Shown one piece after another: positions 1 to 64,000 of a stretch of DNA of 64,000 bases. Within the stretch, counting starts at the first letter, position 1, and the number at the start of each line of letters is the position of its first letter. The notes under the pieces were generated by a model. That model was not told the DNA's origin and did not search any database. It worked only from the letters and a program-made list of their open reading frames with translations. The stretch is taken from contig JAQTXA010000002.1 of NCBI GenBank assembly GCA_028689025.1, forward strand, positions 186,001 to 250,000. Direction: 5' to 3'. The translations under genes and the position numbers were made by a program. The DNA comes from Aliarcobacter sp. Lineage in GTDB: Bacteria; Campylobacterota; Campylobacteria; Campylobacterales; Arcobacteraceae.

Positions 1-1623
1 TTTAGTTGAGTGTAATAAAGCATCTGCTTGATTTCTTACTTCAATTACAGCTTTTTTCTTAGCATCAGTCTCTTTATTAGCTTCTGCTTCTTGAACCATT
101 TTTTCAATTTCAGCATCACTTAATCCAGATGAACCAGAAATAGTAATTTTGTTCTCTTTACCAGTTCCTTTATCTTTAGCACTTACATTTAAAACACCAT
201 TTGCATCAATATCAAATGTTACTTCAATTTGAGGAACACCTCTTGGAGCTGCTGGAATATCTGAAAGTTCAAACATACCTAAAGATTTGTTATCTCTTGC
301 AAATTCTCTTTCACCTTGTGAAACGTGAATAGAAACAGCTGGTTGATTATCATCAGCAGTTGAGAATACTTGAGATTTTTTAACTGGAATTGTAGTTCCT
401 TTTTCAATTAATTTAGTCATAACTCCACCAAGAGTTTCAATTCCTAAAGATAAAGGAGTAACGTCTAGTAATAATACATCTTTAACATCACCTTTTAAAA
501 CTCCAGCTTGAACAGCTGCACCAGCTGCTACAACTTCATCAGGATTTACACCTTTATTTAAATCTTTTCCAAAGAAATCTCTAACAACTTTATTTGCTTT
601 TGGTAATCTTGTAGATCCACCAACCATAATAATTTCTTGAATTTCTTCTTTTTTCAATCCAGCATCTTTAAGTGCAGTTTTGATGTGCTCTAAAGTTTCA
701 GTAATTAAATCTTCAGTCATAGACTCAAATTTTGCTCTTGTTAATGATTTAACTAAGTGAACAGGACCAGCACTTCCCATAGAAATAAATGGTAAGTTGA
801 TTTCTGTTGATTCAGCTGATGATAACTCTTTTTTAGCATTTTCAGCAGCATCTTTTAATCTTTGTAATGCCATTTTGTCGTTTTTAACATCAAAACCATT
901 TTCGTCTTTGAACTCTTTTGCTAACCAATCAATAATTCTATTATCGAAGTCATCTCCACCTAAGAATGCATTTCCATCAGTTGAAAGTACTTCAAATGTA
1001 CCATCACCAATTTCTAAAACAGTAACGTCAAATGTTCCTCCACCTAAATCGTAAACAAGAACTTTTTCTTCACCTTTTTTATCTAAACCATAAGCTAATG
1101 AAGCAGCTGTTGGCTCATTGATGATTCTTAATACATTAAGACCAGCAATTGTTCCAGCTTCTTGAGTTGCTTTTCTTTGTGCATCATTGAAGTATGCAGG
1201 AACTGTAATAACAGCATCAGTAACAGCTGTTCCTAAATACTCTTCAGCATCTGCTTTTAATTTTGATAAAATTTTTGCAGAAATTTCTTGTGGAGTATAA
1301 ACTTTTCCACCAATTTCAACAGCTGCAGCACCATTTCTATCAACAATTTTATATCCAACTTTTGATTGAGCAGCTTTTGCATTTGGCTCATCCATCATTA
1401 GACCCATAATTCTTTTGATTGAATAAATAGTTTTTTCTGGATTTGTAATCGCTTGTCTTTTTGCTGGATCTCCAACTAAAACTTCACCTTTATCTGTGAA
1501 TGCAACGATTGAAGGAGTTGTATTTTTTCCTTCTTTATTAGGGATAATTTTAGCTTCCCCACCTTCATAAACTGCTATACAAGAGTTTGTTGTTCCTAAA
1601 TCTATTCCAATTACTTTACTCAT
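1..1623 (-). CDS. dnaK: Chaperone DnaK (Hsp70), 3' end cut by window edge
   Basis: Cytoplasmic Hsp70 chaperone that binds exposed hydrophobic peptides in an ATP-driven cycle with DnaJ and GrpE. The frame opens at ATG 1623 and runs off the left edge, giving 541 residues where the family usually has about 620-640, so only the end of the C-terminal lid is missing. Visible are the nucleotide-binding motif IDLGTTNS at residues 7-14, the second phosphate motif DLGGGTFDV at 192-200, and the interdomain linker DVTPLSLG at 387-394, followed by the substrate-binding beta domain. An AAGGAT ribosome site precedes the ATG. It is the third gene after hrcA and grpE, separated from grpE by 85 AT-rich bases in which I see no clear promoter, so CIRCE/HrcA control upstream probably covers it. 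Confidence 0.97.
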
Positions 1624-1708
1624 TTTATATCCTTATCAAGTTTTATTTTTTATTTTAATATATATCTTTTCAAATCTATCTAGTTTTATGACATCACGGT
1701 CAGATTAT

Positions 1709-2266
1709 CTACTTTTTACAGATTGAAACCATCGCTGGTCTTAACAATCTATCTTTTAATAAATAACCCTTTTGAAGTTCTTGAACAATTGCACCATCTT
1801 CATGCTCTGCACTATCAACTTGCATTACAGCGTTGTGTACATTTGGATCAAATTCACCATCTGTTTCAATTTTTGTAATGTTATGTTTTTCAAAAGTTGT
1901 ATTGAAATTCTTAATAGTTAAAGAGATTCCCTCTTTTACTTTTTCAAGTAATTCATGTGCATCTAATGGTGTATTTGTTGATGACAGAGCTAACTCTAAA
2001 GTATCAATTGGAGCTAATAAATCTTTTGCAAATTTTTCACTTGCATAATCAATAGCTTGATATTTCTCTTTTTCTAGTCTTTTTTTAATATTTTCAAAAT
2101 CAGCATGTACTCTTAAATATTTATCTTCACTATCTTTTAATTGTTGCTCTAATTTTGCTACTTTATCTTCTAAAGTTTCTTCTTTTATCTCTTCAACAAC
2201 TTCACCTTGAACTTCTTGTTCAGTTGTTTCATCTTGTATTAATTCTTCTTTTGTTTCTTCACTCAC
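1709..2266 (-). CDS. grpE: Nucleotide exchange factor GrpE
   Basis: Co-chaperone that opens the DnaK nucleotide pocket to release ADP; it works as a cytoplasmic dimer. The 185-residue length fits the family. The first ~25 residues are acidic and rich in Glu and Gln, a long charged coiled coil follows (about residues 28-75), and the C-terminal part is the family's compact beta domain. The start is GTG at 2266, chosen because an AGGAG ribosome site lies about 8 bases upstream; the ATG two bases earlier would stop at once. It sits 9 bases after hrcA and before dnaK, the standard order for this heat-shock operon. Confidence 0.95.
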   Translation of the reverse strand: MSEETKEELIQDETTEQEVQGEVVEEIKEETLEDKVAKLEQQLKDSEDKYLRVHADFENIKKRLEKEKYQAIDYASEKFAKDLLAPIDTLELALSSTNTPLDAHELLEKVKEGISLTIKNFNTTFEKHNITKIETDGEFDPNVHNAVMQVDSAEHEDGAIVQELQKGYLLKDRLLRPAMVSICKK

Positions 2267-2275
2267 ATTTATCTC

Positions 2276-3067
2276 CTAAAAAGTTGTAATTTTTTCATAA
2301 AAATATTCATAATCTTTTGGTAATTCACCAATAACCAACATTTTTACATCTTCGTTATTGATTTTACAGTAATTACAAATTCCAATATAATTTGATGGTA
2401 AAAACTTATCAAAATATAAACCCTCTTTTAACTCATCTAAAATTTGACCTTTTAAAAAACTGTTTATAGTATACTCATCAAAATCATAATTCAAAGCTAG
2501 ATTTAGAAACTCTTTATAATTAAAAATCTGAAAATCTGAATTTTGTAGAGTTTGGTTTATAGATTCATAAACCTCATAAGCACCCACATCTTTTGAAACT
2601 TTCGTAATATCTTTTAAATCTAAACCTATCATATCATTTAAAAACCTATAAAGTGCATCTGAATATTTTACACTTATTGCAAATGAAGAAAATTCTAATA
2701 TCATATATCTATTTTCAACATTTAAAATATTTTTCAATACATCAGATTTCTCTTTTTTTATAAAAACAGACAGTCCTATATTTGAAGCAAAATATTCTAA
2801 TGCTCGTAAATTTACACCTTTTAGTTTAAAATTAAGTTTTGTCTGCCAATACTGTTTTAAAGCTTCTGTAGTTGGAGTTCTTCCACTACTTATATGCTCT
2901 TGTGCAAGATAACCCTCATCACCTAACTTTTTAAAGTAACCTCTAATAGTCGCTGGTGAATAAGTAATATCGTACATAGATTTTAATTGAGTTGAACCAA
3001 TTGGTTCTAAATGCTCAATATAAGCTTTAATAATAGATTGTAATAAAAACTCTTTTTTATCTATCAT
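2276..3067 (-). CDS. hrcA: Heat-inducible transcription repressor HrcA
   Basis: Repressor of class I heat-shock genes; it binds the CIRCE inverted repeat and depends on GroEL for folding in the species studied. The protein has 263 residues, shorter than the ~340 of Firmicutes HrcA but similar to the short form in Campylobacterota. The N-terminal ~65 residues look like the winged-helix domain: a segment around SPATIRGYFKKLGDEG fits the recognition helix region, and SSGRTPT matches the conserved SxGRxPT signature. It is the first gene of hrcA-grpE-dnaK, and the CIRCE upstream implies that it represses its own operon. Confidence 0.93.
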   Translation of the reverse strand: MIDKKEFLLQSIIKAYIEHLEPIGSTQLKSMYDITYSPATIRGYFKKLGDEGYLAQEHISSGRTPTTEALKQYWQTKLNFKLKGVNLRALEYFASNIGLSVFIKKEKSDVLKNILNVENRYMILEFSSFAISVKYSDALYRFLNDMIGLDLKDITKVSKDVGAYEVYESINQTLQNSDFQIFNYKEFLNLALNYDFDEYTINSFLKGQILDELKEGLYFDKFLPSNYIGICNYCKINNEDVKMLVIGELPKDYEYFYEKITTF

Positions 3068-3089
3068 AGATTACGACCACTTTCATAAT

Positions 3090-3116
3090 TTAGCACTCAC
3101 TATCTTAAACTGCTAA
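3090..3116 (-). promoter_or_regulatory. CIRCE operator (HrcA binding site)
   Basis: TTAGCACTC at 3090-3098, a 9-base spacer, then AACTGCTAA at 3108-3116. The CIRCE consensus is TTAGCACTC-N9-GAGTGCTAA, so one arm is perfect and the other matches 7 of 9. Read on the minus strand, the imperfect arm comes first. It lies between the predicted -10 box and the hrcA start, where a bound repressor would cover the transcription start. Confidence 0.93.
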
Positions 3117-3119
3117 AGA

Positions 3120-3149
3120 ATTATAACCTATTGAGTCTTTATTTGTCAA
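3120..3149 (-). promoter_or_regulatory. Housekeeping sigma promoter of hrcA-grpE-dnaK
   Basis: On the minus strand a perfect TTGACA lies at 3149-3144 and a perfect TATAAT at 3125-3120, 18 bases apart. A consensus -35 is uncommon in Campylobacterota, so this should be an intrinsically strong promoter held down by HrcA. The transcription start would fall at the edge of or inside the CIRCE. Confidence 0.88.
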
Positions 3150-3316
3150 GTACTTTATTTTAAATTTCTAAAATTTCTAAATTAAAAAAATGTTTACAAT
3201 ATATACAGTAAATGATTAAGTCCCAATAATGTTTAAGTAAATATAAATTTATTCTATGTTAAATTTTAAATTGTAATTAATATATAATTTTTACATAATT
3301 AATTTATTCGTTTCTA
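3150..3316. other. AT-rich divergent intergenic segment, no gene seen
   Basis: Part of the 319-base gap between hrcA and the TRAP binding protein gene. It is strongly AT-rich with short A and T runs. I find no open frame with a ribosome site, no RNA gene and no clear repeat between the two promoters that flank it. Confidence 0.6.
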
Positions 3317-3345
3317 TTGTATTGATGATATTTTATTGATATAAT
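3317..3345 (+). promoter_or_regulatory. Promoter of the TRAP transporter operon
   Basis: TTGTAT at 3317-3322 and a perfect TATAAT at 3340-3345 with a 17-base spacer, about 40 bases before the ATG of the binding protein gene. The predicted start near 3352 leaves a leader of about 35 bases. The site comes from sequence match only. Confidence 0.6.
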
Positions 3346-3386
3346 TATTTGAATGAAAATTACGTAATTAAAACTAAGGAGAAAAA

Positions 3387-4358
3387 ATGACAAAATCAAG
3401 AGAAATCCCGATGGGTAAAAAAATTGCTTCAGTTGCCTTAATAGGTATGTTATCAGTTCCAGCATTTGCTGCTGAATTTATTACTATTGGAACAGGTGGA
3501 GTTACTGGAACTTATTATCCAACTGGTGGAGCTATTTGTAGATTAGTTAATCAATATAAAAAAGAGACAAAAATTAGATGTTCTGTTGAATCAACTGGTG
3601 GAAGTGTTTATAATGTAAATACTATTAAAAATGGTGAACTTGATTTTGGTATTGTTCAATCTGACATAGTTTATCAAGCAAGTAAAGGTGAAGGAGCATT
3701 CAAAGATGCTGCTATTCCTAAATTAAAATCAGTAATGGCTATTTATCCAGAATTATTAACTTTAGTTACTAGAAAAGATGCAAATATCAATAAATTACTT
3801 GATGTAAAAGGGAAAAAAATCAATCTTGGAAATCCTGGAAGTGGTAATGAATCAACAGCATTAACTTTATTTGATGAAAGTGGAATTAAAAAAGAGGATT
3901 TAAAATTTGCTGGTGCATTAAAAGCTTCTGAAATGCCAGATGCATTAAGAGATAATAAAATTGATGGATATTTCTACATGGTTGGACACCCAACAGCAAA
4001 TATTCAAGATGCAGCAAACTCTGTTGATGTAAAAATTGTTCCAATTGAAGGGGCAAATGTTGATACTTTAATTAAAAAATATCCATATTTTGCAAAAGCA
4101 AATGTTCCTGGTGGAATTTATAAAGGAAATGATGCTGATATACCAACATTTGGTGTTAAAGCTGTTCTTGTAACAAGTGATGATGTTAGTGTTGATGCTG
4201 TTTATACAGTTGTTAAAGCTATTTTAGAGAACTTTGATGAGTTTAAACAATTACATCCAGCATATAGTCAAATTACAAAAAAATCTTTACTAGATGGATT
4301 ATCTGCTCCTTTACATGAAGGTGCTAAAAAATATTTCCAAGAAGCTGGATTATTATAA
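3387..4358 (+). CDS. TAXI-family TRAP transporter substrate-binding protein
   Basis: Periplasmic solute receptor of a TRAP transporter, which uses an ion gradient to import organic acids. It has 323 residues. The first ~28 form a Sec signal peptide (basic start, hydrophobic core, cleavage after PAFA or PAFAA). The mature part opens with FITIGTGG and TGTYYPTGG, typical of the TAXI (TRAP-associated extracytoplasmic immunogenic) subfamily. ATG 3387 was chosen because an AAGGAG site lies 5 bases before it; an internal Met at residue 9 is possible. The permease gene follows after 117 bases containing two hairpins. The ligand cannot be read from the sequence; characterised relatives are linked to glutamate, 2-oxoglutarate and other dicarboxylates. 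Confidence 0.93.
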   Translation: MTKSREIPMGKKIASVALIGMLSVPAFAAEFITIGTGGVTGTYYPTGGAICRLVNQYKKETKIRCSVESTGGSVYNVNTIKNGELDFGIVQSDIVYQASKGEGAFKDAAIPKLKSVMAIYPELLTLVTRKDANINKLLDVKGKKINLGNPGSGNESTALTLFDESGIKKEDLKFAGALKASEMPDALRDNKIDGYFYMVGHPTANIQDAANSVDVKIVPIEGANVDTLIKKYPYFAKANVPGGIYKGNDADIPTFGVKAVLVTSDDVSVDAVYTVVKAILENFDEFKQLHPAYSQITKKSLLDGLSAPLHEGAKKYFQEAGLL

Positions 4359-4368
4359 AAACATTTAT

Positions 4369-4390
4369 CTAAGGATTTAATTATCCTTAG
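4369..4390 (+). repeat. Intercistronic hairpin 1
   Basis: CTAAGGAT at 4369-4376 and ATCCTTAG at 4383-4390 form a perfect 8-bp stem with a 6-base loop, 11 bases after the binding protein stop codon. No T run follows, so it is not a classical terminator. With the larger hairpin downstream it may protect the 3' end of the binding protein message. Confidence 0.6.
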
Positions 4391-4400
4391 GTAGCCCTTA

Positions 4401-4443
4401 TTTTCATACTTCATTTAAAATCTATTTAAATGAAGTATGGGAA
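4401..4443 (+). terminator. Intercistronic hairpin 2, possible attenuator or mRNA stabiliser
   Basis: The arms 4405-4419 and 4425-4439 are perfectly complementary over 15 bp around a 5-base loop. Two G-U and two A-U pairs extend the stem to 4401-4443. A weakly T-rich stretch follows but no clean U tract. Its place between a periplasmic binding protein and its permease is typical of elements that give more binding protein than permease. Confidence 0.65.
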
Positions 4444-4475
4444 CAAAATTTCACCTATAATTAAAAGGATTTACT

Positions 4476-6584
4476 ATGGCAATTTATGAAGAAAAACCTC
4501 ATAAAATTTCCCAACTTGAAGTCGAGCAAATGCACGAAACAGAAGCCGTTATTAACGAGCTTGAAGGACAAAGAGTTTTTGGCTCTCAACACTATGAATT
4601 TTGGTTAATATCTGTAATTGCACTTTTATGGTCATTATTTCAGTTGTATATTGTAATTGAACCAACAAATTCAACTATTTCTAGATCTATTCACTTATCA
4701 TTTGGTATTGTTCTAGCATTTTTAATCTATCCCATGATGAAAAAACCTTACTTCTTACAAAAAATCAGATGGTTTGGATATACATTTGCAGCTATTGGAT
4801 TAGCAACTGCTTCATATATTGCACTGTTTTATAATGAGATTTCATTAAGACCAGGTGATTACACAACTACTGATATTGTAATTGCAATTATCGGAGTTAT
4901 AATTTTACTTGAAGCTGGTAGAAGAGTTTTAGGATTTGTATTAAGTTTAATTGCTATTATATTCTTAGCTTATGACTTTTTAGGTCCTTATATGCCTGAA
5001 TTAATTATTCATAAAGGTGCTAGTTTAAATAAACTTGCAGGTCACATGTTTTTAACTACTGAAGGTATTTTTGGGGTTCCTCTTGGAGTTTCAGCTGGAT
5101 TTGTATTTTTATTCGTACTTTTTGGTTCTTTATTAGATAAAGCAGGAGCTGGGGAATATTTTATTAATTTAGCATTTTCACTACTAGGAAAATATAGAGG
5201 TGGTTCAGCAAAAGCATCTGTAATTGCATCAGGATTTGCTGGTATCATCAGTGGGTCATCTATTGCAAACACTGTAACTACTGGAACATTTACAATTCCA
5301 CTTATGAAAAGAACTGGATTTAGACCTGAACAAGCAGCTGCTGTTGAAGTTTCCTCTTCTTCAAATGGTCAATTAATGCCGCCAGTTATGGGAGCTGCTG
5401 CATTTATTATTGCAGAGTTTTTAGGAATGTCTTATACAGATGTTGTTGTTACTGCATTTATTCCAGCATTCGTATCATATTTTGGGCTATTTTATATTGT
5501 TCACTTAGAATCTCTTAAATTAGGTCTTAAGGGAATGAATAAAGAAGATATTCCTCCTAAATTCAAAACATTTATTCAAGGTATTCACTATTTAATACCT
5601 ATTTTATTTTTGTTATTTACACTTATGGTATTAAGAGAGAGTGCAGCAAGTGCAGCTTTTAATGCGATTATGTTATTGATGTTATTAATGGTTGTGCAAC
5701 ATCCATTTAGAGCATATTTAGCAAAAGAGAAAATTACTAAAGATATTTTACTAAGCGGATTTGTTGATATTTTAGCAGGTATGATAAGTGGTGCTAAAAA
5801 CATGGTTCCAATTTCAGTAGCAACTGCAATTGCTGGAATTATTGTAGGTTCTATTACATTAACTGGTCTTGGTCAAGTTTTATTAGAAGTTGTAGAAACT
5901 TTATCAAATGGAAATATTTTTGCAATATTAATTCTTGCAGCTATTATTTCATTGATTTTAGGAATGGGATTACCAACAACTGCAAATTATATTGTAATGG
6001 CATCTTTAACTGCACCTGTTATTTTAACACTTGCAGCTGATAATGGATATTTGATTCCTGCAATTGCAGCTCACTTGTTTGTATTTTATTTTGGTATTTT
6101 AGCAGATGTAACTCCACCTGTTGGACTGGCGGCTTATGCAGCTGCTGGAATTGCAAAAGCAGACCCAATTAAAGTAGGAATTCAAGGATTTAAATATGAT
6201 ATTAGAACAGCAATTTTACCGTTTATGTTCTTCTTTAACTCAGAACTATTGTTAATTTCAGGAGTAGATCCACTAAATCCTGCTAATCCTGCTGGTTGGA
6301 TTTGGATTACAAATCCAATTGAAATTGCTACAATATTCTGTACTGCATTTGTAGGTATGATGGCATTCTCTTGTTTCACACAAGGATATTTTATAGCAAA
6401 AACAACTATTTTAGAAAGATTAATATTTTTAGGTGTTGTTCCATTTATGTTCTTACCTAAAATAATGGCTACACAACTACATTTACCAGGTCATTATGTT
6501 TCATATTTGATTGGTATTTCTGTAATGATAGCAATTTATCTTGTTCAAAAAGCAAGAGTAAAAGCTCAAGCTGTCACTGCATAA
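4476..6584 (+). CDS. TRAP transporter fused permease (4TM/12TM, TAXI type)
   Basis: Inner-membrane permease in which the small DctQ-like and large DctM-like TRAP subunits are one chain, the usual form for TAXI systems. At 702 residues with about 16 hydrophobic segments it has the expected length. The DctM core shows glycine-rich stretches such as ASGFAGIISGSSIANTV and GMGLPTTANYIV, with an ADVTPPVGLAAYAAAGIA segment late in the protein. The N-terminal ~50 residues are hydrophilic and cytoplasmic. The start at ATG 4476 has AAAAGGA just upstream. It imports the ligand delivered by the binding protein encoded immediately before it; the two-component pair on the other strand is a plausible regulator. 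Confidence 0.93.
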   Translation: MAIYEEKPHKISQLEVEQMHETEAVINELEGQRVFGSQHYEFWLISVIALLWSLFQLYIVIEPTNSTISRSIHLSFGIVLAFLIYPMMKKPYFLQKIRWFGYTFAAIGLATASYIALFYNEISLRPGDYTTTDIVIAIIGVIILLEAGRRVLGFVLSLIAIIFLAYDFLGPYMPELIIHKGASLNKLAGHMFLTTEGIFGVPLGVSAGFVFLFVLFGSLLDKAGAGEYFINLAFSLLGKYRGGSAKASVIASGFAGIISGSSIANTVTTGTFTIPLMKRTGFRPEQAAAVEVSSSSNGQLMPPVMGAAAFIIAEFLGMSYTDVVVTAFIPAFVSYFGLFYIVHLESLKLGLKGMNKEDIPPKFKTFIQGIHYLIPILFLLFTLMVLRESAASAAFNAIMLLMLLMVVQHPFRAYLAKEKITKDILLSGFVDILAGMISGAKNMVPISVATAIAGIIVGSITLTGLGQVLLEVVETLSNGNIFAILILAAIISLILGMGLPTTANYIVMASLTAPVILTLAADNGYLIPAIAAHLFVFYFGILADVTPPVGLAAYAAAGIAKADPIKVGIQGFKYDIRTAILPFMFFFNSELLLISGVDPLNPANPAGWIWITNPIEIATIFCTAFVGMMAFSCFTQGYFIAKTTILERLIFLGVVPFMFLPKIMATQLHLPGHYVSYLIGISVMIAIYLVQKARVKAQAVTA

Positions 6585-6588
6585 TAGA

Positions 6589-6610
6589 TATAAGAGGTTT
6601 TCCTCTTATA
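6589..6610. terminator. Bidirectional terminator between convergent genes
   Basis: TATAAGAGG at 6589-6597 and CCTCTTATA at 6602-6610 form a perfect 9-bp stem with a TTTT loop, in the 28 bases between the permease stop and the response regulator stop. Flanking sequence is AT-rich but has only short T runs. Position and symmetry suit a terminator for both strands. Confidence 0.65.
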
Positions 6611-6612
6611 AC

Positions 6613-7332
6613 TTATTTAGTTAAAACCTTTTCAATTATATATCCATAACCTTTATGGGAAATAATAAAATCATCATCTTTAATCTTATCTTTTAATCTT
6701 TTCATTACTGTTCTTAAAGATGAATCATTAATATTAATATTATTCCAAACCTCTTCTTTAAATCTTTCAATTGGAATTAAAACACCTAGATTTTTTATAA
6801 GTACATCCAAAATCTCTGACTCTTTTTTTGAAAGTTTTACAATTAGATTTTTATTATAAAGCTTATTATTTGTTAAATCAAAAGTATAACTATTGTTTAA
6901 AGTAATTAAATTGTTAGTTTTAACTATTGGCTGTTTATCCAAAATAACTTCTTCTTTAGCTTTTTGTAACATTTCCATCATGTTATCAATATTTAAAGGT
7001 TTAACAAAATATCCGCAAACTCTAAGATTGATTAGTTTTAATAAATCTTCTTCATTTTTATGAGCACTTACAATTATAAATCTTTGATTTGGAAAGAACT
7101 TTAAAACCTCATCAATCATCTGCATACCATTTACATTTGGCATATTTAAATCTGTTAATATTAAATCAAAGTTTTTATTATTCTGTTCATTCTCTTTTAT
7201 GATTAAAAGTGCTTCTTCACCATCACAAGCTAAAATAACTTCATCAAAAATTGTATTTAAATAAAAAGCTAATGTTTTTCTTGCAAGTTCTTCATCTTCA
7301 ACTAACAAAACTCTTGTTTTAAAATTTTGCAT
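6613..7332 (-). CDS. Response regulator, receiver plus OmpR/PhoB-type winged helix
   Basis: DNA-binding response regulator of 239 residues. The receiver domain covers about 1-125 with acidic pocket Glu12/Asp13, phosphoacceptor Asp61 (in LTDLNMP), Ser89 (IIVSAH) and Lys111 (FVKPLN). The C-terminal ~100 residues look like a winged-helix trans_reg_C domain, including KLSKKESEILDVLIKN and a closing GYGYIIEK. It lies 46 bases downstream of the histidine kinase on the same strand and is very likely its partner. It is convergent with the TRAP transporter genes, so transporter control is a reasonable guess that the sequence does not prove. Confidence 0.92.
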   Translation of the reverse strand: MQNFKTRVLLVEDEELARKTLAFYLNTIFDEVILACDGEEALLIIKENEQNNKNFDLILTDLNMPNVNGMQMIDEVLKFFPNQRFIIVSAHKNEEDLLKLINLRVCGYFVKPLNIDNMMEMLQKAKEEVILDKQPIVKTNNLITLNNSYTFDLTNNKLYNKNLIVKLSKKESEILDVLIKNLGVLIPIERFKEEVWNNININDSSLRTVMKRLKDKIKDDDFIISHKGYGYIIEKVLTK

Positions 7333-7378
7333 ATTTTCTCTCTTAAATATATATTGTTAGATTATAGCTAAAATCATT

Positions 7379-9904
7379 TTAACCATTTAATCTTATTAGA
7401 AACTCAACCCCATCATCTTTATTTATTGCCTCAATTTTCCCATTCATATTCTTTTCTATAATCACTTTTGTCATATATAAACCAATCCCCGTACCTTGGT
7501 TCTCAAATTTTGTTGTAAAGTATGGTTCAAAGATTCTTTCAATAATCTTTTCATCTATATTTCCACAATTATTAAAAATTGAGATAAAAGAAGTTGCATT
7601 CTCTTTGTAAATTTTAATCTCTATAAAAGCCTTAAATTTAATGATTTTATCTTTTAATATTTTTGCATCTATTGCATTATTTAATATATTCACAATTACT
7701 TGTTCAAACTCATTTTCATAACTATCAATCTCTAAATCTTGAGCTTCTATTTTTAATTCAATTGAGTTTTTTTCCAAAGATGATTTAACTATTTTAGAAC
7801 TTTGAATAATTGATTCTTTTATATTAAAAAGTTTTTTCTCTTTTGATGGTTTGTAAAAATTTCTAAAATCATCAATAGTTTGAGACATAAAATCAATTTG
7901 TAATTTTGCATTTTTAATAGTTTCATGTAACTCCTCTTTTGGAAGTTTTCCGTATGAATCTCTAATATAATAGATTAATAAATTGATATTATTTAAAGGT
8001 TGTCTCCATTGATGAGCTATATTTCCTAACATTTCTCCCATTGATGCCATTTTGTTTTGTTGAACTAATAATCTATCTTTTTCAAGATTTTTTTCAACTT
8101 CAAGTTCTACTTTTTGTTTTAATTCTTCTTCATTTATTTTAAGATTTGTTATATCATTTAAATATCCATAAAAACCTATAACATTAGAATAATCGTCTTT
8201 TATTAAAATAGCTCTTGTATAAACCCATTTTATATTTTTGTTCTTATCTATTACTCTATATATGCAAGTAAAAGAGTCCGTGTCATCTAATATCGCTTCT
8301 TTTATTACATTTTTTAACTGTTGTAAATCATCTTTATGTACAAAATCAAAGAAGTTGCTTCTGTTTTCAAAATCCTTTACTTCATATCCATAAGTGCTAA
8401 TACTTTTTGATACAAATTTAACACTTAAATTTTCATCATTTTCCCATCTAAAAACAACTATTCTTCCAAACTCAGTTAATAACTCAACATCTCTCAACTC
8501 TTTTATTAATTTTACTCTGTCATCAATATTCATAGACATCATCAAAATTCTATTTGAGTTAAACTCTTTACCTCGAACTAATATCCACTTATAGTTATTG
8601 CATTTATCTTTTAATCTATATTCACAAATAAAGTGTTCGCTCTTTTTATTAATATGATTTTCATACTCTTGTATAACTTTTTGTTTATCATCTTTGTGAA
8701 CTAATGCTAACCATTCATCAAAGTTTTGAACATCATTTCTTTTATAACCAAACATTTCAAGCCATCTATTTGAAAAGAATATTTTTTTTGAATTTAAATC
8801 CATATCCCACAAACCATCATTTGAAGCGATAATTGCTAACTCATATCTCTCTTTCCACTTTTTAAATAAGAGATTTCTTCTTTGCAATCTTTTATCATAT
8901 CTATTAAAGATTGTATTTATAAATCTTCCAAAAACAACAGCAGAAACGATTAATAACAAAGATATAAACACCACCAATAAAAAGAAAGTTACTAGTTTAG
9001 TTTGATATTCACTCTTTATTTTTTTTATCCCTTTATTTGAGAGATTAGTTTTTATAAAGATTTTATATTGATATTTTTGGAAAGTATATGAAGAGTCATT
9101 TTTACTATCTTCCTCAAAATTTGCAATATCCTTTATATCTTCAACTTTTCCATCCATCTTATAATTTAGTACTTTCTTTTCTGTTAAATCATAAAAATAT
9201 AGATACGAGTTATTTAAGGTTCTACTTTTATCAACAATAGAATCTGAAATTGCTTTTTTTGTTAAAACTTTCATATCATCTATTCTAGAATACGCCCCAA
9301 TAAATAGATTTAAAAATTCAATATTTTTAATATAACTTAGTTGGATATTACTTTTTTGGTTATCAATATTGTACATTAGATTATTATCTCCAATATGTTC
9401 AATATTTCTTAACATATGCTGTTTAAATTGGTCTGTTTTGTTTTCAGAATTTGTAAGTTCAATTAAATTATCAAGAACCTCACCACCATATAAAACATCA
9501 TAATTGATATTATCAAAAATCAAAAACTTAATTTTTTGTTTTGCTTCTATCTCTTGTAAATATGGTTTTAAAAGGTTTATATTAAACTCTTTTTGATTCA
9601 TCTCTTTTGCTTTTATGTAACCCATAATTTCATAAATATAGTTACTTAAATCATTTTCAATATCATCAAAACCAGTACTTGTATTATATTTTATACTAGA
9701 AATATATGTTCTTAAAATATCTTTTTTATAAAAATCTTCATTTTGAAGCAAACTATCTATTTTACTTCTTTTTTCATACTCCAAAAAAAAGAAAATAGCT
9801 ATAAAGGCAATTATTGATAATAAAAAAATAAATAATAAAGGGGTAAAAACAATCTGATTTTTTATATCTAAGAGAGTATAAAATTTCTTCTTTTTTAAAA
9901 ACAT
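7379..9904 (-). CDS. Membrane sensor histidine kinase with two PAS domains
   Basis: Sensor kinase of 841 residues. A first transmembrane helix lies near residues 15-36, then a periplasmic sensor region of about 265 residues that I cannot assign to a family, and a second helix near 305-330. Two PAS-like domains follow: about 350-460, with WDMDLNSKKIFFSNRWLEMF at its start, and about 475-590. The phospho-accepting His631 sits in GNIAHQWRQPLNNI, the H-box common in Campylobacterota kinases. The ATPase domain shows the N box (NILNNAIDA) and the G box GTGIGLYMTK near the C terminus. The start ATG 9904 is preceded by an AGG site. The signal is unknown; the nearby TAXI transporter suggests an organic acid. 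Confidence 0.92.
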   Translation of the reverse strand: MFLKKKKFYTLLDIKNQIVFTPLLFIFLLSIIAFIAIFFFLEYEKRSKIDSLLQNEDFYKKDILRTYISSIKYNTSTGFDDIENDLSNYIYEIMGYIKAKEMNQKEFNINLLKPYLQEIEAKQKIKFLIFDNINYDVLYGGEVLDNLIELTNSENKTDQFKQHMLRNIEHIGDNNLMYNIDNQKSNIQLSYIKNIEFLNLFIGAYSRIDDMKVLTKKAISDSIVDKSRTLNNSYLYFYDLTEKKVLNYKMDGKVEDIKDIANFEEDSKNDSSYTFQKYQYKIFIKTNLSNKGIKKIKSEYQTKLVTFFLLVVFISLLLIVSAVVFGRFINTIFNRYDKRLQRRNLLFKKWKERYELAIIASNDGLWDMDLNSKKIFFSNRWLEMFGYKRNDVQNFDEWLALVHKDDKQKVIQEYENHINKKSEHFICEYRLKDKCNNYKWILVRGKEFNSNRILMMSMNIDDRVKLIKELRDVELLTEFGRIVVFRWENDENLSVKFVSKSISTYGYEVKDFENRSNFFDFVHKDDLQQLKNVIKEAILDDTDSFTCIYRVIDKNKNIKWVYTRAILIKDDYSNVIGFYGYLNDITNLKINEEELKQKVELEVEKNLEKDRLLVQQNKMASMGEMLGNIAHQWRQPLNNINLLIYYIRDSYGKLPKEELHETIKNAKLQIDFMSQTIDDFRNFYKPSKEKKLFNIKESIIQSSKIVKSSLEKNSIELKIEAQDLEIDSYENEFEQVIVNILNNAIDAKILKDKIIKFKAFIEIKIYKENATSFISIFNNCGNIDEKIIERIFEPYFTTKFENQGTGIGLYMTKVIIEKNMNGKIEAINKDDGVEFLIRLNG

Positions 9905-9913
9905 TTTAAACCT

Positions 9914-10636
9914 TTAATATTTTATTTTTGCTAGATATAATCCATTTGCCTTTATTGGTGTTTTGAAAATATTTTTCTCTAATCTTAACTGTTTTTTTAA
10001 ATCTTCTATGGTTAATTTTTTATCATTGATTGCTAATAAAAACCCAACCATTAATCTAATTTGAGACCTTAAATATGAATTTGCTGTAAATTTAAAAACA
10101 TAAATATCTTTATACTTATAGAAACTTGTATTATAAATTTCTCTTACAGTAATATCTTTATCACTTCCAGTTTTATGAAAATATTTAAAATCATAAACTC
10201 CAATAAACTCTTTTATTGCCATTTTTAATAACTCTTCATCCACAAAAGGAACATAAGTTATAAATTTATCATTAAAAGGAGTTGTGGGTTTAGAAGTAAT
10301 TATATACCTATAATCTCTCTTTTTAGCATGAAATCTTGAGTGAAAATCATCTTCTACTTTTGAGACTTTTAATATTTTAATAGAAGTTGGAAGATTTCTA
10401 TTTAAAACCTCTTTTAGTTTAAAAAAATCACTCCAGAAATCTGGAACAATACAATTAAAAACTTGCCCAGTTGCATGAACTTCTTTGTCAGTTCTTCCAC
10501 TTAAAACTATATTTGTTTCAATATTTATTTTTTTAAATGCAAAGAGAAGTTTATCTTCAATTGTCAAACCATTTGGTTGTTTTTGACTCCCTTGATAACA
10601 ACTGCCATCATAAGAGATTACGAATTTTAGATTCAT
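9914..10636 (-). CDS. truA: tRNA pseudouridine(38-40) synthase TruA
   Basis: Converts uridines 38-40 in the tRNA anticodon arm to pseudouridine. The length of 240 residues is normal. The catalytic aspartate is Asp50 in SGRTDKEVHATGQ, the defining TruA motif, and the N terminus (LKFVISYDGSCYQGSQ) matches the RNA-binding start of the family. It follows the LptF/G-type permease gene by 7 bases and ends 9 bases before the histidine kinase, so it lies within a long minus-strand run. Confidence 0.95.
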   Translation of the reverse strand: MNLKFVISYDGSCYQGSQKQPNGLTIEDKLLFAFKKINIETNIVLSGRTDKEVHATGQVFNCIVPDFWSDFFKLKEVLNRNLPTSIKILKVSKVEDDFHSRFHAKKRDYRYIITSKPTTPFNDKFITYVPFVDEELLKMAIKEFIGVYDFKYFHKTGSDKDITVREIYNTSFYKYKDIYVFKFTANSYLRSQIRLMVGFLLAINDKKLTIEDLKKQLRLEKNIFKTPIKANGLYLAKIKY

Positions 10637-10643
10637 TTATTGT

Positions 10644-11660
10644 TTAATACTCTTTTTGTATTGTTTTTGAATACAAAATATATGTACCAAAAATCCAAAT
10701 AATAGGTATTACATATAAAGCATGTAATAAAATTTTATCTCCTATTACTTTTACTAAAAAATTATATAAAACAACTGCTATTAAAGAATAAAAAACTGCT
10801 CTATTTTTCTCATATCTTGGATTAAAATATCCAAAAGTAATTACTAAGAATAGTGATATTAGAGGAAATAATGCAATTAAAATATAAAATGTCAAATCAT
10901 CTATATCTATATTATTTTTAATATTCTCTTTCCAAAAAGAGTAAGAATCTGTAAAAACTCCTAGTTTACTATCAGCAATAGAATCATTTATATACATAGA
11001 TTTAAAATCAATTTGATTAAACTCTTTTTCATTAATAATAAAAGCTTTTCCATCTATAAGTCTAAAACTCAAAGAGCCATTTTCATTATCTAAAACTGCT
11101 GTTTTACTAGCAATAAACTGATCCTCTTTTTTTTCTGTTTTAAAAAGTTTTACTTGATCATATACTTTATCATTTTTACCATCTATATAAATTAGCCAAT
11201 CTCCAAATTTTTGTCCAAATTGACTAGGTTTTATATTAAAGTTTGCCTCTTTTTTCTTTTTATCTAGAAATTGTTTTGTTAAAAATTTAGTTTTTGGAAT
11301 TAAACCCACTGAGACAATAAGTAACATTGCTGATAAAAGTAAAGTTACAGGGGCAAATATTTTTAAAATATTTATAGGATTTAAACCAAAAGAAGTTATT
11401 ACTGTTAATTCATATTCTCCTGCTAATTTAGCAAGGGTAATAACTAATGATAAAAAAAATGAAATAGGCATAGTATAAAATATAATTTGAGGTATAACAT
11501 AAGAGAACAGAGTAAATAACTCAAAGAAATCGAGTGTAATTATTGAAGTTAAAGATGCAATTTTTACTAAAAATACAACTGAAGTGATAAAAAATAATCC
11601 TAAAAATATAGGAAAAAATGTAATTGCTAATTGAGAGTGTAAATACTGTTTTAATTTCAA
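10644..11660 (-). CDS. LptF/LptG-family lipopolysaccharide export permease
   Basis: Inner-membrane permease of the YjgP/YjgQ family, which with LptB extracts lipopolysaccharide for transport to the outer membrane. It has 338 residues: three hydrophobic segments in the first ~120, a hydrophilic periplasmic beta-rich part (about 125-255), and three more at the C terminus. The sequence cannot decide between LptF and LptG. The start is a TTG at 11660 that overlaps the TGA of the prepilin peptidase gene (TTGA), with AAAGG upstream, which argues for translational coupling. Confidence 0.88.
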   Translation of the reverse strand: MKLKQYLHSQLAITFFPIFLGLFFITSVVFLVKIASLTSIITLDFFELFTLFSYVIPQIIFYTMPISFFLSLVITLAKLAGEYELTVITSFGLNPINILKIFAPVTLLLSAMLLIVSVGLIPKTKFLTKQFLDKKKKEANFNIKPSQFGQKFGDWLIYIDGKNDKVYDQVKLFKTEKKEDQFIASKTAVLDNENGSLSFRLIDGKAFIINEKEFNQIDFKSMYINDSIADSKLGVFTDSYSFWKENIKNNIDIDDLTFYILIALFPLISLFLVITFGYFNPRYEKNRAVFYSLIAVVLYNFLVKVIGDKILLHALYVIPIIWIFGTYILYSKTIQKEY

Positions 11661-12427
11661 TAAAAGGCCTTTATAATTGTTTCTAAGTCAAAAAAATATT
11701 CAGTAAAAAAGCCTAAAACTAAATAGGGAATAAATGGAGTTTGAATATCTTTTTTTACAAAATTTGAATAGATTGCGGGTATTATAGCAAAAAAAGCTGC
11801 TAAAAATATAGCAAATAAACCACCACTTACTCCAAGGATAATTCCTAACATTGCAATTATTGGAATATCACCCTCACCTAAAGCTTCTTGATTTTTTAAA
11901 CTTTCATCTTTTAAAAGCTTTGATTTTATATTTTGTATATAAAAGGTAATTACAAAATTCAATAAAACAAAAGCTCCAGCAAATAAAAAAGCATTTTTAA
12001 AAGCTTCAATTAAAGAGAAATTCGTAGCAAAAAAAGAGAGTATAAAAACTATCAACAGTAGATAATCTGGCACTGCTTTATATTTCAAATCGATAAAGGA
12101 TAAAACAATTAAAACATAAGATATTAAACACATAAAAATAAACTCTTGAGTTAATCCAAGTTTAAAAAAGAGAGCTAAAGTTATAAGTCCACTTATTAAC
12201 TCAATAAAAAAATATAAAAAAGATATTTTTGCACCACAATATGAACATTTAGCTCGAAGAAATAGATATGAAAGAAGTGGAATATTATGATACCAGTAGA
12301 TTAAATGGTCACATTTTGGGCATTTACTTCTAGCTGTTACAATAGATTGATTTAAAGGAAGTCTTAAAATTAGTACATTTAGAAATGAACCAAAACATAT
12401 GCCAAAAATAAAACTAAATACCTCCAA
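11657..12427 (-). CDS. pilD: Prepilin peptidase / N-methyltransferase (A24 family)
   Basis: Membrane aspartic protease that cleaves and N-methylates type IV pilin-like precursors. Near the N terminus is FIFGICFGSFLN, followed by two CxxC pairs (CPKC, CSYC) of the cytoplasmic zinc/methylase domain. The two catalytic aspartates lie in FIDLKYKAVPDY and GEGDIPIIA. About seven more membrane segments fill the rest. I chose TTG 12427, which gives about 256 residues starting MEVFSFIFG and is preceded by a GAGAGAAG stretch; the frame stays open to a GTG at 12454, which would overlap uppS by 41 bases and lacks a ribosome site. No pilin gene is in the window. Confidence 0.88.
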   Translation of the reverse strand: MEVFSFIFGICFGSFLNVLILRLPLNQSIVTARSKCPKCDHLIYWYHNIPLLSYLFLRAKCSYCGAKISFLYFFIELISGLITLALFFKLGLTQEFIFMCLISYVLIVLSFIDLKYKAVPDYLLLIVFILSFFATNFSLIEAFKNAFLFAGAFVLLNFVITFYIQNIKSKLLKDESLKNQEALGEGDIPIIAMLGIILGVSGGLFAIFLAAFFAIIPAIYSNFVKKDIQTPFIPYLVLGFFTEYFFDLETIIKAFY

Positions 12428-13100
12428 ATCTTCTCTCTCGTTTACTAAAATCACTTAAAATATCATCCAACTCTGACTCATTAAAATCAGGCCAATATGT
12501 TTGAGTAAAAAACATCTCAGCATAGGCATTTTGCCATAATAGATAGTTTGAAAGTCTCACTTCTCCACTTGTTCGTATTAGAACGTCAACATCACCCATT
12601 CCTGCTGTATCAAGGCAAGTTTCAAAATTTTCTTCTGTTACTTCAAGATTTGATTCATTTAGTTTTTTTATAGCTCTTATAATTTCATCTTTTGAACCAT
12701 AATTTAAAGCTAATACTTGAGTAAGGCCTGTACAACTTGCTGTTTTATTTTGAGTTTCATAAATTGTATTTTGTAATGTTTTTGAAAATCTACTTATATC
12801 TCCAATAGCTTTAAATCTAATATTATTTTCTAAATAAATACTTAACTCTTTTTTTAAATATCTATCAAGAAGTTTCATTAAAAATTCAACTTCTAATTTT
12901 GGTCGCTCCCAGTTTTCCGTTGAAAAAGCATATAGGGTTAAATATTTTATTCCAATATCAGAACAATATGAAGTAATTTTTCGCACAGTTTTTGCACCTT
13001 CTTCATGGCCAGCTGTTCTATTTAAACCTCGTTCTTTTGCCCATCTTCCATTTCCATCCATGATTATGGCAATATGATTAGGTATTTTAATATCACTCAT
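12414..13100 (-). CDS. uppS: Undecaprenyl diphosphate synthase
   Basis: Cis-prenyltransferase that adds isopentenyl units to farnesyl diphosphate, making the C55 carrier for peptidoglycan and LPS glycans. The 228 residues carry IAIIMDGNGRWA with catalytic Asp15, the RTAGHEEGAK segment, YAFSTENWERP, and the C-terminal RTSGEVRLSNYLLWQ and FFTQTYWPDF signatures. Its start overlaps the end of coaBC by 8 bases and its end overlaps the prepilin peptidase start. Confidence 0.96.
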   Translation of the reverse strand: MSDIKIPNHIAIIMDGNGRWAKERGLNRTAGHEEGAKTVRKITSYCSDIGIKYLTLYAFSTENWERPKLEVEFLMKLLDRYLKKELSIYLENNIRFKAIGDISRFSKTLQNTIYETQNKTASCTGLTQVLALNYGSKDEIIRAIKKLNESNLEVTEENFETCLDTAGMGDVDVLIRTSGEVRLSNYLLWQNAYAEMFFTQTYWPDFNESELDDILSDFSKRERRFGGI

Positions 13101-14364
13101 ATTCTGAAAACTCTTCTTTTAATTTTTCTAAAATATTTAATGAAACATCTAATTTTGAACCTTTAAATTCATAAGAGTTATCTTTAAATATTAATTCTAT
13201 ATTATTATTTTCACTTCCAAAACTATTCTCTTCATTTAAAATATTTAGACAAACTCCATCAAGATTTTTATTTTCTAACATTCTTGTAGCACTATTTAAG
13301 GCTGTAGTTTCATCCATTTCTGCTTTAAAACCAATAGTTATGATTCCATCTTTTTCCAAAGATTTTAAAATATCCATATTTTGTTTTAACTCTAAATTCC
13401 AAGAAGTTCCAAGTAACTCTTTTTTTAGTTTTCCTTCTTGTGGAAATGAAGGAAGATAATCACTAACCGCTGCCACCATAAACAAAAATGGCTTTTTAAG
13501 TATCAATGTTGGAGTTGAACTATCCATTAAAGTAGGTTTTGTTAAAACCCCTTTTTTAGCAACTCTAATTGAATCAACTAAATATTCATACATCTCATTT
13601 GAACTTTCAACTTTTATGATGTGAATATCTTTTGGTAAGTTTTCATAACCTCTAGAACTAACCAAACAAACATCAGCACCTTTGTAATATAAAGCACGTG
13701 CTAAATTTGAAGCCATTTTTCCAGATGAAAAGTTTGAAATGTATCTTACTTCATCAATTTTTTCAATTGTTCCACCACCACTTAAAACAACTTTTCTATT
13801 TATCCAATAATCGTTTTTAAGTAGTTCTTTACATGTTACATCAAAGATATCAGTAGGTTCAGCCATCGCTCCATCACCAACATCTTTACAAACTAACTCT
13901 TTTGTAACAGATGAGATAATCTCATAATTGCAAAGTTTTAGCATTTTAAGACTTGCTTGTGTAATTGGATTTTTTAGCATATTTGTATTTGCAGCTGGTG
14001 CAATTAATTTCATTCGTGGATAGGCTAAAGCTGTTTGTAAAAGAAGATTATTTCCTAAACCATTTGCTAGGGCATTTATTGTATTTGCACTAGCTGGTGC
14101 TATTACAAAAATATCTGACCATTTCCCAATATCTATGTGATTATAATCTTGGCTTTTATCCCAATTTTCACTTGATTCATCTAAAACTCTATTTTGAGAA
14201 ATTGCTTCAAAAGTAATTGGATTTATAAACTTTTTTGCCCCATCAGTCATAATAACTCTAACTTGCGCACCAGCTTTTATGTAAAGTCTAATAAGTTCTA
14301 AAGTCTTATAAATAGCAATTGAGCCACAAACTCCTACTAATATTTTTTTATTTTTTAATAACAT
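13093..14364 (-). CDS. coaBC: Bifunctional phosphopantothenoylcysteine decarboxylase / synthetase CoaBC
   Basis: Carries out two steps of coenzyme A synthesis: condensation of 4'-phosphopantothenate with cysteine, then FMN-dependent decarboxylation. The protein has 423 residues. The N-terminal flavoprotein (CoaC) domain covers about 1-185, with the catalytic His in YNHIDIGKWSD, APASANTINALANG, the PAANTNML clamp and a Cys in ELVCKDVGDG. The C-terminal CoaB domain starts near GGGTIEKIDEVRYISN and contains SSGKMASNLARA. It sits between glmU (10-base gap) and uppS (8-base overlap). Confidence 0.95.
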   Translation of the reverse strand: MLLKNKKILVGVCGSIAIYKTLELIRLYIKAGAQVRVIMTDGAKKFINPITFEAISQNRVLDESSENWDKSQDYNHIDIGKWSDIFVIAPASANTINALANGLGNNLLLQTALAYPRMKLIAPAANTNMLKNPITQASLKMLKLCNYEIISSVTKELVCKDVGDGAMAEPTDIFDVTCKELLKNDYWINRKVVLSGGGTIEKIDEVRYISNFSSGKMASNLARALYYKGADVCLVSSRGYENLPKDIHIIKVESSNEMYEYLVDSIRVAKKGVLTKPTLMDSSTPTLILKKPFLFMVAAVSDYLPSFPQEGKLKKELLGTSWNLELKQNMDILKSLEKDGIITIGFKAEMDETTALNSATRMLENKNLDGVCLNILNEENSFGSENNNIELIFKDNSYEFKGSKLDVSLNILEKLKEEFSEYE

Positions 14365-14374
14365 CTAAAATCTT

Positions 14375-15670
14375 TTACTTTTTACTTGAAAAATGTTTGT
14401 AAAAGTAACCATCAATAACTTTAGCTTTTGCTCTTGTTAAATACAACTCACCTTTTTTCACATTTCCAGTTACACAAGAACCAGCTCCTATTATTACATC
14501 ATCTTCAATATTTACAGGTGCCACAAATTGTGTGTCACTTCCTACAAATACATTTTTACCAATAATTGTTTGATGTTTATTTACTCCATCATAATTACAA
14601 GTAATAGTTCCACAACCGATATTTGTTCCTTCATCAATTGTACAATCTCCAAGATATGAAAGATGCCCTGCTTTTACCCCATTTAAAATAGCTTTTTTTG
14701 TCTCAACAAAGTTTCCTATGTGAGTTTTATTAAGTTCACTTCCTGGTCTTATTCGCCCCATTGGTCCAATATCACTATCTTTTACAATTGAGTCTTCAAC
14801 AACTGAATTTGTTTTTATATGAGAATTTATAATTTTTGAATTTCCAAGAAGAGAAACACCATTTTCAATAATAGATTCACCCTCAATTTCCACACCCTCT
14901 TCTATATAAATAGTATCAGGTAATCTCATAATAACGCCAGCTTTCATAAACTCTTTTTTGATTCTATTTTGATGAATAACTTCAGCATCTGCAAGTTCTA
15001 CTTTTGAATTTACACCTTTGAAGTTTTCCTCATTCACTGCAAGTGGTTTTAAAACTTTTCCTTGCGCTATTGCCATTTCTATTAAATCAGTGATGTAATA
15101 CTCTTTTTGAGCATTGTTATTATTTAATTTTGCTAAGTTTTCAAGCAAAAATTTTGTTTCAAACTGATAAATTCCTGCATTTGCAGTTGTAACAGCTAAT
15201 TCACTAGCATTTGCATCTTTTTGTTCAACTATTTTTTTAACATTTCCATTTTCTATAATTACTCTTCCATATCCATCTGCGCAATCTAACTCTAAAACAG
15301 ACATTACAATAGTTGCATCTATATCAAACTTTTCTAATTCACTTGATTGAATTAAAGGCATATCTCCATTTAAAACTAAAACTTTTTCATATTTTGGAAC
15401 GATTCCCATAACCGCACCACCAGTTCCTGGATAGTTTAAATGGTCTTGAATTACAAAATTTATATTTGAAAAATATTTTTCCATTTCAGCTTGAACTCTT
15501 TGTGCTTGGTGAAATAAAACTACTGTTATATCATCACTCAATTTTAAAGCCTCTTTTATTGAATAATATAACATTGGTTTTCCAGAAATCTTGTGTAATA
15601 CCTTTGGAGTATCTGATTTCATTCTTGTTCCTGCACCTGCTGCTAAAACTATAATTGATTTATTAAACAT
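14375..15670 (-). CDS. glmU: Bifunctional GlcN-1-P acetyltransferase / GlcNAc-1-P uridylyltransferase GlmU
   Basis: Makes UDP-GlcNAc, the precursor of peptidoglycan, lipid A and the amino sugars of the glycosylation island in this window. The protein has 431 residues. The N-terminal uridylyltransferase shows LAAGAGTRMKSDTPKVLHK and NGDMPL. The C-terminal left-handed beta helix carries hexapeptide repeats and GRIRPGSELN, NFVETKKA, and GCGTITCNYDG. It is a little shorter than the ~455 residues of the E. coli enzyme, as is usual in this phylum. It lies 11 bases after the ankyrin gene. Confidence 0.96.
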   Translation of the reverse strand: MFNKSIIVLAAGAGTRMKSDTPKVLHKISGKPMLYYSIKEALKLSDDITVVLFHQAQRVQAEMEKYFSNINFVIQDHLNYPGTGGAVMGIVPKYEKVLVLNGDMPLIQSSELEKFDIDATIVMSVLELDCADGYGRVIIENGNVKKIVEQKDANASELAVTTANAGIYQFETKFLLENLAKLNNNNAQKEYYITDLIEMAIAQGKVLKPLAVNEENFKGVNSKVELADAEVIHQNRIKKEFMKAGVIMRLPDTIYIEEGVEIEGESIIENGVSLLGNSKIINSHIKTNSVVEDSIVKDSDIGPMGRIRPGSELNKTHIGNFVETKKAILNGVKAGHLSYLGDCTIDEGTNIGCGTITCNYDGVNKHQTIIGKNVFVGSDTQFVAPVNIEDDVIIGAGSCVTGNVKKGELYLTRAKAKVIDGYFYKHFSSKK

Positions 15671-15681
15671 TCTTTTCCTTA

Positions 15682-17616
15682 TTATTGTAAAACTTCATTT
15701 ATCTCTTTTTTAAGGTTTTCAACAACCTCTTGAACTGCTAATCGCATTTTATCATCATCAATATTACGAGATAATAATTTATCTAGCTTATTCTCTCTAT
15801 CTTTAAAAAATTGTGCAACTTTTATATTTTTTGGATTTCTGTTATACATCAAAACTCCAGAAGCAATTAAAGCAATAACTAATCTGGTATGTCCAAAAAT
15901 AGCAGCATAATTTAATAATGTAAATCCTGAATTATCAGGTAAATTCATATCAGCACCAGCTGCTATTAACCATCGTGCAATTTTGTAGTTTCCATGCCAT
16001 TGTGTATGATGAAGTGCTGTTCTGCCATGAATATCTTTTATACTTAAATCAGCTTTTTTAGTTAAAAGTTTTTCAACTACAACTAAATCATTTGCAATTA
16101 CTGCTTTATGAATTACAGTTCGGCCCTCATTATCTTGAATATCTACACTTACTCTATATTTTAAAAAATAAATTAATCTTTCAATAAAAATATCTTTTTC
16201 TTTTTTATCATTAATTTTCAAACCCTCATCAACCATATACATTAATGGGGTATAACCTTTTTTATCTTTGATATTTAAATTTATTCCATAATTTATAATT
16301 GTTTTCAAAGTTTCAAAATCATTATATAAAACCATATCAAACAAAATATTTGTACCATCTAATCTTTGAGTTTCAATATTTGGTCTAAAGGTAAGAACTT
16401 TTTTTAGTAAAACATCATATTTTTCATCACCTTTAATTAGACCCAATAAAAATGGACTAGCTTTTTTAAAGCCTTTTGTAACTGCAATTATTTCTACAAT
16501 ATCATCTACTACAGATTTTTCATCAAAATCTCTAGCATCAATATTTGCCCCATGAGACATTAAAAAGTCAATCATTTTATAATTAGAGTACCCTTTTAAT
16601 ATCTCTTTATAAATAATATTTTTATCATTTTCATCACAAACATTTATATCAGCCCCACAATTTAATAAAAATTCTACATTAGTGAAATTTTTATTTTCAA
16701 TTTCCCTTTGCAGAGTTGTTTTCCCATATTCATCAGCCCTATCAATTTCAATGCCTTGCTCAATAAATAAAAAAGCTAAAGGCATATACTCTTTTTCTGC
16801 TGTAATGATTTTATATTTTCCTTCTAACTCTGATAGAAAATTCTTTTGTAAATCAAATACATATAAAAGTTCATTAATAATATTTTTATGATAATTATCA
16901 ACTACATTTAAATTTATACCTTTTTTAATAAGAAGTTCTATAAGTGGAAGATTTTTAGCTCCATGTAAAATTGCATTAAAAAGTACATTTTGCCCATCTT
17001 TATCCAAAAAGTTAACATTTATTCCATGTAAAATCAACTCTGTAGCTAAGGAAATATCATCTTTTAAAACTGCTCGAAAAAGTGCCGTTTGATGGTTCTC
17101 ATCCAAAACATTTATATTATTTATATTGTTTATAATATCTTTTAAAATAATTAGATTTTCGCCCTCAATGGCATCAAACAATACTGTTTTACCATAACTA
17201 TCTTTTTGATTAAAATCTGCATTGTAATTCATAAAAATCTGAAAAATTTTATTATCTCCAAATAGTGCTACATCTTGAAAAATTGTTCTACCTGCACTAT
17301 TTTTGTGATTAATTTCATATCCATTATCCAATAAAAATCTAATCATAACACCATCTGCGCGCTCAACAGCTTCATCTAAAACAGTTTTTCTGAAATTATC
17401 TTCAATAGTTAAATCTGCACCACTTTTTAATAAAATCTTAATAGCTTCAAGTTTTCTTTTAGCTACTAATGTAAAAAGGATTGTTTTTCCTTTTTCATCT
17501 CTTTTATTTAAATTAATACCTTTATTTATGTATTTTTGGATTTTTGTACTATCTAAATTTTCTGATAGTAATTCTTTATAAAATAAATCTTCATTGATTT
17601 TTAAAAATCCAAACAC
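15682..17616 (-). CDS. Large ankyrin-repeat protein
   Basis: A 644-residue protein built almost entirely of ankyrin repeats, roughly a dozen or more over residues ~25-600. Each has a G-T/K-T-x-L-like turn, e.g. DEKGKTILF, DSYGKTVLFDA, DKKGYTPLMYMVD and IHGRTALHHT. I see no signal peptide or transmembrane segment, so it is probably cytoplasmic. The last ~50 residues are charged and helical (KKEINEVLQ end). Ankyrin arrays usually bind proteins; the partner is unknown. It sits in a housekeeping run between the SUV3-like helicase gene and glmU, which suggests a stable chromosomal gene rather than a recently acquired effector. Confidence 0.85.
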   Translation of the reverse strand: MFGFLKINEDLFYKELLSENLDSTKIQKYINKGINLNKRDEKGKTILFTLVAKRKLEAIKILLKSGADLTIEDNFRKTVLDEAVERADGVMIRFLLDNGYEINHKNSAGRTIFQDVALFGDNKIFQIFMNYNADFNQKDSYGKTVLFDAIEGENLIILKDIINNINNINVLDENHQTALFRAVLKDDISLATELILHGINVNFLDKDGQNVLFNAILHGAKNLPLIELLIKKGINLNVVDNYHKNIINELLYVFDLQKNFLSELEGKYKIITAEKEYMPLAFLFIEQGIEIDRADEYGKTTLQREIENKNFTNVEFLLNCGADINVCDENDKNIIYKEILKGYSNYKMIDFLMSHGANIDARDFDEKSVVDDIVEIIAVTKGFKKASPFLLGLIKGDEKYDVLLKKVLTFRPNIETQRLDGTNILFDMVLYNDFETLKTIINYGINLNIKDKKGYTPLMYMVDEGLKINDKKEKDIFIERLIYFLKYRVSVDIQDNEGRTVIHKAVIANDLVVVEKLLTKKADLSIKDIHGRTALHHTQWHGNYKIARWLIAAGADMNLPDNSGFTLLNYAAIFGHTRLVIALIASGVLMYNRNPKNIKVAQFFKDRENKLDKLLSRNIDDDKMRLAVQEVVENLKKEINEVLQ

Positions 17617-17678
17617 GATATTAAATCCTTATACATATTTTAGGGCTTTGAAAGTCTATAATTTTAGCTAATTTTTTA

Positions 17679-19259
17679 TTAAATTGTTTTTCGCCTTCTT
17701 GGTCTATAATCTTTTTTGTGATTAGTTGATTCTTTTGTGTCATTTTCACGTCTTGGAAATGGTTTTGAAAAAGGTTTTTTAGAACTCTCTTCTTCAATCA
17801 AATTTCCTTTTAAAGATTTTTCAATAAATGAGTTAAATGAATTTCTTAAAATATAAGCCTTATCATGATCAGGGAAAAGATCAGGTATTTTATAAGAAAG
17901 CCATAAATATAAAGATATTTTTTTAACCTCATCTTCAACTAAAAGTAAATCCCGTTGAGTTATTGCTTTTTTAGGTAAGGTAATAGATGGTTTATAATGA
18001 CAAACTTTTTTCTTAATTACACTTGCAATATAAGCTTCGTAAGCTTGTAAGATAATTGTTGATTTAGTTGTTATTGGAGCTTGTGCTAAAAGATATTTAT
18101 CTTCAAGTTTTAAATTAAATCTAGTATCTACAATTTTAGCAGCTTCTATCATAGATGAAATATTTGCAGCGATAAATGGACCCGAAAAATACATATTATC
18201 AGCAAAAAACTTCAATACTTTTGTTAAAGAGTTTGTTTTTATGTGAGCGGCTAAGGCTTCAAGTTGATTATTATTTATTTTTACTTTAAAAGGTGGTTTT
18301 ATAGTTTTTATTGGACTATCGAATTCAAGTCTAACATGATCTAAAACATCTCTTCTTGTTGCACCTAAATATCCAGCTTCAAAATGTCCATAACGCCCCG
18401 CACGACCTGCTATTTGAACTATTTCATTTACTGTTATTTTTCTTTTACTAACACCATCAAATTTTGTATCTGTTGTGAATAATATAGTTTTAATAGGAAG
18501 ATTTAATCCCATAGCTATGGCATCTGTTGCTATTAAAATTTGGCTTTTTTTCTCTCTAAATCTTTGAGCTTCATCTCGTCTAACTTCTGGAGATAAGTTT
18601 CCATAAATTACTGAAACCGTATATTTTTTTTGAAGTTTTTGTTTTAACTGTAAAACATCTCTTCTTGAAAAAGCAATCAATGCTGTTCCATCTTCTAGCT
18701 TATCAAGAGATGTCCATTTTGGTAAAACTTTTAATTCATTTTTTCTTTGATGTTTTATAATCTCCAAATCTTCATCTAAATATGTAGCAATTCTTTTTAC
18801 TGCATCAAGAGCATTTACACTTCCTGTCATAATAATTCTTTTAGCAGGACAACCAATAATTGCATTTACCCAAGCCCAACCTCTGTCATTATCATCAAGC
18901 ATTTGAACTTCATCAATAACTGCCACATCCACATCTAAATCAAAATCTATCATTTCAATTGTTGAGCAAACATGTGCTGCTTCTTCGTGTAGAATTTGTT
19001 CTTCACCAGTGATTAAACTAGCATTTATATTAGAAGCTTTTAAATCTTCATAACCTTCTAATGCCAAAAGCCGTAAAGGTGCTAAATAAAGTCCAGAATT
19101 CGCTTCTTTTAATTTTTGCATTGCATTATAGGTTTTACCTGAGTTTGTAGGTCCAACATAAAATTCTAATTTTCTGTTTAGACTTCGAGCCAATGGATAT
19201 AAGGTTTTTAAATCACAATTTAGTAGTGATTGTAGTTGTTGTTGCCAATTTTCTTTCAT
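17679..19259 (-). CDS. SUV3-like superfamily 2 RNA helicase
   Basis: Probable ATP-dependent RNA helicase. From ATG 19259 it has 526 residues. Walker A is GPTNSGKT at 36-43, a form diagnostic of the SUV3 (mitochondrial degradosome) helicase family. The DExx box is DEVQ at 116-119, motif III reads MTGSVN, and motif VI is QIAGRAGRYG. The C-terminal region resembles the SUV3 C-terminal domain, ending in a basic tail with RPRRRK. The frame stays open to a TTG at 19301, but that has no ribosome site; ATG 19259 has a TATAAT exactly one start-site distance upstream, so the mRNA may be leaderless. Its role in RNA turnover is inferred from the family. Confidence 0.88.
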   Translation of the reverse strand: MKENWQQQLQSLLNCDLKTLYPLARSLNRKLEFYVGPTNSGKTYNAMQKLKEANSGLYLAPLRLLALEGYEDLKASNINASLITGEEQILHEEAAHVCSTIEMIDFDLDVDVAVIDEVQMLDDNDRGWAWVNAIIGCPAKRIIMTGSVNALDAVKRIATYLDEDLEIIKHQRKNELKVLPKWTSLDKLEDGTALIAFSRRDVLQLKQKLQKKYTVSVIYGNLSPEVRRDEAQRFREKKSQILIATDAIAMGLNLPIKTILFTTDTKFDGVSKRKITVNEIVQIAGRAGRYGHFEAGYLGATRRDVLDHVRLEFDSPIKTIKPPFKVKINNNQLEALAAHIKTNSLTKVLKFFADNMYFSGPFIAANISSMIEAAKIVDTRFNLKLEDKYLLAQAPITTKSTIILQAYEAYIASVIKKKVCHYKPSITLPKKAITQRDLLLVEDEVKKISLYLWLSYKIPDLFPDHDKAYILRNSFNSFIEKSLKGNLIEEESSKKPFSKPFPRRENDTKESTNHKKDYRPRRRKTI

Positions 19260-19265
19260 GGGCGT

Positions 19266-19271
19266 ATTATA
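19266..19271 (-). promoter_or_regulatory. -10 box giving a possible leaderless helicase mRNA
   Basis: On the minus strand TATAAT at 19271-19266 is followed by six bases and then ATG 19259. A start at the usual distance from this box would fall at or next to the A of the ATG. I see no Shine-Dalgarno before the ATG and no good -35 box. Confidence 0.45.
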
Positions 19272-19329
19272 TACAATAGAATATAATATCAGATTAAACA
19301 ATAATTTGGAACAAATTTAAAGGCTATTA

Positions 19330-20454
19330 ATGAACTGCAAATATTTTGGAATGTGTGCGTCATGTACACTTTTTGATAAATCATATGATGAACAACTCAC
19401 ATTTAAATTAGAACGAGAAAAAGAGAGATTTTCAAACTTTACAACTATGGATTTTGATCTTATTAAAAGTAGTGATAAGAATTTTAGAAATCGTGCTGAA
19501 TTTAGGATTTGGTGGGATAAAGATGAAAATGGAGATGAAATATTATCATATGCTATGAATGATTTTAAAAAAGATATTTTAAAAATAGATTCATGTCAAA
19601 TTGTAAGTACTCATATACAAGAAATTATGCCTAAACTTTTAGATTTACTTATGGAAGATTTAATCCTTTCATATAAACTTTTTGCGGTTGAATTTTTAGC
19701 TAGTTCAACAAATGATATGCTTGTAACTTTGATTTATCATAAAAAATTAGATGAACAATGGAATGAATTAGCAAAACAAATTGAAGAAAAACTTAATATC
19801 AAAGTTATGGGAAGAAGTAGAAAACAAAAAATTGCTCTTAGTTCTGATTCTATAAATGAGACCTTAACTATAAATAATCAAGATTTTAAATTTGTATATC
19901 AAGAGGGTGGATTTACTCAACCAAATACAAATGTAAATATCCAAATGATTGAATGGGTTTTAAATAATATAGAAAGCTCTTCAAAAGATTTGTGTGAACT
20001 TTACTGTGGAGGTGGAAATTTTACAATTCCATTATCAACTAAATTCAATAAAGTATTAGCAACTGAAATCTCAAAAACATCTATAAAATCAGCTTTAAAA
20101 AACTGTGAGTTAAACAATATTTCTAACATAGGTTTTATTAGAATGAGTGCGGAAGAGTTTGTACAAGGACTTCAAGAAGTGAGAGTTTTTAATAGATTAA
20201 AAGATATAAATCTTAAAGATTATAACTTTGATACCATATTTATGGATCCACCACGAGCTGGACTTGATAATACAACTAGAGCATTAGCTAAAGATTTTGA
20301 ACAAATTATATATATTTCATGTAATCCCGAAACATTACATAGAGATTTAAATGAGCTTACAAAAACCCATGAAATCGTACGATTTGCACTATTTGATCAA
20401 TTTGCATATACTAATCATATTGAAAGTGGTGTAATACTAAAAAAGATTAGATAA
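19330..20454 (+). CDS. trmA: tRNA (uracil-54-C5)-methyltransferase TrmA with Fe-S-type cysteines
   Basis: SAM-dependent enzyme that makes ribothymidine at tRNA position 54. The 374 residues match E. coli TrmA closely in key places: NRAEFRIW near residue 54, LIYHKKLDEQW, GFTQPN, ELYCGGGNF, MDPPRAGLD, and YISCNPETL with the catalytic Cys. Unlike E. coli TrmA it begins with C3-x5-C9-x2-C12 and has C89 in KIDSCQ, the pattern that holds a [4Fe-4S] cluster in RumA/RlmD. The start ATG 19330 has AAAGG upstream. It is divergent from the SUV3-like helicase gene. The full-length TrmA similarity argues against an RlmC/RlmD assignment. Confidence 0.92.
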   Translation: MNCKYFGMCASCTLFDKSYDEQLTFKLEREKERFSNFTTMDFDLIKSSDKNFRNRAEFRIWWDKDENGDEILSYAMNDFKKDILKIDSCQIVSTHIQEIMPKLLDLLMEDLILSYKLFAVEFLASSTNDMLVTLIYHKKLDEQWNELAKQIEEKLNIKVMGRSRKQKIALSSDSINETLTINNQDFKFVYQEGGFTQPNTNVNIQMIEWVLNNIESSSKDLCELYCGGGNFTIPLSTKFNKVLATEISKTSIKSALKNCELNNISNIGFIRMSAEEFVQGLQEVRVFNRLKDINLKDYNFDTIFMDPPRAGLDNTTRALAKDFEQIIYISCNPETLHRDLNELTKTHEIVRFALFDQFAYTNHIESGVILKKIR

Positions 20455-20462
20455 TTTAATCT
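20444..20462 (+). terminator. Small hairpin across the trmA stop codon
   Basis: Bases 20444-20451 pair with 20455-20462 (6 A-U/G-C pairs, one G-U and one more A-U) around the TAA stop. It is short and lacks a U tract, so it is at best a weak terminator. Confidence 0.35.
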
Positions 20463-20493
20463 AACTTTAAGAAATGGTGTGCAATAATTTCAA

Positions 20494-20499
20494 TATAAA
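20494..20499 (+). promoter_or_regulatory. Candidate -10 box of the flagellin gene
   Basis: TATAAA at 20494-20499, followed by GGG at 20505-20507, which would be the start region. I found no sigma-54 pair (GG and GC at correct spacing) and only a poor sigma-28 match. A housekeeping-sigma start here would leave a leader of about 110 bases. Confidence 0.35.
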
Positions 20500-20504
20500 G
20501 ATTA

Positions 20505-20616
20505 GGGACCAATGGGTTCCGAAGAGTTGAAAAAAATTTCTCTCTATGCTTGGTAAAACAAGAAGGTCATAGGCTGTGAGTCAAATCACAATGTGTCATA
20601 TTAAAAAGGATTTATT
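20505..20616 (+). promoter_or_regulatory. Flagellin 5' leader, possibly structured
   Basis: About 110 bases with several possible stems: 20506-20510 with 20515-20520 (GGACC against GGTTCC, one bulge), CTTG/CAAG around a GTAAAA loop, and TGTGA/TCACA around 20576-20591. A GGA near the 5' end and a second GGA inside the ribosome site (AAAAAGGA) are arranged like CsrA targets. I recognise no known riboswitch class. Confidence 0.4.
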
Positions 20617-21495
20617 ATGAGAATCAATACTAACGTTTCATCATTAACTGCTCAAGAAGCAGCTGCAAATACAGGTAAAACTTTAACAAACTCTTTAGAA
20701 AAACTTTCTACTGGTCTTAGAATCAATAAAGCTTCTGATGATGCTTCTGGTCTAGCAATTGCTGATAAATTAAGAACACAAGGTACATCAATTAATCAAG
20801 GTATTGCAAATGGTAATTCAGCTGTTTCTTTATTACAAATTGCTGATAAATCAATGGCTGAGCAATCAAATATTCTTGATACAATTAAAGCTAAATTAAT
20901 TCAAGCAAATACTGATACTACTTCTGATGATGGTAAATTATCTATTGCAAAAGATGTTAATAAACTTTTAGACCAATTAAATAATATTGCTAAACAAACG
21001 AACTATAATGGTACGACTTTGTTACAAAAAAGTAGATCTTCAGCTGTTTCTCAAACAGGTTTATCATTCCAAGTTGGTGAAAATAGAGCGGATTTAATTA
21101 AAACACAAAGTATTAATTCTAATTCAACAGGTCTAAAATTAACTACACTTAAAAAAGGTGTAAGTGCTGCAGCACTAACAACTGCTGGAGCAATTGATAC
21201 TAATTTTGGTAAAACAATTATATCAGCAACACAAAAATTAATTGATACTGCAATTTCAACACTGAATGGATATAGAGGGGAAATGGGTTCTACTCAAAAC
21301 CAAATTGAATCTGCAGTTAGAAACTTAATGACTCAGTCTACAAATGTAAAAGCGGCTGAATCAATTATTAGAGATGTTGATTATGCAGCAGAATCTGCAA
21401 ACTTTAACAAACAAAACATTATTTCTCAAGCTGGTTCTTATGCAATCAGTCAAGCAAATTCTGTTCAACAAAATGTATTAAGATTACTACAATAG
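20617..21495 (+). CDS. fla: Flagellin
   Basis: Filament subunit exported by the flagellar type III system. At 292 residues it is a short flagellin. The N-terminal D0/D1 region (MRINTNVSSLTAQEAAAN, LSTGLRINKASDDASGLAIA) and the C-terminal D1/D0 region (AAESANFNKQNIISQAGSYA through QQNVLRLLQ) are conserved. The central variable domain is only about 60-80 residues and rich in Ser and Thr, possible O-glycosylation sites. AAAAAGGA lies before ATG 20617. The neighbouring Maf and legionaminic acid genes suggest that this protein is the glycan acceptor. Only one flagellin gene is in the window. Confidence 0.96.
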   Translation: MRINTNVSSLTAQEAAANTGKTLTNSLEKLSTGLRINKASDDASGLAIADKLRTQGTSINQGIANGNSAVSLLQIADKSMAEQSNILDTIKAKLIQANTDTTSDDGKLSIAKDVNKLLDQLNNIAKQTNYNGTTLLQKSRSSAVSQTGLSFQVGENRADLIKTQSINSNSTGLKLTTLKKGVSAAALTTAGAIDTNFGKTIISATQKLIDTAISTLNGYRGEMGSTQNQIESAVRNLMTQSTNVKAAESIIRDVDYAAESANFNKQNIISQAGSYAISQANSVQQNVLRLLQ

Positions 21496-21514
21496 TTTTC
21501 TTAAAATTGTTGGG

Positions 21515-21545
21515 AAAGGAGATTGGTTTCAATCTCCTTTTTTTA
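21515..21545 (+). terminator. Strong intrinsic terminator of the flagellin gene
   Basis: AAAGGAGATTG at 21515-21525 and CAATCTCCTTT at 21530-21540 form a perfect 11-bp stem with a GTTT loop, followed directly by a T run. It lies 20 bases after the flagellin stop and just before the convergent maf stop. Confidence 0.93.
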
Positions 21546-23579
21546 TTTTATAACTCTTTCTAAACATATAATATAATCATCAATAATATCTTCCATTTGT
21601 TTTACAAAAATTTCTTTTATTTTTTTCACTTTCTTTTTCTCATTTTTTACTTTTAAATCATTAAAATGATAAGATAAATAAGGAACTACCATTTGAAAAT
21701 AATTTGCAATTATTTGATATAAGATTGAAAATCTATTTTCAGAAACTCTTTTTGGTAAAAGAAATATCTTTTCATTAAATTCATCATAAGACTCAAAATT
21801 CTGATTCTTTATATAATTTAAAGTATGTTTTGCCTCTTTATTTAGAAATAATATTTCTTCTCTAAACTCTTTTTTAGATTCTTCTGATAACTCTGTAAAT
21901 GAATTTTCTTTAAGAAATTTAGTAAAATCAGTATTTATTGAGTTAAAATTATTAAAATCTTCTATTTTTACCTCTTCTATTTTTTGAGGCACTGTACCTT
22001 CAAAAAATGCACCATGATTAGAAAGATTATAAATTATTGTGTCATCGTTCTTTTTTAATATTTTCCCTTCTGCACTTTTAATAGAACTATAAAAAAATGG
22101 TGTTGTGAAAACCTCTTCTTCTAAATTTCCTTTTACTTTTAATAAACTCTTGTCAATTATAAAAGTATCTCTATTTTGTTCTTTCTCAAGATTTAATACT
22201 TGAATAAGTGAATCTGAGGCTTTAGAATGTGATGCACCTGTTGTTTGATGTAAAGCCAAATCAAGTCCTATTAAAAATATTTGTTTCGGATTTAGATTTA
22301 ATAAAAGAGCTAATACTATTTCACCAATGCTAAATCCATCAAAAACACTATTATTCATTTGAAAAGGAGTAAATATTTCAAATAAAAATAGTTTTTCTTG
22401 ATTAAATTTTTTTAAAATTCTTTCATTTGTCATAACCGAAGCTAAAATAATAGTATCTTTACTGATTTTTAATACATTCTCATCATCAAATTGTAATTTT
22501 TCTAAAATATCACTTTCATCAACAGTTGTTATCATATCTATTCTTATATTATTTGATAATAGCTTTTTATATGCTGCGCCAATAGTTACAATAAAAAATT
22601 TATCTTGATTTTTCTTTATCCATTCTAAGTTTTCATCTAATGAAGGACCTGCGGCAAGATATAAAATAGGAATATTTTTAAAAATTTCTGATTTTTCTTT
22701 TATTTCATTTAATTGTAAAATTTTATATCCATTATTAAGAACTTTTGTTGTTCTATTTACATGAATATATAACATTCTTGAATAATCATACGCTGTTGGT
22801 CTCACCGAATTTAACATACTCAGAATATTATCTATATATTTATCAATATTTATTCCTGTTGATGAAAATTTTATTAAATAATTTTCTATATTTCTATGAT
22901 TAATGAAGCTAGAAATTTTATCTTCTTCTTCTGCAACATTATCCATTATTGAAAAAATAGCACCTTTATTTCCAAGGATTGTATAATCTACAGTAAATAA
23001 TGATAATCTAAATATCTCAAGATTTCGTTCAAGAACTAAATACATTTCAGCATCAATTTTTTCAGCTATTCTTGGTATATGTCTTCCTAAAAGAGTACCT
23101 AAAAAGATAAATTTTTTCATCTTTTTTATTTTCTTTTTTTTATTTTCTAAAAAATCATTTAAAGTATTTGAATATTGCAACATACCATTATTTGTCACAG
23201 AAATAGAATCACTTATTTTTTCATGATTAAATCTATTATCTCTATCCATTTCCATCTGGTCTTTTAAAAGAAAATATTCAGAAAGACAAAAAATTGCATC
23301 ATTTTCATTAAATTCTATTTTTCTAACCAATTTATCATTTACTTTTTTTGGGTTTTTATTATACAAATATTTATCATTTACTATATCATATATGTCAAAA
23401 TCTCCACTTTCCATAATGAATTCTAAGGCATATCTTTCTTTATAAATACCTTGTTCTATCATTCTAGATAATCCATCTACTCTTTGATACAATTTGTTAT
23501 CATACTCACTTAAAAAAACAAGATTTGCTAAAAAAGTTGTTGTAAGTGCATTTTGTAATTGTATTTGTGCTTCTGTCAT
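21543..23579 (-). CDS. maf: Motility accessory factor, flagellin glycosyltransferase (Maf)
   Basis: Maf proteins transfer nonulosonic acids (pseudaminic or legionaminic acid) onto Ser/Thr of flagellin in the cytoplasm. This one has 678 residues, a normal length. The central MAF_flag10/DUF115 domain starts near ILYLAAGPSLDENLEW and continues through DMITTVDESD and IFLIGLDLALHQTTGASHSK. An N-terminal domain of ~250 residues and a helical charged C-terminal part flank it. It is convergent with the flagellin gene and last in the minus-strand glycosylation island, so it very likely attaches the island's sugar to that flagellin. Which sugar it uses cannot be read from the sequence. Confidence 0.92.
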   Translation of the reverse strand: MTEAQIQLQNALTTTFLANLVFLSEYDNKLYQRVDGLSRMIEQGIYKERYALEFIMESGDFDIYDIVNDKYLYNKNPKKVNDKLVRKIEFNENDAIFCLSEYFLLKDQMEMDRDNRFNHEKISDSISVTNNGMLQYSNTLNDFLENKKKKIKKMKKFIFLGTLLGRHIPRIAEKIDAEMYLVLERNLEIFRLSLFTVDYTILGNKGAIFSIMDNVAEEEDKISSFINHRNIENYLIKFSSTGINIDKYIDNILSMLNSVRPTAYDYSRMLYIHVNRTTKVLNNGYKILQLNEIKEKSEIFKNIPILYLAAGPSLDENLEWIKKNQDKFFIVTIGAAYKKLLSNNIRIDMITTVDESDILEKLQFDDENVLKISKDTIILASVMTNERILKKFNQEKLFLFEIFTPFQMNNSVFDGFSIGEIVLALLLNLNPKQIFLIGLDLALHQTTGASHSKASDSLIQVLNLEKEQNRDTFIIDKSLLKVKGNLEEEVFTTPFFYSSIKSAEGKILKKNDDTIIYNLSNHGAFFEGTVPQKIEEVKIEDFNNFNSINTDFTKFLKENSFTELSEESKKEFREEILFLNKEAKHTLNYIKNQNFESYDEFNEKIFLLPKRVSENRFSILYQIIANYFQMVVPYLSYHFNDLKVKNEKKKVKKIKEIFVKQMEDIIDDYIICLERVIK

Positions 23580-23640
23580 ATTTTTCCTTGATTCATAATT
23601 ATTTCTTTTACATAACTAATATCTCAACACTCTAATATTA

Positions 23641-23664
23641 GAAAAATAAATTCTCTTATTTTTC
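23641..23664 (-). terminator. A/T hairpin across the stop codon of the nucleotidyltransferase gene
   Basis: GAAAAATAA at 23641-23649 pairs perfectly with TTATTTTTC at 23656-23664 around a 6-base loop. On the minus strand the upstream arm contains the TAA stop. The stem is weak but a second 7-bp dyad lies a few bases further on, so partial termination before maf is possible. Confidence 0.4.
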
Positions 23665-24366
23665 AGTAAACCTTAAACTGTCTAGTTGTGCTTTTTTATA
23701 GGATTCTATTGTACCAATATCTCTATGATAAATTTCATTTAAATAAGTGCTGATTTTACCTAAATAATTAGGTATTACTTCATTTGAGAAATCGATAAAC
23801 TCTTTATTTAAATTTTCTAAATACTCAAAAATCTCATATTTACATATATAAACTGCTCCATTTGCTAAATCAGAAGGGGGATATTCTACTTTCTCGTGAA
23901 AAGCAATAGCTATATTTTCTTTATTCAATTCAACAATTCCACATGATTTTGGATTATCAGTTTTAAATAACATCATAGTAATTGGACAATCTTTATACTT
24001 CTTATGAATATTAATAAATTCTGCAAAATCACATATAGAATAATTATCAGCATGGACTAAGAGAAAAGATTCATTTTCAGTAAAGAAGTTTTTATTTTTT
24101 AATAAAGTTCCACCTGTATGTAATAACTCTTCTTCATAAATTAATGTAATTCTTTCTTTAAAAATACTATTATTCACAAACTCTTCAACTTGCTCACGTA
24201 AATAATGAGTATTAATTAAAAATTCTTTTACTCCACATTTTGTTAGATTTTCTAACCAAATTTGTAATAATGGTTTTCCATTTATAGGAACTAAACATTT
24301 TGGCATGGTATCAGTCAAAGGTCTTAATCGTGTACCTAATCCTGCACTTAACAATAATGCTTTCAT
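23656..24366 (-). CDS. Sugar-1-phosphate nucleotidyltransferase (RmlA/HddC-like)
   Basis: Activates a sugar 1-phosphate with an NTP to give an NDP-sugar. The 236 residues open with LLSAGLGTRLRPLTDTMPKC, the nucleotide-binding signature, followed by GKPLLQIWLENL, a LLVHADNY segment holding the metal-binding Asp, and a late HRDIGTIESY. Among relatives it is closest in style to GDP-heptose or GDP-mannose type guanylyltransferases, but base and sugar specificity are guesses. ATG 24366 directly follows the TAA of the kinase/nucleotidyltransferase gene, so the two are coupled. It is the last cassette gene before maf. Confidence 0.88.
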   Translation of the reverse strand: MKALLLSAGLGTRLRPLTDTMPKCLVPINGKPLLQIWLENLTKCGVKEFLINTHYLREQVEEFVNNSIFKERITLIYEEELLHTGGTLLKNKNFFTENESFLLVHADNYSICDFAEFINIHKKYKDCPITMMLFKTDNPKSCGIVELNKENIAIAFHEKVEYPPSDLANGAVYICKYEIFEYLENLNKEFIDFSNEVIPNYLGKISTYLNEIYHRDIGTIESYKKAQLDSLRFTEK

Positions 24367-25788
24367 TTAAAAGTTAATCTCTTTTATCAATTCATCTTTT
24401 TTTATTGGAATATTTCCTACTCGACTTACTTGAATCGCTGCAGCAAGTGAGCCAAGATATGCACTTTCCCATATACTTGCACCAACTATTTTTGCCATAG
24501 ATGTAGAAGTTAAAAAAGAATCCCCTGCTCCACTTACATCTTTTGGATTGATATTTAATGCTGAAATATTATCAGTTAGCAATTCATTTTTATTTGAATT
24601 ATAAATCATCACACCTTCACTTCCTAATGTAGTAAAAATATATTTAGCATCTGATTTTTCATGAAGTTTTTGAGATAAAACTACAAGTCCTGACTCAAAA
24701 TCATTTATAGATAATCTAATTTCTCTCTCTGTTGGGGTTACAATATCCATATTTTTAAATTTAGCTATATCTCCAATTTGAGATGAACTTTGAGAATCTG
24801 CAACCATAAAGATAGATTTTTTTTGAGAATATGCAGTAATATTTTTAATAACTTTTTCAGTTAATACACCATAAGAAAAATCTGAAAAAATTATCAAATC
24901 ATAACTTTCATTGGTATTGGAAATCCTTTTCAGAATTTTTTCTTCTAAATCTTTAGCTATATTGTGTTGTTTTAAATGATTTACTCTCAATAGAGTTTTA
25001 TTCTGAGCTCTAAATCTTTGTTTTAAAGTTGTAGGTCTGGTACTATCCTTTAACAAATACGTGTTTATTCCAAGTTGAGTTAAATATTCTTGTGTATACT
25101 CAAAATTCTCATCGACACCAGCTACAGAAATATAGCTTACTTTTGCACCTAAAGTTTTTGCATGAGAAGCAACAATCGCTGCCCCACCAATAAATTTCTT
25201 ATTTGAAATAGGTGTTACTACAATTGTTGGATCTTCTTGACTCATACCTAAAGCATCACAGGTTATATATTCATCAATAATTGTATCTCCAATAACCAAT
25301 ACATTTAAATTTGAAAACTTATTTATGTAATCAATAAGTTTTGATTTTTCTACTTTGTGTCTTTTAATAAATTTATTATCATGGGCTAAATTTAAAAAAC
25401 TTGTATCAAAATCTTTTAATAAATTTAATGAAGAAAATCCTATCTCCCCAGAAGAAAAAAGAATTTTTCCTTCATAAGATTTCATTATTTCCTCTTCAGG
25501 ATTATATCTATTCTCAAACTCTTTACCTTTAACTAAGATATTAGGTTTTTTTCTTTTTATATATTCCAAAACATCTTCATCTAGTAAAAATGCTTCATCT
25601 ACATAGCTAGTTGCCTTTATTGATTCTAATCTAATATCTTCTTGCAGTAAATTTGTATTGTTTGCTAATTTATCAGAATTTACGCCTACAATTAAATAAT
25701 TACAACTCTCTTTAGCAAATTTAAGTAATCTTAAATGCCCTGGGTGCAAGATATTAAAATTTCCATAGACAAATGCTATTTTTTTCAT
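24367..25788 (-). CDS. Bifunctional nucleotidyltransferase-sugar kinase, HldE-like with reversed domain order
   Basis: A 473-residue fusion. Residues 1-~135 form a cytidylyltransferase-fold domain with the HxGH motif HPGH at 15-18 and GVNSDKLANN. Residues ~150-473 form a PfkB/ribokinase-type kinase with GGAAIVASHAKTLGA and the catalytic DVSGAGDSF (GAGD at 420-423). Both halves resemble HldE, the heptose kinase/adenylyltransferase, but HldE has the kinase first. Neighbouring SIS and transketolase genes support a role on a sugar phosphate. The order of reactions and the nucleotide are inferred. It lies 13 bases after the radical SAM gene and directly before the sugar nucleotidyltransferase gene. 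Confidence 0.85.
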   Translation of the reverse strand: MKKIAFVYGNFNILHPGHLRLLKFAKESCNYLIVGVNSDKLANNTNLLQEDIRLESIKATSYVDEAFLLDEDVLEYIKRKKPNILVKGKEFENRYNPEEEIMKSYEGKILFSSGEIGFSSLNLLKDFDTSFLNLAHDNKFIKRHKVEKSKLIDYINKFSNLNVLVIGDTIIDEYITCDALGMSQEDPTIVVTPISNKKFIGGAAIVASHAKTLGAKVSYISVAGVDENFEYTQEYLTQLGINTYLLKDSTRPTTLKQRFRAQNKTLLRVNHLKQHNIAKDLEEKILKRISNTNESYDLIIFSDFSYGVLTEKVIKNITAYSQKKSIFMVADSQSSSQIGDIAKFKNMDIVTPTEREIRLSINDFESGLVVLSQKLHEKSDAKYIFTTLGSEGVMIYNSNKNELLTDNISALNINPKDVSGAGDSFLTSTSMAKIVGASIWESAYLGSLAAAIQVSRVGNIPIKKDELIKEINF

Positions 25789-25801
25789 TTAAGTCTTCTC
25801 T

Positions 25802-26920
25802 TTATACGAAATTAATATGATTAGGAGGAGTTCCTGTTGGCTCTTCAAGCAAAATATCACCTTTTTTATACCCATCTAAAAACTCATTTACTTTATGTTG
25901 TAAACATAAAGAACCGCACATTGTTTGTGCATCAAAATTTGGAGAAGCTAAATGATTCATAACTTCCCAATATTTATCACCATTCACAATATCTTTGAAT
26001 CTTTGTTGGGTAATGTTTCCTATATGGAATCTGCTATATCTTTCATTAAATAACATTCCACAAGGGGCAACTAATCCAGAACCTGAAATTTGTATTTGAA
26101 AGGGCGCCCCATAACATCTTTGGTAACTTCTTTTACCTTCTGTATTAATTTTTGACCATTTCACACTTACTTGATAATCTTCATCACTATATGATTCTGC
26201 TTCTTCTAAAATATGAGTTAACTGTGCATATTTTGAATAATCAACTCCTAATTTACCATCTTCACTATCACTTGTATGTTTAACAACTAAATAATCTGGT
26301 CTAATTTCTTTACCTAACTTTGCCAAAGGAATAACTTGGTCAGCATCTTCTGGCATAAGTACCATTTGCATACCTATAGTTACATTAAGATTATTTTTTT
26401 TCTTTATCTCAACCATATCTTTTATATTTTGAATTACTTGGTGAAAATGATTTTCATTTACTCCCATAATCTGTGCATATCTTTCTGGCTCTCCTGCTGA
26501 TATATTAATTCTAATATATGTTAAATAAGGCAGAACTCTCTCTAATGCTTCATATCTTAAATTATATCCATGAGTTGCAGATGCCATAGAGATACCTAAT
26601 TGTGCCCCTTTTATAATTGTATGTTCAAATACTGGAGAAAGGGTACTTTCCCCATCACTAACTAAAGAAATGGCTTTTACACCCATTTCTTTACAATCTT
26701 CTAAAAAAGAATCCATATGTTCTTTTGTAATATCAAATCTATCATTTTCTTGAAGCCTTGCATAACAAAAATGACATCCATAATTACAAGCTCTTGTTAA
26801 AGCCATATCAATTGTAAGAGGTGCAATTCTTTCACCTTTTTCCCACTGTTTAATTCTCTCTTGATGCCAATATATTTTTGTAGCATCTAATATATACTTA
26901 TTTTCGTTTTTTATTTTCAT
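25802..26920 (-). CDS. Radical SAM enzyme with SPASM-like C-terminal cysteines (first of two)
   Basis: A 372-residue radical SAM protein. The [4Fe-4S] motif is CNYGCHFC (CxxxCxxC) near residue 47, followed by a GESTLSP segment fitting the SAM glycine region. The C-terminal third has CYGAPF, VAPCGM and CGSLC, a spacing typical of SPASM or twitch auxiliary clusters. It resembles the other radical SAM protein encoded at 29443-30534 in layout, including the KW/W-rich start and the RCYGAPF/KCYSTPF segment. The substrate is unknown; in a sugar cassette, dehydrogenation, epimerisation or deoxygenation are options. Its start overlaps the upstream small gene by 23 bases. Confidence 0.87.
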   Translation of the reverse strand: MKIKNENKYILDATKIYWHQERIKQWEKGERIAPLTIDMALTRACNYGCHFCYARLQENDRFDITKEHMDSFLEDCKEMGVKAISLVSDGESTLSPVFEHTIIKGAQLGISMASATHGYNLRYEALERVLPYLTYIRINISAGEPERYAQIMGVNENHFHQVIQNIKDMVEIKKKNNLNVTIGMQMVLMPEDADQVIPLAKLGKEIRPDYLVVKHTSDSEDGKLGVDYSKYAQLTHILEEAESYSDEDYQVSVKWSKINTEGKRSYQRCYGAPFQIQISGSGLVAPCGMLFNERYSRFHIGNITQQRFKDIVNGDKYWEVMNHLASPNFDAQTMCGSLCLQHKVNEFLDGYKKGDILLEEPTGTPPNHINFV

Positions 26921-27191
26921 CTATTCTATCTTTCAAGAGAATAATTACAGGAAAGTTTCCCAGTTTTTCTCTTATATAATTTTCATATTTAACTAAAAAA
27001 TCATAAACATCTTTTTTATCTACAAAAAGATTAACCTCAATGGCTTGATTTTTTACACTACTAACTTCTAATCTGTCTTTAAAAACATCACTACATGAAT
27101 TAACAATTTTAAACTGTTCATCGTGTGAAAGTTTCTTCCACTCAATTAATTCTGGTGATTCATATCTTTCATAATTATTTGCATCTAACAT
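26898..27191 (-). CDS. Small protein of unknown function in the sugar cassette
   Basis: A 97-residue protein that I do not recognise. It is soluble, charged, has no signal peptide, and ends in a Lys-rich tail. The pattern of short hydrophobic strands and helices (IEVNLFVDKKDVYDFLVKY, then FPVIILLKDR) suggests a small alpha/beta fold. ATG 27191 was chosen because GAAGGG lies about 8 bases upstream; a TTG at 27212 is in frame. It overlaps the transketolase C-part gene by 17 bases and the radical SAM gene by 23 bases, so it is translated with them. It could be an accessory subunit of either. Confidence 0.72.
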   Translation of the reverse strand: MLDANNYERYESPELIEWKKLSHDEQFKIVNSCSDVFKDRLEVSSVKNQAIEVNLFVDKKDVYDFLVKYENYIREKLGNFPVIILLKDRIDENKKRK

Positions 27192-27669
27192 AAACTGGCC
27201 CTTCGTAATCAAACATTTTTTTTATATCATCTTTTAGTGTTTCTGAAGAAGGTGACAATATCAAAAAGTTCTTAAATATTTTTATCATTTCTATATCATC
27301 ATTATCTAAACAATGGCTTCTACCTAATTTTTCAAAATAGTTATTAGCCCCAACACCAATAAGTTTTATATTCATTTTATGTTCATTTAAATCATATCTA
27401 ATTTGTTCATAAGCTCTCATAACTAAAAATGGAATTTGTGAATATACAATAGGTTTTAAACCTGTTAAATACATCCCTGCACTCATACTTATCATCGCTT
27501 GTTCACAAATACCTATATTAAAAGCTCGATTTGAATGATTATTAAAGTAATCATCTAAAACAGCAAATCCCATATCTCCTACAAATAAAGTCATTTTTTC
27601 ATCATTTTTAAAGTAATGATAGATCTCTTTCATCACTTCTTGTTTTGTTGATAATTCATTCATTTTCAT
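27175..27669 (-). CDS. Transketolase, pyrimidine-binding subunit (short)
   Basis: The second half of a split thiamine diphosphate enzyme. The 164 residues correspond to the transketolase Pyr domain: FVGDMGFAVLDDYF, and NIGICEQAMISMSAGMYLTG, which contains the Glu that activates the cofactor. Normal C-terminal halves have about 300 residues because a transketolase C domain follows; here it is absent. The gene overlaps the N-part gene by 14 bases, so the two are made together and should assemble into one active site. Confidence 0.88.
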   Translation of the reverse strand: MKMNELSTKQEVMKEIYHYFKNDEKMTLFVGDMGFAVLDDYFNNHSNRAFNIGICEQAMISMSAGMYLTGLKPIVYSQIPFLVMRAYEQIRYDLNEHKMNIKLIGVGANNYFEKLGRSHCLDNDDIEMIKIFKNFLILSPSSETLKDDIKKMFDYEGPVYVRCK

Positions 27670-28447
27670 TTTCCATTATATATCCATCTTCAGTTGGACA
27701 TCTAAAGTGATGAGCTATAGAATTCTCACAAATATCTATACCCTTTCCTTTTATTGTGTCGCAAAGCATTATAGATATAGATTCATTATTTTGATTAAAA
27801 AACTTATTCATACATTTTTGTAACTCTTTTTCATCATGCCCATCTAATCTATAAAAGTTATCAGTATAAGCATTTAAAACTTTTCCTAATCTTGAATTAT
27901 CTAATCCAACATCGGATACCTTATCCATTGCTTGTAAATTATTCCCATCAACTATCAGAAGTAAATTATCAAGTTTAAACCTATAAGCTAAAGACAATGC
28001 TTCAAAGTTACTTCCTTCTTGCATTTCTCCGTCACCTACAATACAAATAACTTTATTAGGAAGATTTTGCATTTTAAATGATTGTGCCATACCTACAGAT
28101 ATTGGTAAACCATGACCTAATGAACCTGTAGATGCTTCAATCATATATTCTGAATTATAAGTTAAGCACCCTTTTATTGAAGAGCCATTATAAAAAGTAT
28201 TAAGTTCTTCATTTGGTAAAAATCCCAATTCGTTTAAGATTACATAATATGAATATGCTCCATGTCCTTTACTAAAAATTAATCTATCTCTTGTATTGTC
28301 TTTTGGATTAGTTTTATTATATTTTAAAAAATCACGAAATAAAACAGTAAGCATCTCTACGCATGATAAAGAAGGTGCTAAATGACCAGCTTTTGTATTG
28401 CAAGAGAGTCTTATAGTTTTTTTTCTTATATCTTCACTATTTAGCAT
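27656..28447 (-). CDS. Transketolase, diphosphate-binding subunit
   Basis: First half of the split thiamine diphosphate enzyme, 263 residues from ATG 28447. The TPP motif is clear: CIVGDGEMQEG, then about 25 residues, then VDGNNLQ. An N-terminal KAGHLAPSLS and FSKGHGAYSYY are also typical of transketolase. Transketolases move a two-carbon ketol unit between sugar phosphates; related TPP enzymes add two-carbon branches to sugars. In this sugar cassette it may make an unusual ketose phosphate, but that is inference. A GTG-type start at 28468 is possible in the frame; the ATG is preferred because it gives a normal N terminus. It overlaps the epimerase gene by 11 bases. Confidence 0.88.
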   Translation of the reverse strand: MLNSEDIRKKTIRLSCNTKAGHLAPSLSCVEMLTVLFRDFLKYNKTNPKDNTRDRLIFSKGHGAYSYYVILNELGFLPNEELNTFYNGSSIKGCLTYNSEYMIEASTGSLGHGLPISVGMAQSFKMQNLPNKVICIVGDGEMQEGSNFEALSLAYRFKLDNLLLIVDGNNLQAMDKVSDVGLDNSRLGKVLNAYTDNFYRLDGHDEKELQKCMNKFFNQNNESISIMLCDTIKGKGIDICENSIAHHFRCPTEDGYIMENENE

Positions 28448-29432
28448 TATTGTCACCCAAACATTCAAACCAATCTTTTGTAGCTTCCTTTATAGAATTT
28501 TCATTCCAAACTGGTGCTTCTCTCCATTGTTCAATGTTTTCTAACATAATTTTAACACCTTTTTCAAAGGGAACTTTTGGATTCCATCCTAAAATTTTTT
28601 TTATCTTTGAAATATCAGCATAGGTACAATCAGGTTCACCTGGTCTTTTTGGGATATATGTTTTTTCACCGCCTAAAAGCTCAACTAAATAATTTACACT
28701 GTAAGTATTATCACTACCAACATTAAAAATTTCATTTGTAACTTGAGATTTTGCTGCTGTGAAACATGCATCAACAACATCTGTAACAAAAGTAAAATCT
28801 CTAGTTTGTTCACCATCACCTACAATTGTTAAAGGTTGATTATTTAATAATTGCGCTAAAAAAACACCAAAAACGGCACCATAAGTTCCACTTGTTCTAT
28901 GTCTTGGACCATATACATTAAAAAATCTCATAGAAACAATTGGAAGTTTATAAACTTGTCCCCAATGTAAAACATACTCTTCGGCTATTCTTTTAGTATG
29001 AGCATAAGGATATTCAGGTTTTACTAAACTAGTTTCAGGAGTTGGATAAATCTCTGGAATTCCATAACAAGAGCTAGATGCAGCATAAACAAATTTTTTT
29101 AGATTTTTAGATTTTTTACTTGCCTCTAAAATGTTAATTGTTCCATCTACATTTGCTTTATGATATAACAAAGGATTATTTATAGATGGAACTATATCTG
29201 CCATTGCTGCAAAATGAAAAACATAATCAACATCTTCAAAATATTCATCAAACTTTATAGAATAATCACTTATATCAGCTTTTATAAATTTTACTTTTGA
29301 GCTTTTATTTATGTTTTCTTCTCTTCCATTTATTAGATTATCAATAACTATTACTTCAAAACCTTCTTTTATTAATAAATCAACCATATGAGAACCAATA
29401 AAACCTGCTCCTCCAGTAACAATTGCCTTCAT
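28437..29432 (-). CDS. NAD-dependent sugar epimerase/dehydratase (extended SDR)
   Basis: A 331-residue extended short-chain dehydrogenase. The NAD-binding motif is TGGAGFIGSHMVDLLIKEG at the N terminus, the catalytic Tyr-Lys pair lies in YPYAHTKRIAEEY, and ARFFNV-type and RDFTFVTDVV segments match UDP-glucose 4-epimerase-like enzymes. It probably changes the configuration or oxidation state of the nucleotide sugar made in this cassette. It sits between the second radical SAM gene and the transketolase pair. Epimerase, dehydratase or decarboxylase cannot be told apart by eye. Confidence 0.9.
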   Translation of the reverse strand: MKAIVTGGAGFIGSHMVDLLIKEGFEVIVIDNLINGREENINKSSKVKFIKADISDYSIKFDEYFEDVDYVFHFAAMADIVPSINNPLLYHKANVDGTINILEASKKSKNLKKFVYAASSSCYGIPEIYPTPETSLVKPEYPYAHTKRIAEEYVLHWGQVYKLPIVSMRFFNVYGPRHRTSGTYGAVFGVFLAQLLNNQPLTIVGDGEQTRDFTFVTDVVDACFTAAKSQVTNEIFNVGSDNTYSVNYLVELLGGEKTYIPKRPGEPDCTYADISKIKKILGWNPKVPFEKGVKIMLENIEQWREAPVWNENSIKEATKDWFECLGDNNAK

Positions 29433-29442
29433 ACTTTACCTT

Positions 29443-30534
29443 TTATATAAAATTATCATGTGAATTAGGATTTTTTAATCTCCATAAATATCTATTTACC
29501 TCATCCATTCTACAATTAATTCTACAGTTTTTAATATCTAATTCATCTTGAACAAATGATGAACAATCTTTTCTTTTTTCACTTTCCCAAATCTCTTCAA
29601 AACTATTTTTATAAATATTTCCGTAACAAAATTTTTCATCACTTAAATGTGCACTGCAACCATATACATCGCCATTTGCCGAAATGTATCCCCAAAAGAA
29701 TGGAGTTGAATAACATTTTTCATATGATTGTTTTTTTTCTATATATTTTTTCATTGTATTGATTCTAAATACTACATTAAAGTTTTCATCAGAAACCTTA
29801 TCTAATTCATCTTTTATATCTAACATTTTACTATAATCAATATTTTCATACTTAGTTGTTTCACTATACAAATGTTGAGAATAAGGTTTAATAACCAAAT
29901 AATCTATTCCAATTTCTTTACATTTTTTTGCCAAAAGTACAGTTTCATCTTTATTTTCTGGTAAAAGTAACATTTGTACACCTAAAGTACAATTTAAATT
30001 ATTTTTCTTTCTATATTCATTTGCATATTTTAAATTTTCAAAAACTTTTTCAAAATCTTTTTCACTTGTTCTATGAATTTCAGAATATGTTTTTGCACTA
30101 CCTGCGTTTAAACTTACTTTTATCCAAGAACAATTTTCCATACATTTTTCTATATTTTTTTTATTTAAAGGTACAAAATTTGTTGTCAAAGAGGTATCTA
30201 TTCCAATTTTTGAACAATGTTCTACAATAATATCTAAGTTTTTAAATAATAATGGTTCACCTTCTCCTGCAAACATTACACTTTTCACACCATTTTGTGC
30301 CATATTTGTCAAAGTATTTTTTAATACCTCATAATCCAGTGCTTTTTTATCATAGCCCATATAATCAAGCCCACAAAAAGTACATCTGTGATTACAACCA
30401 CCATAAGGTGAAATTTCAACATATATTGGATAAATGCTTTTTTGCTTCTCCCAACTATCTGCCTCTAACCATTTACTCACCCTTGTTGGATGAAGTATAA
30501 GTTTATGAGAATCTATTGAATACGTATCACTCAT
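29443..30534 (-). CDS. Radical SAM enzyme with SPASM-like C-terminal cysteines (second of two)
   Basis: A 363-residue radical SAM protein. CNHRCTFC (CxxxCxxC) near residue 48 holds the SAM cluster, and MFAGEGEPLLF is the GGE-like SAM-binding strand. C-terminal cysteines occur in KCYSTPF, VYGCSAH, KFCYGNI and NCRINCR, as expected for auxiliary clusters. It resembles the protein at 25802-26920 in length, motif spacing and the region around the C-terminal cysteines, so the two are probably paralogues acting in one pathway. The gene overlaps the glycosyltransferase gene by 8 bases. Substrate unknown. Confidence 0.87.
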   Translation of the reverse strand: MSDTYSIDSHKLILHPTRVSKWLEADSWEKQKSIYPIYVEISPYGGCNHRCTFCGLDYMGYDKKALDYEVLKNTLTNMAQNGVKSVMFAGEGEPLLFKNLDIIVEHCSKIGIDTSLTTNFVPLNKKNIEKCMENCSWIKVSLNAGSAKTYSEIHRTSEKDFEKVFENLKYANEYRKKNNLNCTLGVQMLLLPENKDETVLLAKKCKEIGIDYLVIKPYSQHLYSETTKYENIDYSKMLDIKDELDKVSDENFNVVFRINTMKKYIEKKQSYEKCYSTPFFWGYISANGDVYGCSAHLSDEKFCYGNIYKNSFEEIWESEKRKDCSSFVQDELDIKNCRINCRMDEVNRYLWRLKNPNSHDNFI

Positions 30535-31972
30535 TTTTTTCTTTCTCCACTATATTTAGAATTTTTTCTGCAAAATTTTTATATGTAAAAATTTTTATAA
30601 ATGATTCAAATTTCTCATCATTACAATCTACAAACGATTCTAGTAATTCATCTTTAGATTTATAATATATTAAAACATCCTCATAATAAGGAGCTGTATC
30701 TTTTTCTCTACAATCATACAATATTGGTTGACAACCACAAGCAACAGCTTCTAAAACTCTTTGTTGAATTATATAATCTGCATGTGGTGCTAAAGTATAT
30801 TTTGCACTTGAATAAACATTTACTAAATCTTCTCCATAAGTTAATGCACCTTTAAAAAATTTACTCACTTCAGGATAATTTTCCCATCCCCAACCATATA
30901 CTTCTATTTTATATTTTTTTGATAATTCACTTTCACATAACCAAATTACACTAAAATCTCTAACTATATATGGAATAACTTTTTGTATCAAGATATCCTT
31001 ATCTATATAATATTTTGCCAATATATTTTCTATAAAATTGTCATTAAATGATAGCCCTTTTTCTAGTTGGCTTTTCAATTCTTCTATCATATTTTGATCT
31101 AAATTATATGGTTTTATAATATCATTATAAGAAGAACCAATAAATACTATTTTATCCTCTCTTTTTATTTCATTATTAACTTTGAATATTTTTTCATTAA
31201 TTGCAAAATTTTGTCTTTCATAAGGTATTTTTTTTCTTTCAAAACATTTATCAAAAAAACTTGTTAGTGAAAAAAAATGTTCCCTTTTTTTCTTTTTATA
31301 CTCTTCTTTATCCATAATAAATGCCATAGGATCTTGAAACCAAATAAAATTAAAAACATTTTCATTACAAAATGGTAGTACTTGATTTATGTTTATTACG
31401 ATATGGGGATTAAAATTATGATACTCAACAAGTAAAGGTAAATAATCACTCATAGATTCAAATTCTGTTTCATCTAAAAACATTTTTACTTCATACTTAT
31501 CATTTTCTTTTAAAACATCATATATTCCTTTAGAAATATATTGCATAACTGTTGTATATCTAGAACTTGGTATAAATATTCTTAATTTTTCATCGTTAAA
31601 ATCTGGATTTAGATTTAAATTTTCATCAAAATACAACTGGATTAATTTATTTCTATCTGTATTTGCTAAATTTAAAAGCTTTACTAATTGATTAGATAAA
31701 ATTTGACTTCCACCTACACTAAAATCATCATTGTATACAACTACTCTAGTAGGCAATCTATATTTTGTTGTATAAAAGAAATTATAAAAATTTTCCAAGG
31801 GAACAAAAATACAATTTTCGGGTAAATCTTCTCTTTTTTCATCAGCATTGTAATAACATAATTGTTTGCCAAAAATTGTAGGATGTCCAAGCTTGACAAA
31901 ATTATTCTTTTTTGCCTCTTCTATTGCATCTAAAACATTAAAAAAATAACTATCTTCACCAAATTGTTGCAT
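30527..31972 (-). CDS. Glycosyltransferase, CgeB/GT-B-like
   Basis: A 481-residue predicted cytoplasmic glycosyltransferase. The C-terminal ~120 residues fit the Glyco_trans_1_2/CgeB type domain: EVYGWGWENYPEVSKFF, then YSSAKYTLAPHADYIIQQRV and EAVACGCQPILYDC, the usual donor-binding end of GT-B enzymes. The N-terminal half looks like the first Rossmann-like domain (VVVYNDDFSVGGSQILSNQL). There is no membrane segment. In this island it is the only obvious transferase besides Maf, so it may extend the flagellar glycan with the cassette's sugar, or modify a surface polysaccharide. It is followed by an 8-base overlap with the radical SAM gene. Confidence 0.78.
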   Translation of the reverse strand: MQQFGEDSYFFNVLDAIEEAKKNNFVKLGHPTIFGKQLCYYNADEKREDLPENCIFVPLENFYNFFYTTKYRLPTRVVVYNDDFSVGGSQILSNQLVKLLNLANTDRNKLIQLYFDENLNLNPDFNDEKLRIFIPSSRYTTVMQYISKGIYDVLKENDKYEVKMFLDETEFESMSDYLPLLVEYHNFNPHIVININQVLPFCNENVFNFIWFQDPMAFIMDKEEYKKKKREHFFSLTSFFDKCFERKKIPYERQNFAINEKIFKVNNEIKREDKIVFIGSSYNDIIKPYNLDQNMIEELKSQLEKGLSFNDNFIENILAKYYIDKDILIQKVIPYIVRDFSVIWLCESELSKKYKIEVYGWGWENYPEVSKFFKGALTYGEDLVNVYSSAKYTLAPHADYIIQQRVLEAVACGCQPILYDCREKDTAPYYEDVLIYYKSKDELLESFVDCNDEKFESFIKIFTYKNFAEKILNIVEKEKNE

Positions 31973-31973
31973 G

Positions 31974-32540
31974 TTACCCCCTTACTTTAAAATAACTAAA
32001 TATCAAATGATTTATTATACTATGGGCATCTTCTACAAGGCCATATTCACCTTTATTTGTTTCAAAATGTAAACTAATATCAGATAATGATTTAAGTTCT
32101 CCTCCATCAAATCCGGTAAGTCCTACAATTTGACAACCTTGTTCTTTTGCATATTTTGTTGCTTTTACAATATTAGCAGAACTACCACTACAAGAGATAG
32201 CCACAATAATATCTGTAGGAGATAAAATATCTTTTAGTTGCATATAAAAAACATTTTCGAAACCAATATCATTTGATATAGCATAGCTTATTGCTGAGTT
32301 ATCAGATAAAGAAATTACTTTTAAATTTTTAATTTCTCTAATTTTTAACCCTACTGCTAAATCATTTGCCATATGTGAAGCAGTTGCAGAACTTCCACCA
32401 TTTCCCATAATATAAATAGTTGTATTTTCACTTGCATTTAAAAGTATTTTATAAAAACTATTTAAACTATCTAAATCAATTTTATTCATCAGCTCATTTA
32501 ACTGAAAAATGTAATCCTTTGCAAAATCTTTAAATTCCAT
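31974..32540 (-). CDS. SIS-domain sugar phosphate isomerase (GmhA-like)
   Basis: A 188-residue SIS protein. Visible are GNGGSSATASHMANDL near residue 50, AISCSGSSANIVKATKYA and VGLTGFDGG, the pattern of GmhA, which converts sedoheptulose 7-phosphate to an aldoheptose phosphate; a C-terminal VEDAHSIINH may supply the catalytic His. I start at ATG 32540 because AAGGA lies just upstream and this leaves an 11-base overlap with the cytidylyltransferase gene; the frame is open to 32597. With a transketolase and an HldE-like kinase nearby, a ketose phosphate is a plausible substrate. A role in amino-sugar supply for legionaminic acid is the alternative. Confidence 0.85.
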   Translation of the reverse strand: MEFKDFAKDYIFQLNELMNKIDLDSLNSFYKILLNASENTTIYIMGNGGSSATASHMANDLAVGLKIREIKNLKVISLSDNSAISYAISNDIGFENVFYMQLKDILSPTDIIVAISCSGSSANIVKATKYAKEQGCQIVGLTGFDGGELKSLSDISLHFETNKGEYGLVEDAHSIINHLIFSYFKVRG

Positions 32541-33231
32541 TATTTTCCTTATGTTGTAGACAAAGATGAGCCAATTTAAAATCAAATTCATCATCAATAT
32601 CTATTGAATTTTTTTTACCCATTTTATAAGCATAAATATTCTCTTTTAGAAAGAATCCCTTATTCTCTAAAAGTTTATCTGTTTTGCAAATATAAATTGC
32701 TCCATTTAATCTAAAATATTTATCTAAGTCCTGACTTCTTTTATTTAATACTTCCTCTTTTAAAAAACTTTTCATACTCCCATCTTCTGGCAAAGTATTA
32801 CACCAAAGAGGACTATGATCCATTTCACATACAGATACAATTGCCTCTGCATTTTTTTGTTCTAAAAGTTCTATTGCTTCATCTAAATGTTTTTCACTTC
32901 TTAATGGACTTGTTGGTTGAAGTAAAACAATATAATCAAATTTTTCTAAACTATCAATAGTATGTTTAATAGCATCAAAAGTTGTAGCTGTGTCACTTGC
33001 TAATTCTTCTGGTCTTTTAATAATAGTAGCTCCATATTTCTTTGAAATAGATAATATATCTTCATCATCACTAGTAACCATTACTTTATCAATATATTTA
33101 CTTTTAAGTCCAGCTTCAATACTATAAGTAATAAGTGGTTTTCCACATAAATCAAGTACATTTTTTCGAGGTAACCTTTTACTTCCACCACGTGCTGGTA
33201 TTATTGCTAAAAAAGTTTTATTTTTATTCAT
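32530..33231 (-). CDS. legF: CMP-legionaminic acid synthetase (acylneuraminate cytidylyltransferase)
   Basis: Activates a nonulosonic acid with CTP to the CMP-sugar donor. From ATG 33231 it has 233 residues, normal for the family. AIIPARGGSKRLPRKNVLDL is the CTP-binding signature, followed by GKPLITYSIEA, LLQPTSPLRS and IDIDDEFDFKLA. An upstream GTG/ATT-type extension in the same frame would overlap the CBS gene by about 50 bases and is not needed. It is the equivalent of PtmB/LegF of Campylobacter jejuni and follows the ptmE-like gene as it does there. Legionaminic rather than pseudaminic or sialic acid is inferred from the neighbours. Confidence 0.9.
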   Translation of the reverse strand: MNKNKTFLAIIPARGGSKRLPRKNVLDLCGKPLITYSIEAGLKSKYIDKVMVTSDDEDILSISKKYGATIIKRPEELASDTATTFDAIKHTIDSLEKFDYIVLLQPTSPLRSEKHLDEAIELLEQKNAEAIVSVCEMDHSPLWCNTLPEDGSMKSFLKEEVLNKRSQDLDKYFRLNGAIYICKTDKLLENKGFFLKENIYAYKMGKKNSIDIDDEFDFKLAHLCLQHKENNGI

Positions 33232-34276
33232 TAAAAACTCTAAAGTATTCACTTTGTGCTTGTTCAAAATCACTCATTCTTCCTATATCTAACCAATATT
33301 CATGAATAGGAAATGAAATAACTTTTTTTTCTTTTTCAATAAAAGTATTAAATAAAGTTGGCATATCATAAAATTCATTTTTTGGGATATGCTCAAAAAC
33401 TTTTGGAGAAAGCACATAAATTCCAGCATTCACAAAAAACTTTTGAATAGGTTTTTCTACTATTGATGTGATATTACTTTCTTCCACTTCTATAACACCA
33501 TATGGAACTTGATATTCATATTCTCGTACACACATTGTTGCATCTGAATTAGAAAAAGAATGAAAATCTAATAAATGTGAAAAATTAACATCTGTTAATA
33601 AATCAGCATTCATCACAAAAAAAGGTTCATTTGGTTTATTTTCGATTAAACTTAAAGCACCTGCAGTTCCAAGTCGCATATTCTCTTCTACGTAATCAAT
33701 ATTTACACCAAAATTGCTTCCATCTCCAAAATAGTCTTTTATCATTTCACCCTTATAATTTAAACTAATTGTGATATTAACAAATCCATAATTTGCGAAG
33801 TTTTTTATAATAGTTTCTAAAATTGGTTTATTACCAACTTTTAATAATGGTTTTGGAATATCTTGTGTTAAAGGACGAAGTCTTGTTCCTAATCCTCCTG
33901 CCATCAAAATCACTCTATTTCTTTTTTTAGTTATATTAAGTAATGTAGCTAAATTTACAATATCTACTAATTTGCCCTCATCATCAACAATAGGTATTTG
34001 ATAAACCTGTTTAGAAATAGCTTTTTGAATAATTCTTTCATTCGAATCATTAATAGATGCAATTGTAGGATTTTTAAAATATAAATCTTCAATAATGTCA
34101 TCTAAAGATAAATTTCTCAAAAGTCCTCTTCTGATATCTCCATCACTTAAAGTTCCTAATAATTTATTCTCAGAGTCTACAACTAAAGCGATTCTCATTG
34201 CTCCACTATCAATTATTTTCAAAGCTTCTTTTATAGTTGAATTTATATTTAATTTAATTCCATCAATATTTTTCAT
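33224..34276 (-). CDS. ptmE: CBS-domain sugar nucleotidyltransferase (PtmE-like)
   Basis: A 350-residue protein with two CBS domains in residues ~1-115 and an NTP-transferase domain in ~120-350 (VILMAGGLGTRLRPLTQDIP, KPLLKVGNKPILE, VMNADLLTDV). In C. jejuni, PtmE of this architecture makes GDP-GlcNAc, the dedicated precursor for legionaminic acid. The same gene order (legG, ptmE, legF) occurs here, which supports the call. The CBS pair may sense an adenine nucleotide. It overlaps the cytidylyltransferase gene by 8 bases. Confidence 0.9.
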   Translation of the reverse strand: MKNIDGIKLNINSTIKEALKIIDSGAMRIALVVDSENKLLGTLSDGDIRRGLLRNLSLDDIIEDLYFKNPTIASINDSNERIIQKAISKQVYQIPIVDDEGKLVDIVNLATLLNITKKRNRVILMAGGLGTRLRPLTQDIPKPLLKVGNKPILETIIKNFANYGFVNITISLNYKGEMIKDYFGDGSNFGVNIDYVEENMRLGTAGALSLIENKPNEPFFVMNADLLTDVNFSHLLDFHSFSNSDATMCVREYEYQVPYGVIEVEESNITSIVEKPIQKFFVNAGIYVLSPKVFEHIPKNEFYDMPTLFNTFIEKEKKVISFPIHEYWLDIGRMSDFEQAQSEYFRVFNE

Positions 34277-34277
34277 A

Positions 34278-35438
34278 TTACACCTTTAAATCATAAAATG
34301 ATTTTTTCAATATATTTTTTAGATCTTCATTTTTAATTATTTCAATGATTTTTCTACTTGCAATTCCATCACCATAAGGATTTTCTGATTCTTTCAATAA
34401 CTCTTGAAACTCTTTAGAATATAGTTTACTAAAAGATTTTAAAATAGAAGTTTTATTTGCTTCACTATCTATCACACTTTTGGCTTTTATTCTACCTTTT
34501 TGTCTATCTCCAATATTTATTGTTCCTATTTTAAAACTAGGTGCTTCCGCAAGTCCGCTTGAACTATTTCCAACTACTGCATCAACATATTGTAAAGCAC
34601 TTAAATATCTTAGTTGTCCCAAAGATGTAAAACCTGTGGATTTTTTAGAATTTTTAGATACATATTCATCTATCATTTGATTAATAATTCTTCCATCTGT
34701 ATCACTATTTGCTTTTGTAAAAATTATATTTGTATCTTCTAATTCATCTATCGCATTTAAAAGTTCTTGGAATTGCTCTTTTGCAGTTGAATCCTCAAGA
34801 GTTATGGGATGGAAAGTTACTAATATATTTTTTTTATTTAATTTAAAATCAATTGATTTCTCAAATTCATCTTTTGAAAGAAGTTTTAATCTTTTGATAT
34901 TTTCAATACCCATTCCACCCACATTAAAAACTCTATTTGGCTGTTCGCCAAGTTGAATTACTCTATTTTTATACTCTTCCGTTGCAGTAAAATGTAAATG
35001 AGACATTTTAGTAATACTATGTCTTATTGCTTCATCAAAAGCACCTTCAGTAGTTTCTCCACCATGAAGATGAGCTATTGGAATTCTTGATATCATTGCC
35101 GTACTAACGGCACTGAATATTTCATATCTATCTCCAAGAACTACTATAATATCTGGCTTTAATTCTTCAAAAGCTTCAGCAAAAGATATTTGAGATAAAC
35201 CCATTGATTTTGAGATACCAATAGCAGTATCAGAAGATAAAAGCATCTCAATTTTTTTATCTATTTTAAAATCTTTTTCTATCTCTTTATATGTTAAACC
35301 AAATTCAGGGCTAAGATGCATGCCTGTAGCTATTATCTGGAGTTCTAGTTCATCATTCGATTCTATCTCTTTCATAAGCCAATAAAGTAAACCATATTCA
35401 GCTCTAGTTCCTGTAACTACGCATATTTTTCTTTTCAT
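34278..35438 (-). CDS. legG: NDP-sugar hydrolysing 2-epimerase (LegG/NeuC family)
   Basis: A 386-residue hydrolysing epimerase that releases the nucleotide and inverts C2 to give 2,4-diacetamido-2,4,6-trideoxymannose, the precursor of legionaminic acid. The N terminus CVVTGTRAEYGLLYWLM is the family signature, with VLGDRYEIFSA, HLHGGETTEGAFDE and GNSSSGLAEAPSF later. It lies one base before the ptmE-like gene and overlaps the synthase gene by 4 bases. The family also includes NeuC, so the substrate rests on neighbouring dehydratase and aminotransferase genes. Confidence 0.92.
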   Translation of the reverse strand: MKRKICVVTGTRAEYGLLYWLMKEIESNDELELQIIATGMHLSPEFGLTYKEIEKDFKIDKKIEMLLSSDTAIGISKSMGLSQISFAEAFEELKPDIIVVLGDRYEIFSAVSTAMISRIPIAHLHGGETTEGAFDEAIRHSITKMSHLHFTATEEYKNRVIQLGEQPNRVFNVGGMGIENIKRLKLLSKDEFEKSIDFKLNKKNILVTFHPITLEDSTAKEQFQELLNAIDELEDTNIIFTKANSDTDGRIINQMIDEYVSKNSKKSTGFTSLGQLRYLSALQYVDAVVGNSSSGLAEAPSFKIGTINIGDRQKGRIKAKSVIDSEANKTSILKSFSKLYSKEFQELLKESENPYGDGIASRKIIEIIKNEDLKNILKKSFYDLKV

Positions 35439-36433
35439 ATTAATTCATCTTCACTATAATCTTTTTGAGCAATAGTTCCTACTATTTCATCCCATCTCAT
35501 AGGATTGATTCCATTTCCTGGTCTTTTTATTGTCATATTATTTTGGGTTAAAATTTCACCTTTTTTTATACTGCAAGAAGAGACAATAGATTTTCTAGCG
35601 ATTTGCATATTTGGCATTTCACTTTTTGATGGCTTTTTTATTTGACTTCCAAGTGCTAATTCTATATTTCGTATAGATTCAACCATAGCTTTGAGCTCAT
35701 CGGGTTCTAAACTAGCTTTATGGTCAGGTCCTTCCATTGTTTTATCAAGTGTAAAATGTTTTTCTATACAACAAGCACCCATAGCAACTGCTGCTATATC
35801 AACTTCGATTCCTAAAGTATGGTCACTATATCCGAAAGCCACATTAAAAGTATTTCCTATGGTTACCATTGCTTTTAAATTTACATCTTCATAAGGTGAG
35901 GGATACATAGTATTCGCATGAAGTACAATAATATTTTCTTTTTTAGTTCCAGAAAGAATAAGTACATCTAAAGCATCTTCAATTTCACCAATATCTGACA
36001 TACCTGTTGATAAAATTACTCTTTTATTTAATTCCCCTATTTTTCTAAGATAAGGCAAATTTGTAATTTCGCCACTTGGTATTTTAAATATTTCTAACCC
36101 TAAGTCATTTAAAAGTTCGATACTATCATGGTCAAAAGGGGTTGATAGAAACATAATTTCTTTTGTTTTACAATAAGAAATAAGTTCTTTATGTGTATCT
36201 AAATCCAGTTCTAATTTTTTTATCATATCAAATTGAGATTCTAATTTATTTGTAGTTTCTTTTTGATAATCTGCTTTTTGTGCATTTTTAGATACAAGTT
36301 TTTCAGCTTTAAATGTTTGGAATTTAACAGCATCAGCTCCTGAGATAACAGCAGCATCTATAAGTTTTTTTGCAAGTTCAATGGAACCATTATGATTCAC
36401 GCCAGCTTCTGCTATTATAAATACTTTATTCAT
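35435..36433 (-). CDS. legI: Legionaminic acid synthase (NeuB family)
   Basis: Condenses the 6-carbon precursor with phosphoenolpyruvate to give a nine-carbon nonulosonic acid. From ATG 36433, supported by GGGAG nine bases upstream and an ATGA overlap with the legH stop, it has 332 residues. The TIM barrel contains AEAGVNHNGSIELAKKLID, KFQTFKAEKLV, FKIPSGEITNLPYL and STGM. The C-terminal ~60 residues are the antifreeze-like SAF domain, including SCSIKKGEILTQNN. The frame extends upstream to 36466, which would overlap legH more deeply. Confidence 0.93.
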   Translation of the reverse strand: MNKVFIIAEAGVNHNGSIELAKKLIDAAVISGADAVKFQTFKAEKLVSKNAQKADYQKETTNKLESQFDMIKKLELDLDTHKELISYCKTKEIMFLSTPFDHDSIELLNDLGLEIFKIPSGEITNLPYLRKIGELNKRVILSTGMSDIGEIEDALDVLILSGTKKENIIVLHANTMYPSPYEDVNLKAMVTIGNTFNVAFGYSDHTLGIEVDIAAVAMGACCIEKHFTLDKTMEGPDHKASLEPDELKAMVESIRNIELALGSQIKKPSKSEMPNMQIARKSIVSSCSIKKGEILTQNNMTIKRPGNGINPMRWDEIVGTIAQKDYSEDELI

Positions 36434-37008
36434 TTTACTAAGCTCCCTGCTTTTACGAAACCACAAATTTTAATACCTTGTTTAGAAGTTGCATTACTTC
36501 CATAAAAAGTGTTTTTTGTTACGATAACTCCACCATTTAATACGCTAGCAGTTGAAATATGACAGTTATCCTCTACAACAACATCATGTTCTATTAAAGC
36601 TTTTGAATTAATTATACAATTTTTCCCAATTTTTGCATTTGCATTTACTAAAGCATTATGCATTACAATAGTCCCTTCATCTAAAAAAGCATGTTTTGAG
36701 ACATAAGCAAAAGGTGAAATAATTATTGGGAAATTAAATCCAATCTTTTTTAATTTATTAAATAAGCTTATTCTTAATTCATTTGTTTGTATAAATCCTA
36801 TTGTAATTATTGCATTTTTACAGTTTTTAAATATATTTTCAAAATCATCATCACAAGCGATAATTTTATAGCCAAGAACATCTTTACCTATATTATCTTT
36901 TAAATCAACTATACCCATAATTTCAAATATATTTTCTTGTTCAATTACATCAATTACACTATGGCAATGACCACCACCGCCAATTAATACTATTTTTTCT
37001 TTTATCAT
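36430..37008 (-). CDS. legH: Sugar N-acetyltransferase (LegH/PglD/NeuD type)
   Basis: A 192-residue acetyltransferase expected to acetylate the C4 amino group set by the aminotransferase LegC. An N-terminal Rossmann-like part (KIVLIGGGGHCHSVIDVIEQ) is followed by left-handed beta-helix hexapeptides, with an IEHDVVVEDNCHI stretch holding the catalytic His. It overlaps both neighbours by 4 bases. The order legC-legH-legI fits consecutive pathway steps. Confidence 0.88.
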   Translation of the reverse strand: MIKEKIVLIGGGGHCHSVIDVIEQENIFEIMGIVDLKDNIGKDVLGYKIIACDDDFENIFKNCKNAIITIGFIQTNELRISLFNKLKKIGFNFPIIISPFAYVSKHAFLDEGTIVMHNALVNANAKIGKNCIINSKALIEHDVVVEDNCHISTASVLNGGVIVTKNTFYGSNATSKQGIKICGFVKAGSLVK

Positions 37009-38141
37009 AATCTCACCGAACTAGGAATATTCACAACTCTCTCTTCTAAATATTTTGCATTTTTCAAATCAGTTTTTTGACAATTTTTAAACATTTCAAG
37101 CTCATTCATTAGTTTCCAAATTGGTCTTGTCATTACACCATTTTTATTTGTAAATTCTAAAAATTCATTTCTTTGATTAAGATTGTCTAATAAAATAGAT
37201 TGAAGCCAATAGTTTGATTTTGAATCTTTTGGCTCAACTATAAAATTTATTTTTTCATTTGAAAAAAATTCTTTATATTCTAAAGCTAATTCCCTTTTTG
37301 ATTCTAAAAATTTATCTAATTGTTCAAGTTGAGCAACTATTAGTGCTGCATTAATATTTGGAAGTCTATAGTTATATCCTATTTCATCATGTACATATTC
37401 ATAAGGATGAGGGATTTTTGCTGTTGTAGTAATATGTTTTGCTCTTTTGGCCATAACTTCATCATCTGTAACAATTACTCCTCCACCACCTGAAGTTACG
37501 ATTTTATTTCCGTTAAAAGAAAATGCTCCTACTTTTCCAAAAGTTCCTGTATGTTTATTTTTGTAAAACGAGCCTAAACTTTCAGCTGCATCTTCAACTA
37601 AAGTAATATTCCAAATATCGCAAATATTTTTAATCTCTTCAATTGCACAAGGATGCCCAAAAGTGTGCATGGGAACACATGCTTTTATAGTTTTTCCAGT
37701 AGTTTTATTGATACAAATATTCTCTTTTAATTCACAATTTGTTTCTAAAAAGTTTTTTAAAGATTCTGGACTTAATCCCATCGTATCTAAATCAACGTCT
37801 ACAAATATAGGTTTTGCTCCAATATAACTAATTGCATTACAAGTAGCTATAAAAGTAAGTGGTTGAGTAATAACTTCATCATCTTTTTTTACATCTGCTA
37901 ATAATAAAGAAATATGAAGTGCCGCTGTTCCGTTTACTGTAGCTATTGCATATTTACTTCCTACTATTTTTGCGAACTCTTTTTCGAAATTATCTACATA
38001 TTTTCCTACACTTGATACAAAAGTTGAATCAATACAGTCATTTAAATATTTTTTTTCATTTCCTATAAATCTAGGTTCATGTAAAGGAATAAACTCCTTT
38101 GTATTAAAAGTTTGTTTTATAAAATCTACTATATTTTCCAT
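37005..38141 (-). CDS. legC: Sugar 4-aminotransferase LegC (DegT/DnrJ/EryC1 family)
   Basis: A PLP-dependent aminotransferase of 378 residues that adds an amino group to C4 of the 4-keto-6-deoxy sugar made by LegB. The PLP lysine lies in FSFNGNKIVTSGGGG, with VEDAAESLGS upstream and ATVNGTAALHIS near residue 70. GGAGG lies about 8 bases before ATG 38141. It starts 85 bases after legB, across a hairpin, and is coupled to legH by a 4-base overlap. Confidence 0.93.
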   Translation of the reverse strand: MENIVDFIKQTFNTKEFIPLHEPRFIGNEKKYLNDCIDSTFVSSVGKYVDNFEKEFAKIVGSKYAIATVNGTAALHISLLLADVKKDDEVITQPLTFIATCNAISYIGAKPIFVDVDLDTMGLSPESLKNFLETNCELKENICINKTTGKTIKACVPMHTFGHPCAIEEIKNICDIWNITLVEDAAESLGSFYKNKHTGTFGKVGAFSFNGNKIVTSGGGGVIVTDDEVMAKRAKHITTTAKIPHPYEYVHDEIGYNYRLPNINAALIVAQLEQLDKFLESKRELALEYKEFFSNEKINFIVEPKDSKSNYWLQSILLDNLNQRNEFLEFTNKNGVMTRPIWKLMNELEMFKNCQKTDLKNAKYLEERVVNIPSSVRL

Positions 38142-38190
38142 ACACAGCCTCCAGCGGTGCTAAAGTACATCGCTTCTTGTTTCAAATCTA

Positions 38191-38214
38191 AAAAAGCAAA
38201 GTAGTTTGCTTTTT
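38191..38214 (-). terminator. Hairpin between legB and legC
   Basis: AAAAAGCAAA at 38191-38200 and TTTGCTTTTT at 38205-38214 form a perfect 10-bp stem around GTAG. Read on the minus strand it ends in a run of Ts, as in an intrinsic terminator, 12 bases after the legB stop. Downstream genes would then depend on read-through or a second promoter. Confidence 0.65.
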
Positions 38215-38225
38215 TATTACGATTT

Positions 38226-39416
38226 TCACATTTTTCCATCAAGATATTTCCCCGTTTCTTTATGCCCAAAATCTGGAAGCATAGTAAAAAATTCTTTTAC
38301 AATATCATCTTTTGTCCACGATAAATTTTCTTTAAAATTTCTAATTGTTGTTTCAAAATGGTTTAGCTTATTTTCATCAAATAAAGCTTTATTTTTAATA
38401 ATACCAAGATTCTCAAATCTATTCATATCTAAAACTTCTTTGTCTGTAAAAAACTCTTCAAAATCTTTTTCTCCAGTTGTATCACTTGAAGTAAAAAAAC
38501 AAGGCCATTTGCCTTCTGCTGGTAAAGTTTTAGCTAATTCCCTTGCTTCATCTTCTGTTTGACATAAAAATGGCTCATAACCTAAGTTTTCTAAATATTT
38601 AATAGCAATATCTGCAAAAGTTATTAAATGTAAATTTTCACTTAATTTTGGGAAAAATATATCTCTATTTTCTCCAAATATACAAGACATCAAACATAAT
38701 TCTCCACTTTCTTGAGGCGTTACAAAATATCTTTTTATATCAGTAGGAGCAACAATTGGTTGATTTTTCTGAATTCTTTGATTAAATCCATGAAGTAAAC
38801 TTCCATCACTAAAAGCAACATTTGCAAATCTTGCCATTGAAACATTTATTTCTTTTGATTTTCTCATCACAAACATTTCCATGATTCTTTTACTTGCACC
38901 CATCATATTTACAGGATTTGCAGCTTTATCAGTAGATACACAAAAATATTTTTTAGTTCCATTTTTTATTGATTGCTGAAGAGTTTTATCAGTGTTAAAA
39001 ATATTTACATCTATCATTCTCATAAGAGTAAATGGGTCTTTTTCACTTCTTACATGTTTTAAAGCAGATAAATTTAAAACATAATCATATTTACCATCTG
39101 CTTTTATAAATGTATCATATTCAATACTTCCGATATCTAATGCAAAAGTTTGAAAATCTCCATCAATATAGCCAAAACTACTTCTTATATCACGAACTAA
39201 TTCAACCATATTATTTTCGCTAATATCTACAACATGGAGTTTTTTAGGATTTCTTTTAAATATCTCTTTTGTAACAGCTTGTCCAATTGAACCTGCACCA
39301 CCTATTACTAAAAAAGTTGATTCTGATACTTTTTTAAAAAGTTCTTTTTCATAATCATTTATGTCATCAGTGAATAATTCTTTTTCTCTTCCAATTAAAT
39401 TCAATATATTATTCAC
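38226..39416 (-). CDS. legB: NDP-GlcNAc 4,6-dehydratase LegB
   Basis: First committed enzyme of legionaminic acid synthesis; removes water from the NDP-GlcNAc to give the 4-keto-6-deoxy sugar. The 396 residues are the long form of this SDR family. NAD motif: VIGGAGSIGQAVTKEIF near residue 35. CVSTDKAANPVNMMGASKR contains a Ser/Thr-Asp-Lys catalytic set typical of the PseB/FlaA1 group, in which Lys takes the place of the usual Tyr. The start is GTG 39416 with GAGGG nine bases upstream. It is the promoter-proximal gene of the island. Confidence 0.92.
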   Translation of the reverse strand: MNNILNLIGREKELFTDDINDYEKELFKKVSESTFLVIGGAGSIGQAVTKEIFKRNPKKLHVVDISENNMVELVRDIRSSFGYIDGDFQTFALDIGSIEYDTFIKADGKYDYVLNLSALKHVRSEKDPFTLMRMIDVNIFNTDKTLQQSIKNGTKKYFCVSTDKAANPVNMMGASKRIMEMFVMRKSKEINVSMARFANVAFSDGSLLHGFNQRIQKNQPIVAPTDIKRYFVTPQESGELCLMSCIFGENRDIFFPKLSENLHLITFADIAIKYLENLGYEPFLCQTEDEARELAKTLPAEGKWPCFFTSSDTTGEKDFEEFFTDKEVLDMNRFENLGIIKNKALFDENKLNHFETTIRNFKENLSWTKDDIVKEFFTMLPDFGHKETGKYLDGKM

Positions 39417-39480
39417 AATAATATGCCCTCTTTAATGTAACTTTTAATATAATATATCTAAATAATGATTAGGTTTTAAT

Positions 39481-39678
39481 ATGCAAAATTGCTCTATTCC
39501 AGAAGATATTATAAAAATACAGAAAAAATTAGCTTTATTTGAAAAAGATTCAAAAAACTATAAAAAATATACAAAAATACTTGCTAAACATATAAAATCT
39601 TACACCATGAAAAAAAGAGTTAATTCTCATATAAAAACAATTGAAACCATAGAAAAAATCAAAAAAGAAAATATATAA
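39481..39678 (+). CDS. Small orphan protein, hypothetical
   Basis: A 65-residue basic, largely helical protein that I do not recognise (Lys-rich; QKKLALFEKDSKNYKKYTK). ATG 39481 follows TATAAT at 39448-39453 by about 30 bases, and an AGG lies about 8 bases before the start. It sits between the divergent legB gene and recA. The promoter and clean start favour a real gene; the biased composition in AT-rich DNA keeps this moderate. Confidence 0.5.
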   Translation: MQNCSIPEDIIKIQKKLALFEKDSKNYKKYTKILAKHIKSYTMKKRVNSHIKTIETIEKIKKENI

Positions 39679-39776
39679 AATAAAAAATATTACAATTTGT
39701 AATAAAAATCTTCAGTTCAAAAAAAACCTGCTAAAATTCCAACATAAAATACGAAGAAACCAATATAGGAAATAAC

Positions 39777-40826
39777 ATGGATGAGAATCAAAGAAAATCA
39801 TTAGACTTAGCAATTAAACAAATAGACAAAACTTTTGGAAAAGGTACATTAATTAGACTTGGAGACAAAGTTGTAGTTCCAACAGAAACTATTAGTACAG
39901 GTTCTTTAGGACTAGATTTAGCACTTGGTGTTGGTGGTTTACCAAAAGGGAGAGTAATTGAGATCTATGGACCTGAATCTTCAGGGAAAACAACTCTTAC
40001 ACTTCATGCGATTGCAGAAGCACAAAAAGCTGGTGGAGTTTGTGCCTTTATTGATGCGGAACATGCTTTAGATGTTGGTTATGCAAAAAACTTAGGTGTT
40101 GATACTGATAACTTACTTGTTTCTCAACCAGATTTTGGTGAGCAAGCTTTAGAGATTCTTGAAACAGTAATTAGAAGTGGTGCTGTTGATTTAGTTGTAA
40201 TTGACTCAGTTGCTGCTCTTACTCCAAAAGTTGAAATTGATGGAGATATGGATGACCAACAAGTTGGTGTTCAAGCAAGACTTATGTCAAAAGCATTAAG
40301 AAAAATTACTGGTTTATTAAATAAAATGAACTGTACAGTAATTTTCATTAACCAAATCAGAATGAAAATTGGAATGACAGGTTATGGAAGTCCAGAAACA
40401 ACAACTGGTGGAAATGCACTTAAATTCTATTCATCGATAAGACTTGATATTAGAAGAATTGCAACACTTAAACAAGGTGAAAATTCAATCGGAAATAGAG
40501 TAAAAGTTAAAGTTGTAAAAAATAAAGTTGCAGCTCCATTTAAGTTAGCAGAATTTGATATTATGTTTGGAGAGGGTATCTCTAAAACTGGTGAATTAGT
40601 TGATTATGGTGTTAAACTTGACATCGTTGATAAAGCTGGTGCTTGGTTCTCTTATGGTGATTCAAAAATTGGTCAAGGAAGAGAAAACTCAAAAGTATTC
40701 TTAAAAGATAATCCAGAAATTGCAAAAGAAATTGAGAAAAAAATTCTTGATTCTATGGGAATTAATGATGCACTAATTAGTAGTAGCACTGGTGATGTTG
40801 AAGATGAATCTGAAATAGACGAATAA
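39777..40826 (+). CDS. recA: Recombinase RecA
   Basis: DNA strand-exchange protein and SOS co-protease. The 349 residues have the usual length. Walker A is [14 protein letters not shown], Walker B lies in [11 protein letters not shown], and loop 2 is near [12 protein letters not shown]. The C-terminal tail is acidic ([10 protein letters not shown]). ATG 39777 has AGGA upstream. A terminator-like hairpin follows before eno. Confidence 0.98.
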
Positions 40827-40838
40827 AAACAAAATAGC

Positions 40839-40863
40839 TCAAAGAAGGCTCTTCCTTCTTTGA
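40839..40863 (+). terminator. Hairpin after recA
   Basis: TCAAAGAAGG at 40839-40848 and CCTTCTTTGA at 40854-40863 make a perfect 10-bp stem with a 5-base loop, 12 bases after the recA stop. An A run rather than a T run follows on the plus strand, so termination may be only partial. Confidence 0.6.
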
Positions 40864-40929
40864 TTAAAAAAACTACAAAATTATCTACTCAAAAAAAACT
40901 ACAAAAGCAAACAACAAATTTATTTTAGC

Positions 40930-40935
40930 TATAAT
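40930..40935 (+). promoter_or_regulatory. Candidate -10 box of eno
   Basis: TATAAT at 40930-40935, 31 bases before the GTG start of eno, with an AGGAG ribosome site in between. No recognisable -35 box lies at the right distance, which is common for housekeeping promoters in this phylum. Confidence 0.5.
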
Positions 40936-40966
40936 CTATACAAAATATGAAATATAGGAGACCTAA

Positions 40967-42241
<1,275 letters not shown>

Positions 42242-42250
42242 TAATGATTA

Positions 42251-42493
42251 ATGAAGCAAAAAATGCGTGCATATAATAAGTTTATATCAATAGTGCTATT
42301 TTCAATAGCACTCACCGTTTATCTTTCATATCACGCAACAAATGTCCTTTTTGGAGATAACTCTTTACAAGTTTATAATTCATTGAAATATAAAAAAGAG
42401 TATCTCGAAGGGGAGATTTTGAGATTGCAGAAAGAAAATGCTTACCTACAAAAAGAGTATTTTGAATTAAAAAACTTGGAGCCAGAAGAATGA
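42251..42493 (+). CDS. FtsB/DivIC-like septum formation initiator
   Basis: An 80-residue protein with a short cytoplasmic start, one transmembrane helix at about 9-29, and a leucine-rich coiled coil at about 45-76 (YKKEYLEGEILRLQKENAYL). This matches the FtsB/DivIC family of the divisome, in which a membrane-anchored coiled coil links FtsL and FtsQ. The start at ATG 42251 is not preceded by a good ribosome site; Met5 is an alternative. It overlaps the AMIN gene by 4 bases. Confidence 0.75.
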   Translation: MKQKMRAYNKFISIVLFSIALTVYLSYHATNVLFGDNSLQVYNSLKYKKEYLEGEILRLQKENAYLQKEYFELKNLEPEE

Positions 42494-43227
42494 AAACTTT
42501 ATTTTTATTTACATTAACATCTATTTTAGCCTTAAATTTGAATGCAAGAGAAAACCCATTTGAAATGACCAATGTCTTTGAAGAAGAAGTTGGGAAGATT
42601 GTACAAATGGATGAAAAAGCCGTAAAAAGATCAATGGAAAATGCACCTTATATAAAAGAGATGCAAGAAAAAATGTCAAATGTTACAAGCCAAGGTGAAA
42701 ATAAAAATAAAGTTGATGATAATACAAATAAAGTTGCTCCACCACCTGAGCAAAAAACTTATTCAAAAAAAGAAGTTGATACTCTAATACAAAAAACTCA
42801 AAAACAAACTGTACAAAAAACAAAAGAGTTCGTGAAAAAAGAAGTTCAAAAAACAACTGAACCAACACAAGTTGTTTATGTAAAACCAAGAGCTGATATA
42901 ACTGAAGATGAAGCATTATTAACTAAAAATATATTACCATTTATCAAACTTGAATATAATGACAACAAGTTAATCGTTAATACGACATATCCTATTTCAA
43001 AAAAATTCTCAGTAGATAAAGAAAATAAACTTATTATTGATTATAAAGCTAAACTTGAATTCAATACAAAAACAGATACTTTAGAATCAAAAAACTTCAA
43101 AAGAGTTGCTGTTGGAAATCATAAGAAAGAAGGATATTTCAGAATTGCTATTGAATTAATTGATAAGCCATCAAAATATGATGTTACTTATATGGATGAT
43201 TCAATTACTATTTCTAAAATAAACTAA
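42490..43227 (+). CDS. AMIN-domain periplasmic protein
   Basis: A 245-residue exported protein. A signal peptide covers about 1-20 (MKTLFLFTLTSILALNLNAR). The middle (about 65-135) is low-complexity and rich in Lys, Gln and Thr, probably flexible. The C-terminal ~100 residues, ending in DDSITISKIN, fit the AMIN domain, which targets amidases and pilus proteins to peptidoglycan. No amidase domain is present. Its coupling to the ftsB-like gene suggests a role at the septum. The 3' end overlaps the convergent antiporter gene by 27 bases. Confidence 0.75.
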   Translation: MKTLFLFTLTSILALNLNARENPFEMTNVFEEEVGKIVQMDEKAVKRSMENAPYIKEMQEKMSNVTSQGENKNKVDDNTNKVAPPPEQKTYSKKEVDTLIQKTQKQTVQKTKEFVKKEVQKTTEPTQVVYVKPRADITEDEALLTKNILPFIKLEYNDNKLIVNTTYPISKKFSVDKENKLIIDYKAKLEFNTKTDTLESKNFKRVAVGNHKKEGYFRIAIELIDKPSKYDVTYMDDSITISKIN

Positions 43228-44361
43228 ACTTGTAATTATTCTAATTACTACCATTACAAGTAATACTTCTAAAATCGATGCTAAAATGAAAGCATAGTAG
43301 TATTCTTGAGTGATAGTATGATTATCATAAGCAATTGTAGTAACAGCGATTAAAAGAGTTAATGGCATTGCATGTGATAATCCTAACATAAAGAATTTAT
43401 TCCAACCCATCTCTTTTACAAATAATAAAGAAGCTATTAATCTAATTACTACCATTGCAAATGTAATCAGTAATGCTTTAATCACTAAATCTAAATTTAA
43501 TAAAGCTTCTATTTCTAATGATGATCCAACTGAGATAAAAAATATTGGAACTAACCAACCAAAACCAAAATGTTCTAATTTGTGAGGTAATTGTTTATTA
43601 TGTTCTTCAAAAAATGTAGTAATAAAAATACCTGCGATAAATGCTCCAAAAGCAATCTCTAAATGTAGATACATCATAACAGTTATCATTAAAAAGAATA
43701 TTGCCATTGAGATTCTAATATCTTGTTCTTGATGATCTTTCTCTGGCATTAAGTAATTTTTAATTTCAGGGAACCACCAAATAAAATTATGAAATAGTTT
43801 GTAAACAACCATCATTGCAAACAAGAATAATACAAATAAACTCATTGTTTTATAAAAATCAACACCAACACCAAACTCTAAAGCTGCAGAAATTGTAGTT
43901 AATGCAAAGATAGATAATATTTCACCTATAAGTCCTACAATAAAAGCTATTCTAATCCACTCTGTATCACCATACTCTTTTTTAAGTGCTGCTAATACAC
44001 CAATTGAAATTAAAGGTAATATTACTATAAATATTTTACTCAAATCAAAATATAAAGTAATAAAAATGGAACATGAGAACAAAATAACATTATATAGAAG
44101 TGATTTTTTTAGCATTGTAGAAGATATTGATAAAAGTTTTTTCAAATCAATTTCTAAACCTGCTAAAAACATCAAATATAAGAATCCAAGTTTCGCAACC
44201 AAATGAAGAATTGGATGGTCAACAATAAAAGCTAAATAAGCAGCTATTGCTCCCATCATAATTTCAACTGGGATTGTAGGAAGTTTTAATAGTTTTGAAA
44301 CTAATGGTGAAGTAAATATAATTAGTGATATTGATATTATTATTAGTATTTCTTCACTCAT
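43201..44361 (-). CDS. Monovalent cation:proton antiporter (CPA2, Na_H_Exchanger)
   Basis: Inner-membrane antiporter of 386 residues and about 12 hydrophobic segments. Segments such as LAFIVDHPILHLVAKLGFLY and FLAGLEIDLKKL, and FISVGSSLEIEALL late in the chain, match the CPA2/KefB transport domain. There is no C-terminal TrkA-N domain, so it is the short form. Na+ or K+ preference is not visible. It starts 10 bases after bioB and converges with the AMIN gene. Confidence 0.87.
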   Translation of the reverse strand: MSEEILIIISISLIIFTSPLVSKLLKLPTIPVEIMMGAIAAYLAFIVDHPILHLVAKLGFLYLMFLAGLEIDLKKLLSISSTMLKKSLLYNVILFSCSIFITLYFDLSKIFIVILPLISIGVLAALKKEYGDTEWIRIAFIVGLIGEILSIFALTTISAALEFGVGVDFYKTMSLFVLFLFAMMVVYKLFHNFIWWFPEIKNYLMPEKDHQEQDIRISMAIFFLMITVMMYLHLEIAFGAFIAGIFITTFFEEHNKQLPHKLEHFGFGWLVPIFFISVGSSLEIEALLNLDLVIKALLITFAMVVIRLIASLLFVKEMGWNKFFMLGLSHAMPLTLLIAVTTIAYDNHTITQEYYYAFILASILEVLLVMVVIRIITSLVYFRNSN

Positions 44362-44371
44362 TAAATTATTC

Positions 44372-45244
44372 CTATTTCTCGTCTGGCATTACATGAAAGT
44401 TTTTAGCTATTTTATAGCCAAAAGATTCAAGAGCTTCAACGTCATCTTTTGGTGTTCTTCCTGTTGTAGTTAAATAATCTCCAATAACAAAAGCGTTAGC
44501 TCCTCTTTTGAAAATTTCATATTGTTCATCACCAAACATTAACTCACGTCCTCCTGCAACCATAATTTTATGAGCATTAGGAATCATATTTCTTGCCAAT
44601 GTGATTAAATCAAATGCCTCTTCTCTATTAATTGTATTTTCAACAATAGGTAAAGCTTTATTTGGATGAAAAAAGTTAAGAGGAACATTCATAGGATCCA
44701 ATGAATTAATAGCTTCTAACATAGAAATTCTATCTTCTTGCGTCTCTCCCATTCCAAAAATTCCACCACAAACAAGTTTTAATCCTGCTTCTTTAACATT
44801 TAAACATGTTTGGTATCTTTCATCCCAAGAGTGAGTTGTACAAATTGTTGGATAAAAATCTCTTGATGTTTCTAAGTTATGATTATAATTATCTACACCT
44901 GCTGCTTTTAGCTCTTTTAATTGCTCAACTGTAGCTGTTCCATTACATGCAATTAATCTAAGACCTAAATTAGCAGCTTTAACTGCTTTTGCAGCTTGGG
45001 CTATAAACTTAGTTTTTTTCTCTGTTAAACCAAGTCCTGCAGTTACTAAACAAAATCCAACTGCACCATTAGCTCTAGCTTGTGTAGCTTCAGATACAAT
45101 TTGTTCTATACTTTTTAGTGTGTATCTTTGAATATCAGCTTTATATCTTACACTTTGTGTACAGAATTTACAATCTTCATTACATGTACCACTTTCAACA
45201 TTACAAATAGCACATAAGAATATTTCTTCATTATTGTCGTTCAT
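44372..45244 (-). CDS. bioB: Biotin synthase
   Basis: Radical SAM enzyme that inserts sulfur into dethiobiotin. From ATG 45244, with AGAAGAG about 7 bases upstream, it has 290 residues. The SAM cluster cysteines are Cys21, Cys25 and Cys28 (CNEDCKFC), followed by TQSVRYKADIQRY; NHNLETSRDFYP and AGGRELMFGD are BioB signatures. The frame extends upstream to 45277, deep in the phosphoesterase gene. The chosen start leaves a 14-base overlap. No other biotin genes are in the window. Confidence 0.94.
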   Translation of the reverse strand: MNDNNEEIFLCAICNVESGTCNEDCKFCTQSVRYKADIQRYTLKSIEQIVSEATQARANGAVGFCLVTAGLGLTEKKTKFIAQAAKAVKAANLGLRLIACNGTATVEQLKELKAAGVDNYNHNLETSRDFYPTICTTHSWDERYQTCLNVKEAGLKLVCGGIFGMGETQEDRISMLEAINSLDPMNVPLNFFHPNKALPIVENTINREEAFDLITLARNMIPNAHKIMVAGGRELMFGDEQYEIFKRGANAFVIGDYLTTTGRTPKDDVEALESFGYKIAKNFHVMPDEK

Positions 45245-45746
45245 ATTTATACTCTTCTTTCTTAAATAAATTTTCATTAATATTTTTAAAATAGCGCGAG
45301 ATTATATACTCATTTTCTTTAATCTCTAGTTGCAGACACTCAATCAAAGGTTTTTCCCGTGCACACACTTCTCCAGGATTTATAAAAAGTGTATTGTTTT
45401 TATAATCTGTTTCAAATATATGAGTATGTCCAAAAATCACTACTTCACTATCTGGAGTTAAGTGATAAGGCAGATGCATTAGTTTGAATGTTGTCTCTTT
45501 AATTTTAAAATAATATGGTTCTTGTTTTATATTATATTTTGTAGATAAATTTAATAAATTTCTATCATTATTTCCAAAAACTGCCACATAAGTTAATCCC
45601 GATTCTTCTAAAAGTTCAAGATTTTTTTCAATACATAAATCACCAGCATGAACTAAATACTCGCTATTGATTTCTTTTAGAAAATCAATAACTTCTTTAG
45701 TATAGTCACTTTTTAGGTGACTATCTGATAGTATGCCAATTTTCAT
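45231..45746 (-). CDS. YfcE/MJ0936-type metallophosphoesterase
   Basis: A 171-residue calcineurin-like phosphodiesterase. Metal ligands appear in GILSDSHLKS, VHAGDLCIE, VFGNNDRN and IFGHTHIFE, with NPGEV following, the complete set for the YfcE family. Substrates for these small enzymes are usually unknown. It lies 2 bases after topA and overlaps bioB. Confidence 0.88.
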   Translation of the reverse strand: MKIGILSDSHLKSDYTKEVIDFLKEINSEYLVHAGDLCIEKNLELLEESGLTYVAVFGNNDRNLLNLSTKYNIKQEPYYFKIKETTFKLMHLPYHLTPDSEVVIFGHTHIFETDYKNNTLFINPGEVCAREKPLIECLQLEIKENEYIISRYFKNINENLFKKEEYKYERQ

Positions 45747-45748
45747 AA

Positions 45749-48109
45749 TTATTTATCAGCACTCTTTTTAGCTGTTGTTTTTTTTGCCGTTGTTTTTTTA
45801 ACAGTTGGCTCTTTTTTTGTAGTTGTTTTTTTAGCCGTTGATGATTTAGGAGATTTTGAATCTTTAGCAATTATTTCTAAACATTGTTCAAGTGTTAAAT
45901 CATTTGCTTCCATTCCTTTTGGAATTTTGAAATTCTTTCTACCTTGTTTTACATAAGGACCATATTGACCTATTAAAATTTGGATTTTTTCTTTGTCAAA
46001 TGATTTGATTGTAGATTTCTCTTTGGCTTCATCTAAATCTTTAATAATCTCTAATGCTCTATTTAAATCGACAGTATAAGGATCATCAGTTTTTAGTGAA
46101 TAATATTTAGTTTTAATTTGTAAATATGGACCAAATCTTCCAATATTTGCTTTAATTTCATCCCCATTTGCATCAAGTCCTACAACTCTTGGAAGAGTAA
46201 ATAAAAACATTGCTTCTTCAAATGTAATTGTGTCCATATTTAAATGGTTTGGAATTGCCACAAATTTTGGTTTTTCTTCATCATCTTTTGTTCCAATTTG
46301 AATAAATGGACCAAATCTTCCCACACGCGCACTAACTGGTTTTCCAGATTTTGGATCAGTTCCTATTTCTCGCACTTGTAAATAATCTTCTTTATTTACA
46401 CTTGTCTCTTTTTCATCAATAGTTTTTTTGAAACTTCCGTAAAAATCTCTCATTACTTGTTCCCAAGCAATTTTTCCCTCTGCAATTTCATCGAACTCTT
46501 CTTCAATTTTTGCAGTAAATCCTAAATCTATAATATATGAAAAGTGATCAACTAAAAAACTATTTACAACTTCACCTGTTGGTGTTGGAATTAGTTTTTT
46601 ATCTTCAGTTTTTGTTACATATTCTCTTGCTTGAATAGTTGAAATTGTTGGAGCATAAGTTGAAGGACGTCCTATTCCTTCACTTTCAAGTTTTTTTACA
46701 AGTGATGCTTCTGTATATCGTGCTGGTGGTTTTGTAAAGTTTTGTTCACATTCAAGGTTTTCTAACTCTAAAATTGTTCCAACATCTATGTTTGGTAAGA
46801 TTTTTTCAGTGCTATCAAGGGCAGATTCTGGATTATCGCTACCTTCTGTGTAAGCTTTCATGAATCCAGCAAAAATAATTCTTTGACCTTTTACTTGGAA
46901 TTCAAACTCTTTATTTTTTCCTGCTTCAATTTTATAAGTAGTGTTTGCAATTTTTGCAACTGCCATTTGAGTTGCTAATGTTCTTTTCCAAATAAGACTA
47001 TAAAGTTTGTATTGAATATTTTCAACATGAGCTTTAATCATACTTGGTCTTAAAGCTAAATTTACAGGTCTAATTGCTTCATGGGCTTCTTGTGCACCTT
47101 TTGCTTTTGACTTGTAAACTCTTGGTTTTGGCAATGAATACTCTTTTCCATACTCTTCTTCAATAACAGCTTTAGCAGCAGTTGTAGCAACTGTTGAAAG
47201 GTTTAATGAGTCAGTTCTCATATAAGTAATTAAACCGCCTGTGTGGCCTGGGATATTACCTACATTCCCCTCATAAAGTTGTTGAGCAACAATCATTGTT
47301 TGTTTAACTGAAAGTCCAAGTTTTCTACTTGCTTCTTGTTGAAGTGTTGAAGTAGTAAATGGAGCTGCTGGATTTCTAGTGCTATCTTTTTCTTCAATAT
47401 CAGTTAATTTATAAATACCTTGATTTAAAGAGTCCTCAATTTTTAATGCTTGTTCTTCATTTTCAACTTTTGAAGTTTTACCATTTATTTTTGCTAACTC
47501 TGCTTTTAATTCTGGATTTATAAAATCAGCTTTTACTCTCCAATACTCTTCTGGAATAAATGCTCTTATTTCATTTTCTCTATCAACTATGATTCTAACT
47601 GCAACTGATTGAACACGTCCAGCACTTAGTCCATATCTTACTTTTTTCCATAAAAGTGGTGAAAGTTCATATCCTACGGCTCTATCTAAAATTCTTCTTG
47701 CTTGTTGAGCATCAACTAAATTTTGATCCACATCTCTTGGATGTGCTAAAGCTTCTAAAATTGCATCTTTTGTAATTTCGTGAAATACAATTCTTTTTAT
47801 AGGATTTTTTTCGATTTTTAATGCAGGAATTAAGTGCCAAGCAATAGCTTCCCCTTCCCTATCCTCATCGGCCGCTAGGTAAATAGTTGTATCTTTATTA
47901 ATATGTTTTTTTAAATCGCTTATTACTTTTTTCTTATCTGTTGATACTAAATATTTTGGTTTAAAGTTATCATCTGGGTCAAAACCTAATTGAGATTTTG
48001 GTAAGTCTCTTACATGCCCCATTGAGGCCATTACTGTGTAATCACTACCTAAAAATTTCGATATTGTTTTCGCTTTTGCTGGGGACTCCACTATTACTAA
48101 ATTCTTCAC
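45749..48109 (-). CDS. topA: DNA topoisomerase I
   Basis: Relaxes negative supercoils by transient single-strand breaks. It has 786 residues. The N-terminal Toprim domain shows VIVESPAKAKTISKFLG and DEDREGEAIAWHL; the catalytic tyrosine is Tyr296 in TYMRTDSLNLS. Toward the C terminus are repeats of the GRFGPFIQIG/GRFGPYLQIK type, in place of CxxC zinc ribbons, then a Lys/Thr-rich tail (last ~35 residues). The start is GTG 48109 with AAGG upstream. Confidence 0.97.
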   Translation of the reverse strand: MKNLVIVESPAKAKTISKFLGSDYTVMASMGHVRDLPKSQLGFDPDDNFKPKYLVSTDKKKVISDLKKHINKDTTIYLAADEDREGEAIAWHLIPALKIEKNPIKRIVFHEITKDAILEALAHPRDVDQNLVDAQQARRILDRAVGYELSPLLWKKVRYGLSAGRVQSVAVRIIVDRENEIRAFIPEEYWRVKADFINPELKAELAKINGKTSKVENEEQALKIEDSLNQGIYKLTDIEEKDSTRNPAAPFTTSTLQQEASRKLGLSVKQTMIVAQQLYEGNVGNIPGHTGGLITYMRTDSLNLSTVATTAAKAVIEEEYGKEYSLPKPRVYKSKAKGAQEAHEAIRPVNLALRPSMIKAHVENIQYKLYSLIWKRTLATQMAVAKIANTTYKIEAGKNKEFEFQVKGQRIIFAGFMKAYTEGSDNPESALDSTEKILPNIDVGTILELENLECEQNFTKPPARYTEASLVKKLESEGIGRPSTYAPTISTIQAREYVTKTEDKKLIPTPTGEVVNSFLVDHFSYIIDLGFTAKIEEEFDEIAEGKIAWEQVMRDFYGSFKKTIDEKETSVNKEDYLQVREIGTDPKSGKPVSARVGRFGPFIQIGTKDDEEKPKFVAIPNHLNMDTITFEEAMFLFTLPRVVGLDANGDEIKANIGRFGPYLQIKTKYYSLKTDDPYTVDLNRALEIIKDLDEAKEKSTIKSFDKEKIQILIGQYGPYVKQGRKNFKIPKGMEANDLTLEQCLEIIAKDSKSPKSSTAKKTTTKKEPTVKKTTAKKTTAKKSADK

Positions 48110-48154
48110 TAAAAAACCTTCATTATTTTTAAAGTTTGCATTCTAACATAAATA

Positions 48155-48182
48155 GATTATAATTTACTTGTAAATTATAATC
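48155..48182 (-). terminator. Hairpin across the murB stop codon
   Basis: GATTATAATTTA at 48155-48166 pairs perfectly with TAAATTATAATC at 48171-48182 around a 4-base loop. The arm on the coding side encodes the last murB codons and the loop side the stop. It is nearly all A/T and lacks a T tract, so termination strength is uncertain. Confidence 0.45.
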
Positions 48183-48949
48183 TCTTCTTCTATATCTATA
48201 TTAAACTGCTCTTTTATTTTTTTCTTTGCTTCTTCTATTAAACAAATTGCATCTTCAAATGAACCAGAACCATAATTTACTAAGAAATTTGCATGTTCCT
48301 CTGAAAAACTCATATCACCTTGTCTTTTACCTTTTAATCCAATTGCTTCAATTAATCTTCCTGCAAAGTCACCTTTTGGATTTTTAAAACAACTTCCAGC
48401 ACTTGGAACATGAGGTTGATTATCTCTCATTTTATTAAACTCTTTTAACATCTCTTTGCTAAAACCATACTCTATATTGAAGACTACTTCATAAACGATA
48501 GTATCAATTTTAGTCTCTCTGTAAGAAAAATTTACATCTTCTTTTTTAATATATCCATCTTTTGTTTTAATACTATTAATATAGTTAAACATTTCCCAAG
48601 ATTTAAGTCCGGCATTCATTTTAACTAAACCACCTAAATTACCAGGTAATTTTGCTAAAAACTCTAAGTTTGCAATATCATTATTTCTAGTATATGTTAA
48701 AAGTTTGCCAGATGTAGTTGCGCATCCTACAAAAAGTAAATTTCCTTCTTGCTTAATATAATCAAACTCTTCACCCAAAATTGCGAATTTCTTATTAATA
48801 TTTGGGGAAATCAGAAGATTATTACCTCTTCCTATGATTTGGTAATCACTATAGTCACCTATTTCATTTATCTCTAAAACATCTAAAACTGGACCTATTT
48901 TTATAGAAGAGTACTTTTTAAAATCAATTGTTCTTATACTATTTTGCAT
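48164..48949 (-). CDS. murB: UDP-N-acetylenolpyruvoylglucosamine reductase MurB
   Basis: FAD enzyme that reduces UDP-GlcNAc-enolpyruvate to UDP-MurNAc. With 261 residues it is the short type found in this phylum. GRGNNLLISPN and LAKLPGNLGGLVKMNAG are the FAD-binding parts, SAGSCFKNP contains the catalytic Ser, and SEEHANFLVN supplies the late conserved residues. It starts 3 bases after mqnD. Confidence 0.94.
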   Translation of the reverse strand: MQNSIRTIDFKKYSSIKIGPVLDVLEINEIGDYSDYQIIGRGNNLLISPNINKKFAILGEEFDYIKQEGNLLFVGCATTSGKLLTYTRNNDIANLEFLAKLPGNLGGLVKMNAGLKSWEMFNYINSIKTKDGYIKKEDVNFSYRETKIDTIVYEVVFNIEYGFSKEMLKEFNKMRDNQPHVPSAGSCFKNPKGDFAGRLIEAIGLKGKRQGDMSFSEEHANFLVNYGSGSFEDAICLIEEAKKKIKEQFNIDIEEEIIIYK

Positions 48950-48952
48950 CTA

Positions 48953-49816
48953 TTATCTAGCTCTTAACTCTTCATACTCATTTGGAATTAAAAAATCTTC
49001 TGCTTTTATTAGATTTTCATAAAAGCCATTTTTATATCCTAACTCATACAATTTATCTAAAGCTTTATATTGAATCTCACTCATTTTAACTGAGTTATCA
49101 TTTGCGTATAAATCTAAATATTTATCTAAAGTTGCTGCATCAACTCTGATTAATCCTTTTTCTAACAACATAGGTGCTAAAACTTTTCTGTTTTTATTTG
49201 CAACTTCAACTGCTTTTATTAAAGTATTTTCATAATCAATGGCACTATGAAGTGGAATTGAACGTCTTAAACACATTCCACCAAGGGGTAATGGTAAATT
49301 TCCACCGCTTAATTCCACCCAAATATCCCACATTTCACGTTCAACTTCTAACTCATTATTGTAAGTTAAAATTGATTCATGAATTAATACACCTGCATCT
49401 ACAGTTCCATTTAAAACTGCATCTTCAATTTCTAAGAAATTCATATATGTAACTTTTGCATTTGGATATGCGATTTTAAATAAAAGTGCATTTGTAGTAA
49501 ATTCACCACTAAGAGCCACTTTAAAATTTTTCTTTAATTTTGTGCCTTTTTTCTTTATAAGTTTTGGACCATATCCTTCACCAAAAGAGACAGCTGTTTT
49601 TAATAGGGCATAATCATCTTTAACAAAAGGATATAAAGCAAAAGAGATTGCACAAATATCATACTCACCTTTTAGAGTTGCTTGATTTAAACTCTCTATA
49701 TCATCTGCAATATTTTCAAATTTTGCGTCTGCTGGAGTAACCCAACCGAACTTAATTGCATAATACATAAAAATATCATCAGCATCTGGTGAATGAGCAA
49801 CACTTATAGTTTTCAA
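48953..49816 (-). CDS. mqnD: 1,4-dihydroxy-6-naphthoate synthase MqnD
   Basis: Last dedicated step of the futalosine route to menaquinone, giving dihydroxynaphthoate. The 287 residues have a periplasmic-binding-protein-like fold without a signal peptide. The start ISVAHSPDADDIFMYYA, LSGEFTTNALL, ESILTYNN and LPLPLGGMCLRRS fit the MqnA/MqnD family. MqnA is the close alternative. ATG 49816 has AAGGA upstream. Menaquinone is the expected electron acceptor for the complex I encoded nearby. Confidence 0.86.
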   Translation of the reverse strand: MKTISVAHSPDADDIFMYYAIKFGWVTPADAKFENIADDIESLNQATLKGEYDICAISFALYPFVKDDYALLKTAVSFGEGYGPKLIKKKGTKLKKNFKVALSGEFTTNALLFKIAYPNAKVTYMNFLEIEDAVLNGTVDAGVLIHESILTYNNELEVEREMWDIWVELSGGNLPLPLGGMCLRRSIPLHSAIDYENTLIKAVEVANKNRKVLAPMLLEKGLIRVDAATLDKYLDLYANDNSVKMSEIQYKALDKLYELGYKNGFYENLIKAEDFLIPNEYEELRAR

Positions 49817-49889
49817 TTTATATCCTTGATTTTTTCTGGTTGGATTGTAACAAGTTATGGTTTATTATTTGGTTATATAGGATTTTATT

Positions 49890-50378
49890 TTACAAATTGT
49901 ATTCATATTTGAGTTTTTTAATTATATCAAACACAGAAGTTGCATAACTTAAACCATCATCACTTACGTACTTCCATCCTGTATTATAACTAGCCCAAAT
50001 TTTTATCCAGTTATCTTTATGAACTTTTCTCCAAAAATCTATTTCAACTATTGCATTTGCTGTTGAAAAAGCTACATCGTATACTAACTTTTGGGAAAAA
50101 TATCTTCTATTAAACATATTGTCTGGAACTTTTTGTCTTCTTATTACACTTTTTATATTTGATTGAAAAAGTCCATAATCATTACTTATGGGATTTACCA
50201 AATTTTTGCCAACTGATGACTCTTTTATTGCCAAAGCCATCAATGTATATTTCATGTAATTATCATCCGTTAGAGATTTAATTTTTTTTAAAATTACAAT
50301 ATCTGTATTTGTTAATCCTAAAGAATTAGAAAATGAAAAAGTAAATAAAAGGAAAAATAATATAAGAAGTTTTTTCAT
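49890..50378 (-). CDS. Lytic transglycosylase-like exported protein
   Basis: A 162-residue protein with an N-terminal signal peptide (KKLLILFFLLFTFSFSNS) and a helical domain resembling the SLT/lysozyme-like fold. The probable catalytic Glu lies in ALAIKESSVGKN, followed by NDYGLFQSN and ASYNTGWKYV, typical positions in this family. It may trim peptidoglycan for assembly of an envelope machine. The assignment rests on short motifs. Confidence 0.7.
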   Translation of the reverse strand: MKKLLILFFLLFTFSFSNSLGLTNTDIVILKKIKSLTDDNYMKYTLMALAIKESSVGKNLVNPISNDYGLFQSNIKSVIRRQKVPDNMFNRRYFSQKLVYDVAFSTANAIVEIDFWRKVHKDNWIKIWASYNTGWKYVSDDGLSYATSVFDIIKKLKYEYNL

Positions 50379-50395
50379 GGATTCATTTTACAATA

Positions 50396-50428
50396 AATTC
50401 TAATCATTTTTAATAAATGATTAGAATT
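50396..50428 (-). terminator. Terminator-like hairpin at the end of the complex I operon
   Basis: AATTCTAATCATTT at 50396-50409 and AAATGATTAGAATT at 50415-50428 form a perfect 14-bp stem with a 5-base loop, 8 bases after the nuoN stop. No long T tract follows, but the size and position mark the operon end. Confidence 0.72.
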
Positions 50429-50436
50429 CTTGAGTA

Positions 50437-51939
50437 TTAAAACCCTGAACTTGAAACAAATGCAGAAATTATATTTAAAAGCGGATCTACTAAAAAAATT
50501 GAAATAAGTGTCAAGAAAACAGCAAATCCAACAACTGATTTCATTGGAGTTGTTGCATTTTGCATAAACTTAGTATTAACACCTTGTTCTGGATCTCTTA
50601 AAAACATATATGATACTGGTCTTAAATAGTAATATGCAGCAATTGCTGAATTTAGAACAATAATAACAGCTAATGCAATATGTCCAGCATTTACAGCACT
50701 TGCAATTAAATACATTTTACCCCAAAATAGTGCAAATGGTGGCAGTCCCGTTAATGCAAATAAGAACATTCCTAAAATTGAAGCGGTAAATGGTGATATT
50801 TGAGCAAGTCCTGAGAATTTTTTAAATGTATATGGTGATTCATAATCATTAAATTCTTTTCCTCTGTTAAGCCATAACATACCAAATGCACCAAAATTCG
50901 TAATTGTAAATAAAACCCAATATAAGAATAATGCATTTGTTGCTTGTTGAGTTCCAATTACAATAGCAGCCATTGCCATACCTGCATTTGAAATAGATGA
51001 ATATGCAAGCATTCTTTTAATATCTTTTTGCTGTAAGGCAATTAAGTTTGGAATAGTCATAGTTAAAATTACAGTTACATAAAGCATTGTTTGAATAATA
51101 ATATCATTTGCATGAATAAATATCTCAAAAAATCTTAATGCCACTACAAAACCTGCCATTTTTGGAACAACTGATAAAAAACCTGCCATTGCAGAAGTTG
51201 ATCCTTGATAAACATCCGGAACCCAAATATGGTATGGAAATAAAGATAATTTAAATCCAATAGCCGCAAACATAAATACGAATCCAACTAAAACTAAAAT
51301 ATAATTAGAATAATTCTCATGTGTTAAGAATCCATCTTCAGTTAAAACTTGTGCCATTTGAGATAATTCTACAGTTCCTGTAATTGCATAAAATATCATA
51401 GAACCAAATACAAAAAAAGCAGCTGCAAGGGCACCCATTGTGAAGTATTTAATTGCAGCTTCAATTGATACCATTCTATTGTGCATTGCAATCATTGTAT
51501 ATAAAGCAAGTGATGATGTTTCAAGTCCAACAAATATTAAAATCAAAGAGTCAGAACTTACCATAAATTGGAATCCTGCCACTGTAAATAAATATAAGGC
51601 AAAATATTCAGCATATCTAAACTCTTGAAGTCTTAATTTTGATAATCCTAAAAAAACAAAAAGGATTGAGCCACCAATTATTATACACTGAGATAAAACT
51701 GCAATTCCATCTAATAACATTAAATCAAACATACCTCTTTGTTCACCATGGAAAGCTAAAAGAGTAAATAAGTCAAAAATTAGAAATAGTACTACTAAAA
51801 TTACATAAAGTGATTTATGTTTATTTTTATTAAAAATGTCAGTTAATAAAATACTCAAAGCTCCAATAATTGCAATTGAAACTGGTGCGATTGTTCCTAG
51901 ATTTAAACTTTCTAGACTTATTTTTATAGGCTCAAGCAT
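50437..51939 (-). CDS. nuoN: NADH-quinone oxidoreductase-type complex I subunit N
   Basis: Antiporter-like proton-pumping subunit of complex I, 500 residues with about 14 membrane helices. The conserved core includes LSLFPYHIWVPDVYQGS and DIKRMLAYSSISNAGMA. It is the last gene of the operon; its ATG shares bases with the nuoM stop (TAATG). Confidence 0.95.
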   Translation of the reverse strand: MLEPIKISLESLNLGTIAPVSIAIIGALSILLTDIFNKNKHKSLYVILVVLFLIFDLFTLLAFHGEQRGMFDLMLLDGIAVLSQCIIIGGSILFVFLGLSKLRLQEFRYAEYFALYLFTVAGFQFMVSSDSLILIFVGLETSSLALYTMIAMHNRMVSIEAAIKYFTMGALAAAFFVFGSMIFYAITGTVELSQMAQVLTEDGFLTHENYSNYILVLVGFVFMFAAIGFKLSLFPYHIWVPDVYQGSTSAMAGFLSVVPKMAGFVVALRFFEIFIHANDIIIQTMLYVTVILTMTIPNLIALQQKDIKRMLAYSSISNAGMAMAAIVIGTQQATNALFLYWVLFTITNFGAFGMLWLNRGKEFNDYESPYTFKKFSGLAQISPFTASILGMFLFALTGLPPFALFWGKMYLIASAVNAGHIALAVIIVLNSAIAAYYYLRPVSYMFLRDPEQGVNTKFMQNATTPMKSVVGFAVFLTLISIFLVDPLLNIISAFVSSSGF

Positions 51940-53465
51940 TATTTAACCTCCCCAATAGAGTTTAAAGCTTTTAATTTAACTTTTGTATCCTCATTAACTG
52001 CTTTTATTTCCATTACTTTTGTAAGTTGAGTTACTGTTGTATTTAATGGATCTAAAATTATTTTTGGATAAATTCCTAATGCTATAATTAAAAGAACCAA
52101 TGAAGAAAGTGCTACTAATTCTCTTCCTGCAATATCACTCATACCTTTATTTTCAGGTTTTGTTAATTTTCCAAAGAATGTTCTTTTATACATTGCCAAC
52201 ATATAAACTGCACTTAAAACAATAGTTAAAGATGCGATAAATGTTAAAATTGGAGAGTATTTAAAGAATCCTAAAAGAGATAAGAACTCACCAATAAATC
52301 CAATTGTTAATGGTAATCCTATAGATGCCATTAATACAACTGCATAAACAAGAGCAAACATTGGCATATTATGTGCTAATCCACCAAACTCTTTTATCAT
52401 CTTGGTTTTTCTTCTATCGTATAAAACTCCAACACTCATAAATAGTGCTCCTGAAACAATACCATGTCCAATCATTAGATAAACTGCACCTGAAATTCCC
52501 TCAGTATTTAAAGCAAAAACTCCAAGAGTAATAACACCCATGTGAGAAATTGATGAGTATGCAATCATTTGTTTCATATCTTCTTGAGCATAGGCAATCA
52601 TTGCTGTATAAATAATTGCAATTAGTCCTAGAGTTGCCATGAATCCTGAAAAATAAACACTTGCATCTGGAAATAGTGGAAGTGAAAATCTAATAAATCC
52701 ATAAGTTTCCATTTTTAGTAAAACAGCTGCTAACATAATTGAACCAATTGTTGGTGCTTGTCCATGAGCTAGTGGAAGCCAAGTATGGAATGGAAACATT
52801 GGAACTTTTACGGCAAAGGCCATAAAGAATGCAATAAATAACCATAATTGTAAATCAAATGGAAGAATTATACTATTCCACTCTAATACACTAAAACTCC
52901 ATGTACCTGTTGTTTGATAAAATATATATCCAAAATACAAAATTCCAATAAGCATTATTAAAGAACCTGTGAATGTATATAAAAAGAATTTAATAGCTGC
53001 ATAAAATCTTTTTTCTGCTCCCCAGAATCCAATAACATAAAACATTGGAATAAGTGTTAATTCCCAGAAAATATAAAATAAAATTAAATCTAAAGAAACA
53101 AAAACCCCAACCATTGTCATCTCTAAAAACAACATTGTAATAATTAAGTTTTTTACATCTTTTTTCTCAGTTAAACCTATTAATGCAATCATCGTCATAA
53201 ACGTAATCATAATAATTAGAAATAGAGAAACCCCATCAATACCAACTAAATAATTAATTCCATAAGAACTTATAAGAGGTAAACTTTGTACAAATTGCAT
53301 ACCTGCAACGTTTGTATCAAAATAGTACCAAAGTAAAAGTGACAATACAAATTCAACAACTGTAACAACAACTCCATATTGTCTCATAGAATCTTTATCA
53401 ATTAAAAATCCAACAACTGCTGCAGCTGCTGGAAAGAATATCAACATAGATAAAATATTTTCCAT
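51939..53465 (-). CDS. nuoM: Complex I subunit M
   Basis: Antiporter-like proton-pumping subunit, 508 residues with about 14 helices. VPMFPFHTWLPLAHGQAPT and EDMKQMIAYSSISHMGV carry the conserved charged and His residues of the channel. It starts 12 bases after nuoL and overlaps nuoN. Confidence 0.96.
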   Translation of the reverse strand: MENILSMLIFFPAAAAVVGFLIDKDSMRQYGVVVTVVEFVLSLLLWYYFDTNVAGMQFVQSLPLISSYGINYLVGIDGVSLFLIIMITFMTMIALIGLTEKKDVKNLIITMLFLEMTMVGVFVSLDLILFYIFWELTLIPMFYVIGFWGAEKRFYAAIKFFLYTFTGSLIMLIGILYFGYIFYQTTGTWSFSVLEWNSIILPFDLQLWLFIAFFMAFAVKVPMFPFHTWLPLAHGQAPTIGSIMLAAVLLKMETYGFIRFSLPLFPDASVYFSGFMATLGLIAIIYTAMIAYAQEDMKQMIAYSSISHMGVITLGVFALNTEGISGAVYLMIGHGIVSGALFMSVGVLYDRRKTKMIKEFGGLAHNMPMFALVYAVVLMASIGLPLTIGFIGEFLSLLGFFKYSPILTFIASLTIVLSAVYMLAMYKRTFFGKLTKPENKGMSDIAGRELVALSSLVLLIIALGIYPKIILDPLNTTVTQLTKVMEIKAVNEDTKVKLKALNSIGEVK

Positions 53466-53477
53466 TTACATAACCCC

Positions 53478-55337
53478 TTAAAGTACCGATAAAACTAAGG
53501 CAAAGATTAATCCTGTGATTAATCCAAGAGCCATAAGTTTTAACGATGATGATAAATTACCAGATTGAATTGGTCTTGCTTTTACACCTAGTTTATTAAC
53601 AAAGTGAGCTAAGCCATCAATTGATGCATCAATTAATTTTATTTCTATTGTTTTCCATGCCCAAACTGAGAATTTATGATATGGTTTTGAAATGGCAACT
53701 TCGTAAAATCTTGGAATAAAGTATTGGTTACTTAACAATTTATAAATTGAAGTCTCTTCCCAAGATTTACTAAATCCACCGTTCTTATATTTAAATACTG
53801 CAACTAAAATACCAAATATTGCAACAGCACTTGTTACTAATATTAATATCCAAGAAGTTGAATGACTAATGTGTTCAGGTTCCCACGTTGGTAAAACTTT
53901 TGTAACAAACTCAACAAATGAGTGTTCAAACCAACCAGCAATTACAGCTAAAACTGCAAGTGGAATCATTGCAGCTATTACAAAGTTTTTAGCTTCGTGA
54001 GGATGATGTTCTTCATTTGAATAGTTTTGTTCTCCAAAGAAAATTTTCATTACAAGTCTAAATGAATAAAATGCTGTTAAACCAGCAGTTATCCATAAAA
54101 TTGCCCATAAAACAATTGCATTTGAATTAAATGCAACTTCAAGAATTTTATCTTTCGAGAAGAACCCAGCAAGTGGAAAAATTCCAGCAAGTGCTAAAGA
54201 AGCAAGAGTCATAATAATTGAAGTTGCCTTCATTTTATTATGTAATCCACCCATTTTCCTAATATCTAATTCCTCATCCATAGCATGCATAACATTTCCA
54301 GCACCTAAGAATAAAACCGATTTAAAGAAAGCGTGAGCTGCTAAATGGAAAAGTGCAACCCAATAAGCACCAAGACCAGCAGCAACGAACATATATCCTA
54401 ATTGAGATAGTGTAGAATAAGCAATGATTCTTTTCATATCATTATTAACTAAAGCCATAGAAGCTGCAAAAATAGCAACAAAAGCTCCAAGAGCTGCTAT
54501 TGCATATCCGACTTCAGGAATTAAAGTATAAAGTTCATTTGATCTTACAACTAAATAAACCCCTGCTGTTACCATAGTTGCTGCGTGAATTAGTGCTGAA
54601 ACGGGAGTTGGTCCTTCCATCGCATCTGCAAGCCATGTATGAAGTGGAAACTGTGCTGATTTTCCCATAGCTCCTAAGAATAATAAAGCACCAATCCAAA
54701 CTAAAATGTTGTTATCTAAAGTTGAAATTTTTGCAAATACGATATCATATTGTAAACTTCCAATATTCCAATAAATTACAAACATTCCAAGAAGTAATCC
54801 TAAATCTCCAATTCTATTCATAATAAAGGCTTCATTTGCTGCCCATGTTGCAGATTCTTTGTGGTACCAAAAACCAATTAGTAACCATGAACAAACTCCA
54901 ACACCTTCCCATCCTATAAATAAAACAGCAAAGTTATCACTCATTACTAAAACTAACATTGAAAATACGAATGCAGATAAATAAGAGAAGTATCTATTAA
55001 ATCCTTTGTCGTGATCCATATATCCAATAGAGTGGATATGAACCATAGTAGAAACAACAGTAACAACAGACATCATTACAACACTTACTTCATCAACCAC
55101 AAAACCAAAAGGAATATTTAAACTTCCTATTACAATCCAATCAAATAAATTTACATGTAAAGTTGTTTCTGTTGTGTAAACAAAATATAATAGATACAAA
55201 GATGCATACATAGAAACAGCTAACATAAAAGATGTAAACAATCCAGTAAATAGTGTTTTTTTCTGCATTGAAAATAGTGCAGCTACTAAAGAACCTACAA
55301 GTGGGGCAAAAAGTGCAATGTATATATATTTTTCCAT
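53478..55337 (-). CDS. nuoL: Complex I subunit L
   Basis: Distal antiporter-like subunit, 619 residues. AQFPLHTWLADAMEGPTPVS and NDMKRIIAYSTLSQLGYM are the family hallmarks, and a long amphipathic helix region plus a last membrane anchor follow toward the C terminus, as expected for the lateral arm. It starts 2 bases after nuoK. Confidence 0.97.
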   Translation of the reverse strand: MEKYIYIALFAPLVGSLVAALFSMQKKTLFTGLFTSFMLAVSMYASLYLLYFVYTTETTLHVNLFDWIVIGSLNIPFGFVVDEVSVVMMSVVTVVSTMVHIHSIGYMDHDKGFNRYFSYLSAFVFSMLVLVMSDNFAVLFIGWEGVGVCSWLLIGFWYHKESATWAANEAFIMNRIGDLGLLLGMFVIYWNIGSLQYDIVFAKISTLDNNILVWIGALLFLGAMGKSAQFPLHTWLADAMEGPTPVSALIHAATMVTAGVYLVVRSNELYTLIPEVGYAIAALGAFVAIFAASMALVNNDMKRIIAYSTLSQLGYMFVAAGLGAYWVALFHLAAHAFFKSVLFLGAGNVMHAMDEELDIRKMGGLHNKMKATSIIMTLASLALAGIFPLAGFFSKDKILEVAFNSNAIVLWAILWITAGLTAFYSFRLVMKIFFGEQNYSNEEHHPHEAKNFVIAAMIPLAVLAVIAGWFEHSFVEFVTKVLPTWEPEHISHSTSWILILVTSAVAIFGILVAVFKYKNGGFSKSWEETSIYKLLSNQYFIPRFYEVAISKPYHKFSVWAWKTIEIKLIDASIDGLAHFVNKLGVKARPIQSGNLSSSLKLMALGLITGLIFALVLSVL

Positions 55338-55339
55338 AA

Positions 55340-55639
55340 TTACCCTTTCATCCCTGCAATATCATCTAAGTTAATAGAACCTGTTCTTTTGTACCATAAA
55401 ATTAGTAAACCAAGACCAATTGCAACTTCACTTGCAGCAACTGCTATAATAAAAAATGCAAACATTTGTCCTGTTAAATCCCCGTGAAATTTTGAGATTG
55501 CAGCAAATCCTACATTTACCGCATTTAACATAATTTCTGTAGAGAAAAACAACATTAAAACATTTTTTCTTCTAATTACACCAATTAAACCTATACAAAA
55601 TAGAATTGTTGAGAGTATTAAATATGCATTAAGAGTCAT
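55340..55639 (-). CDS. nuoK: Complex I subunit K
   Basis: A 99-residue subunit with three membrane helices. Conserved acidic residues occur within helices (FSTEIMLNAVN and AASEVAIGLGL), as in other NuoK. It overlaps nuoJ by 4 bases. Confidence 0.95.
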   Translation of the reverse strand: MTLNAYLILSTILFCIGLIGVIRRKNVLMLFFSTEIMLNAVNVGFAAISKFHGDLTGQMFAFFIIAVAASEVAIGLGLLILWYKRTGSINLDDIAGMKG

Positions 55640-56217
55640 TTAACATCCTTTGAAGATGCTGCATCAAGTCTGATTTTTTCATCTATTTCTTCTTCTTTCA
55701 TTTCAGAATATGATTCATTCATTTTTTTCCCTGCTAATACAATTCCACCAATCATTGCAACCAAAAGCATGATTGCTGCTAATTCAAATGCTAATAAATA
55801 TTTTGTAAACAGTACATATCCAACATCAACTGTATTTCCATATTCAGGATGAACTGGATAATTTGCTTCAATGTTTTGTCCAATAATCGGAGCTAAAAAT
55901 ACAACTACTAAAATTAGTGCTAACATTCCTGAAAGTAAAAATACTAATCTTGGATTTTTTATCTTCTCTTTTACTTCTGATAATGAGTCAAAAAACATCA
56001 TTCCAAATGCATATAAAGCCATAATTGCACCTGTATAAACTACAATTTGAACGGCTCCTAGGAAATCTGCATTTAATAAAAAGAAAAATGCTGAGATAAA
56101 AATCATTCCAGCAGCAAGTGAACTTAATGCATATAAAGCATTATTTGTTAAAACTGTAATACTAAACATACTAATAGTTAACACTGAAAATATTATAAAA
56201 GCTATAACTTCAAACAT
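55636..56217 (-). CDS. nuoJ: Complex I subunit J
   Basis: A 193-residue membrane subunit with five helices. FLGAVQIVVYTGAIMALYAF is the conserved helix 3 that undergoes a pi-bulge change in the enzyme cycle. The C-terminal ~30 residues are hydrophilic and charged (KEEEIDEKIRLD). It lies 11 bases after nuoI. Confidence 0.95.
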   Translation of the reverse strand: MFEVIAFIIFSVLTISMFSITVLTNNALYALSSLAAGMIFISAFFFLLNADFLGAVQIVVYTGAIMALYAFGMMFFDSLSEVKEKIKNPRLVFLLSGMLALILVVVFLAPIIGQNIEANYPVHPEYGNTVDVGYVLFTKYLLAFELAAIMLLVAMIGGIVLAGKKMNESYSEMKEEEIDEKIRLDAASSKDVK

Positions 56218-56228
56218 CTAGACTCCTC

Positions 56229-56849
56229 TTAGTATGATAATGGTGTTTTTTTAATTTTTTTATCTGCATCTGGTGACACCGAACCATATCCATCAAATTC
56301 AAGTTGTGCACCTAAACCATTTGCTGATGTTAAAATATCTTCTTTAAGTGAGAAATGTGCTCTTTGTTCACTTGAATTTTCATATCTTCCACCATGAACG
56401 ATTGCTAGTTCTGGACAAACCTCAGCACAATATCCACAGAAAATACATCTTCCCATGTTTATCGTATATTGCATTACTTCTTTTCTAGAATTTTCATCAA
56501 TTCTTGTTTCCATTCTAATGCAGTTTGATATACAAATTTTTTCACAAAGTCCACAACCAATACATCTCTCTTCACCTGACTCTAAAAGTCTTAAAAGTTT
56601 GTGTACTGCTCTATATCTTGGACCTATTGGAAGTTTTTCTTTTGGATATTGAACTGTTGCCATTTCACCTTTAAATAATGCTCTATACATTATTCCAAAA
56701 GTAATTTTCATACCAACAAAAAGTTCGCCTTTTACAGATCTTGATAATACTTGTTTGAACATATCCCAAGAAGTTTTAGGATAATTATCTTCTTGAACCG
56801 TAACATATCCATCTGATACATTTCTATTTTTAAAATCGTTTAGTTCCAT
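56229..56849 (-). CDS. nuoI: Complex I subunit I, 8Fe-8S ferredoxin-like
   Basis: A 206-residue peripheral-arm subunit carrying clusters N6a and N6b. The two ligand sets are CIGCGLCEKIC and CIFCGYCAEVCPE. The N-terminal ~60 residues are longer than in E. coli NuoI (180 residues). It lies between nuoH and nuoJ. Confidence 0.96.
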   Translation of the reverse strand: MELNDFKNRNVSDGYVTVQEDNYPKTSWDMFKQVLSRSVKGELFVGMKITFGIMYRALFKGEMATVQYPKEKLPIGPRYRAVHKLLRLLESGEERCIGCGLCEKICISNCIRMETRIDENSRKEVMQYTINMGRCIFCGYCAEVCPELAIVHGGRYENSSEQRAHFSLKEDILTSANGLGAQLEFDGYGSVSPDADKKIKKTPLSY

Positions 56850-56858
56850 TCTAACTCC

Positions 56859-57851
56859 CTAAAACATCATCACAAAGCCAGTAACTAAAATATTTAGTAC
56901 TGCAAGTGGCATTAATATTTTCCAACATAACCACATTAATTGATCAGGTCTAATATGAGGCCAAGAAGCTCTTGTCCATAAAAAGATAAAAATCAAAAAC
57001 ATAACTTTTAATACAATTGCAAATCCACCTGGGATAAACCATAAATCATTAAATCCACCTAAGAAGATAAGTGTAATTAAAAATGAAATTGTAAAAAGGT
57101 TAGCATACTCTCCAATAAAAAACATTCCCCATCTCATACCTGAATACTCAGTTGCATAACCAGCAACTAACTCAGCTTCATGTTCAAGTAAGTCAAATGG
57201 AGTTCTATTTGTTTCAGCAAATCCAGCAATTGTGAATAAAATAAAAGCTAATGGTTGTGACCAAATAATCCAGTCAGTAACTCCACCTGATTGATAGTTA
57301 TTAATATCAATTAAAGATAAACTTCCAACCATCATAAGTGGAGCTAAAAGTGAAAGTCCTGAAACTACTTCATAAGATAAAAGTTGAATTGCAGTTCTAG
57401 CACCCCCAAGTAATGCCCATTTATTTGCACTACTCATACCACCAAGTAATGGTCCATAAAGTCCAACAGCACCCACAGACATTACAAATAAAACACCCAC
57501 ATTAATATCTGAAATAATTGGTCTAACTGTATATCCAAACATCTCAAATTCTGGGAAAAATGGAACAGCACTCATTGCAATAAATGCAGTTGCAGCTGTA
57601 ATTAAAGGGGCCACCATAAAAATAGGTCTATTTGCATTTGCAGGAATAAAGTCCTCTTTACAAAATAGTTTAATTCCATCTGCTGCTATTTGCAATAATC
57701 CATAAGGTCCAACATTTGTAGGCCCTAATCTTCTTTGCATAAATGCTAGAACTTTTCTTTCAATATAAGTTGTAAATCCAGCAAGGGCTGAGAAAACTGC
57801 AAGAACAACTACTACTTTGATTACTGTTTCTAATATGATACTTGTTTCCAT
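56859..57851 (-). CDS. nuoH: Complex I subunit H
   Basis: A 330-residue membrane subunit with eight to nine helices, forming the quinone chamber. Typical segments are TYIERKVLAFMQRRLGPTNV, GLLQIAADGIKLFCKED and ETNRTPFDLLEHEAELVAGY. It starts 1 base after nuoG. Confidence 0.97.
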   Translation of the reverse strand: METSIILETVIKVVVVLAVFSALAGFTTYIERKVLAFMQRRLGPTNVGPYGLLQIAADGIKLFCKEDFIPANANRPIFMVAPLITAATAFIAMSAVPFFPEFEMFGYTVRPIISDINVGVLFVMSVGAVGLYGPLLGGMSSANKWALLGGARTAIQLLSYEVVSGLSLLAPLMMVGSLSLIDINNYQSGGVTDWIIWSQPLAFILFTIAGFAETNRTPFDLLEHEAELVAGYATEYSGMRWGMFFIGEYANLFTISFLITLIFLGGFNDLWFIPGGFAIVLKVMFLIFIFLWTRASWPHIRPDQLMWLCWKILMPLAVLNILVTGFVMMF

Positions 57852-57852
57852 A

Positions 57853-60327
57853 CTATGCCTTTACTACTTTTGCTTTATTAAATCTATAACTGTTAAATAA
57901 AACATTTGATGCACTGTTTTTCATAAATGTTGATACATAAGGAATATTTCCATCTATTTGAATATCAACAAAAGCATTTAATACTAACTCTTGATTATTA
58001 GCATTTATTTTTACTTTATCACCCTCAGATAATTCAAGTTTTTCAAACAAAGCTTTTGAGAAGAAAATTCCATCTTGTAAATTTTCTTTAAATTCATGGC
58101 TAATTGCTGTAAATTCATTAAATTGATTAATTGGATTTGCTTTATAAATTAAAATCTCATCAGCAGCTAAAGTGATTTTTTCTACATCTATTTGTTTTGT
58201 TGTATCTTGAGTTAAAGTATCATTTGAAGTTAATTCATAACCTCTATATTCAACTTGGTCATTTCCAAATTTGTTTGGTAAATCATCAAAAGCAAGAGCT
58301 TTATAACCTTTTTCAAGAGGAAGTTTAGCTGTGTATTCTATTGTATATTCAACATCTTCATTTAAAAGTTCATTTGCAATATCATTTAATGTATAACCTT
58401 TAAACTCTAAAGCTGCATTTGTAGGAATTACTTTTTTGTCAATATTTGTAAAAGTTCCCTCTTGTTGATTAAGTGCTGGAATATCTAAATCTGCATCACC
58501 TAAAGCTGAAAGTTCAAAATCAGCTTTTACGTTATATCCAACACTAAATCCTGATTCTTCACGTGAAAGTGTACAAATTTGTGCAACACCTAAAGTATTT
58601 GTTTGAGATGGAATGATTACCACATCAAAAGCTGAATATTTATCAACTAAACCACAAAGTTTTGCAAGATTTTCAGCATTTGGATGAGTTATTAAATCTT
58701 CTCCAACCATTAAAGAGAAAGTATCTTTTTTAACTAACATTTCATCAACTAAATCAAGGAATTTTTCATCTTTCCCAAAAGCCTCAACTAATGTTGTATA
58801 TTCATACTTAACTTCTTTTGAAACTTTATTAGTTACAACTTTTTTAACTTCTTTCTCTTCACCATTTGCTTCATCAACAACTATTTCAACAACTGTTTCT
58901 TTAACATCTTCAGTAACAGTTTTTGTTTTCATTTCTTTAAATGAATCTATATACTCTTGAACTTCAGCTGGTAAATCTTTTGCAAATTTATATAAAATAA
59001 AATATAAAATTGACTCTTCAACCATCGCATCATGGTATATAAAATCTGTAGTTTTACCTTTTTTACCAATTTTTTCCATAATTGGATCAGCTAGAGGATG
59101 AAAATATAAACCACTTCCTTTATTCATTGAAACTGAGTTATTAAAGGCATATCTTGCATTTGGTAAATCTGATTTCAAATATGAACCTACAGAAATTACA
59201 AAGTTTGAATTATGTACATCTGATAGTTTTGATGAATAAAGTGATTTTCCTGAAGTTTTAGAATAGTTTCTTAAAAACTCTTGGTATCTTCTAGCATCTT
59301 CATTTACAAGGTTTGCTCCCATTTTTTGAGCGATTTTTTGTAATATTAAAGCTTCTTCATTTGTTATAAAAGAATTAAATTTGATATTTTTTGCTTTTTT
59401 AAAGGCTTCAAGTGCTTTTGCAAAAGCATCTTTATCTTTAGATTGAACTTTATTTTCAAAATCATAAGCAAATCTTCCAGCTCCATTTACAGTTGAAAAA
59501 TGTGGTTCACTATTTACTCTATAAATTTTTTTAGTTGCATGTTTGTCTATTGATTCATGTTTTACATCATAATATAAAAATGCACAATCAGATGAGTGAG
59601 GATTAGCTGCTGGTATTTTTTTAAGTTCCCAAGCATTTGAAGTATATTGGAAATCATGTGAAACTAATGCTCCAACGGGACAGGCACTTATACACTCTCC
59701 ACAGTTTGTACAGGCATCTGCATCATAACCAATAAGTGATTTATTAAGTTTATTCCACATTGCATAGGCATCTTTTGGCATTTCATCTTTAAATACTTTA
59801 TCAATGTTATCTGAATCTCTTTTTACCGTACTAAGGGCACTTGAACCTACCATATCTTCACATACAGTTACACATCTTTCACAAACAATACATAAAGCTG
59901 GGTCATAATTCATAACTCCCCAATGAGCAGTTGGTCTGTGAATATCTTTTATACTATAGTTTTGAGAATCAACTTTCATGTATAAAGAGTAATTTTGTAA
60001 TTCACACTCACCACTTTGGTCACAAACACCACATTGTAATGGATGGTTTACATCGTAAACTTCCATTATTGCTCGTCTTTCTTTTTCAATATTTTCTGTA
60101 ACTGTTGTAATGTTCATATCAGCTTTAACTTTTGTGTTACAACCATATACTTGTTTTCCATCCGCTTCAACTAAACATAATCTACATGCAAGTGTTGGTG
60201 AACATCTTGTTAAATAACAAACAGCAGGAACAAATACATCGTTTGCTCTTGCCACATTTAAAATTGATTCACCATCTTTGGCTTGAACACTTTTACCATC
60301 AATTGTTAATGTAATCATCTCGCTCAT
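57853..60327 (-). CDS. nuoG: Complex I subunit G, Fe-S and molybdopterin-oxidoreductase-like
   Basis: An 824-residue peripheral subunit. An N-terminal [2Fe-2S] domain carries CYLTRCSPTLACRLC; a His/Cys-ligated cluster region follows (HPLQCGVCDQSGECELQNYS); then two 4Fe-4S sites (CIVCERCVTVC and CTNCGECISACP). The rest is a degenerate molybdopterin-type domain. Residues ~467-509 form a Lys/Glu/Val-rich insertion. Its ATG shares bases with the TAA of the gene before it (TAATG). With no NuoF, electrons must enter here or through an interacting protein; in C. jejuni flavodoxin has that role. Confidence 0.95.
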   Translation of the reverse strand: MSEMITLTIDGKSVQAKDGESILNVARANDVFVPAVCYLTRCSPTLACRLCLVEADGKQVYGCNTKVKADMNITTVTENIEKERRAIMEVYDVNHPLQCGVCDQSGECELQNYSLYMKVDSQNYSIKDIHRPTAHWGVMNYDPALCIVCERCVTVCEDMVGSSALSTVKRDSDNIDKVFKDEMPKDAYAMWNKLNKSLIGYDADACTNCGECISACPVGALVSHDFQYTSNAWELKKIPAANPHSSDCAFLYYDVKHESIDKHATKKIYRVNSEPHFSTVNGAGRFAYDFENKVQSKDKDAFAKALEAFKKAKNIKFNSFITNEEALILQKIAQKMGANLVNEDARRYQEFLRNYSKTSGKSLYSSKLSDVHNSNFVISVGSYLKSDLPNARYAFNNSVSMNKGSGLYFHPLADPIMEKIGKKGKTTDFIYHDAMVEESILYFILYKFAKDLPAEVQEYIDSFKEMKTKTVTEDVKETVVEIVVDEANGEEKEVKKVVTNKVSKEVKYEYTTLVEAFGKDEKFLDLVDEMLVKKDTFSLMVGEDLITHPNAENLAKLCGLVDKYSAFDVVIIPSQTNTLGVAQICTLSREESGFSVGYNVKADFELSALGDADLDIPALNQQEGTFTNIDKKVIPTNAALEFKGYTLNDIANELLNEDVEYTIEYTAKLPLEKGYKALAFDDLPNKFGNDQVEYRGYELTSNDTLTQDTTKQIDVEKITLAADEILIYKANPINQFNEFTAISHEFKENLQDGIFFSKALFEKLELSEGDKVKINANNQELVLNAFVDIQIDGNIPYVSTFMKNSASNVLFNSYRFNKAKVVKA

Positions 60328-61124
60328 TACGCTTCAACCTTTTCAATCTTTACTTGTTTATAAATATAGCCATTAAAAATATCTTCATTAATTTTTGTTT
60401 TTAGAATTGCAATTGTTCCATGTAAGTTTTCATCAATTCTTAATACTCTTTTGATTTTTTCATTTTTTGATATTACAAAAACTTCATTACCATTTGATAC
60501 CTTTGCTATATTTGCAAAAGTTTGACTTGTTATTAATTCATCATTTTGTTCATCTACTAATTTGTAAACTAATGTTCCGTTAAATGATTTTAATTCTTCT
60601 AGCTCTTCTAAATCAAAATCTGTACAAGAATTGATTTTTTGCCCTAATTCTTCATTTAGAACAACTAAATTAAAATCTGAATATTTTTTTAATATTGCTA
60701 ATAATTTAACAATATTTTCTACTCTTTCGTGATTTACTAAATCATTTCCAACAATTAATGTTTTAACTTTTGCTTCTTGCGAGTTTTCAAAAGCTTCTTC
60801 AAACTCTTCTTCCCCTGCACTACTTTCAGCACTAATGTAACCTAAGTCTAAATCCTCTAAAAAGTTTTTAATTTTTTCATCACAATTTGAAGCAAAACTA
60901 TTTAATAATAAAGCACTAATTCCCTCTTCACTTCCAACTTCGTATTTTATTAGTTGAGAATAAAATGGTTTTAAATTAAAATTATCAATTGGATGCATAT
61001 AAATAAATTTTGCACTATTAGTTTCAACAGCTTTTATAATTGAATCTTTAAGGTCTTTCTCTTCAACAAAAGTTCCAAAAGAGATAATAAAATCGCTTTT
61101 TAAAATTAGCTCTATTTTATTCAT
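60327..61124 (-). CDS. NuoF-position protein, resembles the C-terminal half of NuoG
   Basis: A 265-residue protein in the place of nuoF. It has no FMN or NADH site and no Fe-S ligand set, so it is not NuoF. By eye it matches the adjacent NuoG: FIISFGTFVEEKDL against FVISVGSYLKSDL, and TLIVGNDLVNHERVENIVKL against SLMVGEDLITHPNAENLAKL, in the same order. It corresponds in position to Cj1574c/HP1265 of relatives. ATG 61124 was chosen; the frame extends to a TTG at 61139. It overlaps the NuoE-position gene by 8 bases. Confidence 0.85.
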   Translation of the reverse strand: MNKIELILKSDFIISFGTFVEEKDLKDSIIKAVETNSAKFIYMHPIDNFNLKPFYSQLIKYEVGSEEGISALLLNSFASNCDEKIKNFLEDLDLGYISAESSAGEEEFEEAFENSQEAKVKTLIVGNDLVNHERVENIVKLLAILKKYSDFNLVVLNEELGQKINSCTDFDLEELEELKSFNGTLVYKLVDEQNDELITSQTFANIAKVSNGNEVFVISKNEKIKRVLRIDENLHGTIAILKTKINEDIFNGYIYKQVKIEKVEA

Positions 61125-61419
61125 CTTTTGCACTTTCAACAGCTACAGCTTTTCTCTCATCATCCTGATGTTCTCTCTCCGCTGGTTCTGGTTTTACTTT
61201 TTTTACAACTAATGTCCAATCAACTTCATTAAACTTAATTGAGTTCATCAATGTATAACCCGCTTCATAAATTACATCGGCTGATTTTTGGATATTAGAA
61301 AAATCTCCAATTTCAAACATAATAATTGCTGTCTCTTCAGGAGCAATTTGTTTATCCATTAACTCTAACATTCTAGTGTAGAAGTCATTTTTCAAGTGTC
61401 TTAAATCAAATCTTTTCAT
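61117..61419 (-). CDS. NuoE-position small protein
   Basis: A 100-residue soluble protein in the place of nuoE. It lacks the cysteines of a thioredoxin-like [2Fe-2S] NuoE. The first ~75 residues look like a compact alpha/beta fold (TAIIMFEIGDFSNIQKSAD, WTLVVKKVKP); the last ~25 are charged and probably disordered. It corresponds in position to Cj1575c/HP1264. A role in docking the electron donor is suspected from the absence of NuoE and NuoF but cannot be shown here. Confidence 0.85.
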   Translation of the reverse strand: MKRFDLRHLKNDFYTRMLELMDKQIAPEETAIIMFEIGDFSNIQKSADVIYEAGYTLMNSIKFNEVDWTLVVKKVKPEPAEREHQDDERKAVAVESAKDE

Positions 61420-61430
61420 AACTTCATCCC

Positions 61431-62657
61431 CTATCTATCTATTTCACCAAACACGATGTTTAGGTTACCAATAATTGTAACCACATCGGCTAATTGACAT
61501 CCAACTAATAGCTCTTCTAAAATTGCTGTATGTTGAAAACTAGGAGTTCTAAGTTTCATTCTATATGCATAAGGACTTCCATCACTTACTACAAAATAAC
61601 CTAATTCACCTTTTGGAGATTCAGTTGCCACATAAACTTCACCAACTGGTGGTCTCATTCCTTGAGTTACTAAAACAAAGTGTTGCATTAAAGAGTAGTT
61701 TTGAGTCATAATTTGCTCTTTTGGAGCTGAGATATAATTTGGAGAATGAGCCATTAATTGAGTATCTGACTCTTCGTACATAGGAACTAATTGTTTTAAA
61801 ATTTTTGAAGATTCTCTCATTTCAGCAATACAGATTTTGTATCTTCCATAAGAGTCACAAGTATACGAAACTGGAACATCAAAATCAAGTTCAGGATAAA
61901 TACCATAAGGCATCTCTTTTCTTAAATCCCATTTGATTCCAGAACCTCGTAAAATAATCCCTGAACATCCCCAATCTTTTGCCATTTCAGGAGTAATAAC
62001 ACCAACATTTTCAAGTCTCATTTTCCAGATTCTATTTTCAGTTAAAAGCCCTTCATAAGTCTTTAACTCTGTTTCTAATACATCTAAAAATGATAAACAA
62101 TCAGCGGTCCAATTAGCTGGTAAATCTAAAGGAACTCCCCCGATTCTTACAGCACTGTGTGTTAGTCTTGCCCCACAATAGTCCTCAATTAAGTCCATTG
62201 CATATTCTCTTTCTCTAAAACAGTAAAGGAACATAGACATTGCCCCCACATCAAGAGCATGCGTTGCAAGCCAAAAAAGGTGTGAAGTGATTCTATTTAA
62301 TTCTAAAAGCATAGTTCTAATAATTTCAGCTCGTCTTGGAGCTTCAATACCTAAAAGTTGCTCAATTGCTAAGGCATAACCATAGTTATTAGAAGTTGCA
62401 GCGATATAATCCATTCTATCAGTTGTTGGTAAGAATTCATTATAAATCATATTCTCAGCCATTTTTTCCATACCTCTGTGAAGGTATCCAATCATTGGTC
62501 TTGATTTAACAACTTCTTCACCTTGAAGTTCTAAAATAAGTCTTAATTGTCCGTGAGCAGATGGATGTTGTGGACCGAAGTTCACCATCATCGTATTATC
62601 ATCACGCTCAAAGTGAATGTTTTCAAAAAAAGGTTTTAGTCTATTTGGTTGTTGCAT
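61431..62657 (-). CDS. nuoD: Complex I subunit D
   Basis: The 49-kDa-type subunit at the quinone site, 408 residues, not fused to Nuo[20 protein letters not shown] near the N terminus includes the quinone-binding His, and [16 protein letters not shown] follows. The C terminus ends in the conserved IVFGEIDR. It lies 5 bases after nuoC. Confidence 0.97.
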
Positions 62658-62662
62658 ATTTT

Positions 62663-63466
62663 CTACCTTCTTCTTTTTAAAACAACTGATTCTTCAGGTT
62701 TTAGTTTTTTCATAATTTTTGAAGTATTCTCTTCTTGATAAGAAATATTTGTCTCTGGTTCAAACTGAGAAATATCTGTATCAAATGGAACTTCATGCCC
62801 AAGTCTTGCAAATCTTGTAGTATCGTATCTATCAATTGCTGCTGGATCTCTTTGTTCAGGGCCAATTATATCTCTAGCTTCTTTTCCAAATATTTTGTCA
62901 ACTTCATACCAAGAAGCTGCTTCATCACCTTGAAGTGGATATGTTTTTTTAAGTGGGTGGTCATACCAATCATCTGGCATAATAATTCTTTTTAAATTAA
63001 AATGATTTACTACTTTTACACCTAACATATCGTACATTTCTCGCTCAGACCAGTTTGCAGATTTGAAAATAGAAGTTACAGACTCTATTGCTTCATCTTT
63101 TTGTAAAAAACATTTAACTCTTAATCTTTTATGTTTAGAAATTGATAACATCTCATAAAAAACTTCATATCCATCACGAGCTGCTAAATAATCAATTGCA
63201 GAAAGTTCTATTAACATGTCATATTCAAGTTCATCTTTTAAGAAATTCATAGTTTCAACAATAGCATTTTTATTAATATTTAAAACTAAGTGAGTGTGTT
63301 CAATATAAGCATCTTTGATTTCTATTACTTTAGAGATTTTTTCAAAATCACTTGAAAAAATTTCATCTGAATTTATTTCAAATCTAGGAACGGTAGGAGA
63401 GACAAAAAATCTATCTGAAAAGTATGCTTGTTTTTGAACGTTGTCTTTTGGCGTATATTTTCTCAT
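62663..63466 (-). CDS. nuoC: Complex I subunit C
   Basis: The 30-kDa-type subunit, 267 residues. [20 protein letters not shown] and the [20 protein letters not shown] stretch are the family signature. The first ~50 and last ~45 residues are extensions beyond the core. It overlaps nuoB by one base. Confidence 0.96.
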
Positions 63467-63975
63467 TATACTAACCTCTTCTTTTTGTGAGCTCTAAAAA
63501 TTGATTCTTTTCTGATTTTTTGTTGTAGTGTCATAAGGGCATATTGTAAAGTTTCAGGTCTTGGTGCACATCCTGGAAGATAAATATCAACTGGAATAAT
63601 TCTATCTGCACCTTGAACAGTTGCGTAAGTATTAAACATTCCACCTGTATTTGCACAAGACCCCATTGAAATTACCCATTTTGGATCTGGCATTTGGTCA
63701 TATAATCTTCTCATAAATTCAGCATGTTTTTTTGTAAGAGTTCCAGCAATAATTAAAACATCAGATTGTCTTGGACTTGCTCTAAAAATTGTTCCAAATC
63801 TATCGAAGTCATATCTTGAAGCTCCCGTTGCCATCATTTCAATAGCACAACATGCTAATCCATAAGTCATTGGCCATAAAGAGTTTGAACGACCGAAATT
63901 AACTAACTTATCAATTGTTGTTAATTTAACAGCAGCTCCATTATCTTGTAAATAATTTATTTTATGCTGTGCCAT
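63466..63975 (-). CDS. nuoB: Complex I subunit B
   Basis: Carries cluster N2, the last Fe-S centre before quinone. The 169 residues contain the adjacent Cys42-Cys43 ([10 protein letters not shown]), [12 protein letters not shown], and LPGCAPRPE, the full four-cysteine set. AAGGAG lies upstream of ATG 63975, inside the end of nuoA. Confidence 0.97.
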
Positions 63976-64000
63976 TCAAGAGCTCCTTTTTTCCATGCAT
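63957..64000 (-). CDS. nuoA: Complex I subunit A, 3' end only
   Basis: The last 13 codons and the TAA (63959-63957) of a frame entering from the right edge. They read [13 protein letters not shown], which matches the usual NuoA ending (YAYKKGALEW). The stop lies 19 bases inside nuoB, so the two genes overlap. This is the expected first gene of the operon. Confidence 0.75.

Follow-up and report, generated by a model that had tools for sequence, protein, structure and literature searches.

Two paralogous radical SAM enzymes flank a split transketolase in a sugar cassette of Aliarcobacter sp.: a possible route to branched sugars

The Gene Cassette

The window, the whole 64,000-nucleotide stretch of Aliarcobacter sp. 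DNA that was analysed, carries two radical SAM genes, rS1 and rS2, which flank a split thiamine-diphosphate (TPP) enzyme, here a split transketolase, among genes for sugar metabolism. The features are as follows.

20617..21495, plus strand: flagellin gene, named from its sequence; a local neighbour
23656..24366, minus strand: sugar-1-phosphate nucleotidyltransferase, HddC/GlmU-like (Pfam, NCBIfam)
24367..25788, minus strand: HldE-like nucleotidyltransferase-kinase fusion in reversed domain order, a second copy besides that on contig C25 (Pfam, NCBIfam)
25802..26920, minus strand: rS1, radical SAM enzyme with one predicted auxiliary-cluster (Twitch-like) site, clade A, 372 aa (domains, alignment, model pLDDT 90.8)
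26898..27212, minus strand: small protein of 104 aa between TKc and rS1, no family; aligns with the C-terminal portion of longer proteins (235-351 aa) in related loci
27175..27669, minus strand: TKc, short transketolase pyrimidine-binding half, 164 aa (Transket_pyr only)
27656..28468, minus strand: TKn, transketolase N-terminal half with the TPP-binding domain, 270 aa (Transketolase_N, E 2.3e-27)
28437..29432, minus strand: GalE-like extended SDR with an SSSCYG rather than a TDE dehydratase motif (domain and motif)
29443..30534, minus strand: rS2, paralogous radical SAM enzyme, clade B, 363 aa (domains, alignment, tree, model pLDDT 90.1)
30527..31972, minus strand: glycosyltransferase (Glyco_trans_1_2, Pfam)
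31974..32597, minus strand: GmhA-like SIS isomerase, in addition to a copy on contig C25 (Pfam and best matches)
32530..39416, minus strand: legionaminic-acid-type set, presumably NeuA-, PtmE-, LegG-, LegI-, LegH-, LegC- and LegB-like (ORFs)

The sugar cassette that the earlier note described around the pair was borne out. The best matches of the SIS protein are phosphoheptose isomerases, and the kinase domain of the HldE-like protein matches heptose-7-phosphate kinase; as neither reaches its NCBIfam equivalog cut-off (99 of 209 bits and 213 of 345 bits, respectively), the two proteins appear by sequence to be related to GmhA and HldE but divergent. Housekeeping homologs of GmhA and HldE are encoded at other sites of the genome. 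TKn and TKc were ruled out as the housekeeping transketolase, since an enzyme of 647 aa sits on a different contig. A Transketolase_C domain is absent from TKc (Pfam), and this short form was seen again in related loci. The earlier note overlooked the split transketolase between the two radical SAM genes, and its exchange for a PDH-type E1 elsewhere.

The SDR carries SSSCYG in 25 of 30 cases and SSSSYG in the other 5, and by this motif a canonical 4,6-dehydratase was rejected for the core. Not every locus carries this SDR, and different ones are present in certain loci, such as L092 with its GDP_Man_Dehyd match. The legionaminic-acid-type set is a neighbour outside the conserved core, with a LegI homolog in 8/29 Campylobacterota loci and 3/59 loci of a wider scan.

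Paralogy and Cysteine Content of rS1 and rS2

Both ORFs lie at the coordinates of the earlier note and encode proteins of similar length, as read there; they are intact on the minus strand, and stop codons crowd the plus-strand frames. Radical_SAM (PF04055) and SPASM (PF13186) pass the Pfam cut-offs in each protein, and the N-terminal CxxxCxxC motif was located at C45/C49/C52 in rS1 and C47/C51/C54 in rS2; the RCYGAPF and KCYSTPF segments, reported as similar C-terminal cysteine segments, are likewise present. The two proteins are paralogs (E = 3.1e-43, 32% identity over 343 aa, rS1 residues 6-348), and no named NCBIfam family fits either in a profile search. They appear to be two specialised members of one unnamed radical SAM subfamily, rather than members of distant families with known peptide substrates, which the earlier note had named as the outcome that would count against it. 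A viral origin was considered and dropped, as a scan of viral contigs with rS1 returned 2 pattern matches and 0 relatives.

Among 154 relatives, seven cysteines are conserved. The three of the SAM cluster occur in 154/154, which places the proteins in the radical SAM superfamily, and four near the C-terminus (C269, C287, C335 and C339 in rS1; C274, C293, C337 and C341 in rS2) are kept in 153/154. SPASM proper is described as having seven C-terminal cysteines in the pattern CX9-15GX4C-gap-CX2CX5CX3C-gap-C, which bind two auxiliary clusters (PMC6231123). Despite the PF13186 match, this motif is not conserved among the 154 relatives, and because only four C-terminal cysteines are conserved, enough for one auxiliary cluster, rS1 and rS2 are classed from their sequences as Twitch-like, each with one predicted, fully ligated auxiliary cluster. 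Hence the auxiliary-cluster cysteines of the earlier note stand as four for a single cluster, and not as a two-cluster SPASM set. A fold match of the models to BtrN points the same way. Four-cysteine full ligation is discussed as better suited to oxidation (PMC9012708) and is consistent with an alcohol-to-ketone oxidation of the BtrN type. No eighth cysteine is universal in clade A (best 27/37) or in clade B (60/77, at a position where a strand begins), which does not prove dehydrogenation. Residues fixed within each clade differ (D38 in rS1 versus E40 in rS2; K254 versus R257), in keeping with two distinct steps in succession. In the clade analysis, 8 of the 88 clustered radical SAM ORFs were set aside because of their length.

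A TPP Enzyme as the Constant Partner

Co-occurrence was examined in 397 Campylobacterota genomes, 29 with a relative of rS2 and 368 without. Split TKn was present in 29/29 of the former and 13/368 of the latter (Fisher p = 3e-34). The pair recurs as the earlier note had anticipated: 14/14 fetched Campylobacterota loci with an rS1-type gene have one of rS2 type (clade B or C) as well, at HMM score thresholds chosen by the analyst. The wider scan yielded at least 113 relatives, of which 80 were kept; 59 loci were counted after exclusion of L126, a fragment only. L067, L068 and L071, duplicates of L038, L042 and L039, were left out of the locus counts, the rS2 tree and the cysteine counts.

A TPP enzyme was found in 47 of the 59 wider-scan loci, a transketolase in 21 and a PDH-type E1 alpha/beta pair in 26, with both together in none; among loci with at least 6 kb on each side the figure was 28/33. 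It was not seen in the other 12 of the 59, some of which are cut short by contig ends. Seventeen loci with weak radical SAM matches (L130-L146) served as controls, and 0/17 contained a TPP enzyme, several of these stretches being short. The TPP gene lies within 400 bp of the clade B/C gene in 15/29 and 28/59 loci, and other genes often intervene. On the rS2 tree the partner switches between transketolase and E1 12 times by a quick method, at least 6 of these switches being forced by starred branches; a comparison of transketolase or E1 against the clade A/D partner left only 3 usable independent pairs. No lipoyl-E2 or E3 motif was detected by regular expression in any of the 26 E1 loci, so that these have the arrangement taken to mark two-carbon sugar branching, in which the TPP enzyme lies in a sugar cluster that lacks lipoyl E2/E3. 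The module occurs in many bacterial phyla, from Campylobacterota to Omnitrophota and Nitrospirota.

Sugar or Peptide Substrates

The substrates of rS1 and rS2 are, with good confidence, sugars or glycans. GmhA-, HldE- and GalE-like genes turn up repeatedly around the module, yet no single one of SDR, SIS and HldE reaches half of the loci. Genes of the GT9 heptosyltransferase family were found in 14/59 wider-scan loci, a GT2 gene lies directly upstream of the rS1-type gene in 8/36, and in one ORF GT2 and an rS1 relative are fused. That the two enzymes instead modify a peptide, either flagellin or a short precursor, for example the 104-aa protein, draws on the many SPASM/Twitch enzymes described as peptide maturases (PMC6231123) and on the presence of SkfB and SuiB among the best fold matches. 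This is very improbable, and peptide or flagellin was rejected as the main target: a flagellin gene is present in 9/29 Campylobacterota loci but in 0/59 wider-scan loci, no RRE or PqqD domain was found in either protein (Pfam), in which only about 35 residues precede the core, and homologs of the 104-aa protein occur in just 6/34 phylum loci (of which 3 measure 235-351 aa), while GT2 takes its place in 8; TPP and sugar genes are the constant companions. The suggestion of successive radical steps is accordingly retained for a sugar and given up for flagellin itself.

Proposed Pathway and Alternatives

The module probably builds a rare sugar so far undescribed. In the best explanation, held tentatively and with less than even confidence, two radical enzymes and a TPP enzyme work in one sugar pathway. 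The GmhA-like isomerase, the HldE-like kinase/nucleotidyltransferase and the GalE-like SDR would supply a heptose-like nucleotide sugar, and rS1 and rS2 would act on the activated or transferred sugar. rS2 would abstract a hydrogen atom at an alcohol-bearing carbon and leave a ketone, with the auxiliary cluster as electron acceptor, and the TPP enzyme would attach a two-carbon unit at that carbonyl: hydroxyacetyl in the case of the split transketolase found here, acetyl in the case of the E1 alpha/beta of other phyla. rS1 would then bring about another radical change of a different kind, perhaps during glycosyltransfer, and the final sugar in this genome would probably reside on flagellin or another surface glycan. 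The specific role of rS2 in making the acceptor carbonyl is a somewhat more doubtful proposal than the shared pathway.

Transketolase is a normal source of heptose phosphates and forms sedoheptulose 7-phosphate, so at the transketolase-type loci its role might be one of mere supply. The TPP enzyme would then provide sedoheptulose 7-phosphate or an analogous ketose phosphate to the GmhA-like isomerase, while the radical enzymes independently dehydrogenate or epimerise the finished nucleotide-heptose; transketolase, SIS, HldE-like protein, nucleotidyltransferase and SDR do together resemble a heptose route. Yet a PDH-type E1 substitutes for transketolase in 26/59 loci and never stands alongside it, pyruvate-derived two-carbon units would be expected to yield no isomerisable ketose, the genome already holds a housekeeping transketolase, and SIS and HldE are missing from many transketolase loci. 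A supply role is therefore considered unlikely. Less likely again is that rS1 and rS2 are radical epimerases that invert sugar carbons while the TPP enzyme acts at another position. Radical SAM sugar epimerases such as NeoN and AviX12 are known, and two paralogs could invert two centres, but the universal eighth cysteine that would serve as hydrogen donor is missing from clades A and B, and the four-cysteine ligation described above better fits oxidation.

If the proposed pathway is correct, a conserved radical-TPP module would account for unassigned genes in flagellar and surface-glycan loci, and the predicted sugars, hydroxyacetyl- or acetyl-branched heptoses, could be found by glycan mass spectrometry. 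The exchange of transketolase for PDH-type E1 would further mean that the branches differ by one oxygen. Even with other chemistry, the seven cysteines, an HxxF tail and the TPP partner would let annotators set this family apart from peptide maturases.

Comparison with Known Systems

The top fold matches of the rS1 and rS2 models are BlsE and DesII (Z 25.6-25.8, 297-341 residues, rmsd 3.5-4.3), named as a cytosylglucuronate decarboxylase and a dTDP-aminosugar ammonia-lyase, respectively, and thus sugar enzymes with nucleoside-linked substrates. Identity to them is only 14-21%, and rS2 scores far below the NCBIfam cut-offs for both (35.5 of 400 bits for BlsE and 48.8 of 450 for DesII). Because SkfB, a peptide enzyme, is level with them for rS2 (Z 25.4 versus 25.8), the fold cannot tell a sugar from a peptide substrate. 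BtrN, a Twitch-type 2-deoxy-scyllo-inosamine dehydrogenase, shares the CxxxCxxC core and the four cysteines for one auxiliary cluster, which in BtrN has been proposed as electron acceptor. The rS1 model aligns with it over 234 residues (Z 18.6, rmsd 3.0), and a profile match covers part of the core (E 6e-15). BtrN is shorter (246 residues in 4m7t), and its substrate is an aminocyclitol.

No description of the radical SAM-TPP module was recognised in full-text searches of open-licence PubMed Central papers. The nearest is a passage on Campylobacter fetus CFF8240_1582-1612, which by its description holds several radical SAM proteins, two transketolase subunits, a methyltransferase and two glycosyltransferases; in that passage it is named merely as a recombination region, without a function (PMC5013579).

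Two-carbon branches are put on keto sugars by the PDH-like AviB1/AviB2 or, for yersiniose, by YerE (PMC4425429, PMC10338323). The E1-type loci share the two-subunit PDH-like form of AviB1/AviB2 and Pau11/Pau12, to which they are likened by description (PMC4425429), and lack a lipoyl/E3 motif, while the TPP enzyme of the window differs from AviB1/AviB2 in being a split transketolase. In the AviB, Pau and YerE systems, the keto sugar is described as coming from a dehydratase or a decarboxylase SDR (PMC10338323), whereas the rS1/rS2 loci have an SDR without the TDE motif and radical SAM enzymes beside the TPP enzyme. It is possible, if still more doubtful than a role for rS2 in forming the carbonyl, that they represent a widespread new route to branched or chain-extended sugars, made up of a radical SAM dehydrogenase, an interchangeable TPP enzyme and a further radical SAM enzyme that is sometimes joined to a glycosyltransferase. 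This would add a third way to two-carbon branched sugars beside the AviB and YerE types, with the acceptor made ready by radical chemistry.

Cassette layout and host

The two radical SAM genes reported in the earlier note, rS1 (372 aa) and rS2 (363 aa), proved to be genuine open reading frames in the ORF calls for the window, and they lie on the minus strand within an operon-like run of sugar genes. The names of the legionaminic-acid (Leg) and flagellin genes are presumptive.

32530-39416, legionaminic-type gene set (ORF calls), upstream of the run
32597 to 23656, minus strand, operon-like run: SIS isomerase (GmhA-like), glycosyltransferase, rS2, SDR (GalE-like), TKn, TKc, 104-aa protein, rS1, HldE-like fusion, nucleotidyltransferase
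29443-30534, minus strand, rS2
27656-28468, minus strand, TKn, and 27175-27669, minus strand, TKc: halves of a split transketolase
25802-26920, minus strand, rS1
20617-21495, plus strand, flagellin gene, past the downstream end of the run

According to Pfam, the HldE-like protein (24367-25788) carries its nucleotidyltransferase domain ahead of its PfkB kinase domain, the reverse of the usual order in HldE. The window sits on contig C19 of a 2.72-Mb genome, and the host is probably a member of the Arcobacteraceae. Because, apart from the window's own genome, no member of its genus is among the 40 genomes in which rS1 has a match, while the closest rS1 (90% identity) belongs to another genus of the family and others at 84-85% to another family, spread of the cassette is likely to have been patchy. 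Its base composition showed nothing unusual.

Two related but distinct radical SAM enzymes

The top NCBIfam match of both proteins, a tungsten-cofactor maturase, reaches 69-73 bits where 380 is the cut-off, so that rS1 and rS2 fall outside any named NCBIfam family. They had been proposed to be paralogs, and this is borne out by a match of 32% identity over 343 residues. A tree built from 80 radical SAM proteins of 34 Campylobacterota loci plus the two window proteins (82 in all) places them in separate supported clades, A (rS1, 15 rows) and B (rS2, 23 rows), alongside C, D and others. Conservation was assessed in 154 members of clades A-D, pooled from the Campylobacterota set and, among the matches listed, a wider GTDB scan. 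Three SAM-cluster cysteines, K15, P34 and G183 are invariant, four further cysteines are kept in 153 of the 154, and an HxxF motif at the C-terminus is almost invariant (150 have the H, 153 the F); no other universal cysteine was found. In the models, the first barrel strand bears D38 in 37/37 rS1-type proteins, E40 in 76/77 rS2-type proteins and arginine in 24/24 clade D proteins, and a position near a later strand is K254 in 37/37 rS1-type and R257 in 77/77 rS2-type proteins. Given the common cysteines and the clade-specific residues, the two enzymes are alike in cofactor make-up and probably not interchangeable.

As judged from sequence, four cysteines near the C-terminus are too few for the SPASM motif, which has seven, and fit the Twitch class. 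Passages on BtrN, of that class, describe one fully ligated cluster that is thought to accept an electron in alcohol oxidation (PMC6231123, PMC9012708). The predicted models are confident (pLDDT 90.8 for rS1, 90.1 for rS2), and their best fold matches are BlsE (rS1: Z 25.6, 305 aligned, 3.6 A; rS2: 25.8, 297, 3.5 A) and DesII (rS1: Z 25.6, 341 aligned, 4.0 A; rS2: 25.8, 341, 4.3 A), enzymes of nucleoside-linked sugars. The peptide enzyme SkfB is level with these for rS2 (Z 25.4) and two units below for rS1 (23.6), and the modelled fold alone leaves the choice between sugar and peptide substrates undecided. For clade A, gene context argues for glycosyl transfer rather than peptides: the 643-aa product of one ORF in an Oligoflexia MAG (L104:4582-6513) combines, by Pfam, a family-2 glycosyltransferase with a radical SAM/SPASM enzyme of rS1 type, and a family-2 glycosyltransferase lies immediately upstream of 8 of 36 rS1-type genes among the matches listed.

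A thiamine diphosphate enzyme usually accompanies rS2-type genes

Among 397 Campylobacterota genomes, 29 carry an rS2 relative (E <= 1e-50) and 42 a split TKn (E <= 1e-35); TKn is present in all 29 rS2-bearing genomes versus 13 of the remaining 368 (Fisher p = 3e-34). Transketolase (TK) genes are present in 28 of the 29 fetched Campylobacterota loci that contain clade B or C genes, and the genome of the sole exception, L039 (G350), has split TKn on another contig. A thiamine diphosphate (TPP) enzyme is absent from five Campylobacterota loci of clade E (L062-L066), which likewise adjoin sugar genes. Clade E is a separate radical SAM clade, with nucleotidyltransferase, LegC-like or SDR genes as neighbours.

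When GTDB genomes were scanned with the clade B/C alignment, at least 113 relatives came up. The 80 that were retained are mostly from MAGs, and by record title they belong to many bacterial phyla and, in two cases, to Pacearchaeota. The two Pacearchaeota contigs (L110, L111) carry rS2-type genes and, unless the bins are contaminated, extend the family to Archaea. Among the matches listed, 59 non-duplicate clade B/C loci comprise 21 with TK, 26 with pyruvate-dehydrogenase-type (PDH-type) E1 alpha/beta, none with both and 12 with neither; where at least 6 kb was available on each side, a TPP enzyme is present in 28 of 33, compared with 0 of 17 weak radical SAM loci from the same scan that served as control. 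For one pair, Pfam confirmed the E1 identity (E1_dh, E 1.8e-67; Transket_pyr + Transketolase_C). On the rS2 tree, the TK/E1 label changes 12 times by a quick method, at least six changes being forced by starred branches, which indicates that the same radical partner has repeatedly exchanged two TPP enzymes. Both classes handle two-carbon units, so two-carbon transfer would be their simplest common role.

Sugar genes and variable companions

Genes around the module, as counts of 29 Campylobacterota loci, then of 59 wider-scan loci (among the matches listed)
HldE-like: 13/29; 25/59
SIS: 11/29; 22/59
GalE-like SDR: 10/29; 19/59
GT9 heptosyltransferase family: 2/29; 14/59
LegI: 8/29; 3/59
Flagellin: 9/29; 0/59

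By sequence, the SIS protein is nearest phosphoheptose isomerases and the HldE-like kinase domain nearest a heptose-7-phosphate kinase; separate GmhA, HldE and transketolase homologs are present elsewhere in the genome. SDR proteins carry SSSCYG or SSSSYG in 30/30 cases, not the TDE motif of 4,6-dehydratases.

TKc (27175-27669 in the window; L033-L061, L067-L125) takes two recurrent forms, one of ~160-200 aa without Transketolase_C, as in the window, versus one of ~290-328 aa. The short form recurs across several phyla as a minimal natural TPP subunit. It usually accompanies rS1-type genes and the long form clade D genes, with exceptions both ways (clade D with short TKc in L047, L060 and L069; clade A with long TKc in L044-L046). 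Clades A and D are both present in L041, L043 and L044, and a 220-aa methyltransferase accompanies the clade D genes in the phylum set (15/15 loci). In the wider scan, among the matches listed, frequent companions are B12-dependent radical SAM genes (21/59) and a G8 radical SAM class (14/59). With such variable companions around rS2-type plus TPP genes, the module looks like a kit made up of this core and varying finishing enzymes.

Five Campylobacterota loci (L041, L043, L056, L057, L058) hold up to eight adjacent radical SAM genes or gene pieces; in four the clade C copies are split into two ~200-aa pieces, and two of the five loci lie near flagellin. Immediately upstream of the G8 gene, Campylobacterota loci encode proteins of 546-781 aa that match no Pfam family (L051:6272-8605 and relatives), perhaps a new glycosyltransferase.

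Proposed chemistry and known systems

From these parts, which were observed directly, we infer a route in which rS2 would oxidize a sugar alcohol to a ketone, its auxiliary cluster accepting the electron, and the TPP enzyme would then place a hydroxyacetyl (TK) or acetyl (E1) group on that ketone. A second change would be made by rS1, perhaps with the sugar already on a carrier or chain.

Searches of open PMC papers turned up no functional account of a radical SAM-TPP module. The only printed trace they gave is a single sentence that places several radical SAM proteins, together with two transketolase subunits, in a recombination region of C. fetus (PMC5013579). As described in passages on two-carbon branching, AviB1/AviB2-like PDH proteins or YerE act on keto sugars from dehydratases or decarboxylases (PMC4425429, PMC4753412, PMC10338323). 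While the ketones in those systems are made by SDR enzymes, the new element here would be a ketone made by radical chemistry instead.

Follow-up and report, generated by a model that had tools for sequence, protein, structure and literature searches.

In Campylobacter jejuni, nuoE and nuoF are replaced by Cj1575c and Cj1574c, whose presumed role is to pass on electrons from flavodoxin (PMC4178425). Cj1575c was scored as essential by TraDIS (PMC10077673), and HP1264 has been found to bind FMN (PMC6269979). HP1265 and Cj1574c, which are annotated as NuoF and correspond to one member of the Campylobacterota 'nuoXY' pair, are treated in the literature as novel NuoF replacements, whereas here they appear as counterparts of a protein family, hereafter S, for which descent from a full-length NuoG paralogue (NuoG2) is supported. 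S is homologous over its full length to the C-terminal MopB domains of NuoG/Nqo3 and has a similar fold, but lacks the Fe-S half and a central segment (approximately NuoG2 520-650), and carries a motif that is not found in NuoG1, the main NuoG. With the MopB oxidoreductases FdhH and NapA, S shares the fold over about 255 residues (Z 20-22), but it lacks domain I, half of domain II, and the conserved cofactor cysteine. The Stn/Nfn-ABC bifurcating transhydrogenases also combine NuoG-like and GltD-like parts, and 9bov and 8oh5 are among the NuoG2 matches; these parts form a soluble enzyme, whereas NuoG2 of Campylobacterota and its GltD-type companion, protein X, are encoded in a complex I operon. 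The FMN-binding protein HP1264 (2LXR), denoted NuoE', is the neighbor of S and is fused to S in one locus (L074), but its fold is unrelated to that of S. In the open-access papers searched, NuoG descent, NuoG2, the GltD-like protein and standalone copies of S go unmentioned, which is slight evidence of novelty.

The window analyzed here is a stretch of 64,000 nucleotides from an Aliarcobacter sp. genome, in which all the genes considered are on the minus strand. The S gene (60327..61124; 265 aa) occupies the 'NuoF' position between the gene for NuoE' (61117..61419; PF16514, E 1.5e-37; PDB 2LXR, E 2.6e-24) and nuoG1 (57853..60327; 824 aa; NCBIfam PRK08493, E 0), overlapping the former by 8 bases and the latter by 1 base. 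Beyond NuoE' are nuoD (61431..62657), the marker for the presence of the S operon in our genome survey, nuoC (62663..63466) and nuoB (63466..63975), with nuoA next, past the window end. On the other side, nuoH (56859..57851) and nuoI, J, K, L, M and N (50437..56849) are followed by the downstream flank of mqnD-like, murB-like and topA genes (45749..49816), giving the order AAA ATPase, nuoA-N, mqnD, murB, topA. The same genome encodes a second, canonical complex I operon (L183, G000:C28:30000-48000), in which NuoF is a true one and NuoC and NuoD are fused as NuoCD. A review states that A. butzleri has the canonical nuoEF, not nuoXY (PMC6682613); this statement could concern a second operon of the kind present in the window genome.

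Homology and fold of S

The sequence-only reading had paired two segments of S with the adjoining NuoG. Both pairs are real and keep their order: BLASTP aligns residues 2-159 of S with NuoG1 at E 3e-8, and the NCBIfam model of Campylobacterota NuoG, PRK08493, matches S at 1.7e-23. A Pfam search with S gave no significant match. Profile-profile comparison, proposed by that reading as a check, was performed with hhalign and matched the S family (37 members) to NuoG1 with a probability of 99.8% and E 2.4e-27, against less than 1% for each of the controls (NuoD, NuoC, NuoH and GltD); the match to NuoG2 was stronger still (E 3.9e-63). The homology between S and NuoG is well beyond chance. Because the hhalign alignment, of S family columns 7-269 to NuoG1 columns 370-826, runs to the C-terminal end of NuoG, the two segments are pieces of a single full-length homology. 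The start of S maps past the N-terminal region of NuoG, so that S has no 2Fe-2S and 4Fe-4S domains and is not a full NuoG. No NuoF domain was detected in S with Pfam or NCBIfam, neither the NADH/FMN-binding part nor the 4Fe-4S (N3) part.

The structure prediction suggested as a second check returned a MopB fold. The AlphaFold2 model, built from 41 sequences, has a pLDDT of 93.1 and a pTM of 0.90, and matches MopB structures over about 255 of the 265 residues (Foldseek, VIA-align) with Z scores of 16-22: 21.8 for Methylorubrum FDH, 21.0 for FdhH, 20.2 for NapA and 16.2, over 241 residues, for E. coli NuoG (chain 7nz1_G). MopB proteins were found by the fold search only, the best E value in a direct PDB sequence search with the S family profile being 0.12. 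By both sequence homology and fold, S belongs to the family of NuoG C-terminal (MopB-like) domains, as a small MopB from which domain I and about half of domain II are missing. The S family alignment contains no conserved cysteine, and hence no cysteine cofactor ligand. These features strongly support the interpretation of S as a putative cofactor-free mini-MopB that has lost its cofactor sites.

The motif common to S and NuoG2 consists of two parts, YE-G-E (residues 61-66) and D-GY---E----EEE (93-107). In the window protein, the first is contained in YEVGSEE (residues 61-67; 60924..60944) and the second in LDLGYISAESSAGEEE (residues 92-107; 60804..60851). Y61 and E62 are conserved in operon-borne S, standalone S and NuoG2, but not in NuoG1; D93, G95, E100 and E105 are near-invariant across all S and NuoG2 and are missing in NuoG1. 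Extension of the family to HP1265, which had also been proposed, holds: in a genome with an HP1264 identical to 2LXR, the protein at the HP1265 position is a member of the S family. Cj1574c is assigned to the family by position, from the published gene order.

NuoG2, protein X and the short forms

In a phylum-wide search, S had a match in 373 of the 397 genomes, in many families inside a frame of 740-840 aa. This long form, NuoG2 (about 750 aa), is a full-length NuoG paralogue with N-terminal Fe-S domains that is present in many Campylobacterota, and its C221-C224-C228-C258, missing in NuoG1, resembles the N7 ligand pattern. The long-form operon has the order nuoB-C-D-E'-X-NuoG2-NuoG1-H-..., where X (about 665 aa) joins the C-terminal 4Fe-4S domain of NuoF (PF10589) to a GltD-like FAD/NAD(P)H part. 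In one example of X (L068:4756-6750, P0004), glycine takes the place of the third cysteine that is usual in the N3 motif (CGRCAPGR). In two Helicobacteraceae-like loci (L139, L140), NuoG2 is divergent, and the GltD-like protein, of 724-891 aa, does not match the usual one before residue 160. As raw counts of the listed forms that ignore kinship, X accompanies 84 of 84 long forms and 0 of 65 short forms.

In the tree of S and NuoG2, short forms are scattered among NuoG2: the short L067 adjoins the long L066 of the same genus, the short forms of Arcobacteraceae group with Arcobacteraceae long forms, and those of Helicobacteraceae-like genomes fall among Helicobacteraceae-like long forms. A single clade of short forms was rejected (p 0.026). 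The tree of six other operon proteins implies 8 changes among long, short and no form, of which at least 5-6 are forced by well-supported branches; the exact number of truncations is uncertain because support inside NuoG2 is uneven. NuoG2 apparently was cut down to its C-terminal half several times in parallel. In one genome (G233), a Nitratifractor MAG to judge by its contig, there are two nuo operons (L067, L158); each has a short S, and the two S differ in ancestry.

The sequence-only reading had derived S from a duplication of NuoG. The duplicate origin stands, from the hhalign comparison and the fold, but its source is NuoG2 and not the adjoining NuoG1. A direct, recent duplication of NuoG1 would be consistent with the significant BLASTP match between the two, but S members that match both score higher with NuoG2, NuoG1 does not have the S motif, and the grouping of S with NuoG1 was rejected (AU p 0.015), making this origin extremely unlikely. 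Derivation of S from NuoG2, on whose side S falls by its grouping and by the NuoG2-specific motif, is strongly supported by the sequence comparisons. The same reading suggested that S may add a module to complex I; it is rather the remnant of NuoG2 after loss of the Fe-S half and of protein X. The NuoF 'missing' from Campylobacter and Helicobacter is thereby identified as a truncated NuoG2, which accounts for how a phylum changed the input module of its complex I.

S in genomes without the complex I operon

The operon nuoD is present in 330 of the 397 genomes and missing in 67, and S is kept in 58 of these 67. A retest of 35 of the 67 genomes with a broader profile found S in 33; G304 had no match, and G327 had one only within a NuoG-like frame of 788 aa. 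NuoE' was not found in the standalone-S genomes in which it was sought. In A. vitoriensis and A. cryaerophilus, among others, the order is AAA, S, mqnD, murB, topA, with few bases between S and its neighbors, and the AAA tree implies three separate operon removals in Arcobacteraceae (AU p 4e-5 within a genus). Similarly, a pflA-like gene comes next after nuoN in 7 of 7 operon-bearing Campylobacter/Helicobacter-like genomes, and next after S in relatives without the operon, some of which belong to the same genera. Repeated removal of the operon in place around S, with 13 genes lost and one kept, is strongly supported, although the number of independent removals would be smaller if the flanking region had been transferred horizontally. 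The neighbors of standalone S in Aliarcobacter and in Campylobacter- and Helicobacter-like genomes (AAA, mqnD, pflA) were considered as clues to function and set aside as uninformative, being the old flanks of the operon.

Standalone S is under purifying selection, with dN/dS of 0.11-0.39, compared to 0.15-0.30 for operon S. Conceivably, what is retained is not the protein but a promoter, within the S DNA, for mqnD or pflA, as in Aliarcobacter S adjoins mqnD, and in Campylobacter/Helicobacter-like genomes it adjoins pflA. We give this explanation hardly any credence: selection acts at the protein level, the same motif is kept, and the neighbors are different in the f5 genomes (hemN) and in f3 g24. 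The f5 group would correspond to Nautiliaceae, and f2 and f3 to Helicobacteraceae and Campylobacteraceae, judging from HP1264 identity, pflA and genome features.

The published model of Cj1574c makes S a flavodoxin-docking subunit of complex I only, and standalone copies would then be relics. The position of the S gene and the C. jejuni work, as summarized in PMC4178425, favor this model, but the standalone copies are intact and under selection, S is the sole operon gene kept through repeated independent removals, and two S-bearing f5 genomes have no long-chain flavodoxin; we consider it quite improbable. S is not confined to genomes with both complex I and flavodoxin, and the data do not support flavodoxin as the only reason why S is kept. 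The long-chain flavodoxin FldA also occurs in S-less genomes, and its candidacy as an obligate partner of S was not supported by co-occurrence. POR/OOR, another candidate partner, is universal across the genomes, so that its co-occurrence with S is uninformative.

The sequence-only reading suggested that S may add a second MopB-like module where electrons enter complex I; a role confined to that end is hard to reconcile with the retention of S in operon-less genomes. Given the retention in most operon-less genomes, the repeated removals around S and the purifying selection, it is very likely that the function of S does not depend on complex I. Such a function is consistent with the reported essentiality of Cj1574c: Weerakoon and Olson reportedly found in 2008 that Cj1574c is essential and the nuo genes are not. 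The puzzle posed by that report becomes a testable question, namely, the role of S where the operon is gone. Overall, we regard it as probable that S is an orphan, cofactor-free mini-MopB that arose by repeated truncation of NuoG2 and has an important job outside complex I, for which this one gene is spared when the operon is deleted.

S is not needed everywhere, as indicated by complex I lineages without it and by losses of both. Two loci of gastric-Helicobacter-like genomes (L141, L142) have a nuo operon without S, in which nuoD, nuoE' and nuoG are contiguous, and a few genomes (g33) have lost both S and the operon. In gastric-type Helicobacter, a very divergent copy may be hidden. In three other loci (L144, L062, L240), NuoG1 is split between two frames, by a frameshift or a sequencing error.

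Candidate partners of S

Following loss of the operon, S might have joined a different enzyme of the MopB or complex I type, such as a canonical complex I or a group 4 hydrogenase. The second complex I of the window genome is compatible with such a move, as are the NuoD-like hydrogenase subunits of f5 genomes and the lack of nuoE, F, G and K in Nautilia (PMC2628731). Some operon-less Aliarcobacter, too, may carry a canonical complex I usable by S, the canonical operon having been checked in the window genome. We nevertheless hold this explanation to be unlikely: two S-bearing genomes (G045, G100) lack any kind of NuoD homologue at E 1e-3, and similarity to MopB alone does not name a partner.

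In the model that we favor, the ancestral complex I would have contained two NuoG subunits and the NAD(P)H/FAD protein X; upon loss of X, the Fe-S half of NuoG2 would have been lost repeatedly, with survival of the C-terminal MopB domains, and the resulting S would have outlived the operon. These steps are supported by the tests described above. Within complex I, S would hold the FMN protein NuoE' against NuoG1, and electrons from flavodoxin or ferredoxin would enter via the FMN of NuoE', with S itself carrying none. The docking of S between NuoE' and NuoG1 is suggested by the gene order and by one type of fusion, a NuoE'-S protein of 353 aa (L074:7185-8246; also G257 and G339, by frame length). 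The conserved YE-G-E...D-GY---E----EEE surface of S would bind a second, cytoplasmic partner, presumably outside complex I, and this complex-I-independent job would make S essential in C. jejuni and cause it to be kept when complex I is deleted. Taken as a whole, from the two-NuoG ancestor through repeated NuoG2 truncation to an S that bridges NuoE' and NuoG1 and has a second partner elsewhere, the model appears moderately probable. In f5 genomes (L150, L166, L167), the S gene lies directly after hemE-hemB-hemC-hemN.
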